A DNA stretch of 46,864 bases from an uncultured Pelagibacteraceae bacterium. Its GTDB lineage: Bacteria; Pseudomonadota; Alphaproteobacteria; Pelagibacterales; Pelagibacteraceae. This document shows, one piece after another, positions 1 to 46,864 of the stretch (positions within the stretch are counted from its first letter, which is position 1; each line of letters opens with the position of its first letter). The translations under genes were made by a program, and so were the position numbers. The stretch covers positions 1-46,864 of the forward strand of contig CABYHH010000007.1 of NCBI GenBank assembly GCA_902518835.1. The letters are read 5' to 3'. Under the pieces are notes generated by a model. It did not search any database. It had not been told where the DNA came from and saw only the letters and a program-made list of their open reading frames with translations.

Positions 1-1463
1 CATTTGGTGAAAATTTTCAAAAAAAAAAGTTTTTAAAAAAAAAAAATATTAGTAATTTTTTTAAGGAATATCTGAAATTAAGTAAAGACATTAAATTTCA
101 TTACATAGAACATCATTTAGCACATATAGCATCCGCATTTTATCCCTCAGAATTTACAGATGCTAATGGCCTATCTATAGATGGATCAGGTGATTTTGTC
201 TCTTTTGCATATGCAGAATGTAAAAATAATAAAATTGTGATTAAAAAAAAAAATTATTTTCCTGACTCACTAGGAATATTTTATCATGCAATGACACAAT
301 TTTTAGGTTATAAAAATTATGGCGATGAATATAAAGTTATGGGTTTAGCAGCATACGGTAAACCCATCTATTTTGAAAAAATTATGAATAATCTTTTCAA
401 GGATTATCAAAAATCATTTTGTTTGAACTTAAAATTTTTTAATCATCAAAAAAAAAATTTTAAGTATATTGCTGCTGAAAATCTTTTAATTGATCCAATA
501 TTCAATTCAGAATTTGAGAGGCTTTTTTCTAATGAAAAAAACGAAGAAAATTTCCATAAGAATTTTGCATCCTCTGTTCAAAAAATTTTTGAATTTTTTT
601 TTGAAAAAATAATAAATAAAATTATAAAAAAAAACTACTCCGAGAATATTGTATATTCTGGTGGATGTGCTCTAAATTCAAGCGCTAATAAATTTCTTAC
701 AGATCAAAATAATTTTTTCAAAAATATATTTATTAATTGTGCTCCTGGTGACAATGGTGGAGCCTTAGGTGCTGCTTTTGTAGTGGCAAGCAGCTATAAT
801 CTTAATCTTACAAATATAAAAACTCCATATTTAGGAAAAGATTTTAGTGAAAATCACGTTAAAGAAGTTTTAGAGAATGATCATTATAAAAGTAAACTTA
901 CTTTTGATTATTTTAAATCTGATGAAGAATTATTTCAGTCTGCTTCAAAATATATTGCAGATGGAAAAGTAATAGGATGGTTTCAAGGCAAAATGGAATT
1001 TGGTCCACGTGCTTTAGGAAATAGATCAATATTGGCAGACCCAAGAAATCCAATGATGAAAGATATTATTAATAAAAAAATAAAACGGAGAGAGTCTTTT
1101 AGGCCATTTGCACCATCTGTTTTGGAAGAATTCCAATCGGAATGGTTTGAAGGAAATTTTTTTAGTCCTTACATGTCATCTTTAATAGCTGTAAAAAAAG
1201 AGAAAAGGGGAATTATACCTGCTGTTACTCATTTTGATAATACTGCTAGATTGCAAACTGTTAATAAGGAATATAACTTAAAATTTTCAAAACTTATAAG
1301 TGCATTTTATAAATTAACTAATGTTCCGGTTCTTTTAAACACATCTTTTAATGAAAATGAACCTATAGTTTTCAAACCAGAGGAAGCTTTAGACTGTATT
1401 TTAAGAACAGAAATGGATGCAATTTTTATTAATAATTTTTTAATAAAAAAAATTAATAATTAA
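1..1463 (+). CDS. O-carbamoyltransferase, NodU/CmcH family (5' end outside window)
   Basis: This family transfers a carbamoyl group from carbamoyl phosphate, via carbamoyl-AMP, to a sugar or polyketide hydroxyl. The frame is open from base 3 to the window edge, so the gene starts upstream; the first in-frame GTG at 237 is internal. Proof is the family's N-terminal motif before that GTG: in the visible 486-residue fragment, H37-H38-L-A-H41 followed by S-A-F-Y-P-S, and D60-G-S-G-D64. Downstream come SLGIFYHAMT, GDEYKVMGLAAYG, the Kae1-like YSGGCALN and APGDNGGALGAA, and the C-terminal EFGPRALGNRS. Full-length relatives have roughly 570-610 residues, so about 100 are missing. The stop overlaps the convergent glycosyltransferase by 11 bases. 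It probably carbamoylates a sugar of the surface glycan; the acceptor cannot be read from sequence. Confidence 0.93.
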   Translation, partial: FGENFQKKKFLKKKNISNFFKEYLKLSKDIKFHYIEHHLAHIASAFYPSEFTDANGLSIDGSGDFVSFAYAECKNNKIVIKKKNYFPDSLGIFYHAMTQFLGYKNYGDEYKVMGLAAYGKPIYFEKIMNNLFKDYQKSFCLNLKFFNHQKKNFKYIAAENLLIDPIFNSEFERLFSNEKNEENFHKNFASSVQKIFEFFFEKIINKIIKKNYSENIVYSGGCALNSSANKFLTDQNNFFKNIFINCAPGDNGGALGAAFVVASSYNLNLTNIKTPYLGKDFSENHVKEVLENDHYKSKLTFDYFKSDEELFQSASKYIADGKVIGWFQGKMEFGPRALGNRSILADPRNPMMKDIINKKIKRRESFRPFAPSVLEEFQSEWFEGNFFSPYMSSLIAVKKEKRGIIPAVTHFDNTARLQTVNKEYNLKFSKLISAFYKLTNVPVLLNTSFNENEPIVFKPEEALDCILRTEMDAIFINNFLIKKINN

Positions 1464-2580
1464 GAATTTTTAGTGTCCTTGATACTGTTTTTTTCCAATC
1501 GAATTTCTTATAATGAATTTTACCTTTTTTAATAATTTCATTTTTATAATTTTCTTCGGATAAGATTTTATACATACTATCTTTTATTTCAACTTCGTCA
1601 TCTGGATTGAAGTATTCAGCAGCATCTAAATTTATTTCTTTTAAAGCTGATCTATTAGAGATAATGACAGGACATCCTTGCGACATGGCCTCTAAAGATG
1701 TAAGACCGAAAACTTCGCAATAAGATGAAAAAATATAAAAACTCGAATTTTTATATAGATTTGATAAAAATTTGCTATCTAAATTATGTAAAAAAATAAT
1801 TTCATTTTTCTCAAAATTTATTGCAACAAAGTTCTTAATCTCATCAAAATATTTTTTATCTAAAATTTGTAAAACAAAAACGAATCTTAAACTAATTTTT
1901 TTTTCTTTTTTTAATAATTTAAACCCTTTTAATAAATTAATGATATTGTGATATCTGACACAAGACAAAACAGAAATTATATAATTTTTATATTCAAAAT
2001 CGTCTAAATAATAATCATTATTTTTTTCAATCAAATATTTTTTATCAACACCCAGATAAACAGAAAAAACTTTTTTTTCTTCTATCTTTAATAATTCGAT
2101 AATTTCGCTTTTAGCAAACTCAGAATTTACAATTAACCTGTCACATAATCGAATTGAAATTTCCATTAAGCTTCTTGTTAAAAAGTTTTTTAAAACGTTT
2201 CCAGGCATTTTTGAAAAATAGATCCAGGGTAAATTAGAATGCAAGGCAAGGGTAAATTTTATATTTAATAACTTTAAAAATATTGGACCTATATTCATTG
2301 GTGAAAACAAATGATTTACATTTAAAAATTTTAATTCAAACGGTAAAACTAATTGCATCCAAAAAATTCTAAAAAATATATTTTTTAATAAATTTGATTT
2401 TACGATGTATTTTATTTTTATATTACTATTTTGTTCAATTTGGTCTAAATAATCTTTAGTAGTAAATACATATATTATATTTTCAATATTAATTTTCTGT
2501 AAATTTTCACAAAAATTTAAATTGTAAGTTTTTGTACCACTTTCTAAATTGGTACCGATCATGTCTATAGCAGTAACCAT
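1453..2580 (-). CDS. Glycosyltransferase family 4 (GT-B)
   Basis: Predicted retaining glycosyltransferase that adds one sugar to a lipid-linked surface glycan on the cytoplasmic face of the membrane. The 375-residue protein has a GT-B layout. The C-terminal donor-binding half carries the E-x7-E motif (E289 in C-E-V-F-G to E297 in S-L-E-A-M), then GCPVIISNRSALKEI and AAEYFNPDD, the usual GT4 ending. The N-terminus starts with an I-D-x-x-G-type first strand, so the ATG at 2580 is credible. It is the last gene of the long minus-strand block and converges with the carbamoyltransferase, overlapping it by 11 bases. Donor and acceptor are unknown. Confidence 0.9.
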   Translation of the reverse strand: MVTAIDMIGTNLESGTKTYNLNFCENLQKINIENIIYVFTTKDYLDQIEQNSNIKIKYIVKSNLLKNIFFRIFWMQLVLPFELKFLNVNHLFSPMNIGPIFLKLLNIKFTLALHSNLPWIYFSKMPGNVLKNFLTRSLMEISIRLCDRLIVNSEFAKSEIIELLKIEEKKVFSVYLGVDKKYLIEKNNDYYLDDFEYKNYIISVLSCVRYHNIINLLKGFKLLKKEKKISLRFVFVLQILDKKYFDEIKNFVAINFEKNEIIFLHNLDSKFLSNLYKNSSFYIFSSYCEVFGLTSLEAMSQGCPVIISNRSALKEINLDAAEYFNPDDEVEIKDSMYKILSEENYKNEIIKKGKIHYKKFDWKKTVSRTLKILNY

Positions 2581-2620
2581 ATACTTTATTTAATTTTTAA
2601 ATTTATTTTTCATTAAGTTC

Positions 2621-3478
2621 TTACTTAATAATGTTGTTATTAATTCTTTTTAATTGAATAAAATATTTTAAATCAATAAATCCTGATAAAAAAATCTTTA
2701 AAAGATCATTGCTACTATCAAGATAAACTGTATCTCTCTTGATCAGTTTATTTTTATAATTGTAAAAATTATTTCCTCTTAAGCATGAATAGACAAAATC
2801 ATATTTTTTATGAGCTATATTTAAGGATTTTTTACTCATACTTTTATAATTCCCATAACTAAACGCAAAATGTTTTAAATTAATTTTTAATAATTTTTCA
2901 AGATTTTTTGAACTTTCTATAATTTCTTTTTTAAGTTTAAAAGTACTTTTAATTTGAGCTAAATTAGCGTGAGTTTTCGTATGACAACCAATACTATGAC
3001 CCCTTTTAATTAACATTTTTAAATCTTTTACAGACATATTTCTTAATTTTTTAAAATTTCTTGGTTTTACATGATCAAGTATATTTTCTTTAATAAAGCT
3101 TTGAGATTCTCGTTCAGAACTTATTTTTATAAAATCACTAGGTACAAAGAAAATTGCTTTGATTCCTAATCTATTTAATATTTTTTTTTCTACGTAAAAA
3201 TTTGATTTAAAACCATCGTCAAAAGTTACTAATAAATTACGACCTTTCAGAACTTTTTTTTTATTTATATGATTTTCAAATTGTTTGGGAGTTATAAATT
3301 TCCAATTTTCGCTTAAATCTTTAAACTGATTATAAAGTTTTTTAAAATCTTTTTTTTCCACGTTGTGATAGACTAGTATTCTTAATCTATTTTGATCCAT
3401 AAAATAGTTTAAAATATTTGAAAAAAATAAAATAATTTTTTCAAATATTTTTATAGAATTGTGGTTTAGATTTATCAT
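2621..3478 (-). CDS. Polysaccharide deacetylase (carbohydrate esterase 4, NodB fold)
   Basis: Metal-dependent removal of N- or O-acetyl groups from a glycan or glycan precursor. In the 285-residue protein the NodB motifs are V84-T-F-D87-D88-G-F and H166-T-K-T-H170, with a later F-A-F-S-Y-G-N segment, so the catalytic Asp and both metal histidines are present. A longer frame begins at a TTG at 3565, but that would overlap the upstream gene by 82 bases. The ATG at 3478 lies five bases after the upstream stop and is preferred. There is no signal peptide of classical form; the stretch before residue 27 is hydrophobic (I-I-L-F-F-S) and might associate with the membrane. A second CE4 protein lies at 35497-36366. 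Confidence 0.88.
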   Translation of the reverse strand: MINLNHNSIKIFEKIILFFSNILNYFMDQNRLRILVYHNVEKKDFKKLYNQFKDLSENWKFITPKQFENHINKKKVLKGRNLLVTFDDGFKSNFYVEKKILNRLGIKAIFFVPSDFIKISSERESQSFIKENILDHVKPRNFKKLRNMSVKDLKMLIKRGHSIGCHTKTHANLAQIKSTFKLKKEIIESSKNLEKLLKINLKHFAFSYGNYKSMSKKSLNIAHKKYDFVYSCLRGNNFYNYKNKLIKRDTVYLDSSNDLLKIFLSGFIDLKYFIQLKRINNNIIK

Positions 3479-3483
3479 TTTTT

Positions 3484-4554
3484 TTAATTTAAGACTTTTA
3501 TTGTTTTCAAGAATTTTTTTAAAATCTCTTTTATTCTTAACAAAAAAATATAAAAATTTCCCCAAAAACTTAAAGCTTTCATAACCAAAGCTGAATTAAA
3601 TTTGTGATTAGAGAAATTTTTTTTGTAATTTTCATATCCAATTGTTAAATCGAAATATTCAAGAGACTTTAATTTTGTATCATCAATTATTTTTTTTAAT
3701 AAAATTTTTCCCGCTGAAAACTTTTGATACTTAATATTATAAACAGGAAATAAATAATAACATTTGTTTTCATAAATATATCCAGAATGTGCTGCAATAA
3801 TTTCATCATCTAATTGCATGTATGTAATATAAGAATTTTCTCTCAAGATTAAATTTGATGTTTTGAAAAAATCTCTATTAAAATTTGATTTAAATAAATC
3901 CCAGGCGTTTGTTTTTATATATTGTTTAGATTTATGTTGAACTATAAAATCTAAAATATTTTTTTTTTCATCTATATCTTTAGCTATTTTAAATTCTAAT
4001 TTACCTAACTTTTTAAGCCTATTAGTTTGATACCTTATATTGTCGATCTCATTTTTATTTAATTCAAATTGTTCGTTAAACTTAATACCATGATAAATAT
4101 TATTAATTTTATTATCTAAAAAATAAAAAAAAGGATTGTTTCGGTTTAAAATGTTTTCAGGTTGATTATCTAGAATAATACAGTCACAGTTTAGTGTATT
4201 TTTTAATATCATTTTCCAAATGATAATAAATTTTTCTTTAGATAATTCTATATTCTTTATCATTAAGGGAATATTATAATCTGCAAAGGGAAAACCAGAC
4301 CAAGTTAAGATTTTAAATGCATAATACTTTTTTATGTTTAAAGGTAATATCATTATCAATTTTTTATTTTCATAAATAAAAATTGTGTTGTTGATAATAC
4401 CATAGTTGTGCTCTTTTTGTTTTTCTAACCATAATTTTTGCCATCGAAATGTCTGAAAAATATGGTGGTAGGAATTTTTTTCAAAATTTTGCCAGTCTTC
4501 TTTCAACTTATCTGATAGAGAATTAAAAATTTTAATTTCATATTTATTTGTCAT
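3484..4554 (-). CDS. GNAT/FemAB-like acyltransferase (BcsL/CelD type)
   Basis: The 356-residue protein has the order of features of Acetyltransf_6 (BcsL/CelD) proteins: an N-terminal F-Q-T-F-R-W-Q-K-L-W segment, then L-T-W-S-G-F-P-F-A-D-Y-N, and in the second half A-A-H-S-G-Y-I-Y followed by Y-Q-K-F-S-A-G-K-I-L-L. These proteins usually transfer acetyl, acyl or aminoacyl groups to amino sugars or peptides in polysaccharide loci. It starts two bases after the stop of the aminotransferase-like gene, so the two are surely cotranscribed. It probably acylates an amino group made by that neighbour, but this is inferred from adjacency only. Confidence 0.78.
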   Translation of the reverse strand: MTNKYEIKIFNSLSDKLKEDWQNFEKNSYHHIFQTFRWQKLWLEKQKEHNYGIINNTIFIYENKKLIMILPLNIKKYYAFKILTWSGFPFADYNIPLMIKNIELSKEKFIIIWKMILKNTLNCDCIILDNQPENILNRNNPFFYFLDNKINNIYHGIKFNEQFELNKNEIDNIRYQTNRLKKLGKLEFKIAKDIDEKKNILDFIVQHKSKQYIKTNAWDLFKSNFNRDFFKTSNLILRENSYITYMQLDDEIIAAHSGYIYENKCYYLFPVYNIKYQKFSAGKILLKKIIDDTKLKSLEYFDLTIGYENYKKNFSNHKFNSALVMKALSFWGNFYIFLLRIKEILKKFLKTIKVLN

Positions 4555-4556
4555 TT

Positions 4557-5546
4557 TTAAAAAGTGAGACTATCAAAATTAATATTTTCATTATTAGGTG
4601 CTCTATCAGTGTTGAAACATACAAGTTTATTCCAAATCCTCTTGTTTCTTTTATTAAGTAAGTTGTTAGGTAAACTAGGCCATGAAATAATGGAATATCC
4701 ATTTTGCCAACCGAAATTGAATATTTTTTTTCTAATTTCAAGGTCCTTTACATAAACAGGAAATACCCATGGAATATTACTTTTATTTAAGTTTCTTTTA
4801 ATAATTTCTACTGATTTATTTTTTTTACACAATTTTTTCCAGAGTGTATAATTTTTATATCTTATTTTTTTTATCTCATTAATTTTTTTTTTTAAAAAAA
4901 TTTTTTTAGAGAAATCATCAATTAGAAGATCTTCATTTACTTTTTCATTCTTAATAGAATTTAATTTTGTATAATTAGGCATTTTTAAAAATTTTTTTTT
5001 GATATATCTTTTGAAAAGTAAAAAATTATTTTCTAAAAAGTTATTCAAAATAATCTTTGCATTTGCTTTATATTTACTTAGTTTTAAATGTGATTTGAAA
5101 GGAATATTTTTTTGATTATTTATTTTCAAAACACCCCCGGAGTAAACTTTTGTCAATAATTTACGTATTGAATAAAATTCAACATCCGAATAGTCATTCA
5201 TCTTTTTCCTATTAATTTTAAATGAATGACAATCATCCTCAATTAAAAATAAATTTTTGTTTTTACAAAAAACACTAAATTTTTTTTTCTCTTCCTCAAA
5301 ACCAAAATAATTTATAACAACTATTGCCTTAACCGAATTTTGGTATTTTTTTTTTAAGCTTTTCCAGTTAGTTGTAAAATTTTCATTAATTTTATAAAAT
5401 ATAGGCTTAATACCTAAATCTTTTAAAGGATCTAATAAGATATCACAAATGTACTCTGGTAACATAATTCTATCATTTTTCTTTAAACCCAAATATATCA
5501 ATCCATATTTAAATGCAGTTCTTCCATGTGAAAATAAATAATTCAT
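4557..5546 (-). CDS. DegT/AHBA-synthase-like PLP-dependent aminotransferase (divergent)
   Basis: Probable sugar aminotransferase of the DegT/DnrJ/EryC1 fold type I group. In the 329-residue protein the start S-H-G-R-T-A-F-K-Y-G-L matches the conserved G/S-R-x-A-L helix. The stretch R-I-M-L-P-E-Y-I-C-D matches the VLLPAYxC strand, E103-D104-D105 the Asp that contacts the PLP ring nitrogen, and S126-I-R-K129-L-L the Schiff-base lysine loop, followed by S-G-G-V-L. The protein is shorter than typical DegT enzymes (about 360-400 residues) and Lys-rich. With the following GNAT it could form an amine-then-acylate pair. It might instead have lost catalysis, but the Lys and Asp are both present. Confidence 0.75.
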   Translation of the reverse strand: MNYLFSHGRTAFKYGLIYLGLKKNDRIMLPEYICDILLDPLKDLGIKPIFYKINENFTTNWKSLKKKYQNSVKAIVVINYFGFEEEKKKFSVFCKNKNLFLIEDDCHSFKINRKKMNDYSDVEFYSIRKLLTKVYSGGVLKINNQKNIPFKSHLKLSKYKANAKIILNNFLENNFLLFKRYIKKKFLKMPNYTKLNSIKNEKVNEDLLIDDFSKKIFLKKKINEIKKIRYKNYTLWKKLCKKNKSVEIIKRNLNKSNIPWVFPVYVKDLEIRKKIFNFGWQNGYSIISWPSLPNNLLNKRNKRIWNKLVCFNTDRAPNNENINFDSLTF

Positions 5547-5552
5547 ATCAAA

Positions 5553-6464
5553 TTAATACTTCAAATTTAAAAAATTGTTAAAAATATATTTCTTAAAAGG
5601 AAAAAAAATCAAAATTATTAAAATTATATTTTTAAAATTAATTTTTAATTCTTTTAGTAATCTAAAAACTTTAAATATTTTTTTTTGAGATAAAAAATAC
5701 AATATTTCTTGACGATTAAGATTATCTAGATATTTTACTTTACTGATTTTGAATTTAAAATCATTTTTTTTGAATTTATTTATTTTTTTAATAAGCTTTT
5801 TTTTTTCTTTAATAATGGCACTGAAATTATTATAGCTTAAGCTCTCTTCTCTCATCCTCCATTTTGATAACGACAATGGTGCATAGTTCATTTCACAAAT
5901 ATCACTTAATCTTATTAATAGATCCATATCATGTATAATATTAAATCTTGCATCTAAAGTGTGATTAAGTTTCTTTAAGTATTCTGATTTAATTATCACT
6001 GTATCAAAACTAATAAAATAATTTTCAATTAGCTCATAAAAAACTTTTTTATTAAAATTTTTTTTTTTAGAGTAAAAATTCTTACTTTTCAATTTATTAA
6101 AAAACACTGAATTTGAAATACAAAAACCAATTTCTTTTTTTTTAAGAAATTTTAATTGGGTCTTCAGTTTATTTCTTTTCCAAATATCATCGGTATCTAA
6201 AAAAGCTACATAATATCCATTTGCTTTAGATAGAGCGTTTTTTCTTGCTAATCCCAAATTAATTTTTTTTTTTGATTTAAAATATTTTACTCTTTTATCT
6301 TTATATTCTTTTATAATTTTAGCACTCCTATCAGTTGAACAATTATCATAAAAAATTAATTCCCATTTTTTATATGTTTGATTTATTACTGAATTTATAC
6401 TTTCTTTTAAAAAATCTTGTCCATTATAACAATTCATAATAATACTTACTGTTTTATTTTGCAT
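5553..6464 (-). CDS. Glycosyltransferase family 2 (GT-A)
   Basis: Inverting glycosyltransferase of 303 residues. The N-terminus V-S-I-I-M-N-C-Y-N-G and D40-N-C-S-T-D form the nucleotide-binding GT-A start, and F-L-D90-T-D92-D93 is the metal-binding DxD motif, followed by I-W-K-R-N-K-L. An acceptor-side H-D-M-D-L-L-I-R-L motif follows near residue 178. The C-terminal tail (about residues 275-300) is hydrophobic and basic, which suggests membrane association. Its ATG overlaps the upstream epimerase by 11 bases, so translation is probably coupled. Substrate unknown. Confidence 0.9.
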   Translation of the reverse strand: MQNKTVSIIMNCYNGQDFLKESINSVINQTYKKWELIFYDNCSTDRSAKIIKEYKDKRVKYFKSKKKINLGLARKNALSKANGYYVAFLDTDDIWKRNKLKTQLKFLKKKEIGFCISNSVFFNKLKSKNFYSKKKNFNKKVFYELIENYFISFDTVIIKSEYLKKLNHTLDARFNIIHDMDLLIRLSDICEMNYAPLSLSKWRMREESLSYNNFSAIIKEKKKLIKKINKFKKNDFKFKISKVKYLDNLNRQEILYFLSQKKIFKVFRLLKELKINFKNIILIILIFFPFKKYIFNNFLNLKY

Positions 6465-7362
6465 TGCTGTGAATTAATTTAAGCAAATTCGAAATTTCAT
6501 TTTTAATTTTGTTTTTATTTTTTTTTTGTTTTAAATATTTACTTTGAAATAATGGCAATTTTTTTTTCTCAGTATAAGTGATCGCATCAATTTTTGGTCT
6601 AAATCCTAAGGTTTTTACACAGGATTTTTGTATTATTTGAGCTATAGAAAATAAAGAGTGGGTCTCATAACCAAAATTCAAAATATTATTTTTTTTATTT
6701 GAAAAAAAAAATTTACACATGGACTCGAACATGCTTGATGGGTAAAAATCTCTTATTGTTGATGGATCTTTAATAGATATTTTTTTTTTTTTGACTGACT
6801 CAAGACACATAGAGTTAATAATTAAATTAAATACTTCTTTACTTTTATAAAAAAGAGGAAGTCCAAATACACTCGATAATCTTATTATTTTATGTTTTGT
6901 TTTATTTTTTTTTATATCTTTTAAAATTAAATTTTCAGCAATTATATGGTTTTTTACATATTGATTACTTCCCTTTACCTTTGAGCCCTCATTGATATTT
7001 AATTTGTTGGAATTTTTGTAAACTTTTAATGTTGAAAAATAGATAATTTTTGAATTTGTTTTAGAACAAGCTTTTAATAGTATTTTTGTAGTTTTTTTTT
7101 TTAAATCTAAAGATTTTTTTTTATTATTTTCTGAAAATTTACTATTTGCTCCAACTAAATGAAAAACATAATCTGTTTTATCTAAAATATTTTCAATTGA
7201 TTTATACGATAAATAATTTACTTCCCTAATTTCAACGTTTTTGAATTTATATTTAATTTTTTTTATATTTCGAGTACCTAATATTATTTTATTTTTTTTT
7301 TTTAAATAAAAACACAGGCAAGATGCTAAATATCCACTTCCACCTAGGATAACAATTTTCAT
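6454..7362 (-). CDS. NAD-dependent epimerase/dehydratase family protein with altered catalytic Lys
   Basis: Extended short-chain dehydrogenase of 302 residues. The Rossmann start is I-L-G7-G8-S-G-Y-L-A, and the catalytic Ser/Thr sits in F-S110-T111-L. The usual YxxxK reads Y135-V-K-N-H139, so the conserved lysine is histidine here; a Lys two positions earlier does not substitute in register. The later R-L-S-S-V-F-G and I-R-D-F-Y-P segments are normal for sugar reductases and epimerases. It lies one base after rfbF and may act on the CDP-sugar made there, although the block has a second reductase at 13337-14170. A poly-T tract of 13 bases (6780-6792) lies inside the gene. Confidence 0.85.
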   Translation of the reverse strand: MKIVILGGSGYLASCLCFYLKKKNKIILGTRNIKKIKYKFKNVEIREVNYLSYKSIENILDKTDYVFHLVGANSKFSENNKKKSLDLKKKTTKILLKACSKTNSKIIYFSTLKVYKNSNKLNINEGSKVKGSNQYVKNHIIAENLILKDIKKNKTKHKIIRLSSVFGLPLFYKSKEVFNLIINSMCLESVKKKKISIKDPSTIRDFYPSSMFESMCKFFFSNKKNNILNFGYETHSLFSIAQIIQKSCVKTLGFRPKIDAITYTEKKKLPLFQSKYLKQKKNKNKIKNEISNLLKLIHSNAK

Positions 7363-7363
7363 T

Positions 7364-8059
7364 TTATAACCATGGTACTTTTTTTTTCTTAATCATATTT
7401 TCTAAAGAAACTTTATCTCTTAAAGTATCCATACAAAACCAAAATCCCGCATGCTTGTAGGCCGCTAATGATTTTTTTTTTGTTGCTTTATTAATTGGAT
7501 TTCTCTCTAACATTTCATTCTTATTATCAATTAATTTTAAAAAAGAAGGTTCAACTACAAAAAAACCACCATTTATCCAACCTTTTTGAAGTTGAGGTTT
7601 TTCTTTAAATTTTTTAACTAAGCTTCCTTTTATTTCTAATTCTCCAAATCTAGCAGGTGGATGGACTGCTGTAACAGTAATATCTTTTTTATTTTTTTTA
7701 TGAAAATTATAAAGTTTTTTTATATTAATATTAGATAGTCCATCACCATAAGTAAGCATGAAAGTCTGTGTTAATCTTTTATTTAAAAGTTTTAATCTCC
7801 TACCTGTTAATGAATTTAATCCAGTATTTACAACCTCTATTTTTGCTTTCTTAATTTTTTTTTTTTTAAAGTAATCTTTAATGATTGAGTATTTGTAGCC
7901 ACCAGCAATGATAAAATCATTCAACCCATAATTCATATAATGATTTATAATATGAACTAAAATTGGAATTTTACCAATTTTTACCATAGGTTTTGGAATA
8001 CGCTTTGTATACTCTGATAATCTGGTTCCAAAACCTCCTGCCAGAATAACCACCTTCAT
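7364..8059 (-). CDS. rfbF: Glucose-1-phosphate cytidylyltransferase
   Basis: Makes CDP-glucose from CTP and glucose 1-phosphate, the entry step to CDP-linked deoxyhexoses. In the 231-residue protein from the ATG at 8059, the nucleotidyltransferase loop L-A-G-G-F-G-T-R-L starts at residue 6. R20-I-P-K-P-M, Y104-G-D106-G-L (metal Asp), H-P-P-A-R-F-G, N-G-G-F-F-V and F-C-M-D-T follow, all typical of RfbF rather than GalU or RmlA. A longer frame starts at a TTG (8071) inside the preceding gene; the ATG lies two bases after that gene's stop and begins the usual MKVVILAGG. RfbG at 10168-11241 uses its product. Confidence 0.93.
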   Translation of the reverse strand: MKVVILAGGFGTRLSEYTKRIPKPMVKIGKIPILVHIINHYMNYGLNDFIIAGGYKYSIIKDYFKKKKIKKAKIEVVNTGLNSLTGRRLKLLNKRLTQTFMLTYGDGLSNINIKKLYNFHKKNKKDITVTAVHPPARFGELEIKGSLVKKFKEKPQLQKGWINGGFFVVEPSFLKLIDNKNEMLERNPINKATKKKSLAAYKHAGFWFCMDTLRDKVSLENMIKKKKVPWL

Positions 8060-8061
8060 GA

Positions 8062-8964
8062 TTATTGCCAAATTGTTGAGTGGAATATTGATAATTTTTT
8101 TTTCTTTGCAAAAATATTATAAATTAATGATTTTATTCTTGGAAAAAAATAAAGAATAAATGTTCTTAGTCTTTTTATTCTAGATCTTAAACTTTTAGAG
8201 TAATTGTATGTGCCAATATTTTCATCAATCTTTGTATCAGGCAAAAAATCTTTTATAAAATTAAATGGCTTATTATGATTTGTTTTACCATTTTCAAGTT
8301 TTTTAAATCTCATATGATAGTGTAATCTATATTTTTTACAGAACCCTTGGTGTAACAAACCAGGTTCAAAAAAAAGAATATCTCCCCTGTTTACGTCAAC
8401 AACTTCATACATATTTTTTGGTAAATCTGTAAAACTATCTTTTACAGTCAAATTTGACTGAGAATTTGTATCTATCCCATATTCAATCAACAATTTATTT
8501 TTTTCTTTAGTCACAATTTTAAAACCTTTTTCATCCTCTAAATATATTATACAAGTCAAATATCCTGGAGATGAAAAAGTTGCATAATCTCTATGCCAAC
8601 CCCCCTGATAATTAAAAAAATTTGAATTAGTATGTAATCTTATTAATTCGGTTTCAAAATTTTCAAAGTGACCTAATTGCTTAATAAAATTATCTATTTT
8701 TAAACTATTAAACACATCAAAAAGGTTTTTTCCTAACAGACTATTAAAGGGATAATCTACACCAAAAATATTTGGCTTTCCAAAAAAATGAGGGTAATCC
8801 CTATAAACTTTTACGTGGGGCCATTTAATATTTATTGCTTCTTTTATGATTTCTTTAGAATTTTTATGTAATTTTTTTATAACTTCTTCATTAATTTGAT
8901 TTTTAATTACAATATAACCCTTTTGTTTAAAAAAACTTGTATCGACACTATTTAATAAATTCAT
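8062..8964 (-). CDS. Phytanoyl-CoA dioxygenase (PhyH) family oxygenase
   Basis: Fe(II)/2-oxoglutarate-dependent oxygenase fold, 300 residues. The iron triad is visible as H124-R-D126 in G-G-W-H-R-D and the distal H205 in P-G-L-L-H-Q-G, preceded by R-G-D-I-L-F-F-E. R213 in K-Y-R-L-H-Y-H is a candidate 2-oxoglutarate ligand. The ATG overlaps the preceding stop by one base (TAATG), so translation is coupled. In this setting it probably hydroxylates or otherwise oxidises a sugar or its acyl substituent. A second, only distantly similar PhyH gene heads the same block at 18001-18903. Confidence 0.87.
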   Translation of the reverse strand: MNLLNSVDTSFFKQKGYIVIKNQINEEVIKKLHKNSKEIIKEAINIKWPHVKVYRDYPHFFGKPNIFGVDYPFNSLLGKNLFDVFNSLKIDNFIKQLGHFENFETELIRLHTNSNFFNYQGGWHRDYATFSSPGYLTCIIYLEDEKGFKIVTKEKNKLLIEYGIDTNSQSNLTVKDSFTDLPKNMYEVVDVNRGDILFFEPGLLHQGFCKKYRLHYHMRFKKLENGKTNHNKPFNFIKDFLPDTKIDENIGTYNYSKSLRSRIKRLRTFILYFFPRIKSLIYNIFAKKKKLSIFHSTIWQ

Positions 8965-9725
8965 TAGTATTTGTTAAAAATTTTTTGATTTATTATAATA
9001 TCATTAAATATATTATTGTCTAAAATATTTTCTTTTAAATTTAAATTACTCTCAATAAATTTAATTCTTTCAAGATTTTTTGACCCAAAAACAATATACT
9101 TTATAGACTTAGATATAGTATTAAAAAACCTCAAATGGTTTAAAACGTTTTTTTCACCATTTTTTAATAATTCACCATTAGCAAATGGACTATAAACTAT
9201 AATACTTTTTTGACTTTCAATAATTTTAGAAAAAAAGTTTTTTGAGATTGACCTTGTTTCATAATTAAATAAAAAAACATAACCGTCATAAAATTTATCG
9301 TTAAGATAGAAAATTAAATTTTTCTCATAATCGGGAAATACGTCTAAATAAACTTTTGATATAATCTTTTTTTTTAAATATTTTGAAATAATCTTTTTTA
9401 AGAAAAATTGGTAAATAAAATTTTTACTTGGGTTATTACATAATTGAATATATCCAATAGTTTTAAGATTATATAATTCTAAGAATTCATTTATTTGTTT
9501 TTCAATATGTTTTTTAAGTTTAAAAATATTTTTTATGACTGTGATTTTTAATATAAACTTGGGCTGAAAATTCTCAAAGTTGTCTATATTAAGAAATTTT
9601 TTATTTACATTATAATCTAATGAAATATGTAAAGGATAATCTTTGGATATACAATAGTTTACGGTATTATGAGAGCTGAGGTTATAATTTTTGCCAAGAT
9701 TTCCAGTGCCTAATGAAATATTCAT
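8964..9725 (-). CDS. Divergent aldo/keto reductase-like TIM-barrel protein, probably non-canonical
   Basis: The 253-residue protein keeps the AKR framework: S-L-G-T-G-N-L-G at the start, I-G-Y-I-Q-L-C-N in the strand-4 position, I-I-V-Y-S-P-F-A-N-G-E-L-L (matching AKR YSPLAxGxL), and F-G-S-K-N-L-E-R-I near the NADPH phosphate site. The usual catalytic F-D-T-A-x-x-Y and the K and H strands cannot be found, so it may be non-catalytic or act differently. A longer frame uses a TTG at 9743; the ATG at 9725 forms an ATGA overlap with the preceding stop and is preferred. A complete AKR with all four catalytic residues lies at 33636-34493. Confidence 0.62.
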   Translation of the reverse strand: MNISLGTGNLGKNYNLSSHNTVNYCISKDYPLHISLDYNVNKKFLNIDNFENFQPKFILKITVIKNIFKLKKHIEKQINEFLELYNLKTIGYIQLCNNPSKNFIYQFFLKKIISKYLKKKIISKVYLDVFPDYEKNLIFYLNDKFYDGYVFLFNYETRSISKNFFSKIIESQKSIIVYSPFANGELLKNGEKNVLNHLRFFNTISKSIKYIVFGSKNLERIKFIESNLNLKENILDNNIFNDIIINQKIFNKY

Positions 9726-10171
9726 TTTAATTTCATTTTCCAATCGTATGGTATACTAGGATCATTAAATTTTTTTCTCTCAATTTCATTTTCTGAATGA
9801 GGTATATCAGCACAATTTGCAACAATAGCCGCTTTATTTTCTATTGATTTAAATCCATTCCAAATTAAAGGAGGAATTGTAACTGTAAAATAGTCTTCAT
9901 CGGATAAAAAAATTTCCTCTAATTTTCCTCTTGAAGGGCTATTATCTCTATTATCAAATAATACAAGTTTAATTTTTCCTAAGACCGCAGCATAAGTAAG
10001 TGTCATTTCTTTATGTCTATGCCAAGCTTTAATAGCACCAGGGTAAGTATATGAAAAATAAATTTCTCCAAATTTTACAAATTCCTCATCATCAACTTTG
10101 AGCATGCGCATAATTTTACCTCTTTCATCGATGAACTGTTTTTTTTTAATAATTTTCACACCCTCTATCAT
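9722..10171 (-). CDS. RmlC-like cupin sugar epimerase (dTDP-4-dehydrorhamnose 3,5-epimerase family)
   Basis: Single-domain cupin of 149 residues, shorter than RmlC (about 180). It shows D15-E-R-G-K-I-M-R-M, then the active-site W50-H51-R-H53-K-E-M-T, then I-P-P-L-I-W-N-G-F and C-A-D-I-P-H-S-E-N-E, the order seen in RfbC/RmlC-type proteins. It lies between rfbG (ATGA overlap at 10168-10171) and an AKR-like gene (ATGA overlap at 9722-9725). The likely substrate is therefore a CDP-4-keto-6-deoxyhexose, epimerised at C3 and/or C5. Such cupins commonly accompany rfbF-rfbG and a TylCIII-type methyltransferase in branched-sugar cassettes. Confidence 0.83.
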   Translation of the reverse strand: MIEGVKIIKKKQFIDERGKIMRMLKVDDEEFVKFGEIYFSYTYPGAIKAWHRHKEMTLTYAAVLGKIKLVLFDNRDNSPSRGKLEEIFLSDEDYFTVTIPPLIWNGFKSIENKAAIVANCADIPHSENEIERKKFNDPSIPYDWKMKLK

Positions 10172-11241
10172 ATTGAGTCTTTAAAATATTTTGAAATTTG
10201 TTTTAAGGTAAAGTTATTCATGTTTTTTTTTAGATAAAATGCATTATACCATTCTGCAGTTTCTTTTATAGCTAATTCATGTGACCATTTAGACTCCCAT
10301 TGCATTTTCTTTTTTGCCTTAATACTTATCAAATGTAAAGTTTTTGTCTCTTTAATTTTATCTTTTTTAATTTTAATTAAAGATTTTTTGACAGAATATT
10401 TTAGAAATTTTTCGACAACACTTCTCACAGTAAGTGAAATTTTTTTTTTTGGTCCAAAATTCCAGGATGAATTAAATTTATTAGGAAATTTATAATTCAA
10501 TAATGCTAATTTGATATAACCTGAAATCGGCTCTAAAACATGTTGCCATGGTCTTACTGCAGATGGATTTCTAATTAAAATATTTTTTTTTTTAAATATA
10601 GCTTTCATGACGTCTGGAATTATTCTATCGTCAGACCAATCCCCTCCTCCAATTACATTTCCGGCCCTTGCAGAACAAGTATTGGAAAATTCTTTTTTAA
10701 AGGATGTGGTGTAAGTGTGAAATATATTTTCAGCTACAGCTTTGGATCCGCTATAAGGATCATCACCTCCTATTTCAGATAATTCATTATAACCAGTTTT
10801 TGACTCTTTATTTTTATAACATTTATCAGATGTAATTATTACTAAAGATTTTATAAAATTATTTTTTTTTTTTATCTCCAGAATATTAAGTACTCCTATT
10901 GAATTACTTAAGAAAGTTTTATGGCTTTCTATGTAAGATTTTTTAACAAGAGATTGTGCAGCTAAATGAAAAATAATTTCAGGTTTAATTTTTTTAACGA
11001 CTTTTTCAAAATGTTTAATATTACTAACATCCCCATAAAAATTTTTAATATTGTCATGGATACCAAAAATTTTTAAATTTTTAAAATTATTATTTCTTAA
11101 AGAATAGCCATAAACTTTTGAACCAAAAAATTTTAGAACCATACATAACCATGAGCCTTTAAATCCAGTATGACCAGTAATTAATATTTTTTTTCCTTTA
11201 AAAAAATTTTTTAAATCTTTTTGATTAATTTTTTTTATCAC
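10168..11241 (-). CDS. rfbG: CDP-glucose 4,6-dehydratase
   Basis: Converts CDP-glucose to CDP-4-keto-6-deoxyglucose with bound NAD. The 357-residue protein has the diagnostic RfbG start G-K-K-I-L-I-T-G-H-T-G-F-K-G-S-W, then H-L-A-A-Q-S-L-V, I-T-S-D-K-C-Y, and the active-site Y-S-G-S-K (YxxxK) after G-G-D-D-P. R-A-G-N-V-I-G-G-G-D-W and R-P-W-Q-H-V-L-E-P follow, all hallmarks of the family. The start is GTG at 11241; no in-frame ATG exists before the Rossmann motif, and an AGGAAA stretch lies about 14 bases upstream. Together with rfbF it supplies the CDP-deoxysugar of this block. Confidence 0.94.
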   Translation of the reverse strand: MIKKINQKDLKNFFKGKKILITGHTGFKGSWLCMVLKFFGSKVYGYSLRNNNFKNLKIFGIHDNIKNFYGDVSNIKHFEKVVKKIKPEIIFHLAAQSLVKKSYIESHKTFLSNSIGVLNILEIKKKNNFIKSLVIITSDKCYKNKESKTGYNELSEIGGDDPYSGSKAVAENIFHTYTTSFKKEFSNTCSARAGNVIGGGDWSDDRIIPDVMKAIFKKKNILIRNPSAVRPWQHVLEPISGYIKLALLNYKFPNKFNSSWNFGPKKKISLTVRSVVEKFLKYSVKKSLIKIKKDKIKETKTLHLISIKAKKKMQWESKWSHELAIKETAEWYNAFYLKKNMNNFTLKQISKYFKDSI

Positions 11242-11251
11242 TGTCTATCTT

Positions 11252-12022
11252 TCATTTCCTAATTATAATAAGATTATTATCTCTTAATAATTTTTTATTT
11301 CTCGATTTTAAAGTAACAATCTCAATATTATTTTTAACTCCTAAATGAATTGATAATTCTTTTAGATATGATGGGTCAACATCTTCAATAATATAAATTC
11401 CACCATTCCTTAATTTATTAAAAGAATTTTCAAACATACAAATACCGGACTCAAGTGTATGTAACCCATCATCAATTATAATATCAAAATTGTCTACATT
11501 AATATTTTTCCACATTTTTTCAAAAGAATTTGGATCTAATTGATCTAGATGAAAAGTTTTAATTCTGTCGGATTTAAACAAAATATCTTTATCTATATCT
11601 GCTCCATAAATCTCTGCATTTGGAAAGTAATCCCTCCACATTTTCAAAGATGCGCCTGGTGAATACTCTTTGCCCATACTAGATGGATAATTTGGATTAT
11701 TCGTACCTATTCCACATTCAAAAACTTTTTTTACATTTTCTCTAATGTGATCAAATAAACTGGAATAATAATCAGTATAATTATGAGGGTGCCAATTGTT
11801 ATAAAAAATTCTATTTTCTAAAATATTAAATCCTTTATCCGTTCCATATTTATCAGCAAGTTCTGATAATAAAGTTTTTTTATAATTATAGTAATTTGTG
11901 TAATGATTTTTAAAATTATTTAATATTTTTAGATTATGATAATCTGTCATTTTGATGTACAGAAATTTCATAAGACCAAAAAAAATAAACCTATCAATTT
12001 TTCCTATTATTTTTTTAATCAT
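11252..12022 (-). CDS. Class I SAM-dependent methyltransferase, MycE/macrocin O-methyltransferase-like
   Basis: Predicted sugar O-methyltransferase of 256 residues. After a lysine-rich N-terminal stretch come E-L-A-D-K-Y-G-T-D-K-G and Y-S-S-L-F-D-H-I-R. The SAM loop is V-F-E-C-G-I-G-T, followed by P-G-A-S-L-K-M-W-R-D-Y-F-P-N-A, I-Y-G-A-D-I-D, and D-I-I-I-D-D-G-L-H-T (metal/acceptor Asp-Asp-His). G-G-I-Y-I-I-E-D-V completes the pattern known from the mycinamicin/tylosin sugar methyltransferases. An insertion of roughly ten residues separates the SAM loop from the P-G-A-S-L motif. It sits between the C-methyltransferase and rfbG, so it may O-methylate the same deoxysugar. Confidence 0.82.
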   Translation of the reverse strand: MIKKIIGKIDRFIFFGLMKFLYIKMTDYHNLKILNNFKNHYTNYYNYKKTLLSELADKYGTDKGFNILENRIFYNNWHPHNYTDYYSSLFDHIRENVKKVFECGIGTNNPNYPSSMGKEYSPGASLKMWRDYFPNAEIYGADIDKDILFKSDRIKTFHLDQLDPNSFEKMWKNINVDNFDIIIDDGLHTLESGICMFENSFNKLRNGGIYIIEDVDPSYLKELSIHLGVKNNIEIVTLKSRNKKLLRDNNLIIIRK

Positions 12023-12036
12023 TTTAATTTTAATTT

Positions 12037-13320
12037 TTAATAACTAAATGAAAAGGCTTTAAAATCTTTATCTAAATATTTTTTATAATTGCTTTTGTCA
12101 ACTATATGTAAAATAGGTAAATGAAAAACTAAACTTCCACCATTCTCAATATACTTTTTTTCTTGTCTAATTACCTCACGCCTGAATGACCAGATCAAAA
12201 CCAGCAAATATTTTGGTTTCATTTTTCTCATTTTATCTTTTGAAATAATCGGAATATTGCTTCCTGGTGTAAATTTACCGAATTTGTATGGATTTGCATC
12301 GCATATAAATGGAATATCATTTTCTGTGAACTCACACTGATTAAGAACTATATTTCCTTTTGTAGCCGCACCATAACCTATGATATTTTTTTTTCCAATT
12401 GAGGTTACAAAGGATTGAAGAGTTTTTTTTGTGTTTTCAATTCTCATGTTTAGTCGTTCATAAGCATGTTTATCTATTTTCTTTTCATCGTTAATTATGG
12501 TGTTAATCTTTTCATAATTTGATTTCTTTTTACTTATTTTTTTGCAACAAGTTACCTCAATGCTGCCTCCATTAATTTCATTAAATGAAATGTCTAAAAT
12601 TTTAAGACCATTTTTTTCAATTATATTTTTAAATGTTGTTAATGTGTAGTAAGTAACATGTTCATGACAAATCTGGTCATAAGTTAAGTTTTTTAAAAGT
12701 AATGGTAAATAAGAAAATTCTGATATCCATTCCCCATCTTTATTTAAAAGTTTAACAATATCTTTACAAAATGAATTAGGATTATCGACATCATAGAACA
12801 TTGCAAAAGAAGTTATTAAGGAAAATTGATTTTTTATATTTTTTTCTTTATTTATTTTTTTTTTCAAATTTTCATAGGAAAAAAAATCTGTGATCAAATT
12901 AATTTTTTTGTTATAAAATTTAGAAAATTTAGCAGATGATGGATCGATACCATATAAATTCAAATCTTTTCTTTTTGCAAAAAAATTCAAAAATGTTGCG
13001 TCATTAGAGCCAATATCAAGAATACAACTACCTTTTTTAAAGATTTTTTTATTTTTTGAAATTTTTTTAAATTTGTTCTTCATGTGGTTAATCATTAAAT
13101 CACTTAGGGATGTTCTATATCCGTAAGTTTGACCATACATGTCAGATAATGGTGGTAATTTAGAAAATTGAACTAATTTACAAAACCGACATTGATATAA
13201 ATCAAGAGAATATTTTTTTAAATTAAATTTTTTTTTTTTGAAAAAAACGCTACTTATTGGTTGTTTTTCTAGTTTTACAATTTTATCAAGTTTATTTTTA
13301 TTACAATTTTTACAATACAT
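12037..13320 (-). CDS. Sugar C-methyltransferase, TylCIII/NovU type
   Basis: Predicted SAM-dependent C-methylation of a 4-keto-6-deoxyhexose, giving a branched sugar. The 427-residue protein has the three-part layout of this family. An N-terminal zinc site is made by C3-x2-C6 and C43-x2-C46. A SAM domain carries C-I-L-D-I-G-S-N-D-A-T-F and the family signature E-H-V-T-Y-Y-T. A C-terminal domain has G-Y-G-A-A-T-K-G-N-I-V and ends with W-S-F-R-R-E-V. Length matches the usual 405-420. It is placed next to a reductase and near rfbF/rfbG, the expected partners in making a CDP-linked 3-C-methyl sugar. Carbon position and stereochemistry are inferred from relatives only. Confidence 0.88.
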   Translation of the reverse strand: MYCKNCNKNKLDKIVKLEKQPISSVFFKKKKFNLKKYSLDLYQCRFCKLVQFSKLPPLSDMYGQTYGYRTSLSDLMINHMKNKFKKISKNKKIFKKGSCILDIGSNDATFLNFFAKRKDLNLYGIDPSSAKFSKFYNKKINLITDFFSYENLKKKINKEKNIKNQFSLITSFAMFYDVDNPNSFCKDIVKLLNKDGEWISEFSYLPLLLKNLTYDQICHEHVTYYTLTTFKNIIEKNGLKILDISFNEINGGSIEVTCCKKISKKKSNYEKINTIINDEKKIDKHAYERLNMRIENTKKTLQSFVTSIGKKNIIGYGAATKGNIVLNQCEFTENDIPFICDANPYKFGKFTPGSNIPIISKDKMRKMKPKYLLVLIWSFRREVIRQEKKYIENGGSLVFHLPILHIVDKSNYKKYLDKDFKAFSFSY

Positions 13321-13336
13321 ATTTATTTTATTTAAA

Positions 13337-14170
13337 TTAGATTACCCATACAGATTTTTTTTCTGAAACATAGTTATGATAATTTTTTTTCTTTGTATCT
13401 TTAAATATTAATTGACCTTTAGCTTCATATTTTCTCCAAATCTTTTTTGTAAAGTTTTTCACTGACTGTGGTTTGCGGCTTGATATATGCCATATTTGGT
13501 TTGAAGTAAATTTTTTTTTATTGAAATTACATGCATCTAAAATTACTTTAGATACAAAATCTACGCTTGTAAAATCTCTTATTTGATCTCCATTATCCAC
13601 ATAAAAATTTTTTCCATTTTTAGCTGCGTACATTACTGATGGAAATAACCTTTTTTTATTTTCCTCATTACCAAAAACAGGAAAAATTCTCATTAATCTA
13701 CATTTAGCTTTTTTATTTTTTGATAAAGATAATATTTTTTTTGAAAATATAAATTTCGTTTTTTCATAACTTGTCTGTGGTCTTGGTTTCGTATATATAC
13801 TTATTTTTTTTTTACCAATACAACTCGCACCGTATTCAGAAGCTGAACCTGCTATAATCCACTTTTTACAATTATTCTTCAGTGCGTTTTGAAATAATTT
13901 CATAGAGCTACTAACATTAAATTGCTTCGCAGCCTTGTAACTTATTTTTTTATTGTTAACCCCCTCTGAGGCTAAATGAATTATTATATCACTCATTTTC
14001 AATTCATTATCTAAATTTTTAGTAATTTGGCCATAAGTCCATTTAAGATTTTTATGTTTGAACTTTTGTTTTTTTCTAGAAAGAGCAATCACTTTATGGC
14101 CTTTTTTAAGGGCCATTGACAAAAAATTTTTACCGATAAATCCTGTCGCACCTGTTAAAAAAATATTCAT
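13337..14170 (-). CDS. NAD(P)-dependent sugar reductase/epimerase (extended SDR)
   Basis: The 277-residue protein starts with I-F-L-T-G-A-T-G-F-I-G-K-N (Rossmann GxxGxxG). It has I-A-G-S-A-S-E-Y-G with the catalytic Ser and S-Y-E-K-T-K (YxxxK intact), then R-I-F-P-V-F-G and Q-I-R-D-F-T-S-V. In branched-sugar cassettes an enzyme of this kind reduces the C4 keto group after C-methylation, and its position immediately downstream of the C-methyltransferase (16 bases) supports that role. Unlike the SDR at 6454-7362, its catalytic lysine is conserved. Confidence 0.87.
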   Translation of the reverse strand: MNIFLTGATGFIGKNFLSMALKKGHKVIALSRKKQKFKHKNLKWTYGQITKNLDNELKMSDIIIHLASEGVNNKKISYKAAKQFNVSSSMKLFQNALKNNCKKWIIAGSASEYGASCIGKKKISIYTKPRPQTSYEKTKFIFSKKILSLSKNKKAKCRLMRIFPVFGNEENKKRLFPSVMYAAKNGKNFYVDNGDQIRDFTSVDFVSKVILDACNFNKKKFTSNQIWHISSRKPQSVKNFTKKIWRKYEAKGQLIFKDTKKKNYHNYVSEKKSVWVI

Positions 14171-14173
14171 TTT

Positions 14174-15193
14174 TTATCTAATTTTAAAAATTAATTTAAA
14201 TATTTTTCTTATTACAAAATAAATAAGTCCCAGATATATACTTGGGTAAAATAAATTATAGATAATATGTTTTCTAATATTTATATAATTTGATCCTTTG
14301 ATGTTTTTAAAAAAATAAATTTTAAAGAGATTAATAAATAATTTTCTTAATGCAAAATTTTTATAATAAAGGTATTTATGAAATTTTAGTCCCGCTAGTC
14401 TATAGTAATCAAGAACTTCGGGAATTCTAACACTTTCTACAAAAGGATAAAGGTCTGACCATTCTCTAACACCTTGAGTATTAACACTTAAAGGTTCTGA
14501 TTTGAAATAAGCTTTAGAATCTTTAAAACCTGATGACCAAATTATTATATGTGGAGCAGTATTATCGAATGTTGAATATACATTTTTTTCTTTAACGAAA
14601 TCTTGATTGATCCTAAATAAATTAGAATCCCAAATTTTTTTTCTAAAAATTGCTAAAAACATCCCCAAAATAAAATCAAAAGAAATTTTATGATTTACAA
14701 GATTTAAAAAATTTGTTTCGAAACTTTTTGGATAAAGAGAGAACTTTTCCATATTTTTTGGTAATTCTTTTGTATTAAAAGTTTGATTAGACTTTAAGAC
14801 AAATTTTGAATCGAGATGAAATGAATTGATATAAAAAAAATCTATATCTCTATCTATTTTAAGTAATTTATTTAAATGAAAAAAAGTATCTGGTAATAAT
14901 AAATCATCATTTCCCAATATCCAAACGAACTCACCTTTGGCTAGAGATACTGATTTAAGAATATTTACACCTAATCCTAAATTACTGTCATTTTTATTAA
15001 ATGTTATTTCTAATTCTTGACTATATTTTTTTACTAATGAGTGAACATCTGCTTCAGAACAATTATCAGATATACAAACTTCAAAATTAAAATTAAAATT
15101 TTTTTTTGCAATTAAAATTGAATTTAAGCAATTGTTTAAACACTCAATTCTATTATATGTTGGTATACATATTGATAAAATTTTATTTTTCAT
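14174..15193 (-). CDS. Glycosyltransferase family 2 (GT-A)
   Basis: Predicted inverting glycosyltransferase, 339 residues. The start I-C-I-P-T-Y-N-R and C-I-S-D-N-C-S-E form the nucleotide-binding half. W-I-L-G-N-D-D-L-L-L-P is the N-D-D variant of the DxD motif. The last 30 residues are hydrophobic (L-G-L-I-Y-F-V-I) and basic, suggesting membrane contact. The ATG overlaps the stop of the preceding LIC12162-like gene in an ATGA, so expression is coupled. Sugar specificity is not recognisable. Confidence 0.9.
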   Translation of the reverse strand: MKNKILSICIPTYNRIECLNNCLNSILIAKKNFNFNFEVCISDNCSEADVHSLVKKYSQELEITFNKNDSNLGLGVNILKSVSLAKGEFVWILGNDDLLLPDTFFHLNKLLKIDRDIDFFYINSFHLDSKFVLKSNQTFNTKELPKNMEKFSLYPKSFETNFLNLVNHKISFDFILGMFLAIFRKKIWDSNLFRINQDFVKEKNVYSTFDNTAPHIIIWSSGFKDSKAYFKSEPLSVNTQGVREWSDLYPFVESVRIPEVLDYYRLAGLKFHKYLYYKNFALRKLFINLFKIYFFKNIKGSNYINIRKHIIYNLFYPSIYLGLIYFVIRKIFKLIFKIR

Positions 15194-16878
15194 TTTGTAA
15201 GTTCATCAGCAATTTTTTTTTCAATATTAATTGTTTTTCTTGAATAAAGGCTTGAGAATTCAGTAACACTTTTTTTTGTTTTCTTTTTTGACCACCAATT
15301 ATGAATATCTTTATAATTATCATTAATAAATTTGGCAGCTTTAATAGGATTTTTAAAGATTAAACAATTTTTTTCCAATTTTTTATAATCTTTTTTTATA
15401 TTTACTCTTAATTGTACTCTATCAATGTCCCAAAATCCTATTGTTGGCTTGTTGTCACTTAAATTTTCTAAAAAACCAGTTCCATCATAACCAAATATTG
15501 AGATCTCAGGAGACCAATTTTTACTTGAATCATAAATTTGTATTTTATATTTCTTAAAATTAATTTTTTTTTCCATTATACTATTAAACTCATTTGAGAA
15601 ATCATTAAATTTTATATAAAAATTTTTTTTCACTTTGTCATTTAAATTAGCTATAAATTTTGTTTGACTTTCTAAATACTCCTCCCATTCATCAAAATTA
15701 TTCCATGGTAAATCAAAATTAGGCTTGTGGTCTAAATATAAACACATTGACCCTTTGAGTACTTGTTTATTTTTCTTTACTGAGTGGCTAAAAAATCTAA
15801 TGACATTCTTTTTTTTACTTCTCCATCCCCAATTAAAAAACTTATCAGCAACAAATTCTTCTGGATTATCAATAGTGTGAATTGTTGTTCCGTAGTTATT
15901 TCCATGTTGAATGATATAAAATTTCGTTTTATTAAAAGCTTTATTATTTAAAACTTTTAACTTAAAAATTTCATTAGTATCAAAGTGATTATCGCATATT
16001 ATTTTTTTTGGAAATAATGGCCAATTTAAATTATTTGAAATTTTGTCAATTATAGTAAAATCCTCTAGATAAGAGATCGGTAAACAATCAAACAATAAAT
16101 TATTCGCACATTGAAAAATTTTATCTTTATGATCTTTAATAAAAAAATCTTTTTTAAGTTTTTTTCTTAATACAAAATTTTTTTTAGATGCTTCATAATT
16201 TGGGGTTATTAAAAATCTTGGTATCTGTTTACAATACAAAAATATCTTTATAAGAGAAATTTTAGTAATTTTTGAAATCATTATCATGTTATCATTTTTT
16301 GATGTAAACGGGCTTAATAATTTGTCCAAAAATTTTGCTGATTGATATCTGAAACTTTTATTAAAATTGTTTTTATTGTAATGCTGTAAATCATAAGAAG
16401 TATCTTTAAATATTATTTTTTTTTTAATACCTAAGTAAGGTAAGATTTTTTCAATTAAAGCTATATTCCACATGGTATTAGATGACATATAATTAAAATC
16501 TATAGAGTCATTTATATAAAAAAATTTTTCTTTATTTTTAAGTATAAATATTTCATCAGAAACATTTGAACAATGTTTGATAAATAGAAATCTATTTACA
16601 ATGATATTCGAATATCTTCTTAACCAATACCCAATATAAATATACCATTCTTTTTTAGAATAATTAGTTCCATGAACTAAATTTAAATATTTAATTAACT
16701 TTTTCGCAAGTTCATTTTCTAATTTTCTAGCAATTTTATAACTTTTATAAAAATTTATTTTATATCTAATTATATTTATGTTTTTTTTATTTCTATATTT
16801 TATTAAATCAATTCCATAAAATTTTTTGTTTTTGTGATTTGTTTTAATATTAGGCGAAATTAGTAAAATTTTTTTCAT
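15190..16878 (-). CDS. LIC12162-like putative surface-polysaccharide transferase
   Basis: The 562-residue protein resembles the LIC12162 family of Leptospira LPS loci, thought to be a GT-B-like transferase but biochemically unproven. The clues are an N-terminal L-A-K-K-L-I-K-Y-L-N-L-V-H-G-T-N-Y-S-K segment followed by a Trp-rich Y-I-G-Y-W-L, a central F-Y-I-I-Q-H-G-N-N-Y-G, and a C-terminal D-G-T-G-F-L-E-N-L then K-P-T-I-G-F-W-D. A W-W-S-K pair near the end also fits. There is no signal peptide or membrane segment. A related protein lies at 19166-20959. The neighbour at 16889-18004 also looks like a Leptospira-type LPS protein, so the two may have travelled together. Confidence 0.68.
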   Translation of the reverse strand: MKKILLISPNIKTNHKNKKFYGIDLIKYRNKKNINIIRYKINFYKSYKIARKLENELAKKLIKYLNLVHGTNYSKKEWYIYIGYWLRRYSNIIVNRFLFIKHCSNVSDEIFILKNKEKFFYINDSIDFNYMSSNTMWNIALIEKILPYLGIKKKIIFKDTSYDLQHYNKNNFNKSFRYQSAKFLDKLLSPFTSKNDNMIMISKITKISLIKIFLYCKQIPRFLITPNYEASKKNFVLRKKLKKDFFIKDHKDKIFQCANNLLFDCLPISYLEDFTIIDKISNNLNWPLFPKKIICDNHFDTNEIFKLKVLNNKAFNKTKFYIIQHGNNYGTTIHTIDNPEEFVADKFFNWGWRSKKKNVIRFFSHSVKKNKQVLKGSMCLYLDHKPNFDLPWNNFDEWEEYLESQTKFIANLNDKVKKNFYIKFNDFSNEFNSIMEKKINFKKYKIQIYDSSKNWSPEISIFGYDGTGFLENLSDNKPTIGFWDIDRVQLRVNIKKDYKKLEKNCLIFKNPIKAAKFINDNYKDIHNWWSKKKTKKSVTEFSSLYSRKTINIEKKIADELTK

Positions 16879-16888
16879 AATAATATAC

Positions 16889-18004
16889 TTATAAAAATAA
16901 TGAATTAATCTTTGATAACGAATTCTCTACATGCATTACTTTTTTAATAAAATTTTTATTTTTATTAAACCAATCTTCATCAGTCATAAGGTAATTTTGA
17001 TATAATAATTTAAAAATTTCCTCTTCATCCAATTCATTTGTCCAAAAAAAACCTTTTTTTTCAAAATTAATTGGCCATCCAAAATCAAATGATTCATCGT
17101 CAACAAATTTAGATCTAACACTAAGTGCAACAGTTTTATTATGTCTTGAAATACTCTCATAACCAAGAGTAGAATCTATAAAAACTAACATTTTAGTCTG
17201 ATCAATGATCTTATATGAGTTTATATATTCCCGCTTATCCATAAATGTCATATTAGCTTTTAGAATTTTACTCTCATAAAAAAATTTTTCATCTTTATTA
17301 GAATGAAATCTTGCACAAATATTTAATGATATTTTATTTCTATAACAAAATTCATCTAGAAGAGGTACTATGATTTTTTCTGGGTAATAATAATTATCCC
17401 AAGTAATTATTTTGTCTTTGTAATTTTTAAAGTAAAAATCTTTCCTTTCTTTAAATTGAGAAATGAAAGTAATATTTTTTTTTTTTGTATTTACTTTAGG
17501 GTTAATGTTATTGAAATAGGACCCAATGGTCATAGTTTTTGTCTTAATAATTTTCTGATATTCCTTTGCGATGTAATCATTATGAGTAAAAATTATATCA
17601 CAATTCAAATCCTTAACTTTTTTATATTCAAAAATATCCTGACTAATTGACCTTGAGCCATTTTGAAAAGAATAAAAGATAATTTTTGGAAAAAATTTCT
17701 TAAATTCATAAAATAAAATATCATTATCACTGAATGTGTAGATAATTCTAGGCGATATAAGTTTGATGTAAGTGTAACAATAGGAAAACTTTAATCTGCC
17801 CATCCAAAAATAAATATTAAATAAATTTAAAATTAAAATAAAACAATTAATTTCATTTCTAAAATTAAGTTTTTCAAAATCTTTAATTTTGATAACATTA
17901 AATCTTTCCTGAAAATCATAAAATAAAAAAGGACTTTTAGCTGGTATCTTAAAACTGAATTTAACAGTCTTTATTAATTTAAAAATTATTAAAAGTTTTT
18001 TCAA
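16889..18004 (-). CDS. Putative surface-polysaccharide biosynthesis protein (LA_1612-like)
   Basis: The 371-residue protein has no catalytic motif I can name with certainty. Its pattern, with I-F-Y-S-F-Q-N-G-S-R-S in the middle, a following D-I-I-F-T-H-N-D, and a late V-F-I-D-S-T-L-G-Y-E-S segment, resembles the LA_1612/surface-carbohydrate family found in Leptospira O-antigen loci. That family has a predicted GT-B-like fold. The start is TTG at 18004, forming a TTGA overlap with the preceding TGA; the next in-frame Met is about 68 residues in, so the TTG start is likely real. It probably works with the LIC12162-like neighbour that follows after ten bases. Confidence 0.6.
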   Translation of the reverse strand: MKKLLIIFKLIKTVKFSFKIPAKSPFLFYDFQERFNVIKIKDFEKLNFRNEINCFILILNLFNIYFWMGRLKFSYCYTYIKLISPRIIYTFSDNDILFYEFKKFFPKIIFYSFQNGSRSISQDIFEYKKVKDLNCDIIFTHNDYIAKEYQKIIKTKTMTIGSYFNNINPKVNTKKKNITFISQFKERKDFYFKNYKDKIITWDNYYYPEKIIVPLLDEFCYRNKISLNICARFHSNKDEKFFYESKILKANMTFMDKREYINSYKIIDQTKMLVFIDSTLGYESISRHNKTVALSVRSKFVDDESFDFGWPINFEKKGFFWTNELDEEEIFKLLYQNYLMTDEDWFNKNKNFIKKVMHVENSLSKINSLFL

Positions 18005-18903
18005 TTATTTTTTTTAAAAATGTATAAAATTTTACTTATAATTAAAAAAGTAAGAAATTTTAAACTAAAATAATTTTGACTATTATTTTGAGGTTTATAT
18101 AAGTTTTCATCATTTTTAATTATATAAGTTTTGCTTTCTTGATTATCAATTAACTCAGTTCCAAGATTAAAATTTTGTCTATCGGCTAATTCTTTTCCAC
18201 TATTTTTTTTAAAATAATTTTCGCTAAAAAAAATATAATCATTCCAAAATTTTACCTTTGACCCACTTGGGTAAAAACCAATTAGGATAGACTCTGAATT
18301 TATTTTTTTTTTATTGCAAGCTCTCCCGTGCCAAACTCTATTACTAAAAAAGCCAATGTCTCCTGATTTTCCTTTAATCCAGTTAAATAAAAAAATAAGT
18401 TTGTTAGAAATTCTTACACTAATATTATTGTTTGGAAAAATTTTATCTATTGTTTGATTAAAATTGTGGCTTTTTTTTAGAAAAATTGTTGAACCATCAA
18501 TATAATCGGTATCATTTAAATTTATTACCATAGTATGTTCATTGTCAGCATCTTGGTGAATTCCAAGACCAGAGTCACCCGGCTCAGAGTGTCTATAAAT
18601 AATTTCTGTAATTTTATAATTTGGACCTAAAACACCTTTTAAAAAAAATTTAATTTCTTTATTTTGAACAAGATTATTTATTTTATCAAAAATTAAATCA
18701 CTATGTTCTGTTATTCTTCTAATTAAAACCGATTTTCCAGCCATTGCTATGTTTGATGTATCATTGTGATTTTTGGCTTTTAAAATGGCTAAAGTTTTTT
18801 TAATTTCATCTCTAATTTTGCTTATTTCATCTTTATGGAAAAAGTTTTTTTTTATTAAACAAAAACCTTGATTATTAAAAAGCTTGATGGTGTCATCTAA
18901 CAT
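18001..18903 (-). CDS. Phytanoyl-CoA dioxygenase (PhyH) family oxygenase
   Basis: Predicted Fe(II)/2-oxoglutarate oxygenase, 300 residues. H116-Q-D118 in G-I-H-Q-D-A-D and H192 in V-W-H-G-R form the iron site; G-D-I-G-F-F-S-N precedes the distal His. The region E-P-G-D-S-G-L-G-I before the first His is typical of PhyH enzymes that act on small polar substrates. The C-terminal 25 residues are hydrophobic (F-L-T-F-L-I-I-S-K-I-L-Y-I-F), possibly a membrane anchor. It is the first gene of the long minus-strand block, followed by a TTGA overlap. The substrate is probably a sugar or acyl substituent, inferred from context. Confidence 0.86.
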   Translation of the reverse strand: MLDDTIKLFNNQGFCLIKKNFFHKDEISKIRDEIKKTLAILKAKNHNDTSNIAMAGKSVLIRRITEHSDLIFDKINNLVQNKEIKFFLKGVLGPNYKITEIIYRHSEPGDSGLGIHQDADNEHTMVINLNDTDYIDGSTIFLKKSHNFNQTIDKIFPNNNISVRISNKLIFLFNWIKGKSGDIGFFSNRVWHGRACNKKKINSESILIGFYPSGSKVKFWNDYIFFSENYFKKNSGKELADRQNFNLGTELIDNQESKTYIIKNDENLYKPQNNSQNYFSLKFLTFLIISKILYIFKKNN

Positions 18904-18927
18904 AACAATTATATTTATATATTAAAT

Positions 18928-19050
18928 ATGTCAAAAAAAAAGCGATCTGTAAAAAATATTTTGATATTTAATTTCATATATTTTGGAAAAATAGAAATTA
19001 TAATTATTTTAATTCTTTTCTTTTTTTTATATGTCTATTTACAAATCTAA
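18928..19050 (+). CDS. Possible 40-residue single-pass membrane protein
   Basis: A short ATG frame in the gap between two minus-strand genes would encode a Lys/Arg-rich start (M-S-K-K-K-R-S-V-K) followed from about residue 22 by a strongly hydrophobic run (I-E-I-I-I-I-L-I-L-F-F-F-L-Y-V-Y-L). That is the layout of a small inner-membrane protein with its N-terminus inside. No Shine-Dalgarno site is visible, and in DNA this AT-rich an open frame of this length can arise by chance. The opposite strand is also nearly open here (see findings), so coding potential is ambiguous. Confidence 0.22.
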   Translation: MSKKKRSVKNILIFNFIYFGKIEIIIILILFFFLYVYLQI

Positions 19051-19165
19051 TTAATTCTTCATTCAGTTAAAATAAGAAATTATCTTTGTTCATGTAAGAA
19101 TAATCCCAATTTTTTTTTAAATTTTTTATTAATTAATATGAAATTACTTTAACTATAATATCTTA

Positions 19166-20959
19166 TTACAAATCATTCAAATAATTTCTAAATCTTATAG
19201 ACCAATTTACGTCGGTAAGAGCAAATTTATTACAAAAAGTTTTAATTGAACTTTTTCTCTTTTTATTAGCCATCCAAATTTCAGGAGAATCTTTAAATGT
19301 CAAATACTCATTAAATAAACTTTTTAAGTTTGTATGTAAGACACCTGCCTTTTGGAGTTTATTAAAATACTTTTGTGCATACTTGTTTGGTTTATTATAA
19401 TCTTTGTTATGGATAATCATAACAGGAATTCCATAATTAAAGCACTCCAATACCCCTGTTCCAATTTGATCGAAAATAATCAAATTTGTTTGACTTAAGA
19501 TATATTTACTTATTCCTTTATCATGAAAAGATAAAAATTTAATATTGGTTTTATATTTATAGTTAATTTTTTTTATAGTTTGATTTAAAAAAAGCTCTGT
19601 AGTTTTATTGTAAAATTTTATTCCAATTTTAGAATTATAATATTTACTTCTTTTACAGATATCTAGTAAATTTTTTAAATAATTATATATCACATCTCTC
19701 CTGAAATTTGAGGAGCCTTGAACACCATTAGTAAAGGGTTTTATAAATTGAGGAAAGTATATAAAGTCAAATTTCTTTTTTAATTTTAAATCATAAGCTT
19801 TAAAATATTTTTTTTTTTCTGATAGCCAGGGTGACGGCATAATTAAAAAATTTACTTTATTATTGCAACTGTTATCTAATTTTTTTTTCCAGCCATAAGT
19901 CAAAAATTCGTCACAATTTTTAAATTCTATTTCATTGAAGAAAGCATTGTCATCTACATAACCATAATGTCCACCATGTTGAAACTTTATATTTTTAAAA
20001 TTAAGATTTTTTGCAATTAAAAAAATTAGAGTTGATAAAGAGTCATCATTATCTGATGAAATAATTATTTTTTTTTTGAATTCTCGTACAAAATTGTGAT
20101 ATGTGACATAATTTTCCTCAAAATCCTCAAGAAAAAACTTTGGAAAATTTTTCTTTAAAAAAAAATTATAAAATTTATACAAAGATTTTAATTGATTTAT
20201 AGAAAGTTTGTATCTTTTTAAAACTTTTTTAAATTCCCCAAAGAAATTATCTAAACTATAAAATATTTTGTTTCGTAAATTTAAATTGTAATTTTTTTTA
20301 TCATATTTTATATCTGAAAATCTTGCTAAATTTGAAATATAAAAAGCTTTGTTAACTAAAGCAGGTTCTGAATTAGCAGTTCCCAAAGTTAAAATTTTTT
20401 GATTATAATATAAATAGTTAGCTATTTTTTCAAATTTCCTCAAAAAAAAATTAAGTATCTTTTTTTGATCGTTATAATAAATTGGTAGATAATTTTTTTT
20501 TTCCTTTTGTTCAAGACTTTCAAAATCATCTTTGACTTTTATTTTTTTTTTTGATTTTACCTTTTTATCATTTAGAATATTAAGAAAATTGTGATTTAAG
20601 TAATAATTAAAGTCTATCGAAAATGAGCTTATCCTCTCAAAATCCTCAATTTTGTAAAATTGATCAAAATCGTAATACTTATCAGAAAGCTTTACTTTTT
20701 TTTTTGAATTTATTGATCGAATACATCTTTCAAAAAAAATATATGTCATTGGTACAAGACACCTTCTTAAAATAATCTCCAAATTTTGCTTGTCGAAATT
20801 GTCTTTATAAACTTCATTGAATTTTTTAATTATAATTGGGTAAAATTTATTTAATCTGTATGAAAGATACTCGACATCTGAATTATCAACAATTGACTTT
20901 GGGTTATCTTCTGAGGGAAAAAACTCATTTAATTTTTTTTTTTTAATTTTTGATATCAT
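19166..20959 (-). CDS. LIC12162-like putative transferase, second copy
   Basis: The 597-residue protein is a distant relative of the product of 15190-16878. Its C-terminal third has F-D-Q-I-G-T-G-V-L-E-C-F-N-Y-G-I-P-V-M, then K-Y-A-Q-K-Y-F-N-K-L-Q-K-A-G-V-L-H, and a late Trp-containing D-V-N-W-S-I-R-F. This is the LIC12162 ending in which a D-x-x-G-T-G-x-L-E strand precedes a Pro and a Trp-rich tail. A central K-F-Q-H-G-G-H-Y-G-Y parallels I-Q-H-G-N-N-Y-G of the first copy. Both likely use a GT-B-like fold on an activated sugar. It is separated from the upstream GT2 gene by a decayed remnant. Confidence 0.62.
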   Translation of the reverse strand: MISKIKKKKLNEFFPSEDNPKSIVDNSDVEYLSYRLNKFYPIIIKKFNEVYKDNFDKQNLEIILRRCLVPMTYIFFERCIRSINSKKKVKLSDKYYDFDQFYKIEDFERISSFSIDFNYYLNHNFLNILNDKKVKSKKKIKVKDDFESLEQKEKKNYLPIYYNDQKKILNFFLRKFEKIANYLYYNQKILTLGTANSEPALVNKAFYISNLARFSDIKYDKKNYNLNLRNKIFYSLDNFFGEFKKVLKRYKLSINQLKSLYKFYNFFLKKNFPKFFLEDFEENYVTYHNFVREFKKKIIISSDNDDSLSTLIFLIAKNLNFKNIKFQHGGHYGYVDDNAFFNEIEFKNCDEFLTYGWKKKLDNSCNNKVNFLIMPSPWLSEKKKYFKAYDLKLKKKFDFIYFPQFIKPFTNGVQGSSNFRRDVIYNYLKNLLDICKRSKYYNSKIGIKFYNKTTELFLNQTIKKINYKYKTNIKFLSFHDKGISKYILSQTNLIIFDQIGTGVLECFNYGIPVMIIHNKDYNKPNKYAQKYFNKLQKAGVLHTNLKSLFNEYLTFKDSPEIWMANKKRKSSIKTFCNKFALTDVNWSIRFRNYLNDL

Positions 20960-21004
20960 ATAGTTATTTTTTTTCCAAAAATTTTAAACTTGCAATTTCT
21001 CCTC
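20960..21004. other. Short spacer between the KARI-like remnant and the LIC12162-like gene
   Basis: I see no promoter or terminator here. The minus strand carries an AGGAGGAG-like purine stretch that overlaps the end of the remnant (plus-strand CTCCTCCT at about 20999-21006). It lies some 40 bases before the ATG at 20959, too far for an ordinary ribosome site, and is probably left from the lost gene. Confidence 0.3.
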
Positions 21005-21153
21005 CTAAAATATTTTCCAACCTTTCTCTTTTAAATTTATGACTTGAGCCCTTCCTTGAACTCCATACCCTAGGACTCCAACAACTTCTCTCTTTTTTTA
21101 AATATTGATATTTTTTTAATATCACTGTCATAATAACAGATTTTTTTTTTCAT
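21005..21153 (-). pseudogene. Remnant of a ketol-acid reductoisomerase-like N-terminus
   Basis: Reading the minus strand, an ATG at 21153, seven bases after the upstream GT2 stop, begins M-K-K-K-I-C-Y-Y-D-S-D-I, the usual start of KARI-like proteins (V-Y-Y-D-x-D). After a frame change near 21086-21100, positions 21085-21005 read V-V-G-V-L-G-Y-G-V-Q-G-R-A-Q and then V-I-N-L-K-E-K-G-W-K, matching the KARI dinucleotide-binding motif G-Y-G-x-Q-G-x-A-x-x-x-N-L. A TAG ends this frame and nothing homologous follows, so more than 80% of the gene is gone. The original was clearly cotranscribed with the GT2 gene. Paralogues of KARI occur in sugar-acid cassettes, so a sugar enzyme rather than true ilvC is likely; that part is inference. 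Confidence 0.8.
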
Positions 21154-21159
21154 ATTTTA

Positions 21160-21840
21160 TTATCCAATACCCTTCCAGGTATTTCCATCAGGTGTATAAT
21201 GATGATAAACAGAATGACTTGGGTCATAGAGAAAGTTCATATTGTTTTTTCTAATTTCTATGGCCCAATATCTATCTTCTTTACCAGATAAATTCTCATC
21301 AAATTTAAATTTAAGGAGTGTTTCTTTTTTATAGAATGAAAAAGCATTATGGAGAAAGTATCTATTTTCCATTGAGGAAAACATATTCTCTTCTTTTTTG
21401 TCCCCAAAATGTTCCCATATATATCGACTCGTTATCCTTTTTCCATCGATAACTGGAATTTGTTTTCCAAATACTGCTGAAAACTTTTTTAAACTCTCAA
21501 TCAATAAGCCGTGGTCTAAGTCTTTAATGACACAATGACTCGATATTATCATTAGATTATCATGCTTAGCTAACTCGACCCCTTTATTTAGAGCTTTTCC
21601 CGGTGTATAGTCTTTAATATTTTTAATACTAATATCACAATAATTAGACAATTCATTATTTGAAAAATTTGGATTAATTCTAAAATTTCTGGCAATCTCA
21701 ATTGTTCTATCATTAGAATTATTATCAATAATTAATATCTCTGGTTTATAAAAATTATCTATTACAGATTGGATTGTGTGGCCAACCCATCTTTCTTCAT
21801 TTTTTGTTCTTAATAATATTGAAAATTGGTTTTTGGTCAT
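21160..21840 (-). CDS. Glycosyltransferase family 2 (GT-A), short form
   Basis: The 226-residue protein has the GT2 start I-L-L-R-T-K-N-E-E-R-W-V-G, then I-L-I-I-D-N-N-S-N-D-R-T and P-G-K-A-L-N-K-G. In place of the DxD it shows I-S-S-H-C-V, followed by G-K-E-D-R-Y-W-A, and it ends H-H-Y-T-P-D-G-N-T-W-K-G-I-G. This ending recurs in a GT2 group from sugar-acid loci as far as I can recall, so I take the protein as complete rather than truncated despite its small size. Its downstream partner is only a remnant now. The S-S-H-C variant means metal binding may differ from classical GT-A enzymes. Confidence 0.82.
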   Translation of the reverse strand: MTKNQFSILLRTKNEERWVGHTIQSVIDNFYKPEILIIDNNSNDRTIEIARNFRINPNFSNNELSNYCDISIKNIKDYTPGKALNKGVELAKHDNLMIISSHCVIKDLDHGLLIESLKKFSAVFGKQIPVIDGKRITSRYIWEHFGDKKEENMFSSMENRYFLHNAFSFYKKETLLKFKFDENLSGKEDRYWAIEIRKNNMNFLYDPSHSVYHHYTPDGNTWKGIG

Positions 21841-21910
21841 TATTATTATTTAAGTCAATTGTAAATTATTACAACTAGAGAGCTAATGTTATATATATAT
21901 TTATTTTTAG

Positions 21911-22217
21911 AACAATAACATTTTGTACATAACTCCAATAAATTACTTATATTGTGTCACAAATGAGCTTAAGAAATATGAGACCATCACTCATAAACCG
22001 GATAATTATTAAAAAAACTCTAATATCTGTTTGATCAACATCTGTTCAACTTAAACTAATAATATAGACATGTAGTGTTAGAAAAAATTCAATCAAAATT
22101 TTATCTCTTACAAAAGATATGAAAATAATTAATGACCTACCATCAACAGCTGAGCTTGTTTTTGGTCTTATGATTGTACTTTCGAGAAAAATATTAGACT
22201 TTCAAAATATAAATCGG
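21911..22217 (+). pseudogene. Remnant of a D-2-hydroxyacid dehydrogenase
   Basis: The 448-base gap between divergent genes holds a broken dehydrogenase. The clearest part, positions 22089-22202, reads S-I-K-I-L-S-L-T-K-D-M then L-P-S-T-A-E-L-V-F-G-L-M-I-V-L-S-R-K, the family's T-A-E-x-x-x-G-L-x-L-x-x-R segment. It aligns with K-I-F-S-L...S-P-A-E-L-T-F in the intact fusion protein just downstream. Upstream in another frame, 22037-22072 reads N-I-C-S-T-stop-T-N-N-I-D-M, matching the preceding T-x-T-G-x-x-H-I-D motif. Around 21911-22006, N-N-I-L-Y-I-T-P-I-N-Y-L may be the N-terminus (less sure). Stops and frame changes prevent expression, and the NAD-binding and catalytic parts are missing. Confidence 0.78.
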
Positions 22218-22288
22218 ACTATTTGCCTTTCGCAAATAAACTTATTAAAAAATTTACAATTTTATAGTTTTTGATAAACATTTGATTA

Positions 22289-24001
22289 GTGATTGGAAAT
22301 AAAAAAGTTTTAATAAATATTCTCGCTAGATCAGGATCTACAGGAATTAAAAATAAAAATGTAGCAGATTTAAACGGAAAACCTGTTTTATGGTATTCAA
22401 TTACAGAGGCGCTAAAAAGTAAATATGCTGATGACATATGTTTTTCTACAGACAGTCAAGAGTATGCTGATTTAGCCAAAGATACAACTGGCTTAGATAT
22501 TCCTTTTTTAAGAAACCCAAAATATGCCAAAAAAAACTCGACAGCAGCTGATGCATCAAGATGGACAACTCTAACTTTTGAAAAACATTCAGGTAAAAAA
22601 TATGATTTTATTGTTGATTTTATGAATTCAAATCCATTCAAAATTGTTGATGACTTAGATGCTTGTATAGAGATTTTATATAAAAATAAAAAAGCTGACA
22701 CTGTTGTGGCTGTTAACCGAGTTTGGGATGGGCATCCCAATAGAATTAAACAAATTGTTAATGGAGAAATTCAAGATTGGCCTGGTACTAAAGAAAAATT
22801 AGAGTCAATGAGACAAGAGCTTAGACCACCAGCTTATATCAGGAGTGGTTCTGTTTATGCAATGAAAAGACATGTGTTAATAGATGAGATTAATAGACGA
22901 GGAAAAATTAGTCTTCCATACATTATGCCTGATGAAAGAGTTTGTAATTTAGATGAACCAAAAGATTTATTCACAGCAAGAGCCATGATGGCTCAAAGAA
23001 GTCTAAGTTATAAAAAAGATTCTATTAAATCAAAAAAATTAAAAATTTTAGTCACCTCAAAAATTAGTGATCTAAAAGAAATTCTAGAGATTGTTAATAA
23101 TATTGGAGAAGTAAAAATATTAAATAATATAACAAGGTTACAATTAAAAAAAATAATTAATTTTTATGATGTCCTTCTATGCTCAACAAATATAAAAATA
23201 GATCAAGAGTTATTTAAAAAATTTAAAAAGATAAAAATAAAATATATAATTACACCTTCAGTTGGAATTGATCATCTAGATAAGCCATTTTTAAAAAAAA
23301 AGAAAATTAAAATTTTTTCATTAGTAAATTCTCATAATGATACAAAAAATATTTTTTCACCTGCTGAACTAACTTTTGCCCATATCCTAAATATTTCAAA
23401 AAATTTCTTAGGTGCCGTTTCATCTGTCAAAAATGGAAAATGGCAACCAAATAATCACATAGGTTTTGAATTAGATGGTAAGGTCATCGGAATAATTGGA
23501 ATGGGTGCAGTTGGTACTATCCTCGCAAAATATTGTATATCATTTGGTTTAAAAATCATTGCCTACGATCCATATAAAATAATAAATGATGTGCATATTA
23601 ATCAAGTAAGCGATTTAGATCAATTATTAACTAGTTCTGACATAATCTCCGTAAACGTATCGGGCATTAAAGAAAATACAAATTTGATTTCTGAGTATCA
23701 GTTTAAGTTAATGAAAAAAAATGCAATTTTAATAAATACTTCTAGAGGAAACACAGTGAACATTGAAGCTCTAATCAATAATATTGAGAAAATGAAAATT
23801 GCAGGTGCGGGAATTGACGTGATACAAAATGAACATGAATTTCCAAAAAATTATTCAAAGAAATTACTAAATAGGATGCTAAAATTACAAAAACAAAATA
23901 AGTTATTTATTACTCCTCATATTGCTGGCAGCACTTATGAAGCGAGAGTAAAAAGATTAAAATATGTTTTAAAATATTTTTTAAAAGAATTAAAAAAATG
24001 A
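22289..24001 (+). CDS. Fusion: CMP-sugar cytidylyltransferase + D-2-hydroxyacid dehydrogenase
   Basis: One 570-residue protein with two enzymes. Residues 4-235 are an acylneuraminate/Kdo cytidylyltransferase: I-L-A-R-S-G-S-T-G-I-K-N-K-N-V (CTP loop), F-S-T-D-S, D-F-M-N-S-N-P-F-K, and L-D222-E-P-K-D (metal Asp). Residues 250-570 are a D-2-hydroxyacid dehydrogenase: P-A-E-L near 359, G-M-G-A-V-G 404-409, Y-D-P after the second strand, T-S-R486-G, and T-P-H544-I-A-G; the usual E-P motif reads N-E-H-E-F-P. The start is GTG at 22289, since TGA lies six bases upstream in frame. It is the first gene of a four-gene operon. It probably oxidises or reduces a sugar acid and activates it with CMP; the substrate is unknown. 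Confidence 0.87.
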   Translation: MIGNKKVLINILARSGSTGIKNKNVADLNGKPVLWYSITEALKSKYADDICFSTDSQEYADLAKDTTGLDIPFLRNPKYAKKNSTAADASRWTTLTFEKHSGKKYDFIVDFMNSNPFKIVDDLDACIEILYKNKKADTVVAVNRVWDGHPNRIKQIVNGEIQDWPGTKEKLESMRQELRPPAYIRSGSVYAMKRHVLIDEINRRGKISLPYIMPDERVCNLDEPKDLFTARAMMAQRSLSYKKDSIKSKKLKILVTSKISDLKEILEIVNNIGEVKILNNITRLQLKKIINFYDVLLCSTNIKIDQELFKKFKKIKIKYIITPSVGIDHLDKPFLKKKKIKIFSLVNSHNDTKNIFSPAELTFAHILNISKNFLGAVSSVKNGKWQPNNHIGFELDGKVIGIIGMGAVGTILAKYCISFGLKIIAYDPYKIINDVHINQVSDLDQLLTSSDIISVNVSGIKENTNLISEYQFKLMKKNAILINTSRGNTVNIEALINNIEKMKIAGAGIDVIQNEHEFPKNYSKKLLNRMLKLQKQNKLFITPHIAGSTYEARVKRLKYVLKYFLKELKK

Positions 24002-25134
24002 AAATTCTTGATGTCCAGGGATATTCTTTATCCTCCGGGTTTGGCAATAAATCATATCTTGGTTATTTAAATAACAATAAGTTAAAAAATATTGGAGTGA
24101 TTGAAATAGTTACAAATAAGAAAATTATTGGATATGGAGAAACATATTCAGGTGTTTATGCTGGAGAATTGATTAAACCAATAATCGATTTTTTAAAAAC
24201 AAACATTGTGAACAAAAAATTAGAAAATATTGACGATATCAAAAAAATAAATAGTAAAATTTTATCAAAACCCTTCATATCTAGGAATGGAATCATTCCA
24301 TCAGTATACAGTGCAATTAATATAGCCTTATATGATGCGCTATCGCAACATAAAGAAATCCCATTGTATAAGTTACTCTCAAAAAAAAGCGCAAAAAAAG
24401 TGAGAGTGTACGCGAGCAATGGTTCATCTACATTTTCACCGAGAGAAATAAAAGAGGATGTTAACAAAATATTAGATCTTGGTTTTAATTCATTTAAAAT
24501 GAGGATCGGACATCAGGAGTGGGGTCAAGATCTAAAAAGAGTTGAGACAGCAAGAGCAATTCTAGAAGATAAAAATTTGATGCTAGATGCAATAATGGGC
24601 TCAATTTACCCCCCATGGGATTATGCCAAAGCAGATAAAAAATTAAGACAAATAAATAAATTTAATCCTTTGTGGATTGAAGAGCCACTAATTCCAAATG
24701 ACTATTATGGATACCAACGATTAAATAAAAAATATCCTATTGCAGGTGGAGAGGCTTTAAATAATTTATCTGATTATGGAATTTATAAAGAATTTAATTG
24801 TGTGGACTATATACAACCCGATGTAACTAATGTTGGAGGTTATGATGTTTTAAAAATGATAGCTCAATTATTCAAAAAAAAAAAAATTGCTATTCATGTT
24901 TGGGGAAGTAAAATAGCCTTTTTAGCCAATCTTCATTACTGCTTATCCAGTAGTGTGAATTTTCTCGAATATCCGATGATGAATCTTGATATTGATAAAG
25001 AAATAATCAAAGAAAGTCTCAAGATTGAAGGTAACTATATACATCCACCAGATGAACCTGGTCTTGGAGTTCATATTTCTTCATCAGTAAAAAGGAAATA
25101 TAAGATTAAGAAAATGTCAAATTATCTTTTATGA
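23998..25134 (+). CDS. Enolase-superfamily (mandelate racemase/muconate-lactonizing type) sugar-acid dehydratase or epimerase
   Basis: The 378-residue protein has the capping domain then the (beta/alpha)8 barrel. F-K167-M-R169 is at the end of strand 2. Metal ligands are D197 (M-L-D-A), E228 (W-I-E-E-P) and E252 (A-G-G-E-A). A His-Asp pair is H300 (A-I-H-V-W) with D275 (Q-P-D-V). This matches the mandelate racemase subgroup, which removes a proton alpha to a carboxylate; most such bacterial enzymes dehydrate aldonates to 2-keto-3-deoxy acids. The second residue of the K-x-K motif is Arg. ATGA overlaps join it to both neighbours. A run of 13 A (24874-24886) codes for four lysines shortly before H300. 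Confidence 0.86.
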   Translation: MKILDVQGYSLSSGFGNKSYLGYLNNNKLKNIGVIEIVTNKKIIGYGETYSGVYAGELIKPIIDFLKTNIVNKKLENIDDIKKINSKILSKPFISRNGIIPSVYSAINIALYDALSQHKEIPLYKLLSKKSAKKVRVYASNGSSTFSPREIKEDVNKILDLGFNSFKMRIGHQEWGQDLKRVETARAILEDKNLMLDAIMGSIYPPWDYAKADKKLRQINKFNPLWIEEPLIPNDYYGYQRLNKKYPIAGGEALNNLSDYGIYKEFNCVDYIQPDVTNVGGYDVLKMIAQLFKKKKIAIHVWGSKIAFLANLHYCLSSSVNFLEYPMMNLDIDKEIIKESLKIEGNYIHPPDEPGLGVHISSSVKRKYKIKKMSNYLL

Positions 25135-26081
25135 TTCATATATATTGCGATTTAATTAAAAGGACAAAAATAAATAATTTACCAAAATGGGGTAAAATTA
25201 AAATAAAATCACAATTTCCAGGAATTAAATTTGTTTATTCTATTAAAAAAGAAAATAAAAAAATATTAGTATATTTTGGAGATTTGATCACAAAAGAAAA
25301 AATAGAGCTAATGCCAAATTTAAAATGGATACACTTTTCATCTTCTGGTACCAACAGGGCTCAATTAGAAATAGTGAAAAAAAGGAAAATAGTTATAACA
25401 AACAGTCCTGATGGATTTGTAAATTCTCTTGCATCACTGGGCTTAGCACATATTTTTTCTTTTGCTCGAGGCTTGCATTTTGTAAATAATTTAAGAAATA
25501 AAAAAAAATTAAATAGGAATGAAATTGATAGATATTATTATTTCATTGATGATTTAAGAGAAAAAAATATACTTATAGCAGGCTTTGGTAAGGTAGGAAA
25601 GCTGATTGCAAACGTGCTTAAGATAATGGGTGCAAACATACATGTAATGGTGAAAAATAATAAAAAAACAAATTCTAATAATTTTAATTTTTATTATTCA
25701 AATAAAATTTCAAGATTTATTCATAAGATGGATTATGTAGTAAATCTTCTACCATTAAATAATGATACTTTAAAATTTTTTGATATTAATCTTTTTAAAA
25801 AAATGAAAAAAAATTCATATTTTATTTCTTTAGGTAGAGGTCAAACAGTAGTTGAGAAAGATTTAATAAAAGCGTTAAAAAAGAAATTAATATTGGGTGC
25901 TGCATTAGATGTTTTTGAAAAAGAACCTCTGTCTAAAAAGTCAACATTATTTAAGTTGAAAAATGTAATTTTAACTCCTCACATTGGTAATATTAATCAT
26001 AAATATTGGAAATATGAAATTGACTTATTTTCAAAAAAACTTAAAATTTTTTTAGATAAATTAGATTATGACAAAAAATGA
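25131..26081 (+). CDS. D-2-hydroxyacid dehydrogenase (NAD/NADP-dependent)
   Basis: A second, free-standing dehydrogenase of the same superfamily, 316 residues. It has L-I-A-G-F-G-K-V-G (dinucleotide loop), V-N-L-L-P-L-N, S-L-G-R-G-Q (catalytic Arg), L-D-V-F-E-K-E-P (catalytic Glu) and T-P-H-I-G-N (catalytic His), so the full catalytic set is present. Unlike the fused copy, the E-P motif is canonical. The T-A-E segment is replaced by N-S-L-A-S-L-G-L-A. The ATG overlaps the enolase-superfamily stop (ATGA) and its 3' end overlaps the DAHPS-like gene by 14 bases. It may interconvert a 2-keto acid and a 2-hydroxy acid in the same pathway. Confidence 0.88.
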   Translation: MIHIYCDLIKRTKINNLPKWGKIKIKSQFPGIKFVYSIKKENKKILVYFGDLITKEKIELMPNLKWIHFSSSGTNRAQLEIVKKRKIVITNSPDGFVNSLASLGLAHIFSFARGLHFVNNLRNKKKLNRNEIDRYYYFIDDLREKNILIAGFGKVGKLIANVLKIMGANIHVMVKNNKKTNSNNFNFYYSNKISRFIHKMDYVVNLLPLNNDTLKFFDINLFKKMKKNSYFISLGRGQTVVEKDLIKALKKKLILGAALDVFEKEPLSKKSTLFKLKNVILTPHIGNINHKYWKYEIDLFSKKLKIFLDKLDYDKK

Positions 26082-26922
26082 ATATATAGAAAGTTTGATT
26101 AAAGCCGATAAAATTAAACATACAGTTGATAAAAGTATAAACTTTCAATTTCAAATAGGATCAAAAACATTAGGTGAGGAAAAAGTTTTAATTGCCGGTC
26201 CATGTTCAGTTGAGTCAAAAGATATGATCATAGATGTTTCTTTAAAATTAAAAGAAATTGGTGTTGATGCCCTAAGAGGTGGTGCTTATAAACCTTGCAC
26301 ATATCCTGTGAGAAAATCTGTAAATGGTTGGAAAGAAGGGTTGCAGAAAGAAGGTCTTGAATATTTATTGAATGCAAAAGATAAATCTGGCCTGCCTATT
26401 GTTACAGAGGTTATGGATGCCTCGAAAATAAATTTAGTATCAGAATATGCGGATATTTTTCAGGTAGGTACAAGAAATTTCCAAAACTACACGCTTCTAG
26501 ACGAACTTGGAAAACAAGATAAGCCCATCCTATTAAAAAGAGGCACGTGGGGAACTTTAGATGAGATATTGGGAGCATGTGAAAGAATTATTGAAGGTGG
26601 AAACACTAAAATTGCAATATGTTTAAGGGGTGTTGTGGGCATGCCAAGCTATAGGCATATTTTTCCATCAACAAGATGGGCTCCAGATTTAATGATGATT
26701 CCAGCACTTAAGGAATTTACAAATATCCCAATTATATATGATCCAAGCCATGCTACTGGTTATAGAAATTTTGTTTTACCAATCTCAAAAGCTGCAATGG
26801 CACTAAATGTGGATGGATTAATTGTTGAATGCCATCCAAAACCTGAGAAATCTATAAGCGACCCTGATCAGGCTATAACATTTAATAATTTAAAAAAAAT
26901 AAAAGAACTCTTCAAGAATTAA
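26068..26922 (+). CDS. DAHP-synthase-like (class I-beta) PEP aldolase with altered aldose-phosphate site
   Basis: Family members condense phosphoenolpyruvate with an aldose phosphate to make a 3-deoxy-ulosonate. The 284-residue protein shows I-A-G-P-C46-S-V-E-S (metal Cys), L-R-G-G-A-Y-K75-P, T-E-V-M-D, I-F-Q-V-G-T-R-N, L-L-K-R-G-T, D-P-S-H-A and I-V-E-C-H-P, the frame of Thermotoga/Bacillus-type DAHP synthase without ACT or chorismate mutase domains. The segment that binds the erythrose-4-phosphate phosphate is normally K-P-R-T-S-P; here it is K-P-C77-T-Y-P. The substrate is therefore likely different. It is the last gene of the operon, so it probably serves glycan rather than aromatic synthesis; the latter is not excluded. 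Confidence 0.85.
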   Translation: MTKNEYIESLIKADKIKHTVDKSINFQFQIGSKTLGEEKVLIAGPCSVESKDMIIDVSLKLKEIGVDALRGGAYKPCTYPVRKSVNGWKEGLQKEGLEYLLNAKDKSGLPIVTEVMDASKINLVSEYADIFQVGTRNFQNYTLLDELGKQDKPILLKRGTWGTLDEILGACERIIEGGNTKIAICLRGVVGMPSYRHIFPSTRWAPDLMMIPALKEFTNIPIIYDPSHATGYRNFVLPISKAAMALNVDGLIVECHPKPEKSISDPDQAITFNNLKKIKELFKN

Positions 26923-27121
26923 CCTTAATTAATTCAGCTTTTGTATTTATATATCTATTCTTCCATCTAACTCCCACGGACCTGATTTAAAATTTTTTTA
27001 CTTTTCATATCGAAAACTTACAAATATTTGCAACGTTATTTGCGGTAGCCTTTATCATTTTTTTTGCTAGAGAAATATTTCCCATATTATTCCATCCAAT
27101 CTGAACTATGAGTTTAATATC
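26923..27121 (-). pseudogene. Remnant of a NeuB-like sialic/nonulosonic acid synthase N-terminus
   Basis: On the minus strand, 27121-27005 reads D-I-K-L-I-V-Q-I-G-W-N-N-M-G, then I-S-L-A-K-K-M-I-K-A and A-N-I-C-K-F. This matches the start of a NeuB subgroup (E-I-G-W-N-H-M-G-D ... L-A-K-K-M-I ... C-K-F-Q). After a TGA, a second frame gives S-G-P-W-E-L-D-G-R, and a third gives T-K-A-E-L-I-K, both in the order expected of that subgroup. There is no start codon, at least two frame changes and two stops, and the fragment ends where the convergent DAHPS-like gene ends. Only about 70 of some 340 residues survive. It differs from the intact neuB at 30530-31600, so it is not a recent duplicate. Confidence 0.8.
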
Positions 27122-27141
27122 TCTATTTTTTTATTATTTAC

Positions 27142-28866
27142 TTAAAGTTTAATTATATGGTCACAAAATGATAAATTTTCCATTTTATGCGAAACTATTA
27201 CCATAGTTTTTAAACCTTTATACGAACTAATAGTTTTCATAATTAATTTTTCACTTTTAGAGTCCAAAGAAGTTGTAGCTTCATCAAAAACCAAAATTTC
27301 TGGATTTTGATAGAACGCCCTTGCTATTCCTATTCTTTGTCTCTGCCCTCCAGAAATATTTAGTCCACTCTCTCCTAAAATAGATTTTGTTTTTTTTGGG
27401 TAATCATTAACAAAATCAAATATATCTGCCATTTTTAATGAATTAATGACCAATTCTTTATCTATTTTTTCTTCTTTAAGACCAAAAGCAACATTTTTTT
27501 CAATTGTATCATTTAGAAAATGAATTACTTGACCCACATATCCAAATTTTTTTCTCCAACTTGTAAGACAATTGTTAATATTTTGATCATCTGCTCTCAA
27601 AATATTTTTAGAACCATCTAAATTTTGTAATCCCATAATAATATCAATAAGTGTACTTTTTCCTACACCACTTTGTCCAAAAATTCCTACAGATTGATTT
27701 TTAAAAATTTCAATTGATATATTTTTCAAAATTTCCTTTTGGGTATCAGGATAAGAGAAAGAATCTATATTTAAGAAAATTTTATTTTTAAATTCAATTT
27801 TTTGTGAGTCTTGAATTGTGTCAATTTTATCATTCTCTAAATATTTCAAAATTTTTTTAATTGAAACATCACCAAACTTGACTGTTTGTGAAGAAGATAT
27901 TATTTTTGAAATGGAAGGAAAAATTTTTATTGAAGCTGCAACAATTATACCAATGACAAAAATTATATAATCTTGGGAATTTAAATTAGACATACTTAAG
28001 GAAATTATAATTAAAAAAATTATACAAATTGCTATAAATTCCATTATTGATCTTGGCATTTCAACATAAACACTTTTAGGGATATTTGTTTTAGTCAATT
28101 CTTGATTGTGAAAATTATACTTATTAACAAAGAAATGTTCTACGCCTAAAATTTTAATTTCTTTGATAGAACTAAAAATATCTCTTAAAGTATTAATTTT
28201 TTTAGCAAAATGAACTTGTCTTTTTTTTCCTAATTTAACTAACTGTTTTTTCGTAAAAAATAATATTAAAATTCCAGTTATTGAAAAAAGGACAATTATA
28301 ATAAAACCTTTTAACTTTATTGAATATAAAACAATTAGTGAAACAAATGTAAAAATTATGACTTCAGTGAATATTTGTATATAGGCTACATAAATTGAAA
28401 TAATTTGATTTATTTCCTCAACGAGATCCGAAATCAGTGCAGAAGAATTTTTTTGTGTGTGAAAGTTTAAATTTTTATTAATTATTTTTGTTATGATATT
28501 TGATGACAAGTTTTGATGAAATGAAAATAAAAAATACTGCTGATAATATGAGGTAAACAATGTAAACAAGAATTTAATAAGAAAAAAGCTAATGATTATT
28601 AATGATGAATAAAGTATAATTTTAAACCTAAAGGTTTCAAATTCTCCCAAAAAATCTGTATTTTCAATAAATGAATAGTACTTAAGTCCAATATCATAAT
28701 TTTTAAGTAATCCTTCATCTAAAAGAATTGCTATTAAAGGTATCACAATTCCTACCCCCAAAGTCTCTAAGATTGTTAAAATTAAAAGTAGAAAAATTAA
28801 AAAATAAAATTTTTTTCGCTCTGCTCCTTGTGTAATCGCATATAATTTAAAAAAGTTTGTTATCAT
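27142..28866 (-). CDS. ABC exporter half-transporter (MsbA/PglK type), probable glycolipid flippase
   Basis: Membrane domain fused to ATPase, 574 residues. Hydrophobic helices lie near residues 20-48, 82-105, 158-182, 186-206, 272-292 and 300-315. The nucleotide-binding domain has Walker A G397-Q-S-G-V-G-K-S-T, signature I-S-G-G-Q-R-Q-R, Walker B I-L-V-F-D-E-A, and the H-loop V-S-H near the end. Homodimers of this type flip lipid A or undecaprenyl-linked oligosaccharides. No Wzx was recognised in the window, so this could be the exporter for the glycan. It is the last gene of its block; the gap downstream holds only the NeuB-like remnant. Confidence 0.9.
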   Translation of the reverse strand: MITNFFKLYAITQGAERKKFYFLIFLLLILTILETLGVGIVIPLIAILLDEGLLKNYDIGLKYYSFIENTDFLGEFETFRFKIILYSSLIIISFFLIKFLFTLFTSYYQQYFLFSFHQNLSSNIITKIINKNLNFHTQKNSSALISDLVEEINQIISIYVAYIQIFTEVIIFTFVSLIVLYSIKLKGFIIIVLFSITGILILFFTKKQLVKLGKKRQVHFAKKINTLRDIFSSIKEIKILGVEHFFVNKYNFHNQELTKTNIPKSVYVEMPRSIMEFIAICIIFLIIISLSMSNLNSQDYIIFVIGIIVAASIKIFPSISKIISSSQTVKFGDVSIKKILKYLENDKIDTIQDSQKIEFKNKIFLNIDSFSYPDTQKEILKNISIEIFKNQSVGIFGQSGVGKSTLIDIIMGLQNLDGSKNILRADDQNINNCLTSWRKKFGYVGQVIHFLNDTIEKNVAFGLKEEKIDKELVINSLKMADIFDFVNDYPKKTKSILGESGLNISGGQRQRIGIARAFYQNPEILVFDEATTSLDSKSEKLIMKTISSYKGLKTMVIVSHKMENLSFCDHIIKL

Positions 28867-28874
28867 TTAATAAT

Positions 28875-29873
28875 TTATCTTTTTGAAAATTTCTTATTAA
28901 AATTTCGATACCAACTTATAAAAAGTTTAAGGCCATCATCAATTGTAGTTTTATTTTTATATTTAAAATATTTTTCTGACTTTTTTATATTAGCAAAAGT
29001 TTTATAGACCTCACCTTTTTGCATTGGTTTAAAGTTCATCTTTGCTTTTAAAGCTAATATTTTTTCAATTTTTTTAATTAATGATAAAAGTTTTATAGGT
29101 TTTGAATTACCTATATTATATACTTGATGAAATTTGTTATTTTTATTTATAATTTTTTTTATCAAATTATTTATTCCTAATACTGCATCATCTATATAAG
29201 TAAAATCTCTATAATGATTCCCTTTATTAAAAACCATAATTTTTTTTCCCTCTAATATATTTTTGGTAAATTTATATATAGCCATATCTGGTCTTCCATA
29301 AGGACCATAAACTGTAAAAAATCTAATACCTGCTATTTGCATATTGTACAAACCACTGTATGTTTCAGCCATTAATTCATTAGTAAGCTTTGTTACCGCA
29401 TAAAATTGTTTAGGTTGATTAACTATCATTTTTTCAGAATAAGGATATTTTTTTATTGAACCATAAACACTACTTGAGCTTGCATAAATAATTTTGCTTA
29501 TTTTGAGACTTTTGCTTATTTCTAAAATATTCAAAAATACTTTTATGTTGTCATCAAGGTATTTGAAAGGATTTGACAATGAAAGTCTCACACCTGCTTG
29601 TGCTGCTAGGTGAACAATTATTAGAGGTTTAAATTTTTTTATTATTGAATTTAGTTTTTTCTTATTCTTTAAATCTAAATTAACAAATTGGTGTCTTTTA
29701 TTTTTTTTATCATCTTTTAGTTTTAAATCTTTTATTCTATCTAACTTTAATTTTTTATCATAATACTTATCAAAATTATCAATTGACAAAATCTGATATT
29801 TTTTATCTTTTAATAAAGACTTTACTAAGTGATAACCAATAAATCCTGCAGAACCAGTAACTAAGATTTTCAT
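28875..29873 (-). CDS. UDP-glucuronate 4-epimerase-like nucleotide-sugar epimerase
   Basis: Extended SDR of 332 residues. G-S-A-G-F-I-G-Y-H, D-N-F-D-K-Y-Y-D, H-L-A-A-Q-A-G-V-R-L-S, A-S-S-S-S-V-Y-G, Y-A-V-T-K (YxxxK) and G-I-R-F-F-T-V-Y-G-P-Y-G-R-P-D-M-A follow in the order typical of UDP-glucuronate epimerases, the closest named group. It would supply UDP-galacturonate from UDP-glucuronate. Its stop region and the next ATG overlap as ATGA with the GT2 gene upstream in transcription. Other hexuronate or hexosamine 4-epimerases share much of this pattern. Confidence 0.85.
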   Translation of the reverse strand: MKILVTGSAGFIGYHLVKSLLKDKKYQILSIDNFDKYYDKKLKLDRIKDLKLKDDKKNKRHQFVNLDLKNKKKLNSIIKKFKPLIIVHLAAQAGVRLSLSNPFKYLDDNIKVFLNILEISKSLKISKIIYASSSSVYGSIKKYPYSEKMIVNQPKQFYAVTKLTNELMAETYSGLYNMQIAGIRFFTVYGPYGRPDMAIYKFTKNILEGKKIMVFNKGNHYRDFTYIDDAVLGINNLIKKIINKNNKFHQVYNIGNSKPIKLLSLIKKIEKILALKAKMNFKPMQKGEVYKTFANIKKSEKYFKYKNKTTIDDGLKLFISWYRNFNKKFSKR

Positions 29874-30529
29874 TTTAAAATTCTAAAACCATTAATAATT
29901 GCTAATAATAATTTATAATTTCCAGTAATAATATTTCCAAATCTAGGTTTATCTAATCTTGGTTTGATTTTAATTTTTAATTGTTTTATATTTTTTATAT
30001 TATTTAAGTTATTAATCAATATTTCTGTACCAATTGAGTTATAAGTAAATACTTTTTTATTTGAGCTGAAAATATTACTATTGTATCCTTTTAGACCACA
30101 AAATGGATCTTTAATTGCATATTTTTTATCTAAAATATAAGCAAATATATTTTCAATAAATCTCTGTTTATAAGGACGTACTCCAACTACTATCTGATAA
30201 TTTTTTTTAAGATATTTAGTAAATTTGATTATATCTTTATAATAGAATTGATCATCTGCATCATATGTAACTAGAAACTTATAATTTTTTTTTAAAGAAA
30301 AGTTAATTCCTTTATTAAGTGAGCCATCATAACCTAATCTATATCTGTTATTTATTATTTTTAAATTTTTAGAATTTATTTTATTTAATATTTCAAAAGA
30401 TTTATCACTTGAGCAGTCATTTATTACAATTACATCTCCAAGTCTCAAGCATTTTAAAACAACACTTTTTAAAGTTTTTTCTTCATTGTATGCAGGAATT
30501 ATGATTGATAGCTTTTTATTAAATAACAT
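29870..30529 (-). CDS. Glycosyltransferase family 2, short DPM1-like
   Basis: The 219-residue GT-A protein begins L-S-I-I-I-P-A-Y-N-E-E-K-T-L. I-N-D-C-S-S-D-K-S and N-N-R-Y-R-L-G-Y-D-G-S-L-N-K-G follow, then V-T-Y-D-A-D-D-Q-F as the DxD motif. The size and pattern match dolichol/polyprenyl-phosphate sugar synthases lacking the membrane domain, so it may load a sugar on a lipid carrier or act as an ordinary transferase. It starts directly before the neuB stop, with no spacer, and ends in an ATGA overlap with the epimerase gene. Confidence 0.87.
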   Translation of the reverse strand: MLFNKKLSIIIPAYNEEKTLKSVVLKCLRLGDVIVINDCSSDKSFEILNKINSKNLKIINNRYRLGYDGSLNKGINFSLKKNYKFLVTYDADDQFYYKDIIKFTKYLKKNYQIVVGVRPYKQRFIENIFAYILDKKYAIKDPFCGLKGYNSNIFSSNKKVFTYNSIGTEILINNLNNIKNIKQLKIKIKPRLDKPRFGNIITGNYKLLLAIINGFRILK

Positions 30530-31600
30530 TTAATATTTCTTAACATCCTTCATCCTAATCACATCACCATTTTTGATATTCTTAATAATTTTTTTACCTA
30601 ATATATCTTTAGCCTTATATGGAGGAAGAGCATTTAATGGACAAGGTCTCAAAAATATCAAATCAGATCTATTTATTCTTGAGCCCTTTTTAATATTTTT
30701 ATTAACTCTTATTGCGCGTTTTTGAACTATAGCGGGTTGGATTTCATTTTTTTCAATAACTTTTTTTCCATTACCTAGTGATTTTTCTAACTCTCTTGCT
30801 CTATTAATCATTTCCTTCCATGTTTCAGGATTCATTGAAAATTTATGATCTGGTCCATCCAAGCTATTGTCAATAGTAAAATGTTTTTCAATCATTCTGG
30901 CACCTAGTGTAATCGCTCCTAAAACTGTACTATGGCCACTTGTATGATCACTAAGTCCTAATATAACATTTGGAAATTTTTTTTTATATAACTTTAAAAC
31001 ATTTAAATTGATAAAATTAAAATTATCTTTTGAATTTGTATAATTGGTGTTGCATTGCATAAGGCAAATTTGCTTATTATTTTTTTTCAAAATTTTAATT
31101 GCCATTTCAACTTCTTTAAAATTGGATGCACCTGATGCTAGTATCACGGGTTTTTTTTTTTTTGATATATATTTTAGAATATCATGCCAGGTTATATCAC
31201 CAGATCCAATTTTATAAACGGATACATATGGATCTATATGATCCACCATATCAAAATCATATGGGCTAGTAAAAAAATCAATACCTACTTTATCACATTC
31301 TTTTTTTAATATTGGTGTCCAAGATAAGTTGATTGATGCATCTTTATAAACTTCAAAAACGCTTTTTTTCCATTTAGCTTGATGGGATAATTTACCCTTA
31401 AGGGATTTAAAACCAAAATCGCTTACTATCGTCTCTGCAGAAAAATGTTGAAATTTTGCAGCATCTGCTCCTGCAGCTTTAGCAGCATGAATTAATTCTT
31501 TAGCTCTCTTAAGTGATCCATCATGGTTCGCTGCAATATCAGCAATAAAATAAGTTTTTGATTTGTTCGAGATAGTTTTTTTATTTATCTTAAATTTCAT
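30530..31600 (-). CDS. neuB: Nonulosonic acid synthase (NeuB/PseI/LegI family)
   Basis: Condenses PEP with a six-carbon N-acyl amino sugar to a nine-carbon nonulosonic acid. In the 356-residue protein, F-I-A-D-I-A-A-N-H-D-G-S and D-A-A-K-F-Q-H-F begin the barrel. Y-K-I-G-S-G-D, I-L-A-S-G-A-S, G-L-S-D-H-T, I-E-K-H-F-T and D-H-K-F-S-M-N-P-E follow, and the SAF (antifreeze-like) domain has R-A-I-R-V-N-K-N-I-K-K-G. A TTG at 31606 gives two more residues; the ATG at 31600 is preferred. The start A-D-I-A-A-N-H-D-G-S resembles PseI/legionaminate types more than sialic acid types, but I cannot tell which. A run of 13 T (31151-31163) encodes four lysines. Confidence 0.91.
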   Translation of the reverse strand: MKFKINKKTISNKSKTYFIADIAANHDGSLKRAKELIHAAKAAGADAAKFQHFSAETIVSDFGFKSLKGKLSHQAKWKKSVFEVYKDASINLSWTPILKKECDKVGIDFFTSPYDFDMVDHIDPYVSVYKIGSGDITWHDILKYISKKKKPVILASGASNFKEVEMAIKILKKNNKQICLMQCNTNYTNSKDNFNFINLNVLKLYKKKFPNVILGLSDHTSGHSTVLGAITLGARMIEKHFTIDNSLDGPDHKFSMNPETWKEMINRARELEKSLGNGKKVIEKNEIQPAIVQKRAIRVNKNIKKGSRINRSDLIFLRPCPLNALPPYKAKDILGKKIIKNIKNGDVIRMKDVKKY

Positions 31601-31602
31601 AA

Positions 31603-33648
31603 TCAATTTAATCTTGAAAACGTAGATTGAGAAACTGGTCCTTTAAGAATAGATTTTGATTTTATTTGTTTTTTTTTAAATTTTGATATTTTTTTTATAA
31701 TAATTTCAAATTCTTTTAAATAATTTAAAATTATTTTTCGAGTGTGTGCAGTGCTAACATAAATTGTATTAGTAGCCAAAATATTCTTCTTCAACATTTC
31801 TTGTGTCAAATATGTTTTCAAAACTTGATGATCATTATCAAAAGTAAATGTTGGCATAGCATTTAATCCTGAAATATTAATATTTATATTATATTTTTCA
31901 CAAATCTCTTTCCATTTCTTTTTTATAAATTCTCCAGAGCGATTAATTTTGTTCCATGGTTTTGTTTTTTCCATTATTTCTATGGTTTTTAAAGCTGCCG
32001 AAACTCCTATTTTTTCAGTCCAAAAAGTACTGCTGACAAATGTGTTTTTTGCTTTTTTCATAATTTTATTTTTTCCCAAAACTGCTGTTATTCCATAACC
32101 ATTTCCAATTGCTTTTCCAAATGTTGCTATGTCAGGATTAACCCCATATTGTAAATGTAGACCACCAAGATTATATCTAAAACCTGTTGTACATTCATCA
32201 AATATAAGAATTATTTTATTATCATTACAAATTTTTCTAATTTTTTTTAAAAAATTATTTTCTGGTTTAAAATTTCTAGAAACTTCCATTATTAAAGAAG
32301 ATATTTTATTTTTATTATTTTTAATAATATTTATTAGTTCATTGATTTCGTTATATTTAAAAGCTAGGATGCTATTTTTTAATGATTTGCTTACACCCTC
32401 CGTCTTAATCCCTTTTAATAAATGTTGATCTACTTTTTTATCAACTAAATTATTTGCTAAATACCAATCATTCCATCCGTGATAACCACAAAAGATCACT
32501 AAATCTTTTTTTGTAAAAGCTCTTGATAATCTAATTGCGATTGAATTAGCGTCGGCGCCAGTTCTTGCAAATTTAACCATATTAGACCACTTATGAATTT
32601 TAATTAGTTTTTCTGCTAAAATTATTTCATCAGGATTGTTTAATGTTGTAAGATTACCGGACTTTATTGCTTTAGAAACAGACTTATTTACTTGAGAATT
32701 GTTGTATCCTAGAATATTTGTTCCAACTCCCATAAAACTCAAGTCCAAATATTTTTTTTTATCTAAACCCCAAATTTTACAACCTTCTGATTTGGTATAA
32801 TAGGTCGGCCAATTCTCTGGTAGAAAAATCTCTGGTCTTTTAGATAAAAGCATATTACCTCCTGGAATTACTTTTTTTGCTCGTTGCCAATATTTAAAAT
32901 TTTTTGACATTAATGACCCTTGATTATTAATAATATCTTTATTTATTTTTGATAAATCCTTATTTTTTTTTAAAATATTTATCATATCATTCATAGTAAA
33001 ATCTATATTTTGTATTTTTTTAAGAAGTATTTTTATAAGTTTAAGATCTTTTGATTCATCAACTGATAACCTAAAATTTGATAAATTGTTTGATAATTTA
33101 AAATTAAATTTTTTCAATTTTTTACTTCGCTTAATAAAAGGGGTTACGTGCTCTTTATCATGCGAAGAAGTTGCATTTTTATAAGCTAATTCAAGAGATC
33201 TAAAATTAAAAACTTCTACATCAAACCCATCAGGATAAGTATATTCTAAAGTATTACTTACATAATCAAATTTTGTTTTAAATTTTTTATTATCTATTTT
33301 ATTAATAAATTTATCAATAATTCTATGATCAACAAAAGGACAATCACCAGTTATTCTTATTATGATTTTCGATTTATCTTTTTTCGCAATTTTATAATAC
33401 CTATTAAGTACATTTTCCTCACTTCCACGAAAAACTTTTACTTTACTATTTTTAAATAATTTACAAAGCTTGTTATCTTCAGATTTAGTTGTTGTGGCTA
33501 AATAAAAACTATTGATTTTTTTGGATCTAAATAATCTTAAAAATAAAAATTCAATTAAAGAATAATCCTTGTTTATTTTTTCTAAAACTTTATTTGGATA
33601 CCTTATGGAACCACATCTTGCTTGAACTATTACAGTTATATTTTCCAT
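31603..33648 (-). CDS. Fusion: SpsF-type cytidylyltransferase + glutamate-1-semialdehyde aminotransferase-like protein
   Basis: A 681-residue bifunctional protein. Residues 1-235 form an SpsF/NeuA-like CMP-sugar transferase (V-I-V-Q-A-R-C-G-S-I-R-Y-P-N-K-V, R-I-T-G-D102-C-P-F-V-D107, N-F-R-L-S-V-D). Residues 247-681 form a class III PLP aminotransferase of the GSAM type: K-V-I-P-G-G, R-T-G-A-D-A-N, G-Y-H-G-W-N-D, I-F-D484-E-C-T-T-G-F-R and T-F-G-K512-A-I-G-N-G with the Schiff-base Lys. An internal Met at 247 (base 32910) would begin a normal aminotransferase, so the fusion is end to end. Between neuB and an aldo/keto reductase, it probably supplies the sugar amino group and CMP-activates the nonulosonic acid. 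Confidence 0.89.
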   Translation of the reverse strand: MENITVIVQARCGSIRYPNKVLEKINKDYSLIEFLFLRLFRSKKINSFYLATTTKSEDNKLCKLFKNSKVKVFRGSEENVLNRYYKIAKKDKSKIIIRITGDCPFVDHRIIDKFINKIDNKKFKTKFDYVSNTLEYTYPDGFDVEVFNFRSLELAYKNATSSHDKEHVTPFIKRSKKLKKFNFKLSNNLSNFRLSVDESKDLKLIKILLKKIQNIDFTMNDMINILKKNKDLSKINKDIINNQGSLMSKNFKYWQRAKKVIPGGNMLLSKRPEIFLPENWPTYYTKSEGCKIWGLDKKKYLDLSFMGVGTNILGYNNSQVNKSVSKAIKSGNLTTLNNPDEIILAEKLIKIHKWSNMVKFARTGADANSIAIRLSRAFTKKDLVIFCGYHGWNDWYLANNLVDKKVDQHLLKGIKTEGVSKSLKNSILAFKYNEINELINIIKNNKNKISSLIMEVSRNFKPENNFLKKIRKICNDNKIILIFDECTTGFRYNLGGLHLQYGVNPDIATFGKAIGNGYGITAVLGKNKIMKKAKNTFVSSTFWTEKIGVSAALKTIEIMEKTKPWNKINRSGEFIKKKWKEICEKYNININISGLNAMPTFTFDNDHQVLKTYLTQEMLKKNILATNTIYVSTAHTRKIILNYLKEFEIIIKKISKFKKKQIKSKSILKGPVSQSTFSRLN

Positions 33649-34493
33649 CTTCTTATGTCTAAATGTTTTTTAGGTATTCCCAAATAAATATTTTTTGGAA
33701 AAACTGAGGATTTTTTTTTAAATGAATTAATTATACTGGTCAACTGATCTGTATTGTCAACTCCAAATACAACTCCATTAATATTTCTAACATTTTTTAT
33801 AAAATTTATAGCTGCTTGATGTCTTGAAATTTTGTTTTTCAAACACCAATTTTTATATTTTTCTAAAACAAATTTAAAGTTTGGTAAAGTTCTTAATTTT
33901 TTATTATCATCCAATAGTAATAACCCTTTCATAAATATTGATCTAACATGAACTTCGATATTAAGTGATTTTAATTTATCTATTTTTTTTGTTGAAAGAA
34001 ATCTTCTATCCAAAACACTTAACGGAAGCTGGATAATATCAGGTTTTATAAATTTTAAAATAAAATCAACATCATTAGGTTCATACACGGAAAAACCAAT
34101 TTTATTAACTAATTTATTTCTTTTTATCTCTTTAAGAATTTCGACAATTTTTCTTGTATTTCTCTTTTTAAAAAAATTTATATCATGAATAAGTAAACCA
34201 TATAATTTTGTTATTTTTAATTTTTTTTTTGATTTATAAAACTCATTTAGCATAGTTTTTTTTAACTCTTTTTTTTTAATATTTGAGATTTTGGAAATAA
34301 TATTTAAATCTTTATATTTTAAATTTCCTATAATTTTTTCAGCATTCTTATATTTCGGAGCTGTATCAAAAAATTTAATTTTATTTTTATAAGCAACATT
34401 AAGAATATTAATAAAATTTTTTTTATTTATCTTTTTAGATTGATTCAAGGAATATAAAGAACTCGCATTAGCTGTTCCAAGTATTAATTTCAT
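33636..34493 (-). CDS. Aldo/keto reductase
   Basis: NADPH-type reductase of 285 residues with the complete AKR tetrad: D43 and Y48 in F-F-D-T-A-P-K-Y, K68 in I-S-K-I-S, and H103 in L-L-I-H-D. I-I-Q-L-P-L-S-V-L-D-R-R, V-R-S-I-F-M-K-G-L-L and V-V-F-G-V-D-N complete the barrel. It overlaps the fusion gene by 13 bases and sits directly downstream of pseB. AKRs are regular companions of SpsF/GSAM/NeuB clusters, where they probably act on the dehydrated UDP-sugar or its amino derivative; the exact step is not established from sequence. Confidence 0.9.
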   Translation of the reverse strand: MKLILGTANASSLYSLNQSKKINKKNFINILNVAYKNKIKFFDTAPKYKNAEKIIGNLKYKDLNIISKISNIKKKELKKTMLNEFYKSKKKLKITKLYGLLIHDINFFKKRNTRKIVEILKEIKRNKLVNKIGFSVYEPNDVDFILKFIKPDIIQLPLSVLDRRFLSTKKIDKLKSLNIEVHVRSIFMKGLLLLDDNKKLRTLPNFKFVLEKYKNWCLKNKISRHQAAINFIKNVRNINGVVFGVDNTDQLTSIINSFKKKSSVFPKNIYLGIPKKHLDIRRWKI

Positions 34494-34499
34494 CTGAAA

Positions 34500-35489
34500 T
34501 TACTTAAAGTTTTTAATTAAATTTTGTAAATTTTTTACAGTTAAAAAATGGTTATTTGATCCAGAGTCATATCTAAATGATCCATTAACCATTTTTGATT
34601 TTTTAAACTTCTTTTTTAATTGATCGCAAAGTTTTTTTGATTGAATTTGAATATAATATTTTCCAATATCTAATATGAAATCACTTTCGTTCTTAAAAAC
34701 TAATTCTTCATGCAATTTTTCACCTATTTTAATTCCTGTAAACGTTAATTTACTCTTCGGACTAATTGCTTTTGCTAAATCTACAATATTATAAGATGGT
34801 AATTTAGGAATATAAATTTCTCCTCCAAGATTATTTTGCAAAGACCATAAAACCATGTTTACACTTTCTTCAATAGTAATGTTAAATCTAGTCATTCTTT
34901 TATCTGTAACAGTTAATTTGCCCTTTTTTCTTTGTTCAAGGAAAATTGGTACAACAGATCCTCTACTACCAAATACGTTTCCATATCTAACTACAGAAAA
35001 CTTTAAAGCTCTGTTTCCCTTAATATTATTGGCAGAAAGAAAAATTTTATCAGAACATAGTTTTGTGGCACCATATAAATTCGCCGGTGCTACTGCTTTA
35101 TCAGTTGAGAGTGCTATTACATTTTTTACTTTATTATTTATTGAGGCATTTACAATGTTTTGTGATCCCATGATATTTGTTTTTACAAATTCGAAAGGAT
35201 TATACTCAGCAGCACTAACATGTTTAAGTGCTGCCGAATGGACAATGATGTCCATGTCTTGAAAAGCTAGATTCAATCTTTCATAATCTCTTATATCTCC
35301 TAAAAAATATCTAATGCATGGATATTTCTTTTCATTAAATATTTGAGACATCTGATGTTGTTTCTGTTCATCTCTAGAAAAAACAACTAATTTCTTAATT
35401 TTTGGATATTTTTTTAATGCAATTTCTATAAATTTTTTTCCAAAAGTTCCTGTTCCACCTGTAATTAAAATTGATTTATTATTTAACAT
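34500..35489 (-). CDS. pseB: UDP-N-acetylglucosamine 4,6-dehydratase, PseB/FlaA1 type
   Basis: First step to pseudaminic and related sugars: NAD-dependent 4,6-dehydration (with C5 inversion in PseB) of UDP-GlcNAc. The 329-residue protein starts M-L-N-N-K-S-I-L-I-T-G-G-T-G-T-F-G, the classical PseB opening. R-D-E-Q-K-Q, A-A-L-K-H-V (Lys replacing Tyr in the active site), S-T-D-K-A-V, Y-G-A-T-K and R-Y-G-N-V-F-G-S-R-G-S-V follow. A longer frame starts at 35513, inside the previous gene. The ATG at 35489 is chosen because an AGGA lies about five bases upstream, one of the few clear ribosome sites here. Confidence 0.92.
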   Translation of the reverse strand: MLNNKSILITGGTGTFGKKFIEIALKKYPKIKKLVVFSRDEQKQHQMSQIFNEKKYPCIRYFLGDIRDYERLNLAFQDMDIIVHSAALKHVSAAEYNPFEFVKTNIMGSQNIVNASINNKVKNVIALSTDKAVAPANLYGATKLCSDKIFLSANNIKGNRALKFSVVRYGNVFGSRGSVVPIFLEQRKKGKLTVTDKRMTRFNITIEESVNMVLWSLQNNLGGEIYIPKLPSYNIVDLAKAISPKSKLTFTGIKIGEKLHEELVFKNESDFILDIGKYYIQIQSKKLCDQLKKKFKKSKMVNGSFRYDSGSNNHFLTVKNLQNLIKNFK

Positions 35490-35496
35490 AGTTGTC

Positions 35497-36366
35497 CTAT
35501 AAAAAATTTGCATCCATTCTTGATAACTTCAACGGATTATTTAAATTAGATTTATTTTTTTTAATTGTAAATGCAAATTTATAATTTAATTGTTTTAATA
35601 TTTTTAAAGTATTCTTGTTATACAATCCATATGGATAACTAAAAAAATTATCGTCAAGTAAGTCATATTTTTGTAAGATATCGTGATTTTTTTTAATTTC
35701 GAAAAACTGATCCTTATATTTTAATCTTGTTAGTGGATAATGGTTATATGTATGATTTCCAAAAATCATGCCATTTTTTTTCATTTCTAATGCTTGGTCC
35801 AAATTTAAGTAAAATTCTTTAAATAATTTTTTATGATTAATTTTTAAAAAATTGTAAAATATTAAATTAAGAATTTTCGAAGATATAGAAAATGGAAGAT
35901 AAATTTGAAATATATATTTTAAAATTGATGTATTTTTAGTATCTAGGGGTCTATATTTTGCGCCTTTATTAGAAATATTATTTACATAAAATCTTTTTTT
36001 AGAAAATTTATTTACAAGTTCCTCTACTAGATACAACAAATTTTCACTTTTAAAATTATTAGCAATTATTTGAATTTTGTTTACATCTAAAAAATCTTTT
36101 TTTTCAAAGACCTTCCCATTTAAAAAAAACAATGATGGTTTATTTTTTAAAAATTTTTTATAAATATTATAGTGGTCTTTATATCCATCATCAAAAGTTA
36201 ATAAAACATTATTTTTTTTATCATTTTTCTCCAAATAGATTGGGTTAATTATCTTTTTTTTATTTTTTTTTAATAACAAAGAGAATTTCTTTTCTGGATA
36301 ATAATTTACTTTAATATTTGTATTTTTTTTTTTAATAAAATGAAACATTCCAGTTGTAAACATCAT
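35497..36366 (-). CDS. Polysaccharide deacetylase (carbohydrate esterase 4)
   Basis: The 289-residue NodB-type protein has V-L-L-T-F-D-D-G-Y (catalytic Asp and metal Asp), G-N-H-T-Y-N-H (metal histidines), and F-S-Y-P-Y-G-L-Y. In contrast to the CE4 protein at 2621-3478, the N-terminus ahead of the T-F-D-D motif is short (about 77 residues) and has no membrane segment. It starts one base before the GalU remnant's stop and is followed after seven bases by pseB. In this position it might deacetylate an intermediate of the nonulosonic acid or a finished glycan residue. Confidence 0.86.
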   Translation of the reverse strand: MMFTTGMFHFIKKKNTNIKVNYYPEKKFSLLLKKNKKKIINPIYLEKNDKKNNVLLTFDDGYKDHYNIYKKFLKNKPSLFFLNGKVFEKKDFLDVNKIQIIANNFKSENLLYLVEELVNKFSKKRFYVNNISNKGAKYRPLDTKNTSILKYIFQIYLPFSISSKILNLIFYNFLKINHKKLFKEFYLNLDQALEMKKNGMIFGNHTYNHYPLTRLKYKDQFFEIKKNHDILQKYDLLDDNFFSYPYGLYNKNTLKILKQLNYKFAFTIKKNKSNLNNPLKLSRMDANFL

Positions 36367-36367
36367 A

Positions 36368-36589
36368 TTAAGTTCGCCCTTTCTTAATCTTAATCAATTT
36401 TGATAAAATAAATTTAATAATATATATTATACCAATAACTTCTTTTATACTTGCATCAACGCATTTATCTATCAAGTATTCAATTTTTAGTCTGCCACTC
36501 GTAAGTAAGAGTTCTTTAGAAAAAACACTTTTTGAGGGTAATAATCTATTGCCAAATCTAGCTACTGGAATAATTGCTTGTTTAATCAT
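36368..36589 (-). pseudogene. Truncated and degenerate GalU (UTP-glucose-1-phosphate uridylyltransferase) fragment
   Basis: The 73-residue frame begins A-I-I-P-V-A-R-F-G-N-R-L-L-P-S-K after M-I-K-Q. GalU has A-V-I-P-A-A-G-L-G-T-R-F-L-P-A-T-K, so the start is recognisable but the catalytic loop has lost its G-x-G-T-R to R-F-G-N-R. K-E-L-L and the I-E-Y-L-I-D-K-C-V helix also match. The similarity stops near residue 53, then a Lys-rich tail runs to the stop. Roughly 75% of the gene is absent. It lies one base before the deacetylase stop region, as if that gene block replaced the rest. Confidence 0.82.
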
Positions 36590-36860
36590 TTAAATGTTTT
36601 ACTTATTAAAATATTTTATACTAATGAAATATTATTAAATAATAATGATTTAAATGAGGCATTAAATAAAGTCACAAATCTTGGTTTTGTGCCATTATGA
36701 GAAGCCTCATAAAGTTCATATATTATTTGTAAGAAATTAAGTTAAATTTTTTTGTATGATAAAAATAGCGGTCTCCAAAAAAAAATTAAAATCAACCAAC
36801 AAAAAAAATAAAAATGTTTATTAAAGTTTCTAATATAAAACAAGAAAGCAAAATCTTAAC
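36590..36860. other. Divergent intergenic region (271 bases)
   Basis: This spacer separates minus-strand and plus-strand blocks. It includes the coaxial inverted repeats described separately, and a TATGAT at 36755-36760 that could be a -10 box for the plus-strand methyltransferase; no TTGACA-like -35 is seen at 16-18 bases, so the promoter call is weak. On the plus strand, 36590-36700 is open without a start codon and ends D-L-N-E-A-L-N-K-V-T-N-L-G-F-V-P-L, protein-like but unrecognised; it may be another fossil or chance. Confidence 0.3.
36654..36710. repeat. Two coaxial inverted repeats (nested stem)
   Basis: An outer pair, ATGAGGC (36654-36660) and GCCTCAT (36704-36710), and an inner pair, CACAAA (36673-36678) and TTTGTG (36686-36691), share the same centre at 36682. 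The inner loop is seven bases, and 12 unpaired bases lie on each side between the stems. It is more GC-rich than its surroundings. It could be a structured RNA, a protein-binding site or coincidence. Confidence 0.4.
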
Positions 36861-38342
36861 ATGGCTAATCATTTAGTATCTTTTTATGTAAATAATTATA
36901 AATTTTTTATATCGATTAGAAATCATTTTAAATTAGATAAAATTACTAGATTATCATTATTACGAATAAAGAAATTGTTAAGTAAAAATAAATACTTAAG
37001 AAATCATCTAAAAAAAAAATATGGAAAAATAGAAATCTTATATCCTGAGGGATGTTCTTTAATAGATGAAAAAATTATAATTGATATTCTAAAAACTTAT
37101 TCAAATAGAAAAGTTAAGCTTAGTATTATTGGTGGAATATCTGGCTCAGTTCCCACATCAATAATAATAAATTCAGGAACTCAAAAAAAAAGATATTTTA
37201 TTTTTAATCAAAAAATTTCTGGAGTGAATTTTGATACAAACCGTCCATTAAGAAAATTTTTATATAATAAACTAATCAACAATTATAAAAAAATTTTAGA
37301 AATGGAATTTAATGAAATTGTAAAATTTCTTAAGACTAAAGAGTCAATAAATTTTTTTCTAAGGTACGGGAATAAATCAATTAAAATATATAATATTAAT
37401 AAATGTCCCAATTGTTTTTCAAAAAATACAATTAAACTATTTCACTCTGAAGGAAATACAATTCAGGGCTTTTTACCCAGCTCAAATTCTCTTTATAATT
37501 TATGTAGGGAATGTGAATTAGTTTTTTCAAACAAACAAGTAAGTAAAGAAAATTTAAAAATTTATTATCAAAACTTTGCATATGAAAGAAAAAAATCAAC
37601 AAAAAATCATATGAAATTACTTAAAAATTTAAATGAGTACAACACTTCACATTTTTCAAATTATCTACACAGTGCAAAAAAAATTAAAAGATCAAAAAGT
37701 ATTTTAGATCTTGGATCGGGAAATGGAGAATTTGTTTCTTTAGCAAGAAAAATAAATAAAAATACAAAAATTTCTGCGTTAGATTGGTTTATGCCAAAAA
37801 ATCTTAAAAGTGCTTTAAAAAGCTTAAATATAATTCCCTACACTTCACAAATTTCAATAGAGTCATTAAGAAAATTAAATCTTAATAAATTTGATTTAAT
37901 TACGATGTGGGAGGTTATTGAGCATTTTAAAATTGATGATTTGAAAAAAATATTAATTTACATTAAAACTTTAATGACAGACAATGGATTCTTAATTTTG
38001 TCTACACCTGATTTTGATGATCCTCATTGCAAAAGTCTTGATTTCTGGAGTATGGCCGCAGGAGAACATTTGAGTGTCTTTAATGAAAATAGTATAAAAA
38101 ATATATTGAACAACACTGGATACTATGTGAAGAACATAGAAAAAGAGTCTGTTACAATTAAAAAAGCTAATGCTTGGTATGATTATGGACTTAAGACAAA
38201 TAGTAGCTTAGCTGGACGCGGTTCAGCACAAATGATTGAGCAAATATTAAAAAATAAAAAGCTTAGAGAGAAATATAAATACATATCTCGAAAAAATAAA
38301 ATTGGAAGTGAAATGATAATTGTTGCAGGAAAACAAACTTAA
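36861..38342 (+). CDS. SAM-dependent methyltransferase with an unusual N-terminal domain
   Basis: The 493-residue protein has three parts. Residues 1-175 form a basic, unrecognised domain with G-G-I-S-G-S-V-P near 92. C182-x2-C185 and C215-x2-C218 form a zinc ribbon. A class I SAM domain follows, with S-I-L-D-L-G-S-G-N-G-E (281-290), M-W-E-V-I-E-H-F and S-T-P-D-F-D-D. The zinc-plus-SAM part resembles methyltransferases of polysaccharide loci. It begins the plus-strand mixed block after a 271-base divergent spacer. The acceptor is unknown; a sugar or lipid-linked glycan is likely. Confidence 0.8.
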   Translation: MANHLVSFYVNNYKFFISIRNHFKLDKITRLSLLRIKKLLSKNKYLRNHLKKKYGKIEILYPEGCSLIDEKIIIDILKTYSNRKVKLSIIGGISGSVPTSIIINSGTQKKRYFIFNQKISGVNFDTNRPLRKFLYNKLINNYKKILEMEFNEIVKFLKTKESINFFLRYGNKSIKIYNINKCPNCFSKNTIKLFHSEGNTIQGFLPSSNSLYNLCRECELVFSNKQVSKENLKIYYQNFAYERKKSTKNHMKLLKNLNEYNTSHFSNYLHSAKKIKRSKSILDLGSGNGEFVSLARKINKNTKISALDWFMPKNLKSALKSLNIIPYTSQISIESLRKLNLNKFDLITMWEVIEHFKIDDLKKILIYIKTLMTDNGFLILSTPDFDDPHCKSLDFWSMAAGEHLSVFNENSIKNILNNTGYYVKNIEKESVTIKKANAWYDYGLKTNSSLAGRGSAQMIEQILKNKKLREKYKYISRKNKIGSEMIIVAGKQT

Positions 38343-38403
38343 ATGAAAAAACTGTACCATTTGCAAAAAGCTACAATAAATAAAGAAAAGTTAAAGTTTT
38401 TTT

Positions 38404-39792
38404 ATGATTAAGAAACCACAACCAATAGATAGTAATTTACATGAAAAGGATTTTCAATTAGGTATAACAAAGTTTGGTTTAAATAGTGATGTTAAATTTT
38501 GTTCAAAATGTATCATATCAAATCAAAGACCTAATTCAGAAATAGAGTATAGACACACAGCAGGTACAAAAAAAAAAACGATTTATTTTGATGAAAATGG
38601 AGTTTGCGATGCTTGTAATGTGGCAGCAAGAAAAAAATCAAAAATTGACTGGGAAAAAAGAGAGCAAGAATTAATTCAATTATGTAAAAAATTTAAAAGT
38701 AATAAAAAAGGTGAATATGACTGTATTGTACCAGGCTCAGGTGGTAAGGACAGTTTTTATACTTCACATATTCTTAAATATAAATACGGAATGAACCCTT
38801 TAACTGTTACCTGGTCTCCTAACATGTATACAGATTGGGGTCGTAAAAACATGGATAATTGGGTTAATTCGGGTTTTGATAATATTTTATTTACGCCAGA
38901 TAGAAAGGTTCAGCGGTTGCTCACTAGGTTGTCAGTAGAAAATCTTTTTCATCCTTTTCAAGCTTTTCAATTTGGGCAAAAATCTCTTGCACCTAGATTA
39001 GCCTCAAAATTAAATATTAAATTAATTTTTTATGGAGAAAATCAAGCAGAATATGGAAATAGTTCTGATGATCTTTCAAGTCCGTTAATGTCAAATCGTT
39101 TTTTTTCCTTAGAAACTATAAACGAAAACGAGATTTTTTTAGGAGGTGTTAGTGTATCGGAGTTAAAAAGTAAATATGGCTTAAATGATAATGATTTTAA
39201 TAATTATCTTCCTTTAAAAACAGATGATGTTAAGAAAAAAAATATTGAAGTCCATTTTTTAAGCCATTATCTAAAATGGCATCCTCAAGCCAATTATTAC
39301 TATGCTGTAAAACACGGAAATTTTATTACTAGTCCAGAAAGAATGCCAGGTACATATACAAAATTTGCTTCAATAGATGATAAAATGGAAGATTTTAATT
39401 ATTATACATTAGGCATTAAATATGGAATTGGATGGACTTCATACGTTGCATCATGGGAAATAAGAGACGGTGATTTAACAAGAGAAGAGGGAATTGCATT
39501 AGCAAAAAAGTATGACTTAGAATTCCCATCTAGATTTTCACAAGATTTATATAATTATATTTCTTTACCAAGCAACGAATATCCAAAAGCATCTAAAAAT
39601 TTTGAAGAACCAATAGTTGACCATGAATATTTTATGAATTTACATGATAAATTTAGATCACCACATATATGGAAAAAAGAAAAAGGTAAATGGGAGTTGA
39701 GACATAAAATATGGGAAACCGATGCTAAGAGGAATGTTTCAAAAAAATCAGATATTTATACTTGGGAGGGAAATAAAAAAAATAATACATAA
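38404..39792 (+). CDS. N-acetyl sugar amidotransferase, PseA/WbpG/LegG type (acetamidino synthesis)
   Basis: Converts an N-acetyl group of a sugar to acetamidino using ATP and ammonia delivered by HisH/HisF-like partners. The 462-residue protein has two zinc Cys pairs, C33-x2-C36 and C68-x2-C71, and the ATP PP-loop P-G111-S-G-G-K-D-S117. It also has F-Y-G-E-N-Q-A-E-Y-G and an aromatic-rich C-terminus, all typical. Its HisF and HisH partners are in the window at 44017-45404 but separated by four other genes. With neuB nearby, an acetamidino-pseudaminic or -legionaminic acid is the natural product to expect; UDP-amino-hexuronic acid (WbpG) is the alternative. Confidence 0.9.
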   Translation: MIKKPQPIDSNLHEKDFQLGITKFGLNSDVKFCSKCIISNQRPNSEIEYRHTAGTKKKTIYFDENGVCDACNVAARKKSKIDWEKREQELIQLCKKFKSNKKGEYDCIVPGSGGKDSFYTSHILKYKYGMNPLTVTWSPNMYTDWGRKNMDNWVNSGFDNILFTPDRKVQRLLTRLSVENLFHPFQAFQFGQKSLAPRLASKLNIKLIFYGENQAEYGNSSDDLSSPLMSNRFFSLETINENEIFLGGVSVSELKSKYGLNDNDFNNYLPLKTDDVKKKNIEVHFLSHYLKWHPQANYYYAVKHGNFITSPERMPGTYTKFASIDDKMEDFNYYTLGIKYGIGWTSYVASWEIRDGDLTREEGIALAKKYDLEFPSRFSQDLYNYISLPSNEYPKASKNFEEPIVDHEYFMNLHDKFRSPHIWKKEKGKWELRHKIWETDAKRNVSKKSDIYTWEGNKKNNT

Positions 39793-39804
39793 AAACATTT
39801 AATA

Positions 39805-41064
39805 ATGAACTTTAGTATTACACAAAAAGAGGTAAAAAAATTCGCAAATTATAGTGGAGATTTTAACCAAATTCATATTGATTGGTTAACAGGTTACAAT
39901 TCCCTTTATGGGGAAAATATTGCTCATGGTGTTTTGGTAATATTTAATGTTTTAAAAAAAATTAAATTACAAAAATTTTATAATATTAAATTTAATTTCT
40001 TATCACACATATCCTTAAACCAACAAATTAATATAAAAAAGATAAATAAAAATTACTATAAAATTTATCAAAACAAAAAAATATGCATTTTGATTGAATT
40101 TAACAGTTTTTTTGAAAATATTGATTTAAGTTATCTAAAGAAAAAAATTTATCCAAACTATTTAGAATGTAAAAAATTTAGTCATCCTTTGGTTGAAAAA
40201 AATTTAAAATGGTCTTTATCTGCTTTATCAAAATTTGTTGGTATGGATACTCCAGGTAAAAATTCACTTATATCGAGTATTCATATAATAAAAAATAAAA
40301 ATGTTTTTTATAAAAAAAATAAGTTTCAAATTTTTTATAAGAAAATCAAAAAAACACCACTTTTTGAGAATTATCTATTGTTTAAGGAATTTGAGATAAA
40401 ATTTATTAGTGCTTATAGACCAATTTTTAAAATCAAAAAAACACCAAAACCATCTAATAAATTAACAAATAAAATAAAATCAATAAAAAGAAATATTTTT
40501 ATTTTAGGTGCAAGTACAGGTCTTGGTTATGAATTTTTAAAGATATGTAAATACAATAAAAAAATAAAAATTTTTGCTAGTTATAATCAAAATAAAATTG
40601 ATTTAAGAGGTAAAAACATTTTTTGTCTTAAGCTAAATATTGAAAAAGATATGAAAAAAGTATTAAAAATTATTCAAAAATATCAACCATTAAATATGTA
40701 TTATTTTGTATCACCAAAAATTTTTTTTATGAATACAAATATTTTATATAAAGAAAAATATAAAAAATATTATTGTGAATATCCTGAAAAAATTTTGAAA
40801 AATTTTTCAAAAAAAGGAAACGGTTTTTTTTATCCATCTTCAATTTTAGCTAAAAAAAAAGATTCTTATTATTCTCAATATAAAGCTATCGGTGAAAAAG
40901 TAATTCAAAAATTTAAAAATAATAAATTTGTTAAAGTTAAAATTATAAGATTACCTGGTCTTAAAACAAAACAAACTGTGACATTAATAGAAAACAAATA
41001 TCCTTTTTTTACCGATTATTTAAAAGATAATTCAAAATACTTTGATCAAATTTTATTTAAATAG
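39805..41064 (+). CDS. Fusion: MaoC-like hydratase + short-chain dehydrogenase
   Basis: The 419-residue protein combines two acyl-modifying folds. Residues 1-115 are a MaoC hot-dog domain: Y-S-G-D19-F-N-Q-I-H24-I-D holds the catalytic Asp/His, and I-A-H41-G-V-L closes the motif. The C-terminal part, from about residue 230, is an SDR with I-L-G-A-S-T-G-L-G-Y-E, Y-P-S-S-I-L (Ser) and Y-Y-S-Q-Y-K (YxxxK). These would hydrate an enoyl thioester and oxidise/reduce the hydroxyl. The middle (120-225) is unassigned. It ends one base before the convergent GNAT gene; the ACP and FkbH genes lie just beyond on the other strand, so ACP-bound acyl groups are the likely substrates. Confidence 0.8.
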   Translation: MNFSITQKEVKKFANYSGDFNQIHIDWLTGYNSLYGENIAHGVLVIFNVLKKIKLQKFYNIKFNFLSHISLNQQINIKKINKNYYKIYQNKKICILIEFNSFFENIDLSYLKKKIYPNYLECKKFSHPLVEKNLKWSLSALSKFVGMDTPGKNSLISSIHIIKNKNVFYKKNKFQIFYKKIKKTPLFENYLLFKEFEIKFISAYRPIFKIKKTPKPSNKLTNKIKSIKRNIFILGASTGLGYEFLKICKYNKKIKIFASYNQNKIDLRGKNIFCLKLNIEKDMKKVLKIIQKYQPLNMYYFVSPKIFFMNTNILYKEKYKKYYCEYPEKILKNFSKKGNGFFYPSSILAKKKDSYYSQYKAIGEKVIQKFKNNKFVKVKIIRLPGLKTKQTVTLIENKYPFFTDYLKDNSKYFDQILFK

Positions 41065-41065
41065 A

Positions 41066-42046
41066 TTATGAAGGTCTATCCTGATCACAATCTCCTTTAA
41101 AAATTTTTAATTTCCTTAAATTTTCCATATATGCAAATCTAATTTTTATATTTTTTTTTACAAAAGGTTCATAATAGTTTGGCACAATAATTTCTTTTTT
41201 AAAATTATTTAGTTTAAAAGGAAAATTTTTTCTATTTATGGAGGCACCATATTCATAAAAATCTATATATTCTGCATTTTTGCTTTCTAGAAGTTTTATT
41301 AATTCAGCATGAAGATTATAAAAATTATTTAAGTTTCCCATATAATCTACAATTCTTATTGCATAATTTTTTTTAAAAGAGCAGATTCTAGTTACAAAAA
41401 AGCTTTTGAGTTTCTTATCATGAAAAATACCATAAAATTCATATTTATATATTGGATGTTTAAAATATCTATTAATAAAAAAGATAAAATCTTTATTACT
41501 ATTTTTAATAATTACTTCATTTAATTTTTTGAGCTGCGAAATTTTTTTTATATGATAATCAATATTTATTTTACTTCTATTTTTAAAAATATTTTTACTT
41601 TTAACTAAATTAAATTTTCTTTTATTACTGTTTATAAAATACCAATGATTCAAATATCCAGTTTTAAAACCTAATTTTTTTAGAATTACTTCTGTCTTTT
41701 GAGAATTTCCAGTTGTGCCAATCATATTACTTTTTTTAAAAATTCTACTTATTAATGAGAGTGAGTTCGCAGAATTTTTTATTGTAAGCCAATTTACTAG
41801 CCAATATGTATCATTTCCCTTTAAAAATTTTGAATACTGACTGTTAGGAATAAAGCCCAGGCATCCAACTATTTCTTTATTTTTGATACAAATTAGAAAA
41901 TTATACTTTTTCGTAATCGGGTTATAAAATTGCCAATTAAAGAATTTTTTATTTTTTGCGAGAATATGTTTTTTTTTCCAAAATTTTCCTATAAAAAACA
42001 TTAATTGATTTAAATCTTTTTTTGTACATAATTTTATAATATTCAT
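41066..42046 (-). CDS. GNAT-like N-acyltransferase
   Basis: The 326-residue protein has an acyl-CoA/ACP N-acyltransferase pattern. It starts N-I-I-K-L-C-T-K-K-D-L with W-K-K-K-H and W-Q-F-Y-N, then V-G-C-L-G-F-I-P (strand 4) and M-I-G-T-T-G-N-S. An unusual conserved-looking tail K-G-D-C-D-Q-D-R-P-S ends the protein; I associate such a tail (D-G-D-Q-D-R-P-N) with transferases of sugar loci. It follows the ACP gene after 43 bases, so the donor may be acyl-ACP and the acceptor the amino group of a nonulosonic acid. Donor and acceptor are inferred. Confidence 0.7.
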   Translation of the reverse strand: MNIIKLCTKKDLNQLMFFIGKFWKKKHILAKNKKFFNWQFYNPITKKYNFLICIKNKEIVGCLGFIPNSQYSKFLKGNDTYWLVNWLTIKNSANSLSLISRIFKKSNMIGTTGNSQKTEVILKKLGFKTGYLNHWYFINSNKRKFNLVKSKNIFKNRSKINIDYHIKKISQLKKLNEVIIKNSNKDFIFFINRYFKHPIYKYEFYGIFHDKKLKSFFVTRICSFKKNYAIRIVDYMGNLNNFYNLHAELIKLLESKNAEYIDFYEYGASINRKNFPFKLNNFKKEIIVPNYYEPFVKKNIKIRFAYMENLRKLKIFKGDCDQDRPS

Positions 42047-42089
42047 TGAGAATCGACTTTTAAAAATCCATAAGAATTTTTTTTCAAGT

Positions 42090-42314
42090 TTATTTTTTTT
42101 TAATTGCTTTAATAATTTCCTTTATTGATTTAAGTTCTAACATTTCAGAAACAGAAAATTTGATTTTAAATTTTTTTTCTAAAGAAATCAAAAATTGAAG
42201 ATGACTAATTGAGTCCCATTCATTAAAATCGCCAACTTTTAAATATTTTGTAAATTTTTTGCGTTTAAAAATTCTTTTAAATATTAGTTCTACTACATTT
42301 TCAATTTTTTTCAT
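42090..42314 (-). CDS. Acyl carrier protein
   Basis: A 74-residue carrier protein with the phosphopantetheine site E-W-D34-S35-I-S-H followed by the recognition helix, and K-K-F-K-I-K-F as the third segment. A TTG at 42323 would add three residues; the ATG at 42314 is the more likely start and overlaps the FkbH-like gene by 14 bases. Unlike housekeeping ACPs, it is basic rather than acidic in the N-terminal third. The coupling with FkbH implies that the carrier is loaded with a three-carbon glyceryl or similar acyl unit. Confidence 0.85.
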   Translation of the reverse strand: MKKIENVVELIFKRIFKRKKFTKYLKVGDFNEWDSISHLQFLISLEKKFKIKFSVSEMLELKSIKEIIKAIKKK

Positions 42315-43980
42315 AAATATCAATATTGTCTAACTTAAGTGTTTTTTTATTACAGAAATATAAAATTGAATTATTTCCATTTGCCAATCTAGGAATATTA
42401 GTGTTTTTGTTCAATTTCTTTATCTCGCTCTTTGAAATTTTTTTAAATCCATGATTTTTGAAAACATCTTTGGAAACGATGTTTTTTTTAGTTGGTATAT
42501 ATTCTGCAACTAAAGAAATAATTTGTTTTTTCTCTATTAAATCAAAAAGTTTTTTTATTATCCAAGTTTCTAAGTGCCGGCCTAAAATTCTACAACTTAA
42601 AATAAATGTATCTAAAAAATAAGTTTTACTATTTATTCTTCTCAAAATTATAAGACCAATATTGCCATGATCACCATAAAGATCCTGCAGAGATACTAGG
42701 AAAGAAAAGTTTTCTCTGTTAGAAATAATTTTTTTCATTTCACTTAAACTATATCTGACAGTCCTCAAGTTAAATTGATTAGTTTTCAGAGTTAATTGCG
42801 ATGCTCTAGAAATATTTGATTTATCTATTTTAATGATTTTAGGATTAAGTTTGATAGATTTAAGATAATCTTTTTCATTTTTTGATATTTTTTTTTCTGA
42901 AATGAATTCAAACCTTTTTTTATATTGAAGAGTTTTATTTTCATCTTCTTTAGATGGTTTTAAATTAACAAAAAAATTAAGTGCTTCTAATTTAGAAGGC
43001 CACTCATGAATATCTTCGCCGACCTCTATTGTGGTTACTTCTGGTATTTCTTTTATCATTTTTGCTCTTTCAATAGGATTATCATCCCAAAAAACAAAGC
43101 TATCTAATCCTAAACCCAATTCATTTGCCAATTCTTTAATATTTATAGTTTTGCTTCTCCAATTTATTTTATACGCAGTAATATCATTGATCTTCAAAAT
43201 CATAGATTTATGATTTTTGAAAACATCAATAACATCTGTCTCATTATTTTTACTTGCTAGTACAAGGAGAATTCCTTGTTTCTTTATTTTGAGTATCGTT
43301 TTTTGAAAGTCAGAAAAAATCTTACCTACTCCATCAGTGCCTAACTTAATATTTTCGATTCCATCTTCACCAATAATACCCCCCCATAACGTGTTATCGC
43401 AGTCTAAAACTAGTACTTTTTTTGATGGATGTTTAATTTTAAAAATTACTTCAGAAAGTGAATTAACAATTTTTTTTAAACCAAGTTCAGAAAATCTACA
43501 TCTAGCAACATACCAGTTCCTATTATCAAAAATTTGTAAAAATCCATGATTTGAAAATGTTTCATCAAGATCAATAACATAAAAATTTGTGAATTTCTTT
43601 TTTAAAATGTTTATTTTTGTTTCTAAACTAGTGAAGTGTTTTTTGATATTATCTTCAGTTTTAATATTTCTTATGTAGTTTTTAGGATACCATTTTGAGT
43701 AAAAAAATAGTACTTCTTGATTACTGATAATCTTTTGCTCTATAAGATTTAAGATGTTGTCGATAATTTTTTGATTAATTTTATTATTAGGATAATCAAT
43801 TACATCAATTAGAAGAAAAAAAATTACTTCAATTTTATTACGAATTTTGTTTAAGTTTTGACTAGATAGTTTACCATAATCATTAAAATTTAATTTATAT
43901 TCTTTTTTTATATCATTCCAAATATTATGATTATCAAATAAATAGGATGTACTTGATATATCTAGATTTATTTTTTTCAT
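42301..43980 (-). CDS. FkbH-like HAD-superfamily protein (acyl-ACP loading)
   Basis: HAD-IIIC proteins of the FkbH type move the glyceryl unit of 1,3-bisphosphoglycerate to a carrier protein as glyceryl-ACP. The 559-residue protein has an N-terminal SGNH-like region (residues 50-160), then the HAD core V-L-V-L-D193-C-D195-N-T-L-W-G-G-I-I-G-E-D-G. L-A-S-K-N-N-E, F-W-D-D-N-P-I-E-R and a C-terminal GNAT-like half with G-D-H-G-N-I-G-L follow. Length agrees with the family. It heads the FkbH-ACP-GNAT unit. The product could be an unusual hydroxyacyl decoration of the amino sugar. Confidence 0.88.
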   Translation of the reverse strand: MKKINLDISSTSYLFDNHNIWNDIKKEYKLNFNDYGKLSSQNLNKIRNKIEVIFFLLIDVIDYPNNKINQKIIDNILNLIEQKIISNQEVLFFYSKWYPKNYIRNIKTEDNIKKHFTSLETKINILKKKFTNFYVIDLDETFSNHGFLQIFDNRNWYVARCRFSELGLKKIVNSLSEVIFKIKHPSKKVLVLDCDNTLWGGIIGEDGIENIKLGTDGVGKIFSDFQKTILKIKKQGILLVLASKNNETDVIDVFKNHKSMILKINDITAYKINWRSKTINIKELANELGLGLDSFVFWDDNPIERAKMIKEIPEVTTIEVGEDIHEWPSKLEALNFFVNLKPSKEDENKTLQYKKRFEFISEKKISKNEKDYLKSIKLNPKIIKIDKSNISRASQLTLKTNQFNLRTVRYSLSEMKKIISNRENFSFLVSLQDLYGDHGNIGLIILRRINSKTYFLDTFILSCRILGRHLETWIIKKLFDLIEKKQIISLVAEYIPTKKNIVSKDVFKNHGFKKISKSEIKKLNKNTNIPRLANGNNSILYFCNKKTLKLDNIDIYEKN

Positions 43981-44016
43981 GTCTTAATATGTAATAAATT
44001 TTATAATAAATAATAA

Positions 44017-44775
44017 ATGATACATAACCCAAGATTAATCGCAAGACTAGATATTAAAGGAAATAACCTCATTAAAGGTTTGAGATTTGAAGGTCTTAGA
44101 GTAATAGGTTCAGCAAAAGAATTTGCAAAAAAATATTATAAACAAGGTATTGATGAAATAATTTATGTAGATAGTGTTGCTAGTTTGTATGGAAGAAATA
44201 GTTTGACTGATCTAGTTGATTTTAGTACAGAAAATATTTTTGTTCCTGTAACGGTTGGAGGTGGTATAAAATCTTTAGATGATGTACAAAAAGTATTGAG
44301 GGCTGGTGCAGATAAGATTGCTATCAATACTGCTGCAATTGAAAATAAAAAATTAATAAAAACAATTTCTGATAAAATAGGTTCTCAATCATTAACCATA
44401 TCTATTCAAGCAAAAAAGAGAGATAAAAATCATTGGGAGGCATTCAAAATATGTGGGCGAGAACCAACAGGAATAGATGTAATTGATTGGGTAAAAGAAA
44501 TAGAAAATTTGGGAGCAGGAGAAATTTTTTTAACATCTATCGATCAAGATGGTACTGAGCTTGGATTAGATAAAGATTTAGTTAAGTTAGTTACGGAAAG
44601 TACTAATCTTCCAGTTATTGCATCTGGTGGCTCAAAAGATGTTGATGATATTTTGAGAATATTTCAAGAGACAGATGTAAGTGGTATTGCTATTGGGTCT
44701 ATTCTTCATCATAAAAAAATAGATATTAAAATGATCAAAAACGAATTAGAAAAAATAATAAAAAAAAAAACATGA
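44017..44775 (+). CDS. HisF-like cyclase paralogue, partner of sugar amidotransferase (HisF2)
   Basis: In the amidotransferase pathway this barrel conducts ammonia from HisH to PseA/WbpG rather than making imidazole. The 252-residue protein has R-L-D12-I-K, V-T-V-G-G-G-I, A-D-K-I-A-I-N-T-A-A, T-S-I-D-Q-D-G-T-E and I-A-S-G-G. The catalytic Asp of histidine synthesis (D130 of Thermotoga HisF, in A-I-D-A-K-R) is Q131 here (S-I-Q-A-K-K-R), which argues against a role in histidine synthesis. The ATG is only ten bases after a TATAAT (44002-44007), so if that is a -10 box the mRNA would be almost leaderless. An ATGA overlap links it to hisH. Confidence 0.88.
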   Translation: MIHNPRLIARLDIKGNNLIKGLRFEGLRVIGSAKEFAKKYYKQGIDEIIYVDSVASLYGRNSLTDLVDFSTENIFVPVTVGGGIKSLDDVQKVLRAGADKIAINTAAIENKKLIKTISDKIGSQSLTISIQAKKRDKNHWEAFKICGREPTGIDVIDWVKEIENLGAGEIFLTSIDQDGTELGLDKDLVKLVTESTNLPVIASGGSKDVDDILRIFQETDVSGIAIGSILHHKKIDIKMIKNELEKIIKKKT

Positions 44776-45404
44776 ATGTTTCAATAATTGACTATGGTAC
44801 AGGAAATATCAAAAGTATTTCGAGAATTTTTAAAAAGTTTGAAAATAATATAAATATAGTTAATGAGCCAAAAGAAATTAAAAATTCAACACACTTGGTT
44901 CTTCCAGGGGTTGGTGCATTTCCAAAAGCAATGGAGCTTCTAAATAAAAAAAATTTTATCCCTGAAATTAAAGAACATGTTTTAAAAGGAAAACCTTTAT
45001 TAGGAATTTGTCTTGGTATGCAATTGTTGTTTTCCTCAAGTAATGAAATTAGGAAAACTGCAGGATTAGATTTAATTAAAGGAGAAGTAATTAAATTGCC
45101 TGAAAATGAGACTAAGAGCAAAAAATTTAAAATACCTAATGTTGGATGGCATCAAATAACGATAAATAAAATTAATATAAATAAATCAATATATTCAGAT
45201 TTATCTAAAGCAAAATTTTACTTTGTTCACTCGTATTATTGTAAAACTGATGATGAAAATTGTAATTTATTTCATATCAAATTTAATAAATCAAAAATCT
45301 GTGTTATTGCACAAAAGGATAACATTATTGGCACACAATTTCACCCAGAAAAAAGTGGTGAAAATGGATTTAGATTAATTAAAAAATTTATAAGGAATAA
45401 ATGA
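44772..45404 (+). CDS. HisH-like glutamine amidotransferase, partner of sugar amidotransferase (HisH2)
   Basis: Class I glutaminase of 210 residues that releases ammonia. It begins S-I-I-D-Y-G-T-G-N, with L-P-G-V-G-A-F forming the oxyanion-strand region. The nucleophile is C80 in L-L-G-I-C-L-G-M-Q, and G-T-Q-F-H-P-E-K-S holds the catalytic His and Glu. It is coupled to the HisF paralogue by ATGA. Together they form the ammonia supplier of the PseA/WbpG-type protein encoded 5 kb away. The 70-base convergent gap after it shows no clear terminator. Confidence 0.88.
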   Translation: MNVSIIDYGTGNIKSISRIFKKFENNINIVNEPKEIKNSTHLVLPGVGAFPKAMELLNKKNFIPEIKEHVLKGKPLLGICLGMQLLFSSSNEIRKTAGLDLIKGEVIKLPENETKSKKFKIPNVGWHQITINKININKSIYSDLSKAKFYFVHSYYCKTDDENCNLFHIKFNKSKICVIAQKDNIIGTQFHPEKSGENGFRLIKKFIRNK

Positions 45405-45474
45405 GTTTCAATTTTTTCAGAGACAATAAAATTTGATTAAAAATTTTAATTACTGTAACTAGAAAAAAACTTAA

Positions 45475-46767
45475 CTAAAAAGGTATATCTTTTTTTAAGA
45501 TCAAATTGAATCTATATAATTTTTTTTCTATTTCTTTTATCTTTTTCATTTTTAAATTACATTTATTCATGATTTGATAAATCGAAGTTAGACCATCACA
45601 ATATGACAAAAGATTAGTTAAATTACTCAGGTCTTTATAATTTTTATATTTTTCAATTTTAGATGGGTAAAGAGAACGTTTAGAAAGAAAAACTTCACAT
45701 TTAAATTTAGATTTGAGAAAATAATTTGCCTCTACATGCTTTATTAAATCCTTATAGAATAAAAAAGATTTATTCAATCCTTCATTCGTGACAACCTTTC
45801 CAAGAATATCTGCTGAAGTATGATATTCAGGATATTCCATAAACTTACTTCTCATAACTGATGCTATGGGCAAATCTACTCCTGGTGAGCAAAATTGTCT
45901 TTCATCACTTCCTCGATCTAGCCATGTATAGGATTTATAATTAATTTTTTTTTTTTTTAATAAATTTATTATCACATGATCTGAGAATGAATTCTCTTTA
46001 CGACTTGGTAAGTAAGAGAATTTTCTATTATCACCTAAACAAGTTAAATTGAAACCACAGATAACATTCTTTTTTAATTTAATTAGATTATTCTTGATAT
46101 ACGAAATAGAGCCAATAGTTTCAGGTATAAAAATTAATCTGTAACTATATTTTCTATTTTTTAAACTCTCAATAAATTTTGATAAATATATTTGAATTGT
46201 TGGTCCTGATAATTCATTATTTGCCATAGAAGGATGACAAATATAAGTTGATAATAATATTTCTTTTTTTGAGTTACCTTTTACAAGTATTTCACCATAA
46301 CTCATTCTTCCCTTTTTATGTTCGGCATCTATATGAACTTCATAAATTTGTTTTTTTGAGAGTTTTTTTCTTTTATCATGTTGGATGCAAAAACCCCAAT
46401 TTTTTTCATAATAACTTGTAACATAAGGAATAAGATTAGGCTGATTAGGGATAGAGTATAAATGTTTGTCTAATTCTTTAAATGATAATTTTTTTTTAAC
46501 AGAGGATGAAAAATTTAATAAATGAAGATTATTTTTTTTAAAATCAATTATTTTTTTTCCTTTAACCTTGATCCAAGCTTCTTTAACACTCCATTCATGT
46601 GGCACAACCCAATCAAAAACTTTTGAACCTGACCTAAAACTTTTTATCTTTAAGTTTTTATTTATTTTTTTTAATTCATGCAGAGTTTTTAAATTTGCCG
46701 GACCTGCCAAACTTCTATTAAGAGGAAATAGTTTTTTAATTAATTTATAAAATTTATTATTTTTCAT
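45475..46767 (-). CDS. DUF4910 aminopeptidase-like protein
   Basis: The 430-residue protein matches the DUF4910/DUF2172 type (M28-like fold with C-terminal winged helix) common in polysaccharide loci. It starts L-F-P-L-N-R-S-L-A-G, then V-P-H-E-W-S-V-K-E-A-W. The presumptive metal site is made from I-C-H-P-S-M-A-N-N-E-L-S-G and Y-H-T-S-A-D, with I-P-E-T-I-G-S between. The last 60 residues form a small helical domain. Function is unproven; peptidase or amidase action on a modified amino sugar is possible. The longest homopolymer of the window, 14 T (45945-45958), lies inside. Confidence 0.78.
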   Translation of the reverse strand: MKNNKFYKLIKKLFPLNRSLAGPANLKTLHELKKINKNLKIKSFRSGSKVFDWVVPHEWSVKEAWIKVKGKKIIDFKKNNLHLLNFSSSVKKKLSFKELDKHLYSIPNQPNLIPYVTSYYEKNWGFCIQHDKRKKLSKKQIYEVHIDAEHKKGRMSYGEILVKGNSKKEILLSTYICHPSMANNELSGPTIQIYLSKFIESLKNRKYSYRLIFIPETIGSISYIKNNLIKLKKNVICGFNLTCLGDNRKFSYLPSRKENSFSDHVIINLLKKKKINYKSYTWLDRGSDERQFCSPGVDLPIASVMRSKFMEYPEYHTSADILGKVVTNEGLNKSFLFYKDLIKHVEANYFLKSKFKCEVFLSKRSLYPSKIEKYKNYKDLSNLTNLLSYCDGLTSIYQIMNKCNLKMKKIKEIEKKLYRFNLILKKDIPF

Positions 46768-46864
46768 TTTTTTTTAAATATTTAACTAGATTCTTAATTT
46801 CATCATCAAAATTATTCTTAAATTTTAATTTAAACTTTTTTTCTAATGTTTTGGGGATACAAAT
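46757..46864 (-). CDS. 3' end of a gene cut by the window edge
   Basis: The minus strand is open from the window edge to a TAA at 46757-46759, giving 35 residues: I-C-I-P-K-T-L-E-K-K-F and later F-D-D-E-I-K-N-L-V-K-Y-L. It overlaps the DUF4910 start by 11 bases, the same tight arrangement as other gene pairs here, so it is surely coding. The ending could belong to a sugar SDR or similar helical C-terminus, but there is too little to name it. Confidence 0.6.
   Translation of the reverse strand: MCIPKTLEKKFKLKFKNNFDDEIKNLVKYLKKNEK

Follow-up and report, generated by a model that had tools for sequence, protein, structure and literature searches.

The described systems closest to the locus examined here are the NeuB/NeuA pathways for nonulosonates, in which a NeuB-superfamily PEP aldolase and a cytidylyltransferase of the CTP_transf_3 family act before a glycosyltransferase, and the Kdo pathway (KdsA, KdsB, KdsC, and Kdo transferase), in which PEP condensation is likewise followed by CMP activation. 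Two further enzyme groups resemble single components of the locus: the type I-beta DAHP synthases (AroF/AroA, of the B. subtilis and T. maritima type) share a fold family and PEP/metal-site residues with its aldolase, and the enolase-superfamily sugar-acid dehydratases (galactarate, arabinonate, galactonate) share MR_MLE domains, metal ligands, and a catalytic histidine with one of its other enzymes. This last family, and that of the 2-hydroxyacid dehydrogenases, need an alpha-hydroxy or alpha-keto acid, and GT2-family enzymes normally use NDP-sugars. Among phages, the available text of one study describes hypervariable regions for host recognition in pelagimyophages that contain glycan genes, and glycosyltransferases of T4-like marine phages that are thought to alter the host surface (PMC7029224).

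Here we analyzed a stretch of 46,864 nucleotides from an uncultured Pelagibacteraceae bacterium (the window). We consider it likely that five of its genes represent a version of a modular cassette for surface glycans that makes, CMP-activates, and transfers a 3-deoxy-2-ulosonic acid. They encode GT2, a small glycosyltransferase; a fusion of a cytidylyltransferase with the dehydrogenase HDH1; ENO, a member of the enolase superfamily; HDH2, another dehydrogenase; and DAHPL, an aldolase resembling DAHP synthase.

Results

The window comes from a 1.0 Mb draft genome that is 86% complete, in an order with small genomes. Its G+C content is 0.237; this low value and the genome size would be in keeping with SAR11. 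The window is a region for surface polysaccharides, in which genes for glycosyltransferases and sugar nucleotides are numerous. The features of the locus are as follows.

21160..21840, minus strand: GT2, small glycosyltransferase of 226 aa, divergent from the operon, with SSH (SxH) in place of the DxD typical of GT2 enzymes
22289..23023, plus strand: cytidylyltransferase domain of the fusion, residues 1-245, GTG start (PF02348, 59.5 bits)
23024..24001, plus strand: HDH1, D-2-hydroxyacid dehydrogenase domain, fusion residues ~246-570 (PF02826/PF00389)
23998..25134, plus strand: ENO, mandelate-racemase-type enolase-superfamily enzyme (PF13378/PF02746)
25131..26081, plus strand: HDH2, second D-2-hydroxyacid dehydrogenase, partner of ENO (PF02826)
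26068..26922, plus strand: DAHPL, type I-beta DAHP-synthase-like PEP-dependent aldolase (PF00793, 187.6 bits)

A preliminary description had reported four overlapping genes at 22289-26922, and the frames at 22289-24001, 23998-25134, 25131-26081, and 26068-26922 on the plus strand are indeed all open, with two overlaps of 4 bases (ATGA) and one of 14 bases. The families it had named also held, the Pfam matches of the operon (CTP_transf_3 at residues 11-141 and 2-Hacid_dh/2-Hacid_dh_C at residues 253-546 of the fusion, N- and C-terminal MR_MLE, and DAHP_synth_1) all exceeding their gathering cut-offs. NCBIfam models placed each protein in a superfamily and none above the cut-off of a named enzyme. 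No curated family model claims any operon protein, and the earlier idea of a CMP-linked acid-sugar pathway outside the named ones was supported. At the level of their families, all four enzymes would be expected to act on alpha-hydroxy or alpha-keto acids.

The G+C content is unequal among the genes of the operon (DAHPL 0.333, cytidylyltransferase part 0.317, HDH1 0.246, HDH2 0.228), which would fit a mosaic origin. Such a mosaic, together with a gene set that in its exact form is unique to the window, could mean that unrelated genes were gathered in a hypervariable surface-polysaccharide region and that only subsets of them work together. However, the start and stop codons of these genes overlap, and the modules co-occur repeatedly in phages and in several bacterial lineages, as described below, so that we regard this explanation as highly improbable.

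When DAHPL was used as bait against viral contigs, 12 and then 15 orthologues of 56-71% identity were recovered. Nearly all had a dehydrogenase and a short cytidylyltransferase as neighbours, in most cases with a small GT2 next in line; DAHPL orthologues in cassettes showed 54-71% identity. The GT2 bait returned 65 viral contigs and, in addition to the window's own genome, three others from the order. Dereplication of the viral loci at 90% GT2 identity left 43, and a complete cassette was present in 38 of these: 23 combined HDH with a short NeuB, 12 HDH with DAHPL, and 3 ENO and HDH2 with a short NeuB, each with a cytidylyltransferase. Of the five incomplete loci, three (L093, L138, L144) sit at the end of a contig; L094 is on the contig of L033, with the cassette just upstream of the L094 stretch; and L117 lacks HDH and has its cytidylyltransferase fused to NeuB. 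In the reciprocal search, loci found with HDH contained the aldolase in 46 of 47 cases, the cytidylyltransferase in 42 of 47, and all four genes in 35 of 47, and for ENO an alignment of relatives found five loci, all five with HDH2, a cytidylyltransferase, and GT2; the baits share one collection, and these counts are not independent. ENO as a single-protein bait gave no match in the viral contigs.

The conserved core of the cassette is a dehydrogenase, a cytidylyltransferase, a PEP-dependent aldolase, and GT2, with exchangeable dehydrogenase and aldolase slots. The grouping seen in the operon is not a matter of chance, as these families are found side by side again at dozens of unrelated loci. 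The four-gene unit of the preliminary description must nevertheless be redrawn: its modules co-occur widely, but the exact four-family set was found in the window only, GT2 on the opposite strand had been missed, and ENO with HDH2 is an alternative to HDH.

In minimal four-gene loci nothing lies between the cassette genes, and so no sugar epimerase, aminotransferase, or phosphatase gene is found there. The T4-type major capsid protein Gp23 is encoded on 10 of the 11 GT2-bearing contigs of at least 100 kb, and on two further contigs. Virus contigs of 298-548 kb carry a dehydrogenase, a cytidylyltransferase, and a short NeuB; a 341 kb virus contig has only the first two. Among 50,697 records of cultured phages there was no GT2 orthologue, nor was any DAHPL orthologue found in cultured-phage records, where the best matches (at most 43%) were in unannotated records resembling host DNA.

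The cassette was also detected in cellular genomes. The genome collection was covered by a single, pattern-based scan, so that its rarity in bacteria should be read as a lower bound on its occurrence. Within the window's order, two genomes (G022, G072) have a short NeuB, GT2, cytidylyltransferase, and HDH, and a third (G255) has a short NeuB, GT2, ENO, and HDH2, with a cytidylyltransferase nearby. Of two picocyanobacterial carriers, Synechococcus AG-679-A04 (L045) has the DAHPL form, and a relative in its family (L162) the short-NeuB form, with flanking genes that are Pcb-like by inspection. The cassette is present in a Bacteroidota single cell (L042). A further locus, L043, is on a short contig of a MAG labelled Nitrosopelagicus, and this contig may be viral contamination. 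In an Elusimicrobia locus (L044), DAHPL stands beside a divergent, more distant GT2.

DAHPL scored below the cut-offs of the NCBIfam models for DAHP synthase (TIGR01361, 261.1 versus 267.75 bits; PRK08673, 283.9 versus 335 bits). Its metal and PEP residues are kept (the Cys of GPCSVE, GTRN, LLKRG, DPSH, E254, and D265) and are invariant in 12 sequences, and these residues place it in the PEP-dependent metal aldolase superfamily. It has two inserts, one after KPCTYP and the other (CLRGVVGxPSYRHxFPxxRWAPDLMM) replacing CERGIRTFE. At the acceptor-phosphate motif KPRTS it reads KPCT. We considered this R-to-C change as a sign of lost phosphate binding or a changed acceptor, and dropped the idea, since DAHP synthases of Armatimonadota, in hisC-DAHPS context, likewise read KPCTS. 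Relatives of DAHPL at E 1e-30 occur in 12 of 297 genomes of the order, the window's own included. Candidate orthologues in the other 11 genomes (L006-L016; 37-44% identity) were set aside as another system, in which Asn replaces the metal Cys and the partner is AroE-like.

The preliminary description had named service in central metabolism as an outcome that would tell against it. For the aldolase we reject such a role, because a type II DAHP synthase is encoded elsewhere in the genome (677 bits), as is a separate Kdo8P synthase (KdsA; L017).

The short NeuBs of related cassettes consist of the NeuB domain only. DAHPL and short NeuB are mutually exclusive, with zero loci containing both, and their exchange in otherwise equal cassettes argues that they do the same job, namely condensation of PEP with an aldehyde.

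The fusion's CTP_transf_3 match is well above the Pfam gathering threshold of 22.6, and three other proteins of this family are encoded in the window's genome. In a phmmer search of the PDB, the fusion domain matched exclusively CMP-sialate synthetases/NeuA; its identity to the separate cytidylyltransferases of other cassettes, which are often short (median 186 aa), is 39-44%. With a cytidylyltransferase nearest to PseF/NeuA and an aldolase that in many cassettes is a NeuB-family protein, the locus might encode a conventional pathway for Kdo or for a nonulosonate (sialic, legionaminic, or pseudaminic acid) with divergent enzymes, HDH and ENO being accessory decorations. We think this unlikely, given that the scores fall far below the equivalog cut-offs (PseF TIGR03584, 87.8 versus 205.7 bits for the fusion; NeuB_NnaB, 199 versus 399.65 for short NeuB; Kdo8P synthase TIGR01362, 93.6 versus 314 bits for DAHPL), that short NeuBs lack the SAF domain and read GRDN in 37 of 37 cases, at a position that is GPDH in the L088 and window NeuBs, and that minimal loci have no precursor genes between the cassette genes. 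The traits of short NeuB, the inserts of DAHPL, and the short cytidylyltransferases suggest a substrate that may be smaller than a nonulosonate, or non-N-acylated.

HDH1 and HDH2 both have the Pfam domains and the catalytic Arg and His of D-2-hydroxyacid dehydrogenases, and neither reached the equivalog cut-offs of named enzymes (SerA, GhrB, PdxB, and others), the best scores being 189.3 versus 454 for HDH1 and 147.1 versus 400 for HDH2. In a tree, HDH1 grouped with cassette HDHs (support 100/99) on a long branch and HDH2 with the HDH2 proteins of ENO-type cassettes, and neither fell with SerA, GhrB, or the separate HDH that this genome encodes. ENO keeps the metal ligands, KxR, and the HVWG histidine in its MR_MLE domains, which places it in the MR subgroup of the enolase superfamily; its best score against named sugar-acid dehydratases was 126.3 versus 500 bits (L-talarate/galactarate dehydratase). 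It is 36-47% identical to the ENO proteins of cassettes in phages and in genome G255, and KMRIG, DAIMG, and HVWGS are present in all.

ENO with HDH2 is a module that takes the place otherwise filled by HDH. The earlier proposal of dehydration, a redox state set twice, and then CMP activation was not supported; the exchangeability argues for two alternative modules that need not form a linear series. The window alone has both options, a combination found nowhere else; they may be two alternatives or act in series, and their presence together counts against the proposed cassette.

A dehydrogenase that accompanies the cytidylyltransferase, and here is fused to it, would be explained directly if the 2-keto group formed by the aldolase were reduced by HDH, CMP were placed on an open-chain 3-deoxyaldonic acid, and GT2 transferred this unusual CMP-linked acid. 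That reduction would remove the anomeric centre needed by a glycosyltransferase, and we know of no parallel; we consider the scheme quite improbable. Phosphonate routes that employ CMP were also considered and provisionally set aside.

GT2 orthologues are 42-57% identical to the window GT2 and, used as bait, return the cassette. The predicted structure of GT2 has a GT-A fold (mean pLDDT 86.7) with GT2-type enzymes as the best PDB matches, and a phage orthologue contains a Glycos_transf_2 domain (62.1 bits). SxH replaces DxD in the orthologues, and also in GT2 genes beside the cytidylyltransferases of relatives, a comparison for which few DxD genes were recovered. This motif would be compatible with transfer from a CMP donor without a metal ion. 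A CMP donor would be unusual for the GT2 family, which counts against the cassette as proposed.

Discussion

The proposal of a modular cassette for a CMP-activated 3-deoxy-2-ulosonic acid is based on gene content, co-occurrence, exchangeability, orthology, and conserved catalytic residues, and from these we infer all of the reactions, the CMP product, and the transfer step. DAHPL, or short NeuB in other versions, would form the ulosonic acid by condensation of PEP and an aldehyde, the cytidylyltransferase would activate it to the CMP-sugar, and GT2 would move the sugar from the CMP donor onto a surface glycan. HDH, or ENO with HDH2, would act on either the acceptor or the product, at a group of the alpha-hydroxy or alpha-keto acid type.

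A tentative but possible extension is that the acceptor is carboxylated, giving a dicarboxylic (ulosaric-type) sugar; HDH would then set the alpha-hydroxyl next to the distal carboxylate, and ENO with HDH2 would remove the neighbouring hydroxyl and re-reduce. A carboxylated acceptor, the chemistry we prefer, would offer the dehydrogenases and ENO a second acid end. As no gene lies between the cassette genes in minimal loci, there is no dedicated phosphatase, which an unphosphorylated acceptor would explain. More speculatively still, and with some doubt, the cassette could define a new class of CMP-activated ulosaric sugars, with interchangeable PEP aldolases, a carboxylated and unphosphorylated acceptor, HDH/ENO tailoring, and a DxD-less, CMP-using GT2, exchanged between marine bacteria and large phages and serving to remodel cell or virion surfaces.

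The cassette points to an acidic surface sugar from abundant ocean bacteria and large phages, and would add a whole route of biosynthesis and transfer to the glycan genes carried by marine phages. Its exchangeable modules make the chemistry testable, since related products would be expected from either of the two aldolases and from either of the dehydrogenase modules, which are unrelated to each other, and a GT2 subgroup without DxD may use CMP donors.

A search of open-licence papers found no published description of the cassette, and the available text of the pelagimyophage study (PMC7029224) mentions neither NeuB nor sialic acid and describes no such cassette. We judge it to be of the CMP-ulosonate kind and to fit no described sugar pathway that we found. 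DAHPL differs from the type I-beta DAHP synthases in its two inserts and its glycan-synthesis context, in a genome already provided with a type II DAHP synthase, and ENO, unlike the sugar-acid dehydratases, is always paired with HDH2 in the cassette. Compared with the Kdo pathway, the aldolase is nearer DAHP synthase than KdsA, minimal cassettes lack a phosphatase, and KdsA is encoded separately in the genome. In contrast to the nonulosonate pathways, the cassette has a SAF-less short NeuB or DAHPL, dispenses with precursor genes in its minimal form, and combines an HDH or ENO-HDH2 module with a GT2-type transferase in place of the sialyltransferase families.

Possible origin of the ENO-HDH2 pair, and related gene sets

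Pairs resembling that of the enolase-superfamily enzyme (ENO) and the second D-2-hydroxyacid dehydrogenase (HDH2) were also found at two loci in a catabolic setting, with genes for a DapA-like aldolase and an ABC transporter as neighbours:

L074, 9203-11386: ENO-HDH2-like pair
L075, 1880-4023: ENO-HDH2-like pair

Because of this setting, we suggest that the biosynthetic ENO-HDH2 pair was recruited out of sugar-acid catabolism.

A second unassigned system, consisting of a Gfo/Idh oxidoreductase, a DAHPS-like protein and an AroE-like protein, was seen in relatives within Pelagibacterales (L019-L029) and in a picocyanobacterium (L161). Its DAHPS-like protein reads GPNMVES, placing Asn at the metal-Cys position of DAHPS, and also carries the KPLTFPYR motif. 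The system is usually accompanied by a CTP_transf_3 cytidylyltransferase gene and an SxH GT2, and in the picocyanobacterium it adjoins a GT2 of the window's own subfamily. Among Armatimonadota DAHP synthases with hisC context (L046-L055), KPCTS replaces KPRTS.

Three virus contigs of 298-548 kb (L220, L223 and L228) contain the dehydrogenase, a cytidylyltransferase and the short form of NeuB, with two copies in L223. At five further loci (L230, L231, L232, L235 and L237), a divergent NeuB-like protein is encoded near a divergent dehydrogenase (32-35% identity), without the cassette's cytidylyltransferase and GT2, and these loci possibly represent a third branch.

The window itself holds another pair in the same region as the cassette:

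30530-33648 (-): NeuB with SAF domain and adjoining cytidylyltransferase-class-III aminotransferase fusion

This pair is a second, more conventional nonulosonate-type set.

Follow-up and report, generated by a model that had tools for sequence, protein, structure and literature searches.

A single open frame in the genome of an uncultured Pelagibacteraceae bacterium joins a NeuA-type CMP-transferase to a D-2-hydroxyacid dehydrogenase (2HADH). Comparison with related bacterial and viral loci suggests that its product is probably a bifunctional enzyme in the synthesis of surface polysaccharide (O-antigen type), where it would serve a dedicated CMP-ulosonic-acid branch with synthase, dehydrogenase, and CMP-transferase in one pathway. 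Both domains come from known superfamilies, and the pairing points to an undescribed surface-sugar pathway. The frame (22289-24001, + strand; 570 codons, GTG start, no internal stops) lies in contig CABYHH010000007.1, of which we analyzed a stretch of 46,864 nucleotides (the window; G+C content, 23.7%), from an assembly of ~1.0 Mb. The fusion and its neighbors are as follows.

22289..22993 (+): cytidylyltransferase (NeuA-type) domain, residues 1-235, with P-loop ARSGSTGIKNKN, R175-Q176, R185, and N220-x-D222 (PF02348)
22994..23038 (+): flexible linker, residues ~236-250, disordered at 239-248 by pLDDT
23039..23998 (+): D-2-hydroxyacid dehydrogenase domain, residues ~251-570 (PF00389/PF02826, motif alignment, Foldseek)
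23998..25134 (+): mandelate-racemase/enolase superfamily protein, sugar-acid dehydratase-like (Pfam MR_MLE_N/C), overlapping the fusion stop by 4 bases
25131..26081 (+): second D-2-hydroxyacid dehydrogenase of another subfamily (2HADH2; Pfam), outside the fusion dehydrogenase clade in the tree
26068..26922 (+): PEP-dependent aldolase, DAHP-synthase-like, additional to the class II DAHPS and KDO8PS-like genes of the genome
21160..21840 (-): GT2-type protein, 226 amino acids (PF00535), divergent from the fusion

Pfam placed CTP_transf_3 (PF02348) on residues 11-141 (59.5 bits; gathering cut-off, 22.6), 2-Hacid_dh (PF00389) on residues 253-521 (42.3 bits; cut-off, 24.6), and 2-Hacid_dh_C (PF02826) on residues 363-546 (151.4 bits; cut-off, 25.1). 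The N-terminal half is thus a member of the CTP_transf_3 family, and the C-terminal half, which also has the G-x-G-x-x-G motif and the Arg-Glu-His set, is a member of the D-2-hydroxyacid dehydrogenase family. Both domains scored below every equivalog cut-off tried in NCBIfam, including those of PseF (TIGR03584; residues 11-233, 87.8 against 205.7 bits) and PGDH (TIGR01327; residues 252-555, 189.3 against 454 bits), and the KdsB subfamily model gave 28.9 bits against a cut-off of 193. Structure prediction of the domain interface, proposed as a check when the fusion was first noticed, was run with AlphaFold2 (40 related sequences) and returned two well-folded domains (mean pLDDT, 91.3) separated by a stretch with pLDDT below 50 (residues 239-248); because pTM was 0.62, the model does not fix how the domains lie relative to each other and there is no defined interface. 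The predicted protein is therefore best described as two independently folded enzymes tethered by a flexible linker, with no composite active site. The original prediction of two complete enzymes of different families in one uninterrupted frame agrees with both Pfam and AlphaFold2. An ATG-ATG lies at 22985-22990, directly before the linker and downstream of a weak purine stretch, and the Met-Met is also found in the closest relative; an internal start at this position could in principle yield a free dehydrogenase.

This closest relative, on contig CACDMT010000013.1 of the uncultured alphaproteobacterial single cell AG-365-O06 (L004), encodes a fusion 77% identical to that of the window, with the three downstream genes also conserved in their order (MR_MLE dehydratase-like, second 2HADH, and DAHP-synthase-like aldolase). 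Between the two, the CMP-transferase part gave dN 0.065 and dS 0.99 (dN/dS, ~0.07) and the dehydrogenase part dN 0.19 and dS 1.25 (dN/dS, ~0.15), ratios indicating purifying selection on both domains, with the linker as the fastest-changing stretch. The chance that two genes were joined by a frameshift or mis-assembly is negligible: the assembly is 86% complete in 42 contigs and yielded no evidence for such an error, whereas the joined frame and its operon are conserved in an independent single-cell genome, both halves are under selection, and further fusions exist. Artefact was accordingly rejected, as was uniqueness of the fusion to this sequence, since it occurs in L004 plus eleven further genomes; these were the two outcomes that had been named as fatal to the original prediction.

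A search for the domain pair, and comparison with separate-gene versions, followed the checks originally suggested. Fusions were found in the window genome and L004, in G013 (L029) and G185 (L030) of the same family, and in nine genomes of families f197 and f192, which lie outside the class and within the phylum. Separate, adjacent CMP-transferase and dehydrogenase genes were found in G149, G069, and G156 of the same family (L031, L032, and L034), in families f208 and f197 (L105-L110 and L125), and in phages. Fusion is not the rule, and SAR11-type relatives and phages have separate neighboring genes, with an overlap of a few bases in L031 and in phages. Nor is adjacency absolute, because a dehydrogenase of the module clade is missing from L033, which does have CMP-transferase, NeuB-like, and 2HADH2/MR_MLE genes, and some f192 and f60 genomes have the dehydrogenase beside NeuB at one site and the CMP-transferase gene at another. 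Other genes were seen beside or resembling these loci: an HMGL-like aldolase family protein (L030:4487-6073, 528 amino acids) and a second CTP_transf_3 gene (L030:3734-4459) adjoin the L030 fusion, and other CMP-transferase-containing proteins of 580-583 amino acids are encoded at L211:4474-6216, L215:7006-8757, and L212:7473-9221, that of L211 having a methyltransferase domain and DAHPS-like, radical SAM, aminotransferase, and shikimate-dehydrogenase-like neighbors.

Clustering of neighbors around the CMP-transferase/dehydrogenase module identified the NeuB-like synthase as the most widespread further family (18 lineage groups), followed by nucleotide-sugar epimerases, two GT2 families, ABC transporters, and UDP-glucose-dehydrogenase-type proteins. 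The C-terminal SAF domain is missing from many of these synthases, which keep the EIG-NH, KFQ, HC-YP, SDH, and EKHFT motifs. Comparison of these loci shows co-inheritance of both domains with a PEP-dependent ulosonate synthase. The module resembles the nonulosonic acid and Kdo pathways (NeuB or KdsA, then NeuA or KdsB) in combining a PEP-dependent synthase with a CMP-transferase in surface polysaccharide loci, but differs in its often SAF-less NeuB-like partner and in having a 2HADH as the constant member instead of NeuC, PseG, or KdsD/KdsC, none of which was found as a constant partner of the module.

Viral contigs were scanned with an alignment of the CMP-transferases alone, which returned 24 loci; one pattern includes the Arg of R185, which biases the scan toward that residue and not toward the dehydrogenase. 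All 23 complete loci, some of them on contigs that are near-copies of one another, had the NeuB-like synthase, CMP-transferase, and dehydrogenase together, with the latter two adjacent or close; the 24th is cut off within the CMP-transferase gene, and its dehydrogenase is visible. In L078, a late sigma factor match next to the cassette, for which L074 and L077 have homologues, suggests T4-like phages. Viral contigs L160-L182 carry the NeuB-like/CMP-transferase/2HADH set, and at least some of them are T4-like. In collections of phage and plasmid records, we found no fusion and only general 2HADH matches, and the phage records did not have the paired set.

Among solved sequences, the N-terminal domain is closest to the CMP-Neu5Ac synthetases 6ifd, 9ftb, and 1eyr. 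It has R14, K23, N24, R175, Q176, and D222, and in alignments to the solved sequences N220 occupies the position that is normally the first Asp of D-x-D in NeuA-type enzymes, a substitution found subfamily-wide. We compared 31 module CMP-transferases (fused to the dehydrogenase, adjacent to it, or of the same lineage with a dehydrogenase at another place in the genome) with 30 lacking a neighboring dehydrogenase. Both sets share the general catalytic residues, whereas R185 (31/31 against 1/30), N220 (30/31 against 1/30), and H149 (31/31 against 5/30) separate them; a Fisher test on these counts overstates because the sequences are related, and the clean split is the point. The N-terminal domain is thereby shown by sequence comparison to belong to a distinct subfamily of predicted NeuA-type CMP-transferases: it shares with NeuA (PF02348) the fold, the P-loop R-x-G-S-x(5)-K-N, the R-Q pair, and the final Asp of the metal motif, and departs from it in N-x-D for D-x-D, R185, H149, and a fused or paired 2HADH.

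In the dehydrogenase half, G-x-G-x-x-G (404-409), D427, R486, E515, and H544 are intact. The original prediction described N-E-H-E-F-P as replacing the usual E-P motif, which is correct for the Pro and not for the Glu: relative to the usual DVFxxEP, the catalytic Glu (E515) is retained and the Pro alone is missing. The loss is a subfamily trait, as this Pro is absent in nearly the whole related dehydrogenase set, in which R486, E515, and H544 are kept; module dehydrogenases also have an S-x-G-x-x-H-[IL]-D loop and a longer, Pro-less loop after the catalytic Glu. Some badly cut comparison rows of a first tree (58 rows) were dropped, and the tree was recomputed. In the tree, module dehydrogenases form a clade apart from the other 2HADHs of the same genomes (support, 97/91), and a hitch-hiking housekeeping SerA was rejected on this basis. 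The C-terminal domain is shown by such comparison to be a distinct clade of D-2-hydroxyacid dehydrogenases, sharing with them the two-domain fold, the G-x-G-x-x-G, and the Arg-Glu-His set, and differing from phosphoglycerate dehydrogenase, glyoxylate reductase, and D-lactate dehydrogenase in its own clade, its S-x-G-x-x-H-[IL]-D loop, and its missing Pro.

The nearest solved relatives of the domain, by sequence and Foldseek, are nonetheless phosphoglycerate/glyoxylate/lactate-type 2HADHs (1wwk phosphoglycerate dehydrogenase being closest by sequence), which favors a reading in which the dehydrogenase makes a 2-hydroxyacyl decoration (D-glycerate/D-lactate type) or a general metabolite and was fused merely as an operon neighbor. 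Decorated nonulosonic acids are known, and the overlapping separate genes would be an easy starting point for fusion. Against this, the families that recur around the module include no conspicuous acyltransferase or ligase, and the association reaches residues inside the CMP-transferase, which a mere neighbor does not predict; we regard this reading as unlikely.

How the fusion arose was addressed with both domains. In the CMP-domain tree, the window and L004 fall among L031 and L032, whose genes are separate, and a joint clade of all fusions was rejected (p-AU, 0.002). The dehydrogenase tree did not reject one (p-AU, 0.60), and a single fusion clade appeared in 0 of 200 bootstrap trees of the cleaner dehydrogenase set. 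Two or more fusions are favored by these trees, not proven, over one fusion with later splits. In four f192 fusions, the CMP-transferase domain is degenerate.

L101:7627-9408, L102:4473-6365, L103:6691-8466, and L104:1899-3725: degenerate-CMP fusions of family f192

The P-loop R/K/N, the R-Q pair, and N-x-D are all gone from their fused CMP-transferase domains, the dehydrogenase domains are intact, and an intact stand-alone CMP-transferase gene is present elsewhere in each genome. By its missing residues, the fused CMP-transferase domain of these proteins is a predicted pseudo-enzyme half, and catalysis in cis is not needed. These four would fit a scaffolding or regulatory role, without catalysis, for one fused domain; in the window protein and eight further fusions, however, both domains have the general catalytic residues, making such a role very unlikely.

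The operon of the window differs from most related loci in its synthase, a DAHPS-like enzyme standing in place of the usual NeuB, which we count, together with the exceptions to adjacency and the undefined domain interface, against the pathway proposed here. This aldolase scored 261.1 bits against the B. subtilis-type DAHP synthase model (TIGR01361), below the equivalog cut-off of 267.75, and the KPRTS erythrose-4-phosphate acceptor motif reads KPCTYP in the window and KPATFP in L004. Class II DAHPS and KDO8PS-like genes are found on other contigs of the genome, as is a stronger CTP_transf_3 gene (contig C2); because of these, the operon is not that of the Kdo or shikimate pathway, and a Kdo enzyme was rejected for the fusion. 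Out of 12 other genomes of the sampled family with a similar DAHPS-like gene, 11 have it within ~9 kb (mostly ~3 kb) of a CMP-transferase, and this type of aldolase therefore belongs to CMP-ulosonate loci in general; the oxidoreductases at the examined loci are of the GFO/IDH/MocA or shikimate-dehydrogenase type. The best solved relative of the MR_MLE protein is galactonate dehydratase 5olc, and its counterpart in L004 is in the same place and 76% identical; the 2HADH2 gene is paired with an MR_MLE gene in L033 as well as in L004. Homologues of the GT2 protein adjoin the module in L004, L031, L032, L033, f208, and f192 (44-57% identity). The window GT2 matches the N-terminal half of GT2 proteins of 441-455 amino acids (L212:6099-7466, L214:4696-6021, and L107:4572-5927), whose C-terminal half resembles cytidylyltransferase/NTP transferase. 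The window has a second CMP-transferase fusion at 31603-33648 (-), where CTP_transf_3 is joined to a class III aminotransferase (681 amino acids) in a Pse-like cluster (PseB-like, 34500; aldo/keto reductase, 33636; NeuB, 30530); a 47% relative was found in L212.

In the pathway that we favor, the synthase (DAHPS-like at 26068-26922 here, NeuB-like in most relatives) would add PEP to an aldehyde, giving a 3-deoxy-2-ulosonic acid; the N-terminal domain would convert this with CTP to its CMP derivative; and a glycosyltransferase, perhaps the GT2 at 21160-21840, would use the CMP-ulosonic acid. Least certain is the step of the C-terminal domain, which may convert a 2-hydroxy acid of the same pathway to a 2-oxo acid, or the reverse, with NAD(H), a cofactor assigned because D427 follows the second Rossmann strand.

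The original prediction tied the dehydrogenase to the activated molecule. A shared pathway is upheld by the fusions, the adjacency, the complete viral loci, the dehydrogenase clade, and R185/N220; a shared molecule is not. Oxidation of a 2-hydroxy acid to a 2-oxo acid, with CMP-capping of the new keto carbon and channeling by the fusion, would be chemically neat, in that a 2HADH could create the future anomeric center; a tether would suit an unstable 2-oxo acid, and fusion has occurred in several lineages. However, a PEP-dependent synthase, itself making the 2-oxo group, is present at nearly every module locus and renders the oxidation redundant, and the f192 fusions pair a dead CMP-transferase domain with a live dehydrogenase. 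In CMP-ketoside chemistry, the 2-keto group must survive as the anomeric center for CMP transfer, and thus a dehydrogenase that simply reduced C2 of the ulosonate itself would make activation impossible. Action on the activated molecule itself is therefore improbable. With C2 reduction blocking CMP transfer and C2 oxidation redundant, the dehydrogenase step would more likely precede CMP transfer, either in making or trimming a precursor or at a second 2-hydroxyacid end.

More speculatively, and with a low probability, the cassette might make and activate an undescribed kind of ulosonic acid, such as a dicarboxylic (ulosaric) acid. The synthase would then add PEP to an acid-bearing aldehyde, the 2HADH would act at the end bearing the 2-hydroxy acid, and the second carboxylate might be read by R185 in the CMP-transferase. 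Hints in this direction are the sugar-acid dehydratase in the operon of the window and in L033, the UDP-sugar-dehydrogenase-type genes near several other copies, the SAF-less NeuB partners, and the specificity of R185 to partnered CMP-transferases.

A search of mostly open-access literature found no description of the fusion or the cassette, and a 2HADH classification paper (PMC6303947) makes no mention of "cytidyl-" or "sialic." The nearest published parallel found is in Vibrio B9-25K2, where an SpsF-like cytidylyltransferase carries an aldo-keto reductase domain in a Pse cluster (PMC7371886); it likewise fuses a CMP-transferase to an oxidoreductase in a nonulosonic-acid cluster, but the oxidoreductase is of another superfamily and the context is the Pse pathway.

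The PEP-dependent ulosonate synthase, R185/N220 CMP-transferase, and 2HADH make a recognizable three-enzyme cassette, which sits in variable surface-sugar loci of SAR11-type bacteria, in other bacteria of the phylum, and in T4-like phages. Its sequence signature marks a class of CMP-activated sugars whose enzymes current family models would call a sialic acid synthetase and a phosphoglycerate dehydrogenase, and its proteins are a set small enough for direct assay. That phages carry the cassette so constantly suggests a short pathway, complete in itself, by which the host surface is altered.

Follow-up and report, generated by a model that had tools for sequence, protein, structure and literature searches.

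A remnant of a gene for a NeuB-family synthase, belonging to a clade without the SAF domain, lies between a DAHP-synthase-like (DAHPS-like) gene and an ABC transporter gene in the stretch of 46,864 nucleotides analyzed here in full (hereafter the window). It was probably left behind when an operon ending in the DAHPS-like synthase displaced the NeuB gene, a cassette-type swap of synthases that phages probably aided. Exchange of NeuB-type and DAHPS-type synthases before one family of GT2 glycosyltransferases was observed in viral contigs, and we infer it for the chromosome of the window. The draft assembly comprises 42 contigs, with an estimated completeness of about 86%. The features concerned are as follows.

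21160 to 21840, minus strand: intact GT2 glycosyltransferase of a clade that elsewhere stands directly after a NeuB-subgroup or DAHPS-like gene (GT2 trees, neighbour tallies).
21914 to 22193, plus strand: second relic, the N-terminal ~126 residues of a D-2-hydroxyacid dehydrogenase (2HADH), in the gap 21841-22288, with stops and frameshifts.
22289 to 24001, plus strand: fused CMP-ulosonate-type cytidylyltransferase (N-terminal, PF02348) and 2HADH (C-terminal, PF02826); 77% to L034.
23998 to 25134, plus strand: enolase-superfamily (MR_MLE) sugar-acid dehydratase-like protein (Pfam); 76% to L034, 40% to the L033 homologue.
25131 to 26081, plus strand: 2HADH (Pfam); 73% to L034, 39% to the L033 homologue.
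26068 to 26922, plus strand: DAHP-synthase-like PEP-dependent synthase with a DAHP_synth_1 domain (PF00793, E 2.8e-55); its 3' end abuts the NeuB relic.
26924 to 27118, minus strand: relic of a NeuB-family synthase of the SAF-less clade, the opening ~64 codons out of ~270, spread over three frames; it has no start codon and contains an in-frame TGA and two small insertions.
27142 to 28866, minus strand: ABC transporter (Pfam), the same-strand upstream neighbour of the relic.
30530 to 31606, minus strand: intact long NeuB with SAF domain, of another clade than the relic.

Both strands of the gap between the DAHPS-like and ABC transporter genes were translated. Read on its minus strand, 26923-27121 gives IKLIVQIGWNNMGNISLAKKMIKATANNVANICKFSI at 27118-27008, then FKSGPWELDGRIDI at ~26991-26950 and KAELIK at ~26942-26925; one frame consists of KNRDIKLIVQIGWNNMGNISLAKKMIKATANNVANICKFSI, a stop and KVKK, a second of KNFKSGPWELDGRIDI, and TKAELIK is back in the first. 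The peptides quoted in the sequence-only reading as landmarks of a NeuB are thus present and in order. No ATG, GTG or TTG occurs between the in-frame stop upstream and IGWN, and alignment of the relic with four intact genes revealed two insertions, of 1 base and of 2 bases, and a TGA stop in frame. The NeuB-like signal ends at ~26925, 2-5 bases off the DAHPS-like stop codon (26920-26922), which agrees with the truncation point placed earlier at the 3' end of that gene. Profile search of six-frame peptides from the whole window found no NeuB-like continuation on the minus strand beneath the DAHPS-like gene. The 3' remainder was also sought beyond the operon, in the gap 21841-22288, and was not found; the 2HADH relic lies there instead.

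Statistical support came from a profile built from 24 intact relatives only and run against those six-frame peptides. It matched 27008-27130 (minus strand) with 42.9 bits (E 4.9e-12, profile positions 3-39) and 26950-26997 (minus strand) with 10.7 bits (E 0.03, profile positions 43-58), so that the gap, translated across frames, gives a colinear match at consecutive positions of a NeuB-family profile. Dinucleotide shuffling of the gap, repeated 1,000 times, gave a top score of 10.1 bits. By blastn, 26934-27100 matched an intact SAR11/Pelagibacter gene (G525, in L100) at 73% over 167 bp (E 8e-18), with weaker DNA matches to the NeuB-subgroup genes of G574 and G562. The query of a first genome search was a peptide pieced together from the gap, which makes the match of that search to the gap circular; L062_3546, a non-NeuB ORF caught by the motif filter, was left out of the profile, the tree and the shuffle test. 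Together, these results confirm a real relic of the NeuB family at this position, as had been claimed. The stretch is short and AT-rich and the genome is a draft, yet chance similarity, or a misassembly resembling a relic, is highly improbable given the gulf between 42.9 bits and the best shuffle, the DNA match of 73% and the damage within the stretch itself.

Phylogenetic analysis placed the relic within the SAF-less NeuB clade (25 rows, support 100), nearest to L100 and L026, and the local intact neuB among the long NeuBs. The relic is 58% identical to L100, its best match within the clade, versus 21% to the local gene, and the earlier proposal that its subgroup is not that of the intact copy holds. 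Decay of a duplicated local neuB has next to no probability as the origin of the relic: the two belong to one superfamily and lie 3.4 kb apart, but a recent or decayed copy is refuted by the tree split and by the identities. Intact clade members are ~264-284 aa long, and the two that were scanned carry the NeuB TIM-barrel (PF03102) over its curated cut-off (174 and 196 bits) with no match to the SAF domain, which the local long NeuB has. The 64-aa relic alone gave no match in a Pfam scan and scored 17.3 bits against the NeuB/PseI equivalog (cut-off 399.65), being too short a fragment to be judged by it. Among solved structures, PDB 6NCS (290 aa, an N-acetylneuraminic acid synthetase by its deposited name) lies closest to the intact clade, followed by 8H2C (pseudaminic acid synthase), 1VLI (SpsE) and 1XUU (SiaC/NeuB). 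The further suggestion that the locus once coded for another nonulosonic acid goes beyond the evidence, as the products may even be identical; since the intact relatives lack SAF, the sugar need not be nine-carbon. Elsewhere in the window, 31603-33648 (minus strand) encodes a 681-aa protein in which a cytidylyltransferase is fused to a class III aminotransferase.

The DAHPS-like protein scored 261.1 bits against the TIGR01361 equivalog, below the cut-off of 267.75. The KPRTS motif, aligned from 4c1k/1zco, reads KPCTY in the window protein, KPATF in L034 and KPLTF in the chromosomal SAR11 set, the Arg being lost. In true DAHP synthases this Arg helps hold the phosphate of the acceptor, erythrose-4-phosphate. 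Judged from the motif, its loss would fit an unphosphorylated acceptor, like that of bacterial NeuB enzymes. A separate class II DAHPS elsewhere in the genome is the housekeeping enzyme, and the window gene is therefore not the shikimate enzyme. Its nearest relative is viral (L128, 72%), with L034 more distant. SAR11 chromosomes also carry a second DAHPS-like clade (L055-L066), usually near a cytidylyltransferase and often near a larger GT2 protein; at L055 the checked neighbour is a Gfo/Idh/MocA oxidoreductase.

The closest relative of the plus-strand operon is L034 (single-cell genome AG-365-O06), which has the same four genes in the order fusion–MR_MLE–2HADH–DAHPS-like, with a small GT2 directly after. 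A parallel operon at L033/L035 comprises a cytidylyltransferase, one further gene, MR_MLE, 2HADH, a NeuB-subgroup gene and GT2, the NeuB gene occupying the position that the DAHPS-like gene has in L034. In eight SAR11-associated loci a NeuB-subgroup gene stands directly before a GT2 of the clade of the window GT2, and the ninth other member of the clade, that of L034, comes after the DAHPS-like gene. The couplet of NeuB subgroup and GT2 is common but not universal, because other NeuB-subgroup genes of the genus sit in other contexts. Gene order thus suggests that the DAHPS-like enzyme fills the operon slot of the NeuB subgroup, before the same GT2 family; given the shared slot, the change may have been an exchange of synthases more than of sugars. 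The contig of L033/L035 (NZIO01000013.1, 11.9 kb) is filed as Candidatus Pelagibacter MED605. It shares a run of genes, most of them 72-88% identical, with the viral contig L128, and it is probably phage DNA.

To extend the comparison to viruses, IMG/VR, whose records are uncultivated, was searched with the DAHPS-like protein, which yielded 12 relatives of 61-71% identity, and with the GT2 alignment, which yielded 65 loci. The gene directly upstream of the GT2 belonged to the NeuB subgroup in 47 of the 65 viral loci, was DAHPS-like in 10, 2HADH in one and something else in seven; no locus held both synthases. A 2HADH and a cytidylyltransferase were both nearby in 44 of the 47 NeuB-subgroup loci and in all 10 DAHPS-like ones, and L128-L204 bear cassettes of the form 2HADH–CMP-transferase–NeuB subgroup or DAHPS-like–GT2. 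Scanning viral contigs for the NeuB subgroup with a single sequence returned nothing, whereas an alignment-based scan returned many. INPHARED (GenBank phages) gave no match to the NeuB subgroup or the GT2 at E 1e-30; its DAHPS matches, at about 40% identity or less and mostly from short unannotated records, look like ordinary bacterial DAHPS and were rejected as cassette members.

The exchange itself is seen between L171 (DAHPS-like) and L195 (NeuB subgroup). The two agree at 97.0% across 6,303 bp downstream and at 87% across 1,453 bp upstream, and the synthase sets them apart; L195 adds one small gene before the NeuB-subgroup gene and one after the GT2. The GT2s of this pair are 67% identical and the CMP-transferases 80%, so the product may have changed as well. 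L194 does not differ from L195 across the locus, and L193-L195 are therefore treated as roughly a single phage. In a second pair, L140 (DAHPS-like) and L035 (NeuB subgroup), the flanks are 77-82% identical in nucleotides and the GT2s 78%. A T4-type gp23 and a terminase are encoded on the contigs of both L171 and L194; gp23 or terminase was detected in 13 of the 49 tested contigs, including 11 of 11 that reach at least 100 kb. In the GT2 tree the NeuB-subgroup and DAHPS-like labels are intermingled, with 8 changes (shuffled mean 10.3); strongly supported branches are few, and those force only 2 label changes. L171 also encodes, at 1238-2690, a second, distant DAHPS/KdsA-like protein (24%) behind a cytidylyltransferase-like one.

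Around the operon of the window, the 2HADH relic best matches cassette 2HADHs in viral/phage contigs (64% over 44 aa, E 4e-13) and is also near those of the same cassette type in SAR11 genomes. Both relics lack their 3' ends, on the side facing the DAHPS operon, as expected if the operon replaced the segment between them. Since the 2HADH relic lies on the plus strand between the operon and the GT2 at 21160, either the immediate ancestor had something other than a simple NeuB/GT2 couplet here, or at least two events occurred. Alternatively, this relic may have arrived with the plus-strand operon, because many viral cassettes have a 2HADH ahead of the cytidylyltransferase. A possible third relic, resembling the N-terminus of ketol-acid reductoisomerase (KARI_N, Pfam E 1e-4, across a frameshift), occupies ~21010-21153 on the minus strand. 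The ABC transporter is likely the former operon neighbour of the NeuB relic, and at L100 an ABC transporter is found two genes upstream of the closest intact NeuB-subgroup gene. A close relative of the transporter, sought as a guide to the ancestral neighbour, was not found in the family sample, where the best other match reached 35%. Across 399 Pelagibacter genomes, none of the matches listed spans the junction of relic and transporter, most covering the ABC ATPase part only and a few the NeuB part only. We found no close strain whose NeuB is intact at the window locus, and a search for direct repeats at the breakpoints gave only weak AT-rich matches.

In the most likely account, a SAF-less NeuB-type gene once followed the ABC transporter on the minus strand, the plus-strand operon (22289-26922) displaced its last three quarters, and the GT2 at 21160 was its former partner. 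Judged from their families, both synthases would be PEP-dependent TIM-barrel aldol enzymes, sharing one slot in phage and SAR11 cassettes. The synthase would condense PEP with an aldose to a 3-deoxy-ulosonic acid, the cytidylyltransferase would use CTP to form its CMP derivative, and the small GT2 would place the activated sugar acid onto a surface glycan. Recombination would swap the synthase, probably with the help of T4-type phages carrying both versions. The relic lies on the strand opposite the operon and a plus-strand 2HADH relic intervenes, so this was no clean one-gene swap in place. A broader version, to which we give about an even chance, regards NeuB-type and DAHPS-type synthases as interchangeable modules of one mobile CMP-ulosonate cassette that SAR11 has in common with T4-type marine phages; the two enzyme families would supply one glycosyltransferase family with an identical or almost identical sugar acid and would have been swapped repeatedly, with the relic as a chromosomal scar.

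Alternatively, the relic could be debris unlinked to the operon: the NeuB gene decayed independently in a turbulent surface-polysaccharide island, and the DAHPS operon came later without replacing its function. The opposite strands, the presence of at least two further relics close by (2HADH and KARI_N-like) and the rapid divergence and rearrangement of SAR11 hypervariable region 2 (PMC2217521) favor such a history. It is nonetheless unlikely, considering that the relic ends only a few bases from the DAHPS stop, that the conserved partner GT2 is still present, and that the two synthases are mutually exclusive before this GT2 in the 65 viral loci. A further question concerns the product and can be compatible with replacement: the NeuB and DAHPS enzymes may yield different ulosonic acids, altering the surface glycan, e.g., under phage pressure. 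We regard such a change of sugar as possible, at somewhat less than an even chance. The enzyme families differ, GT2 and CMP-transferase diverge alongside the synthase in L171/L195, and the host recognition cluster of pelagimyophages contains glycosyltransferase/LPS genes (PMC7029224). On the other hand, GT2s of both versions are intermingled in the tree, the L140/L035 GT2 stays 78% identical across the swap, and both versions come with the same kinds of 2HADH and CMP-transferase genes.

The pseudogene itself is ordinary, but it led to a natural experiment in phage genomes that are 97% alike beside the site and differ in the family of synthase feeding one glycosyltransferase. This makes it testable whether NeuB-type and DAHPS-type enzymes can replace one another in one pathway, what the unnamed sugar acid of SAR11 and its phages is, and whether surface-sugar chemistry is carried into SAR11 hypervariable regions by phages. 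The literature searched contained neither a description of the cassette nor a report joining NeuB, nonulosonic acid and SAR11.

Among known systems, SAR11 hypervariable region 2 is similar as a rearranging island of cell-surface genes, and pseudogenes, sialic acid and N-acetylneuraminate all go unmentioned in its description (PMC2217521). The pelagimyophage cluster resembles the present cassettes in bringing surface-sugar genes onto T4-type marine phages, whereas the four-gene cassette with either synthase, and the exchange between them, are absent from the consulted part of its account (PMC7029224). Type I DAHP synthases (PDB 4C1K, 1ZCO, 1RZM) match the DAHPS-like protein over almost its full length; the window enzyme differs in its altered KPRTS motif, in a score just under the equivalog cut-off and in having a CMP-transferase, not the shikimate pathway, as neighbour. 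With the NeuB/SpsE family (PF03102), the intact relatives of the relic share the TIM-barrel domain and colinear alignments, while the clade, of which the window copy is a fragment, is set apart by a length of ~270 aa without SAF and by its IGWN and GPWxxDGR signatures.

Follow-up and report, generated by a model that had tools for sequence, protein, structure and literature searches.

A putative lactyl-donor module built around a MaoC-SDR fusion in a pseudaminate-type glycan cluster of a Pelagibacteraceae bacterium

A four-gene block in an uncultured Pelagibacteraceae bacterium probably prepares a lactic acid unit destined for a cell-surface amino sugar. The block lies in a 46,864-nucleotide stretch of contig CABYHH010000007.1 (hereafter the window) and comprises genes for a MaoC-SDR fusion protein, a GNAT-like protein, an acyl carrier protein (ACP) and FkbH. 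The reading we favor, with reasonable though far from complete confidence, is that these genes and their neighbors act in trans as an acyl-donor module within a glycan cluster of the pseudaminate type, in which the lactyl donor would be made via lactyl-ACP. This proposal draws on the genes themselves, their catalytic motifs, the fold of the fusion, its co-occurrence with FkbH and its family-level homology to a polyketide-cluster enzyme.

All four genes named in the earlier note are present. The MaoC-SDR gene (39805-41064, plus strand) stands tail to tail with the genes for the GNAT-like protein, ACP and FkbH (41066-43980, minus strand), and the ACP and FkbH genes overlap. The fusion gene lies outside the FkbH operon, on the opposite strand, which counts against the lactyl reading, and it begins 12 bases downstream of WbuX. 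The setting is a pseudaminate-type nonulosonate cluster in a low-GC, 1.0-Mb genome, with the following features.

30530 to 31606, minus strand: NeuB/PseI-type nonulosonate synthase
31603 to 33648, minus strand: cytidylyltransferase fused to a class III aminotransferase
34500 to 35513, minus strand: PseB, first step of pseudaminate synthesis (TIGR03589, 451.6 bits, cut-off 407.75)
36861 to 38342, plus strand: protein carrying a SAM methyltransferase domain of class I, perhaps a tailoring enzyme (PF13489)
38404 to 39792, plus strand: N-acetyl sugar amidotransferase WbuX, the gene immediately before MaoC-SDR (TIGR03573, 346.8 bits, cut-off 203.2)
39805 to 41064, plus strand: MaoC-SDR fusion, 419 aa, proposed DH-KR converting glyceryl-ACP to lactyl-ACP (domains, alignment, model, profile homology)
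39853 to 39876, plus strand: MaoC catalytic motif SGDFNQIH with Asp19, Asn21 and His24 (alignment; motif also in lankacidin-type members)
40507 to 40527, plus strand: SDR nucleotide-binding motif GASTGLG (alignment)
40834 to 40884, plus strand: SDR catalytic Ser345 to Tyr356-x3-Lys360 (alignment)
41066 to 42046, minus strand: tandem-GNAT-like protein, 326 aa, candidate acyltransferase with a C-terminal G-D-x-D-Q-D-R-P motif (weak Pfam match, low-confidence model)
42090 to 42323, minus strand: ACP with a W-D-S-I phosphopantetheine site, overlapping the end of FkbH (PF00550, 25.3 bits, cut-off 20.8)
42301 to 43980, minus strand: FkbH, HAD-IIIC glyceryltransferase/phosphatase (TIGR01686, 272.9 bits, cut-off 146.65)
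44017 to 44775, plus strand: WbuZ/HisF-like amidotransferase partner (TIGR03572, 253.8 bits, below the cut-off of 299.7)
44772 to 45404, plus strand: HisH-type glutaminase partner (TIGR01855, 202.7 bits, cut-off 105.4)
45475 to 46767, minus strand: DUF4910/DUF2172 aminopeptidase-like protein (PF16254 and PF09940; 3k9t match at 1.8e-86)

The scheme that we infer, including the substrate, product, stereochemistry, acyltransferase and acceptor of the module, would begin with FkbH taking glyceryl from 1,3-bisphosphoglycerate and attaching it to the ACP. Glyceryl-ACP would then be dehydrated by the MaoC half of the fusion, with the C3 hydroxyl leaving and the enol giving pyruvyl-ACP, and the SDR half would reduce the 2-keto group to yield lactyl-ACP. 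The tandem-GNAT protein might then move the lactyl group onto an amino group of either the nonulosonate or its nucleotide-sugar precursor. That amino group is perhaps freed by the DUF4910 aminopeptidase-like protein, and WbuX, WbuZ and HisH may convert a different one to acetamidino.

Neither half of the fusion is easily recognized in the window protein alone: the MaoC half scores 24.7 bits where Pfam requires 27, and for the SDR half there is just a weak NCBIfam match (E 0.0014). Both become clear once 41 relatives are aligned. Across this alignment, the MaoC motif keeps Asp19, Asn21 and His24 without exception. The SDR half likewise keeps the GxxxGxG glycines, Ser345 and Lys360 throughout, and Tyr356 in at least 90%. 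In an AlphaFold model (mean pLDDT 89.0, pTM 0.85), a hotdog in two parts precedes a Rossmann domain. The MaoC-type chains 4v12, 5i7n and 1iq6 are among the Foldseek matches of this model, with low query TM-scores; the VIA-align rows cover the SDR half only (model residues 218-419), and that list is therefore uninformative on the hotdog half. The protein thus has the features expected of a DH-KR, namely a MaoC-type hotdog and then an SDR in one chain with the catalytic residues of both halves, and the partners of such proteins, FkbH and ACP, are both in the window. In FkbH, residues D193xD195xT197, D299-D300 and C463 are invariant among eight FkbH proteins from MaoC-SDR loci.

Co-occurrence with FkbH supports the view that the fusion acts on an FkbH product. 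The fusion also occurs elsewhere: 16 of 398 genomes of the phylum carry a full or edge-cut copy (E below 1e-50, a threshold set by us; one copy is cut by a contig edge). Among its cultured bearers are Nitrosomonas aestuarii and a Paraburkholderia. FkbH, called independently with TIGR01686, is found in all 16 of these genomes versus 58 of the 398 overall (Fisher 5.7e-15, computed without kinship correction). Another 52 genomes, out of 68 below 1e-20, yield mostly SDR-only or MaoC-only matches, and 11 of them have FkbH by hand count. FkbH lies within about 6 kb of 13 of the 18 full-length fusion places in the same set (hand count). In a scan of many phyla, 31 of 38 full fusions had FkbH no more than about 10 kb away, versus 2 of 42 partly matched loci; three megasynthases are counted among the 38, as are PKS-type loci of actinobacteria, and the FkbH and ACP profiles, unlike TIGR01686, were built from eight loci known to hold the fusion. 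The association is strong and exceeds chance. One-contig genome L117, of the same genus, carries ACP, KSIII, MaoC-SDR and FkbH together with SpsF, aminotransferase, WbuX, HisH and WbuZ relatives, a gene set that also speaks for a lactyl module. A divergent fusion copy in genome G003 was missed by one search and found in another. Exceptions count on the other side: the fusion at locus L008 sits amid housekeeping genes in a genome (93% complete) without FkbH, and the genomes of loci L025, L031 and L037 likewise have no FkbH, in each case by TIGR01686. A search of viral contigs found no relative.

Further links come from polyketide biosynthesis. In planctomycete megasynthases L050-L052, a single chain reads MaoC-SDR-FkbH, and the two that were scanned with Pfam (L052 and L051) also have ACP, KS, AT and KR domains. 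In a lankacidin-like cluster of NZ_CP051007, MaoC-SDR, ACP and HAD-IIIC/FkbH occur together. A glycan-type profile that includes the window protein among its rows matches the NZ_CP051007 MaoC-SDR with 146 bits, and the hhalign alignment spans 439 columns at 100%. A SAR11-type profile alone reaches 93.8% against the actinobacterial profile over 239 columns, in the first part only, and the window protein is just 12-13% identical to the lankacidin-type rows, which weighs against the lactyl reading; the catalytic motifs are common to both. Judged from these profile comparisons, the MaoC-SDR family is homologous over its full length to the lankacidin-type cluster gene at the family level. In a tree from which L037 was left out, the ten PKS-type rows fall within a single clade (99/91, with one change of label at 100/100) and the six SAR11-type rows within another (100/100), the placement of the latter being unsure because these rows are long-branched and compositionally odd.

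Bifunctional DH-KR proteins are reported to convert glyceryl-S-ACP to lactyl-S-ACP in FR901464 and lankacidin biosynthesis (PMC4765723, citing He et al. 2014). In our reading, NZ_CP051007 holds the lankacidin cluster and its MaoC-SDR is the enzyme tested by He et al. The lankacidin-cluster gene and the window gene share the order of MaoC then SDR in one chain, the FkbH and ACP partners and the same motifs. The known DH-KR proteins feed a polyketide synthase, whereas the window module is surrounded by nonulosonate genes, and no ketosynthase of a same-cluster synthase for it to feed was found among the 41 window proteins scanned (all but ORF 21160-21840); we do not class it with polyketide lactyl starters. 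Taken together, the 16 of 16 genomes, the megasynthase fusion and the lankacidin-type relative with ACP and HAD-IIIC/FkbH support the notion, already in the earlier note, that MaoC-SDR remodels the FkbH product. Its assignment of FkbH and ACP as the thioester source gains from the same co-occurrence and the lankacidin-type partners, and its idea of a dedicated module stands. The bryostatin BryA loading module was considered as a further precedent. The accessible portions of PMC7230173, PMC6164871 and PMC11857447 hold nothing that bears on it.

The same comparisons bear on which acyl group is made. The earlier note offered 3-hydroxybutyryl as an example, and the fusion might supply this or another 3-hydroxyacyl thioester through beta-keto reduction and hydration. 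Its parts do resemble generic MaoC hydratases and FabG-like SDRs, which have such activities, a KSIII lies beside the module in L117, and 3-hydroxybutyryl nonulosonates are known. We nevertheless rejected this supply as the first choice because the window proteins scanned yielded no ketosynthase and because it would leave FkbH without a role. The tight coupling to FkbH is unneeded for hydroxybutyryl, and the nearest characterized relatives, homologs from the lankacidin-type DH-KR group, are reported makers of lactyl-ACP (PMC4765723). We regard a 3-hydroxyacyl product as very improbable.

Some other C3 product on the ACP is also improbable, though somewhat easier to imagine. The fusion could stop at pyruvyl, with the SDR idle or running in reverse, or the product could be oxidized (e.g., tartronic semialdehyde), as in the methoxymalonyl-ACP model. 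PMC6162330 considers pyruvoyl-ACP or lactoyl-ACP as the lankacidin starter before preferring lactoyl. FkbH puts glyceryl from 1,3-bisphosphoglycerate onto a free ACP, and its products are oxidized in the methoxymalonyl route, according to PMC7489565. Methoxymalonyl-ACP (FK520-type) and tetronate modules share their loading step with the window proposal but proceed by oxidation and O-methylation or by tetronate closure, rather than by dehydration and 2-keto reduction. Against such products, the SDR catalytic residues are kept in the relatives, and Pfam scans of the 41 window proteins (ORF 21160-21840 outside the scan) revealed no FkbI acyl-CoA dehydrogenase or FkbK 3-hydroxyacyl-CoA dehydrogenase.

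A third possibility arises from the flagellin of Campylobacter jejuni, a species that also has amidotransferase, FkbH-like and ACP genes and is not known to have a MaoC-SDR. Cj1295, which we take to be of the DUF4910/DUF2172 aminopeptidase-like kind (PF16254, PF09940), has a counterpart in the window in a cluster with Pse genes (PseB). Cj1295 is linked to di-O-methylglyceroyl-Pse, and release of the C5 amine is the role proposed for it in PMC3068675. The two systems are alike in combining Pse genes with this kind of protein and differ in the substituent, glyceroyl in C. jejuni and lactyl in the window proposal. Perhaps FkbH, ACP and GNAT suffice by themselves to decorate Pse with glyceryl that is O-methylated afterwards, while MaoC-SDR is an unlinked neighbor or acts on another substrate. 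The DUF4910 protein and the nearby methyltransferase would fit, as would the position of the fusion on the WbuX strand, and in genome G042 (locus L118) FkbH and ACP stand with a GNAT-type gene but no fusion, which also tells against a lactyl module. This arrangement is difficult to reconcile with the presence of FkbH in 16 of 16 fusion-bearing genomes and with the joining of fusion and FkbH in one chain in L050-L052, and we consider it unlikely. The available portions of PMC3765264 (Shewanella flagellin) and PMC13130089 add nothing on FkbH or ACP.

In the lactyl reading that we prefer, the transfer step would fall to the GNAT-like protein. This protein matches Pfam only at E 0.16, and its model is of low confidence (pLDDT 60.7), with structural matches mainly to tandem-GNAT proteins. 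Relatives are placed between FkbH and MaoC-SDR in L048, L039 and L045, and a role as acyltransferase, as the earlier note had it, is plausible. Because two of the three genomes with GNAT matches (147 searched) have no FkbH by TIGR01686, tight GNAT-FkbH coupling was dropped, and these relatives count against the lactyl module as well. An iterated GNAT profile drifted to MaoC-SDR sequences and was discarded.

Bacterial surface sugars can bear lactyl and glyceroyl groups, and to our knowledge few of the activated donors for these groups are known. A literature search, with most subscription journals outside its scope, showed no report of this gene combination or of lactyl-ACP in glycans among the papers listed. 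To that extent the combination is new for glycans, as the earlier note supposed, whereas the action of DH-KR on glyceryl-ACP is familiar from polyketide biosynthesis; what seems new is its in-trans use in surface-glycan loci. We suggest tentatively, as a possibility we hold open to about the same degree as its opposite, that the fusion serves as an optional cassette, its presence converting a glyceroyl locus into a lactoyl one, with the polyketide starter modules as a side branch of this cassette. The proposed module would connect lactyl and glyceroyl surface groups with glycolysis through a carrier-protein route and a defined set of enzymes, and would bring a device for starting polyketides into the chemistry of glycans. 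The presence of one gene, the fusion, should then predict lactyl over glyceroyl. In SAR11-type cells, the surface glycan that would carry this group is also what phages meet.

The earlier note had proposed an acyl-decoration module made of an FkbH, an ACP, a GNAT-like protein and a MaoC-SDR fusion, and its coordinates for all four genes were borne out. These genes and others nearby are as follows.

31603-33648, minus strand: nonulosonate gene for a fusion of a CMP-sugar cytidylyltransferase and a class III aminotransferase
36861-38342: methyltransferase-domain protein
38404-39792, plus strand: WbuX, 12 bases 5' of the fusion gene
39805-41064, plus strand: MaoC-SDR fusion
41066-42046, minus strand: GNAT-like gene
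42090-42323, minus strand: ACP, overlapping FkbH
42301-43980, minus strand: FkbH
44017-45404: WbuZ and HisH
45475-46767: DUF4910/DUF2172 protein

FkbH, ACP and the GNAT-like gene are oriented toward the fusion gene, and the surroundings also hold PseB (score above the cut-off) and a NeuB/PseI-type synthase. The genome, probably that of a SAR11-type bacterium, comprises 1.0 Mb in 42 contigs, with a local GC of mostly 0.2-0.3. At L117, a locus from another genome, the cytidylyltransferase and class III aminotransferase are separate, adjacent genes. Another stretch of the window (22289-26922, plus strand) has the look of a second CMP-ulosonate pathway of an unusual kind: it encodes a fusion of a cytidylyltransferase with a 2-hydroxyacid dehydrogenase, followed by an enolase-superfamily protein, a second 2-hydroxyacid dehydrogenase and a DAHP/NeuB-like synthase.

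Each half of the fusion is weak in single-sequence searches. Once relatives are aligned (42 rows), both are firmly recognizable: Asp19, Asn21 and His24 of the MaoC motif are invariant, as are Gly146, Pro150, Gly151 and Glu364 and, in the SDR, the GxxxGxG glycines, Ser345 and Lys360, with Tyr356 at ≥90%. The predicted model (mean pLDDT 89.0, pTM 0.85) includes a Rossmann domain and, as we read its strands, two hotdog halves. In searches of solved structures, parts of the fusion match MaoC hydratases and FabG-like SDRs, and none of the rows listed spans the whole protein.

The MaoC-SDR fusion belongs with FkbH. Among 147 genomes of the family, a protein search finds the fusion in five, and TIGR01686 finds FkbH in eight, seven of which pass the cut-off; both occur in four (Fisher 1.8e-5, although such p-values overstate independence because the genomes are partly kin). 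The one-contig genome G003 is a fifth with both, its divergent fusion copy adjoining FkbH. Across 398 genomes of the phylum, FkbH is present in 16/16 with the fusion versus 58/398 overall, and at 18 full-length fusion places it lies within ~6 kb in 13, 18 kb off in one and on another contig in four. A scan of named genomes gave 80 loci among the matches listed (at least 38 with the full fusion and at least 42 with no more than a partial match, from a larger family); among these matches, FkbH occurs at 31/38 full-fusion loci versus 2/42 partial-match loci. Nine loci lack a nearby FkbH: seven from the 38, together with L008 and L017. In five of these cases the genome has FkbH elsewhere, and in four it has none. 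The full fusion at L008:9517-10800 sits amid housekeeping genes in a genome where FkbH is absent, and has either a different role or is a relic. Seven genomes (G180, G187, G191, G219, G247, G287 and G327) encode ~408-424-aa proteins, each ~3-4 kb from FkbH, that match the profile only at ~180-457 (second hotdog plus SDR); perhaps these are a variant minus the first MaoC half.

The syntenic loci L006 and L118 correspond at 62-84% identity in their ACP and FkbH, in a GNAT-type gene and another gene of 310 aa, and in their flanking genes. Only L006 has the MaoC-SDR, and L118 carries a 137-aa glyoxalase-like gene within the cluster (L118:7593-8006). This difference fits an optional cassette that alters the acyl group.

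Three planctomycete megasynthases of 3220-3301 aa (L050-L052) begin with MaoC-SDR and then FkbH in one chain, and seem to be polyketide synthases that carry their own lactyl loader. Pfam also finds ACP, KS, AT and KR domains in L051 and L052. An Ensifer plasmid locus (L102) starts the same way, with MaoC-SDR.

A Streptomyces griseofuscus plasmid carries MaoC-SDR, ACP and HAD-IIIC genes, as the window does, along with PKS genes, pqqA-E and genes for a free dehydratase and an FAD-dependent oxidoreductase. Given the gene set described in PMC6162330, we read this as the lankacidin cluster, of which pqq genes are a feature. Its MaoC-SDR scores 146 bits against the glycan-type profile, which includes the window protein, and when profile is compared with profile 439 columns align, with a probability of 100%. 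A table in PMC7901079 writes 1,3-bpg loading by FkbH as giving D-lactate-ACP, and conversion of glyceryl-ACP to lactyl-ACP by DH-KR proteins is reported for the lankacidin and FR901464 pathways (PMC4765723). From this homology and literature, we infer that the window protein would catalyze the same reaction, glyceryl-ACP to lactyl-ACP. The earlier note had called the enzyme combination unfamiliar for nonulosonic acids; this stands insofar as no report of the chemistry in glycan loci was found in the literature searched, which covers few subscription journals, but the chemistry itself is familiar in polyketides.

The acyltransferase in the vicinity of the module differs between loci. Among the matches listed, the window's tandem-GNAT family occurs at 2/38 full-fusion loci (L045, from a separate search, is a third), an MBOAT at 9/38, an AAC(3)-like protein at 5/38 and the family of L015:8585-9463, which has no match in Pfam, at 5/38; L101 has a WcbI-like protein. 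The tandem GNAT is the natural candidate for the window's module. Its predicted model (low confidence) resembles tandem GNATs, including a glucosamine N-acetyltransferase. Relatives also occur in genomes without FkbH, and thus the family as such is not bound to an FkbH donor. A C-terminal motif, G-D/Q-x-D-Q-D-R-P, is kept in the tandem-GNAT-like family (window 41066-42046, L048, L039 and L045).

In PMC3068675, the aminopeptidase-like protein Cj1295 is proposed to free the Pse C5 amine for methylglyceroyl. By analogy, the similarly aminopeptidase-like DUF4910 protein of the window may act like Cj1295, in which case it would free an amine ahead of lactylation rather than addition of methylglyceroyl.
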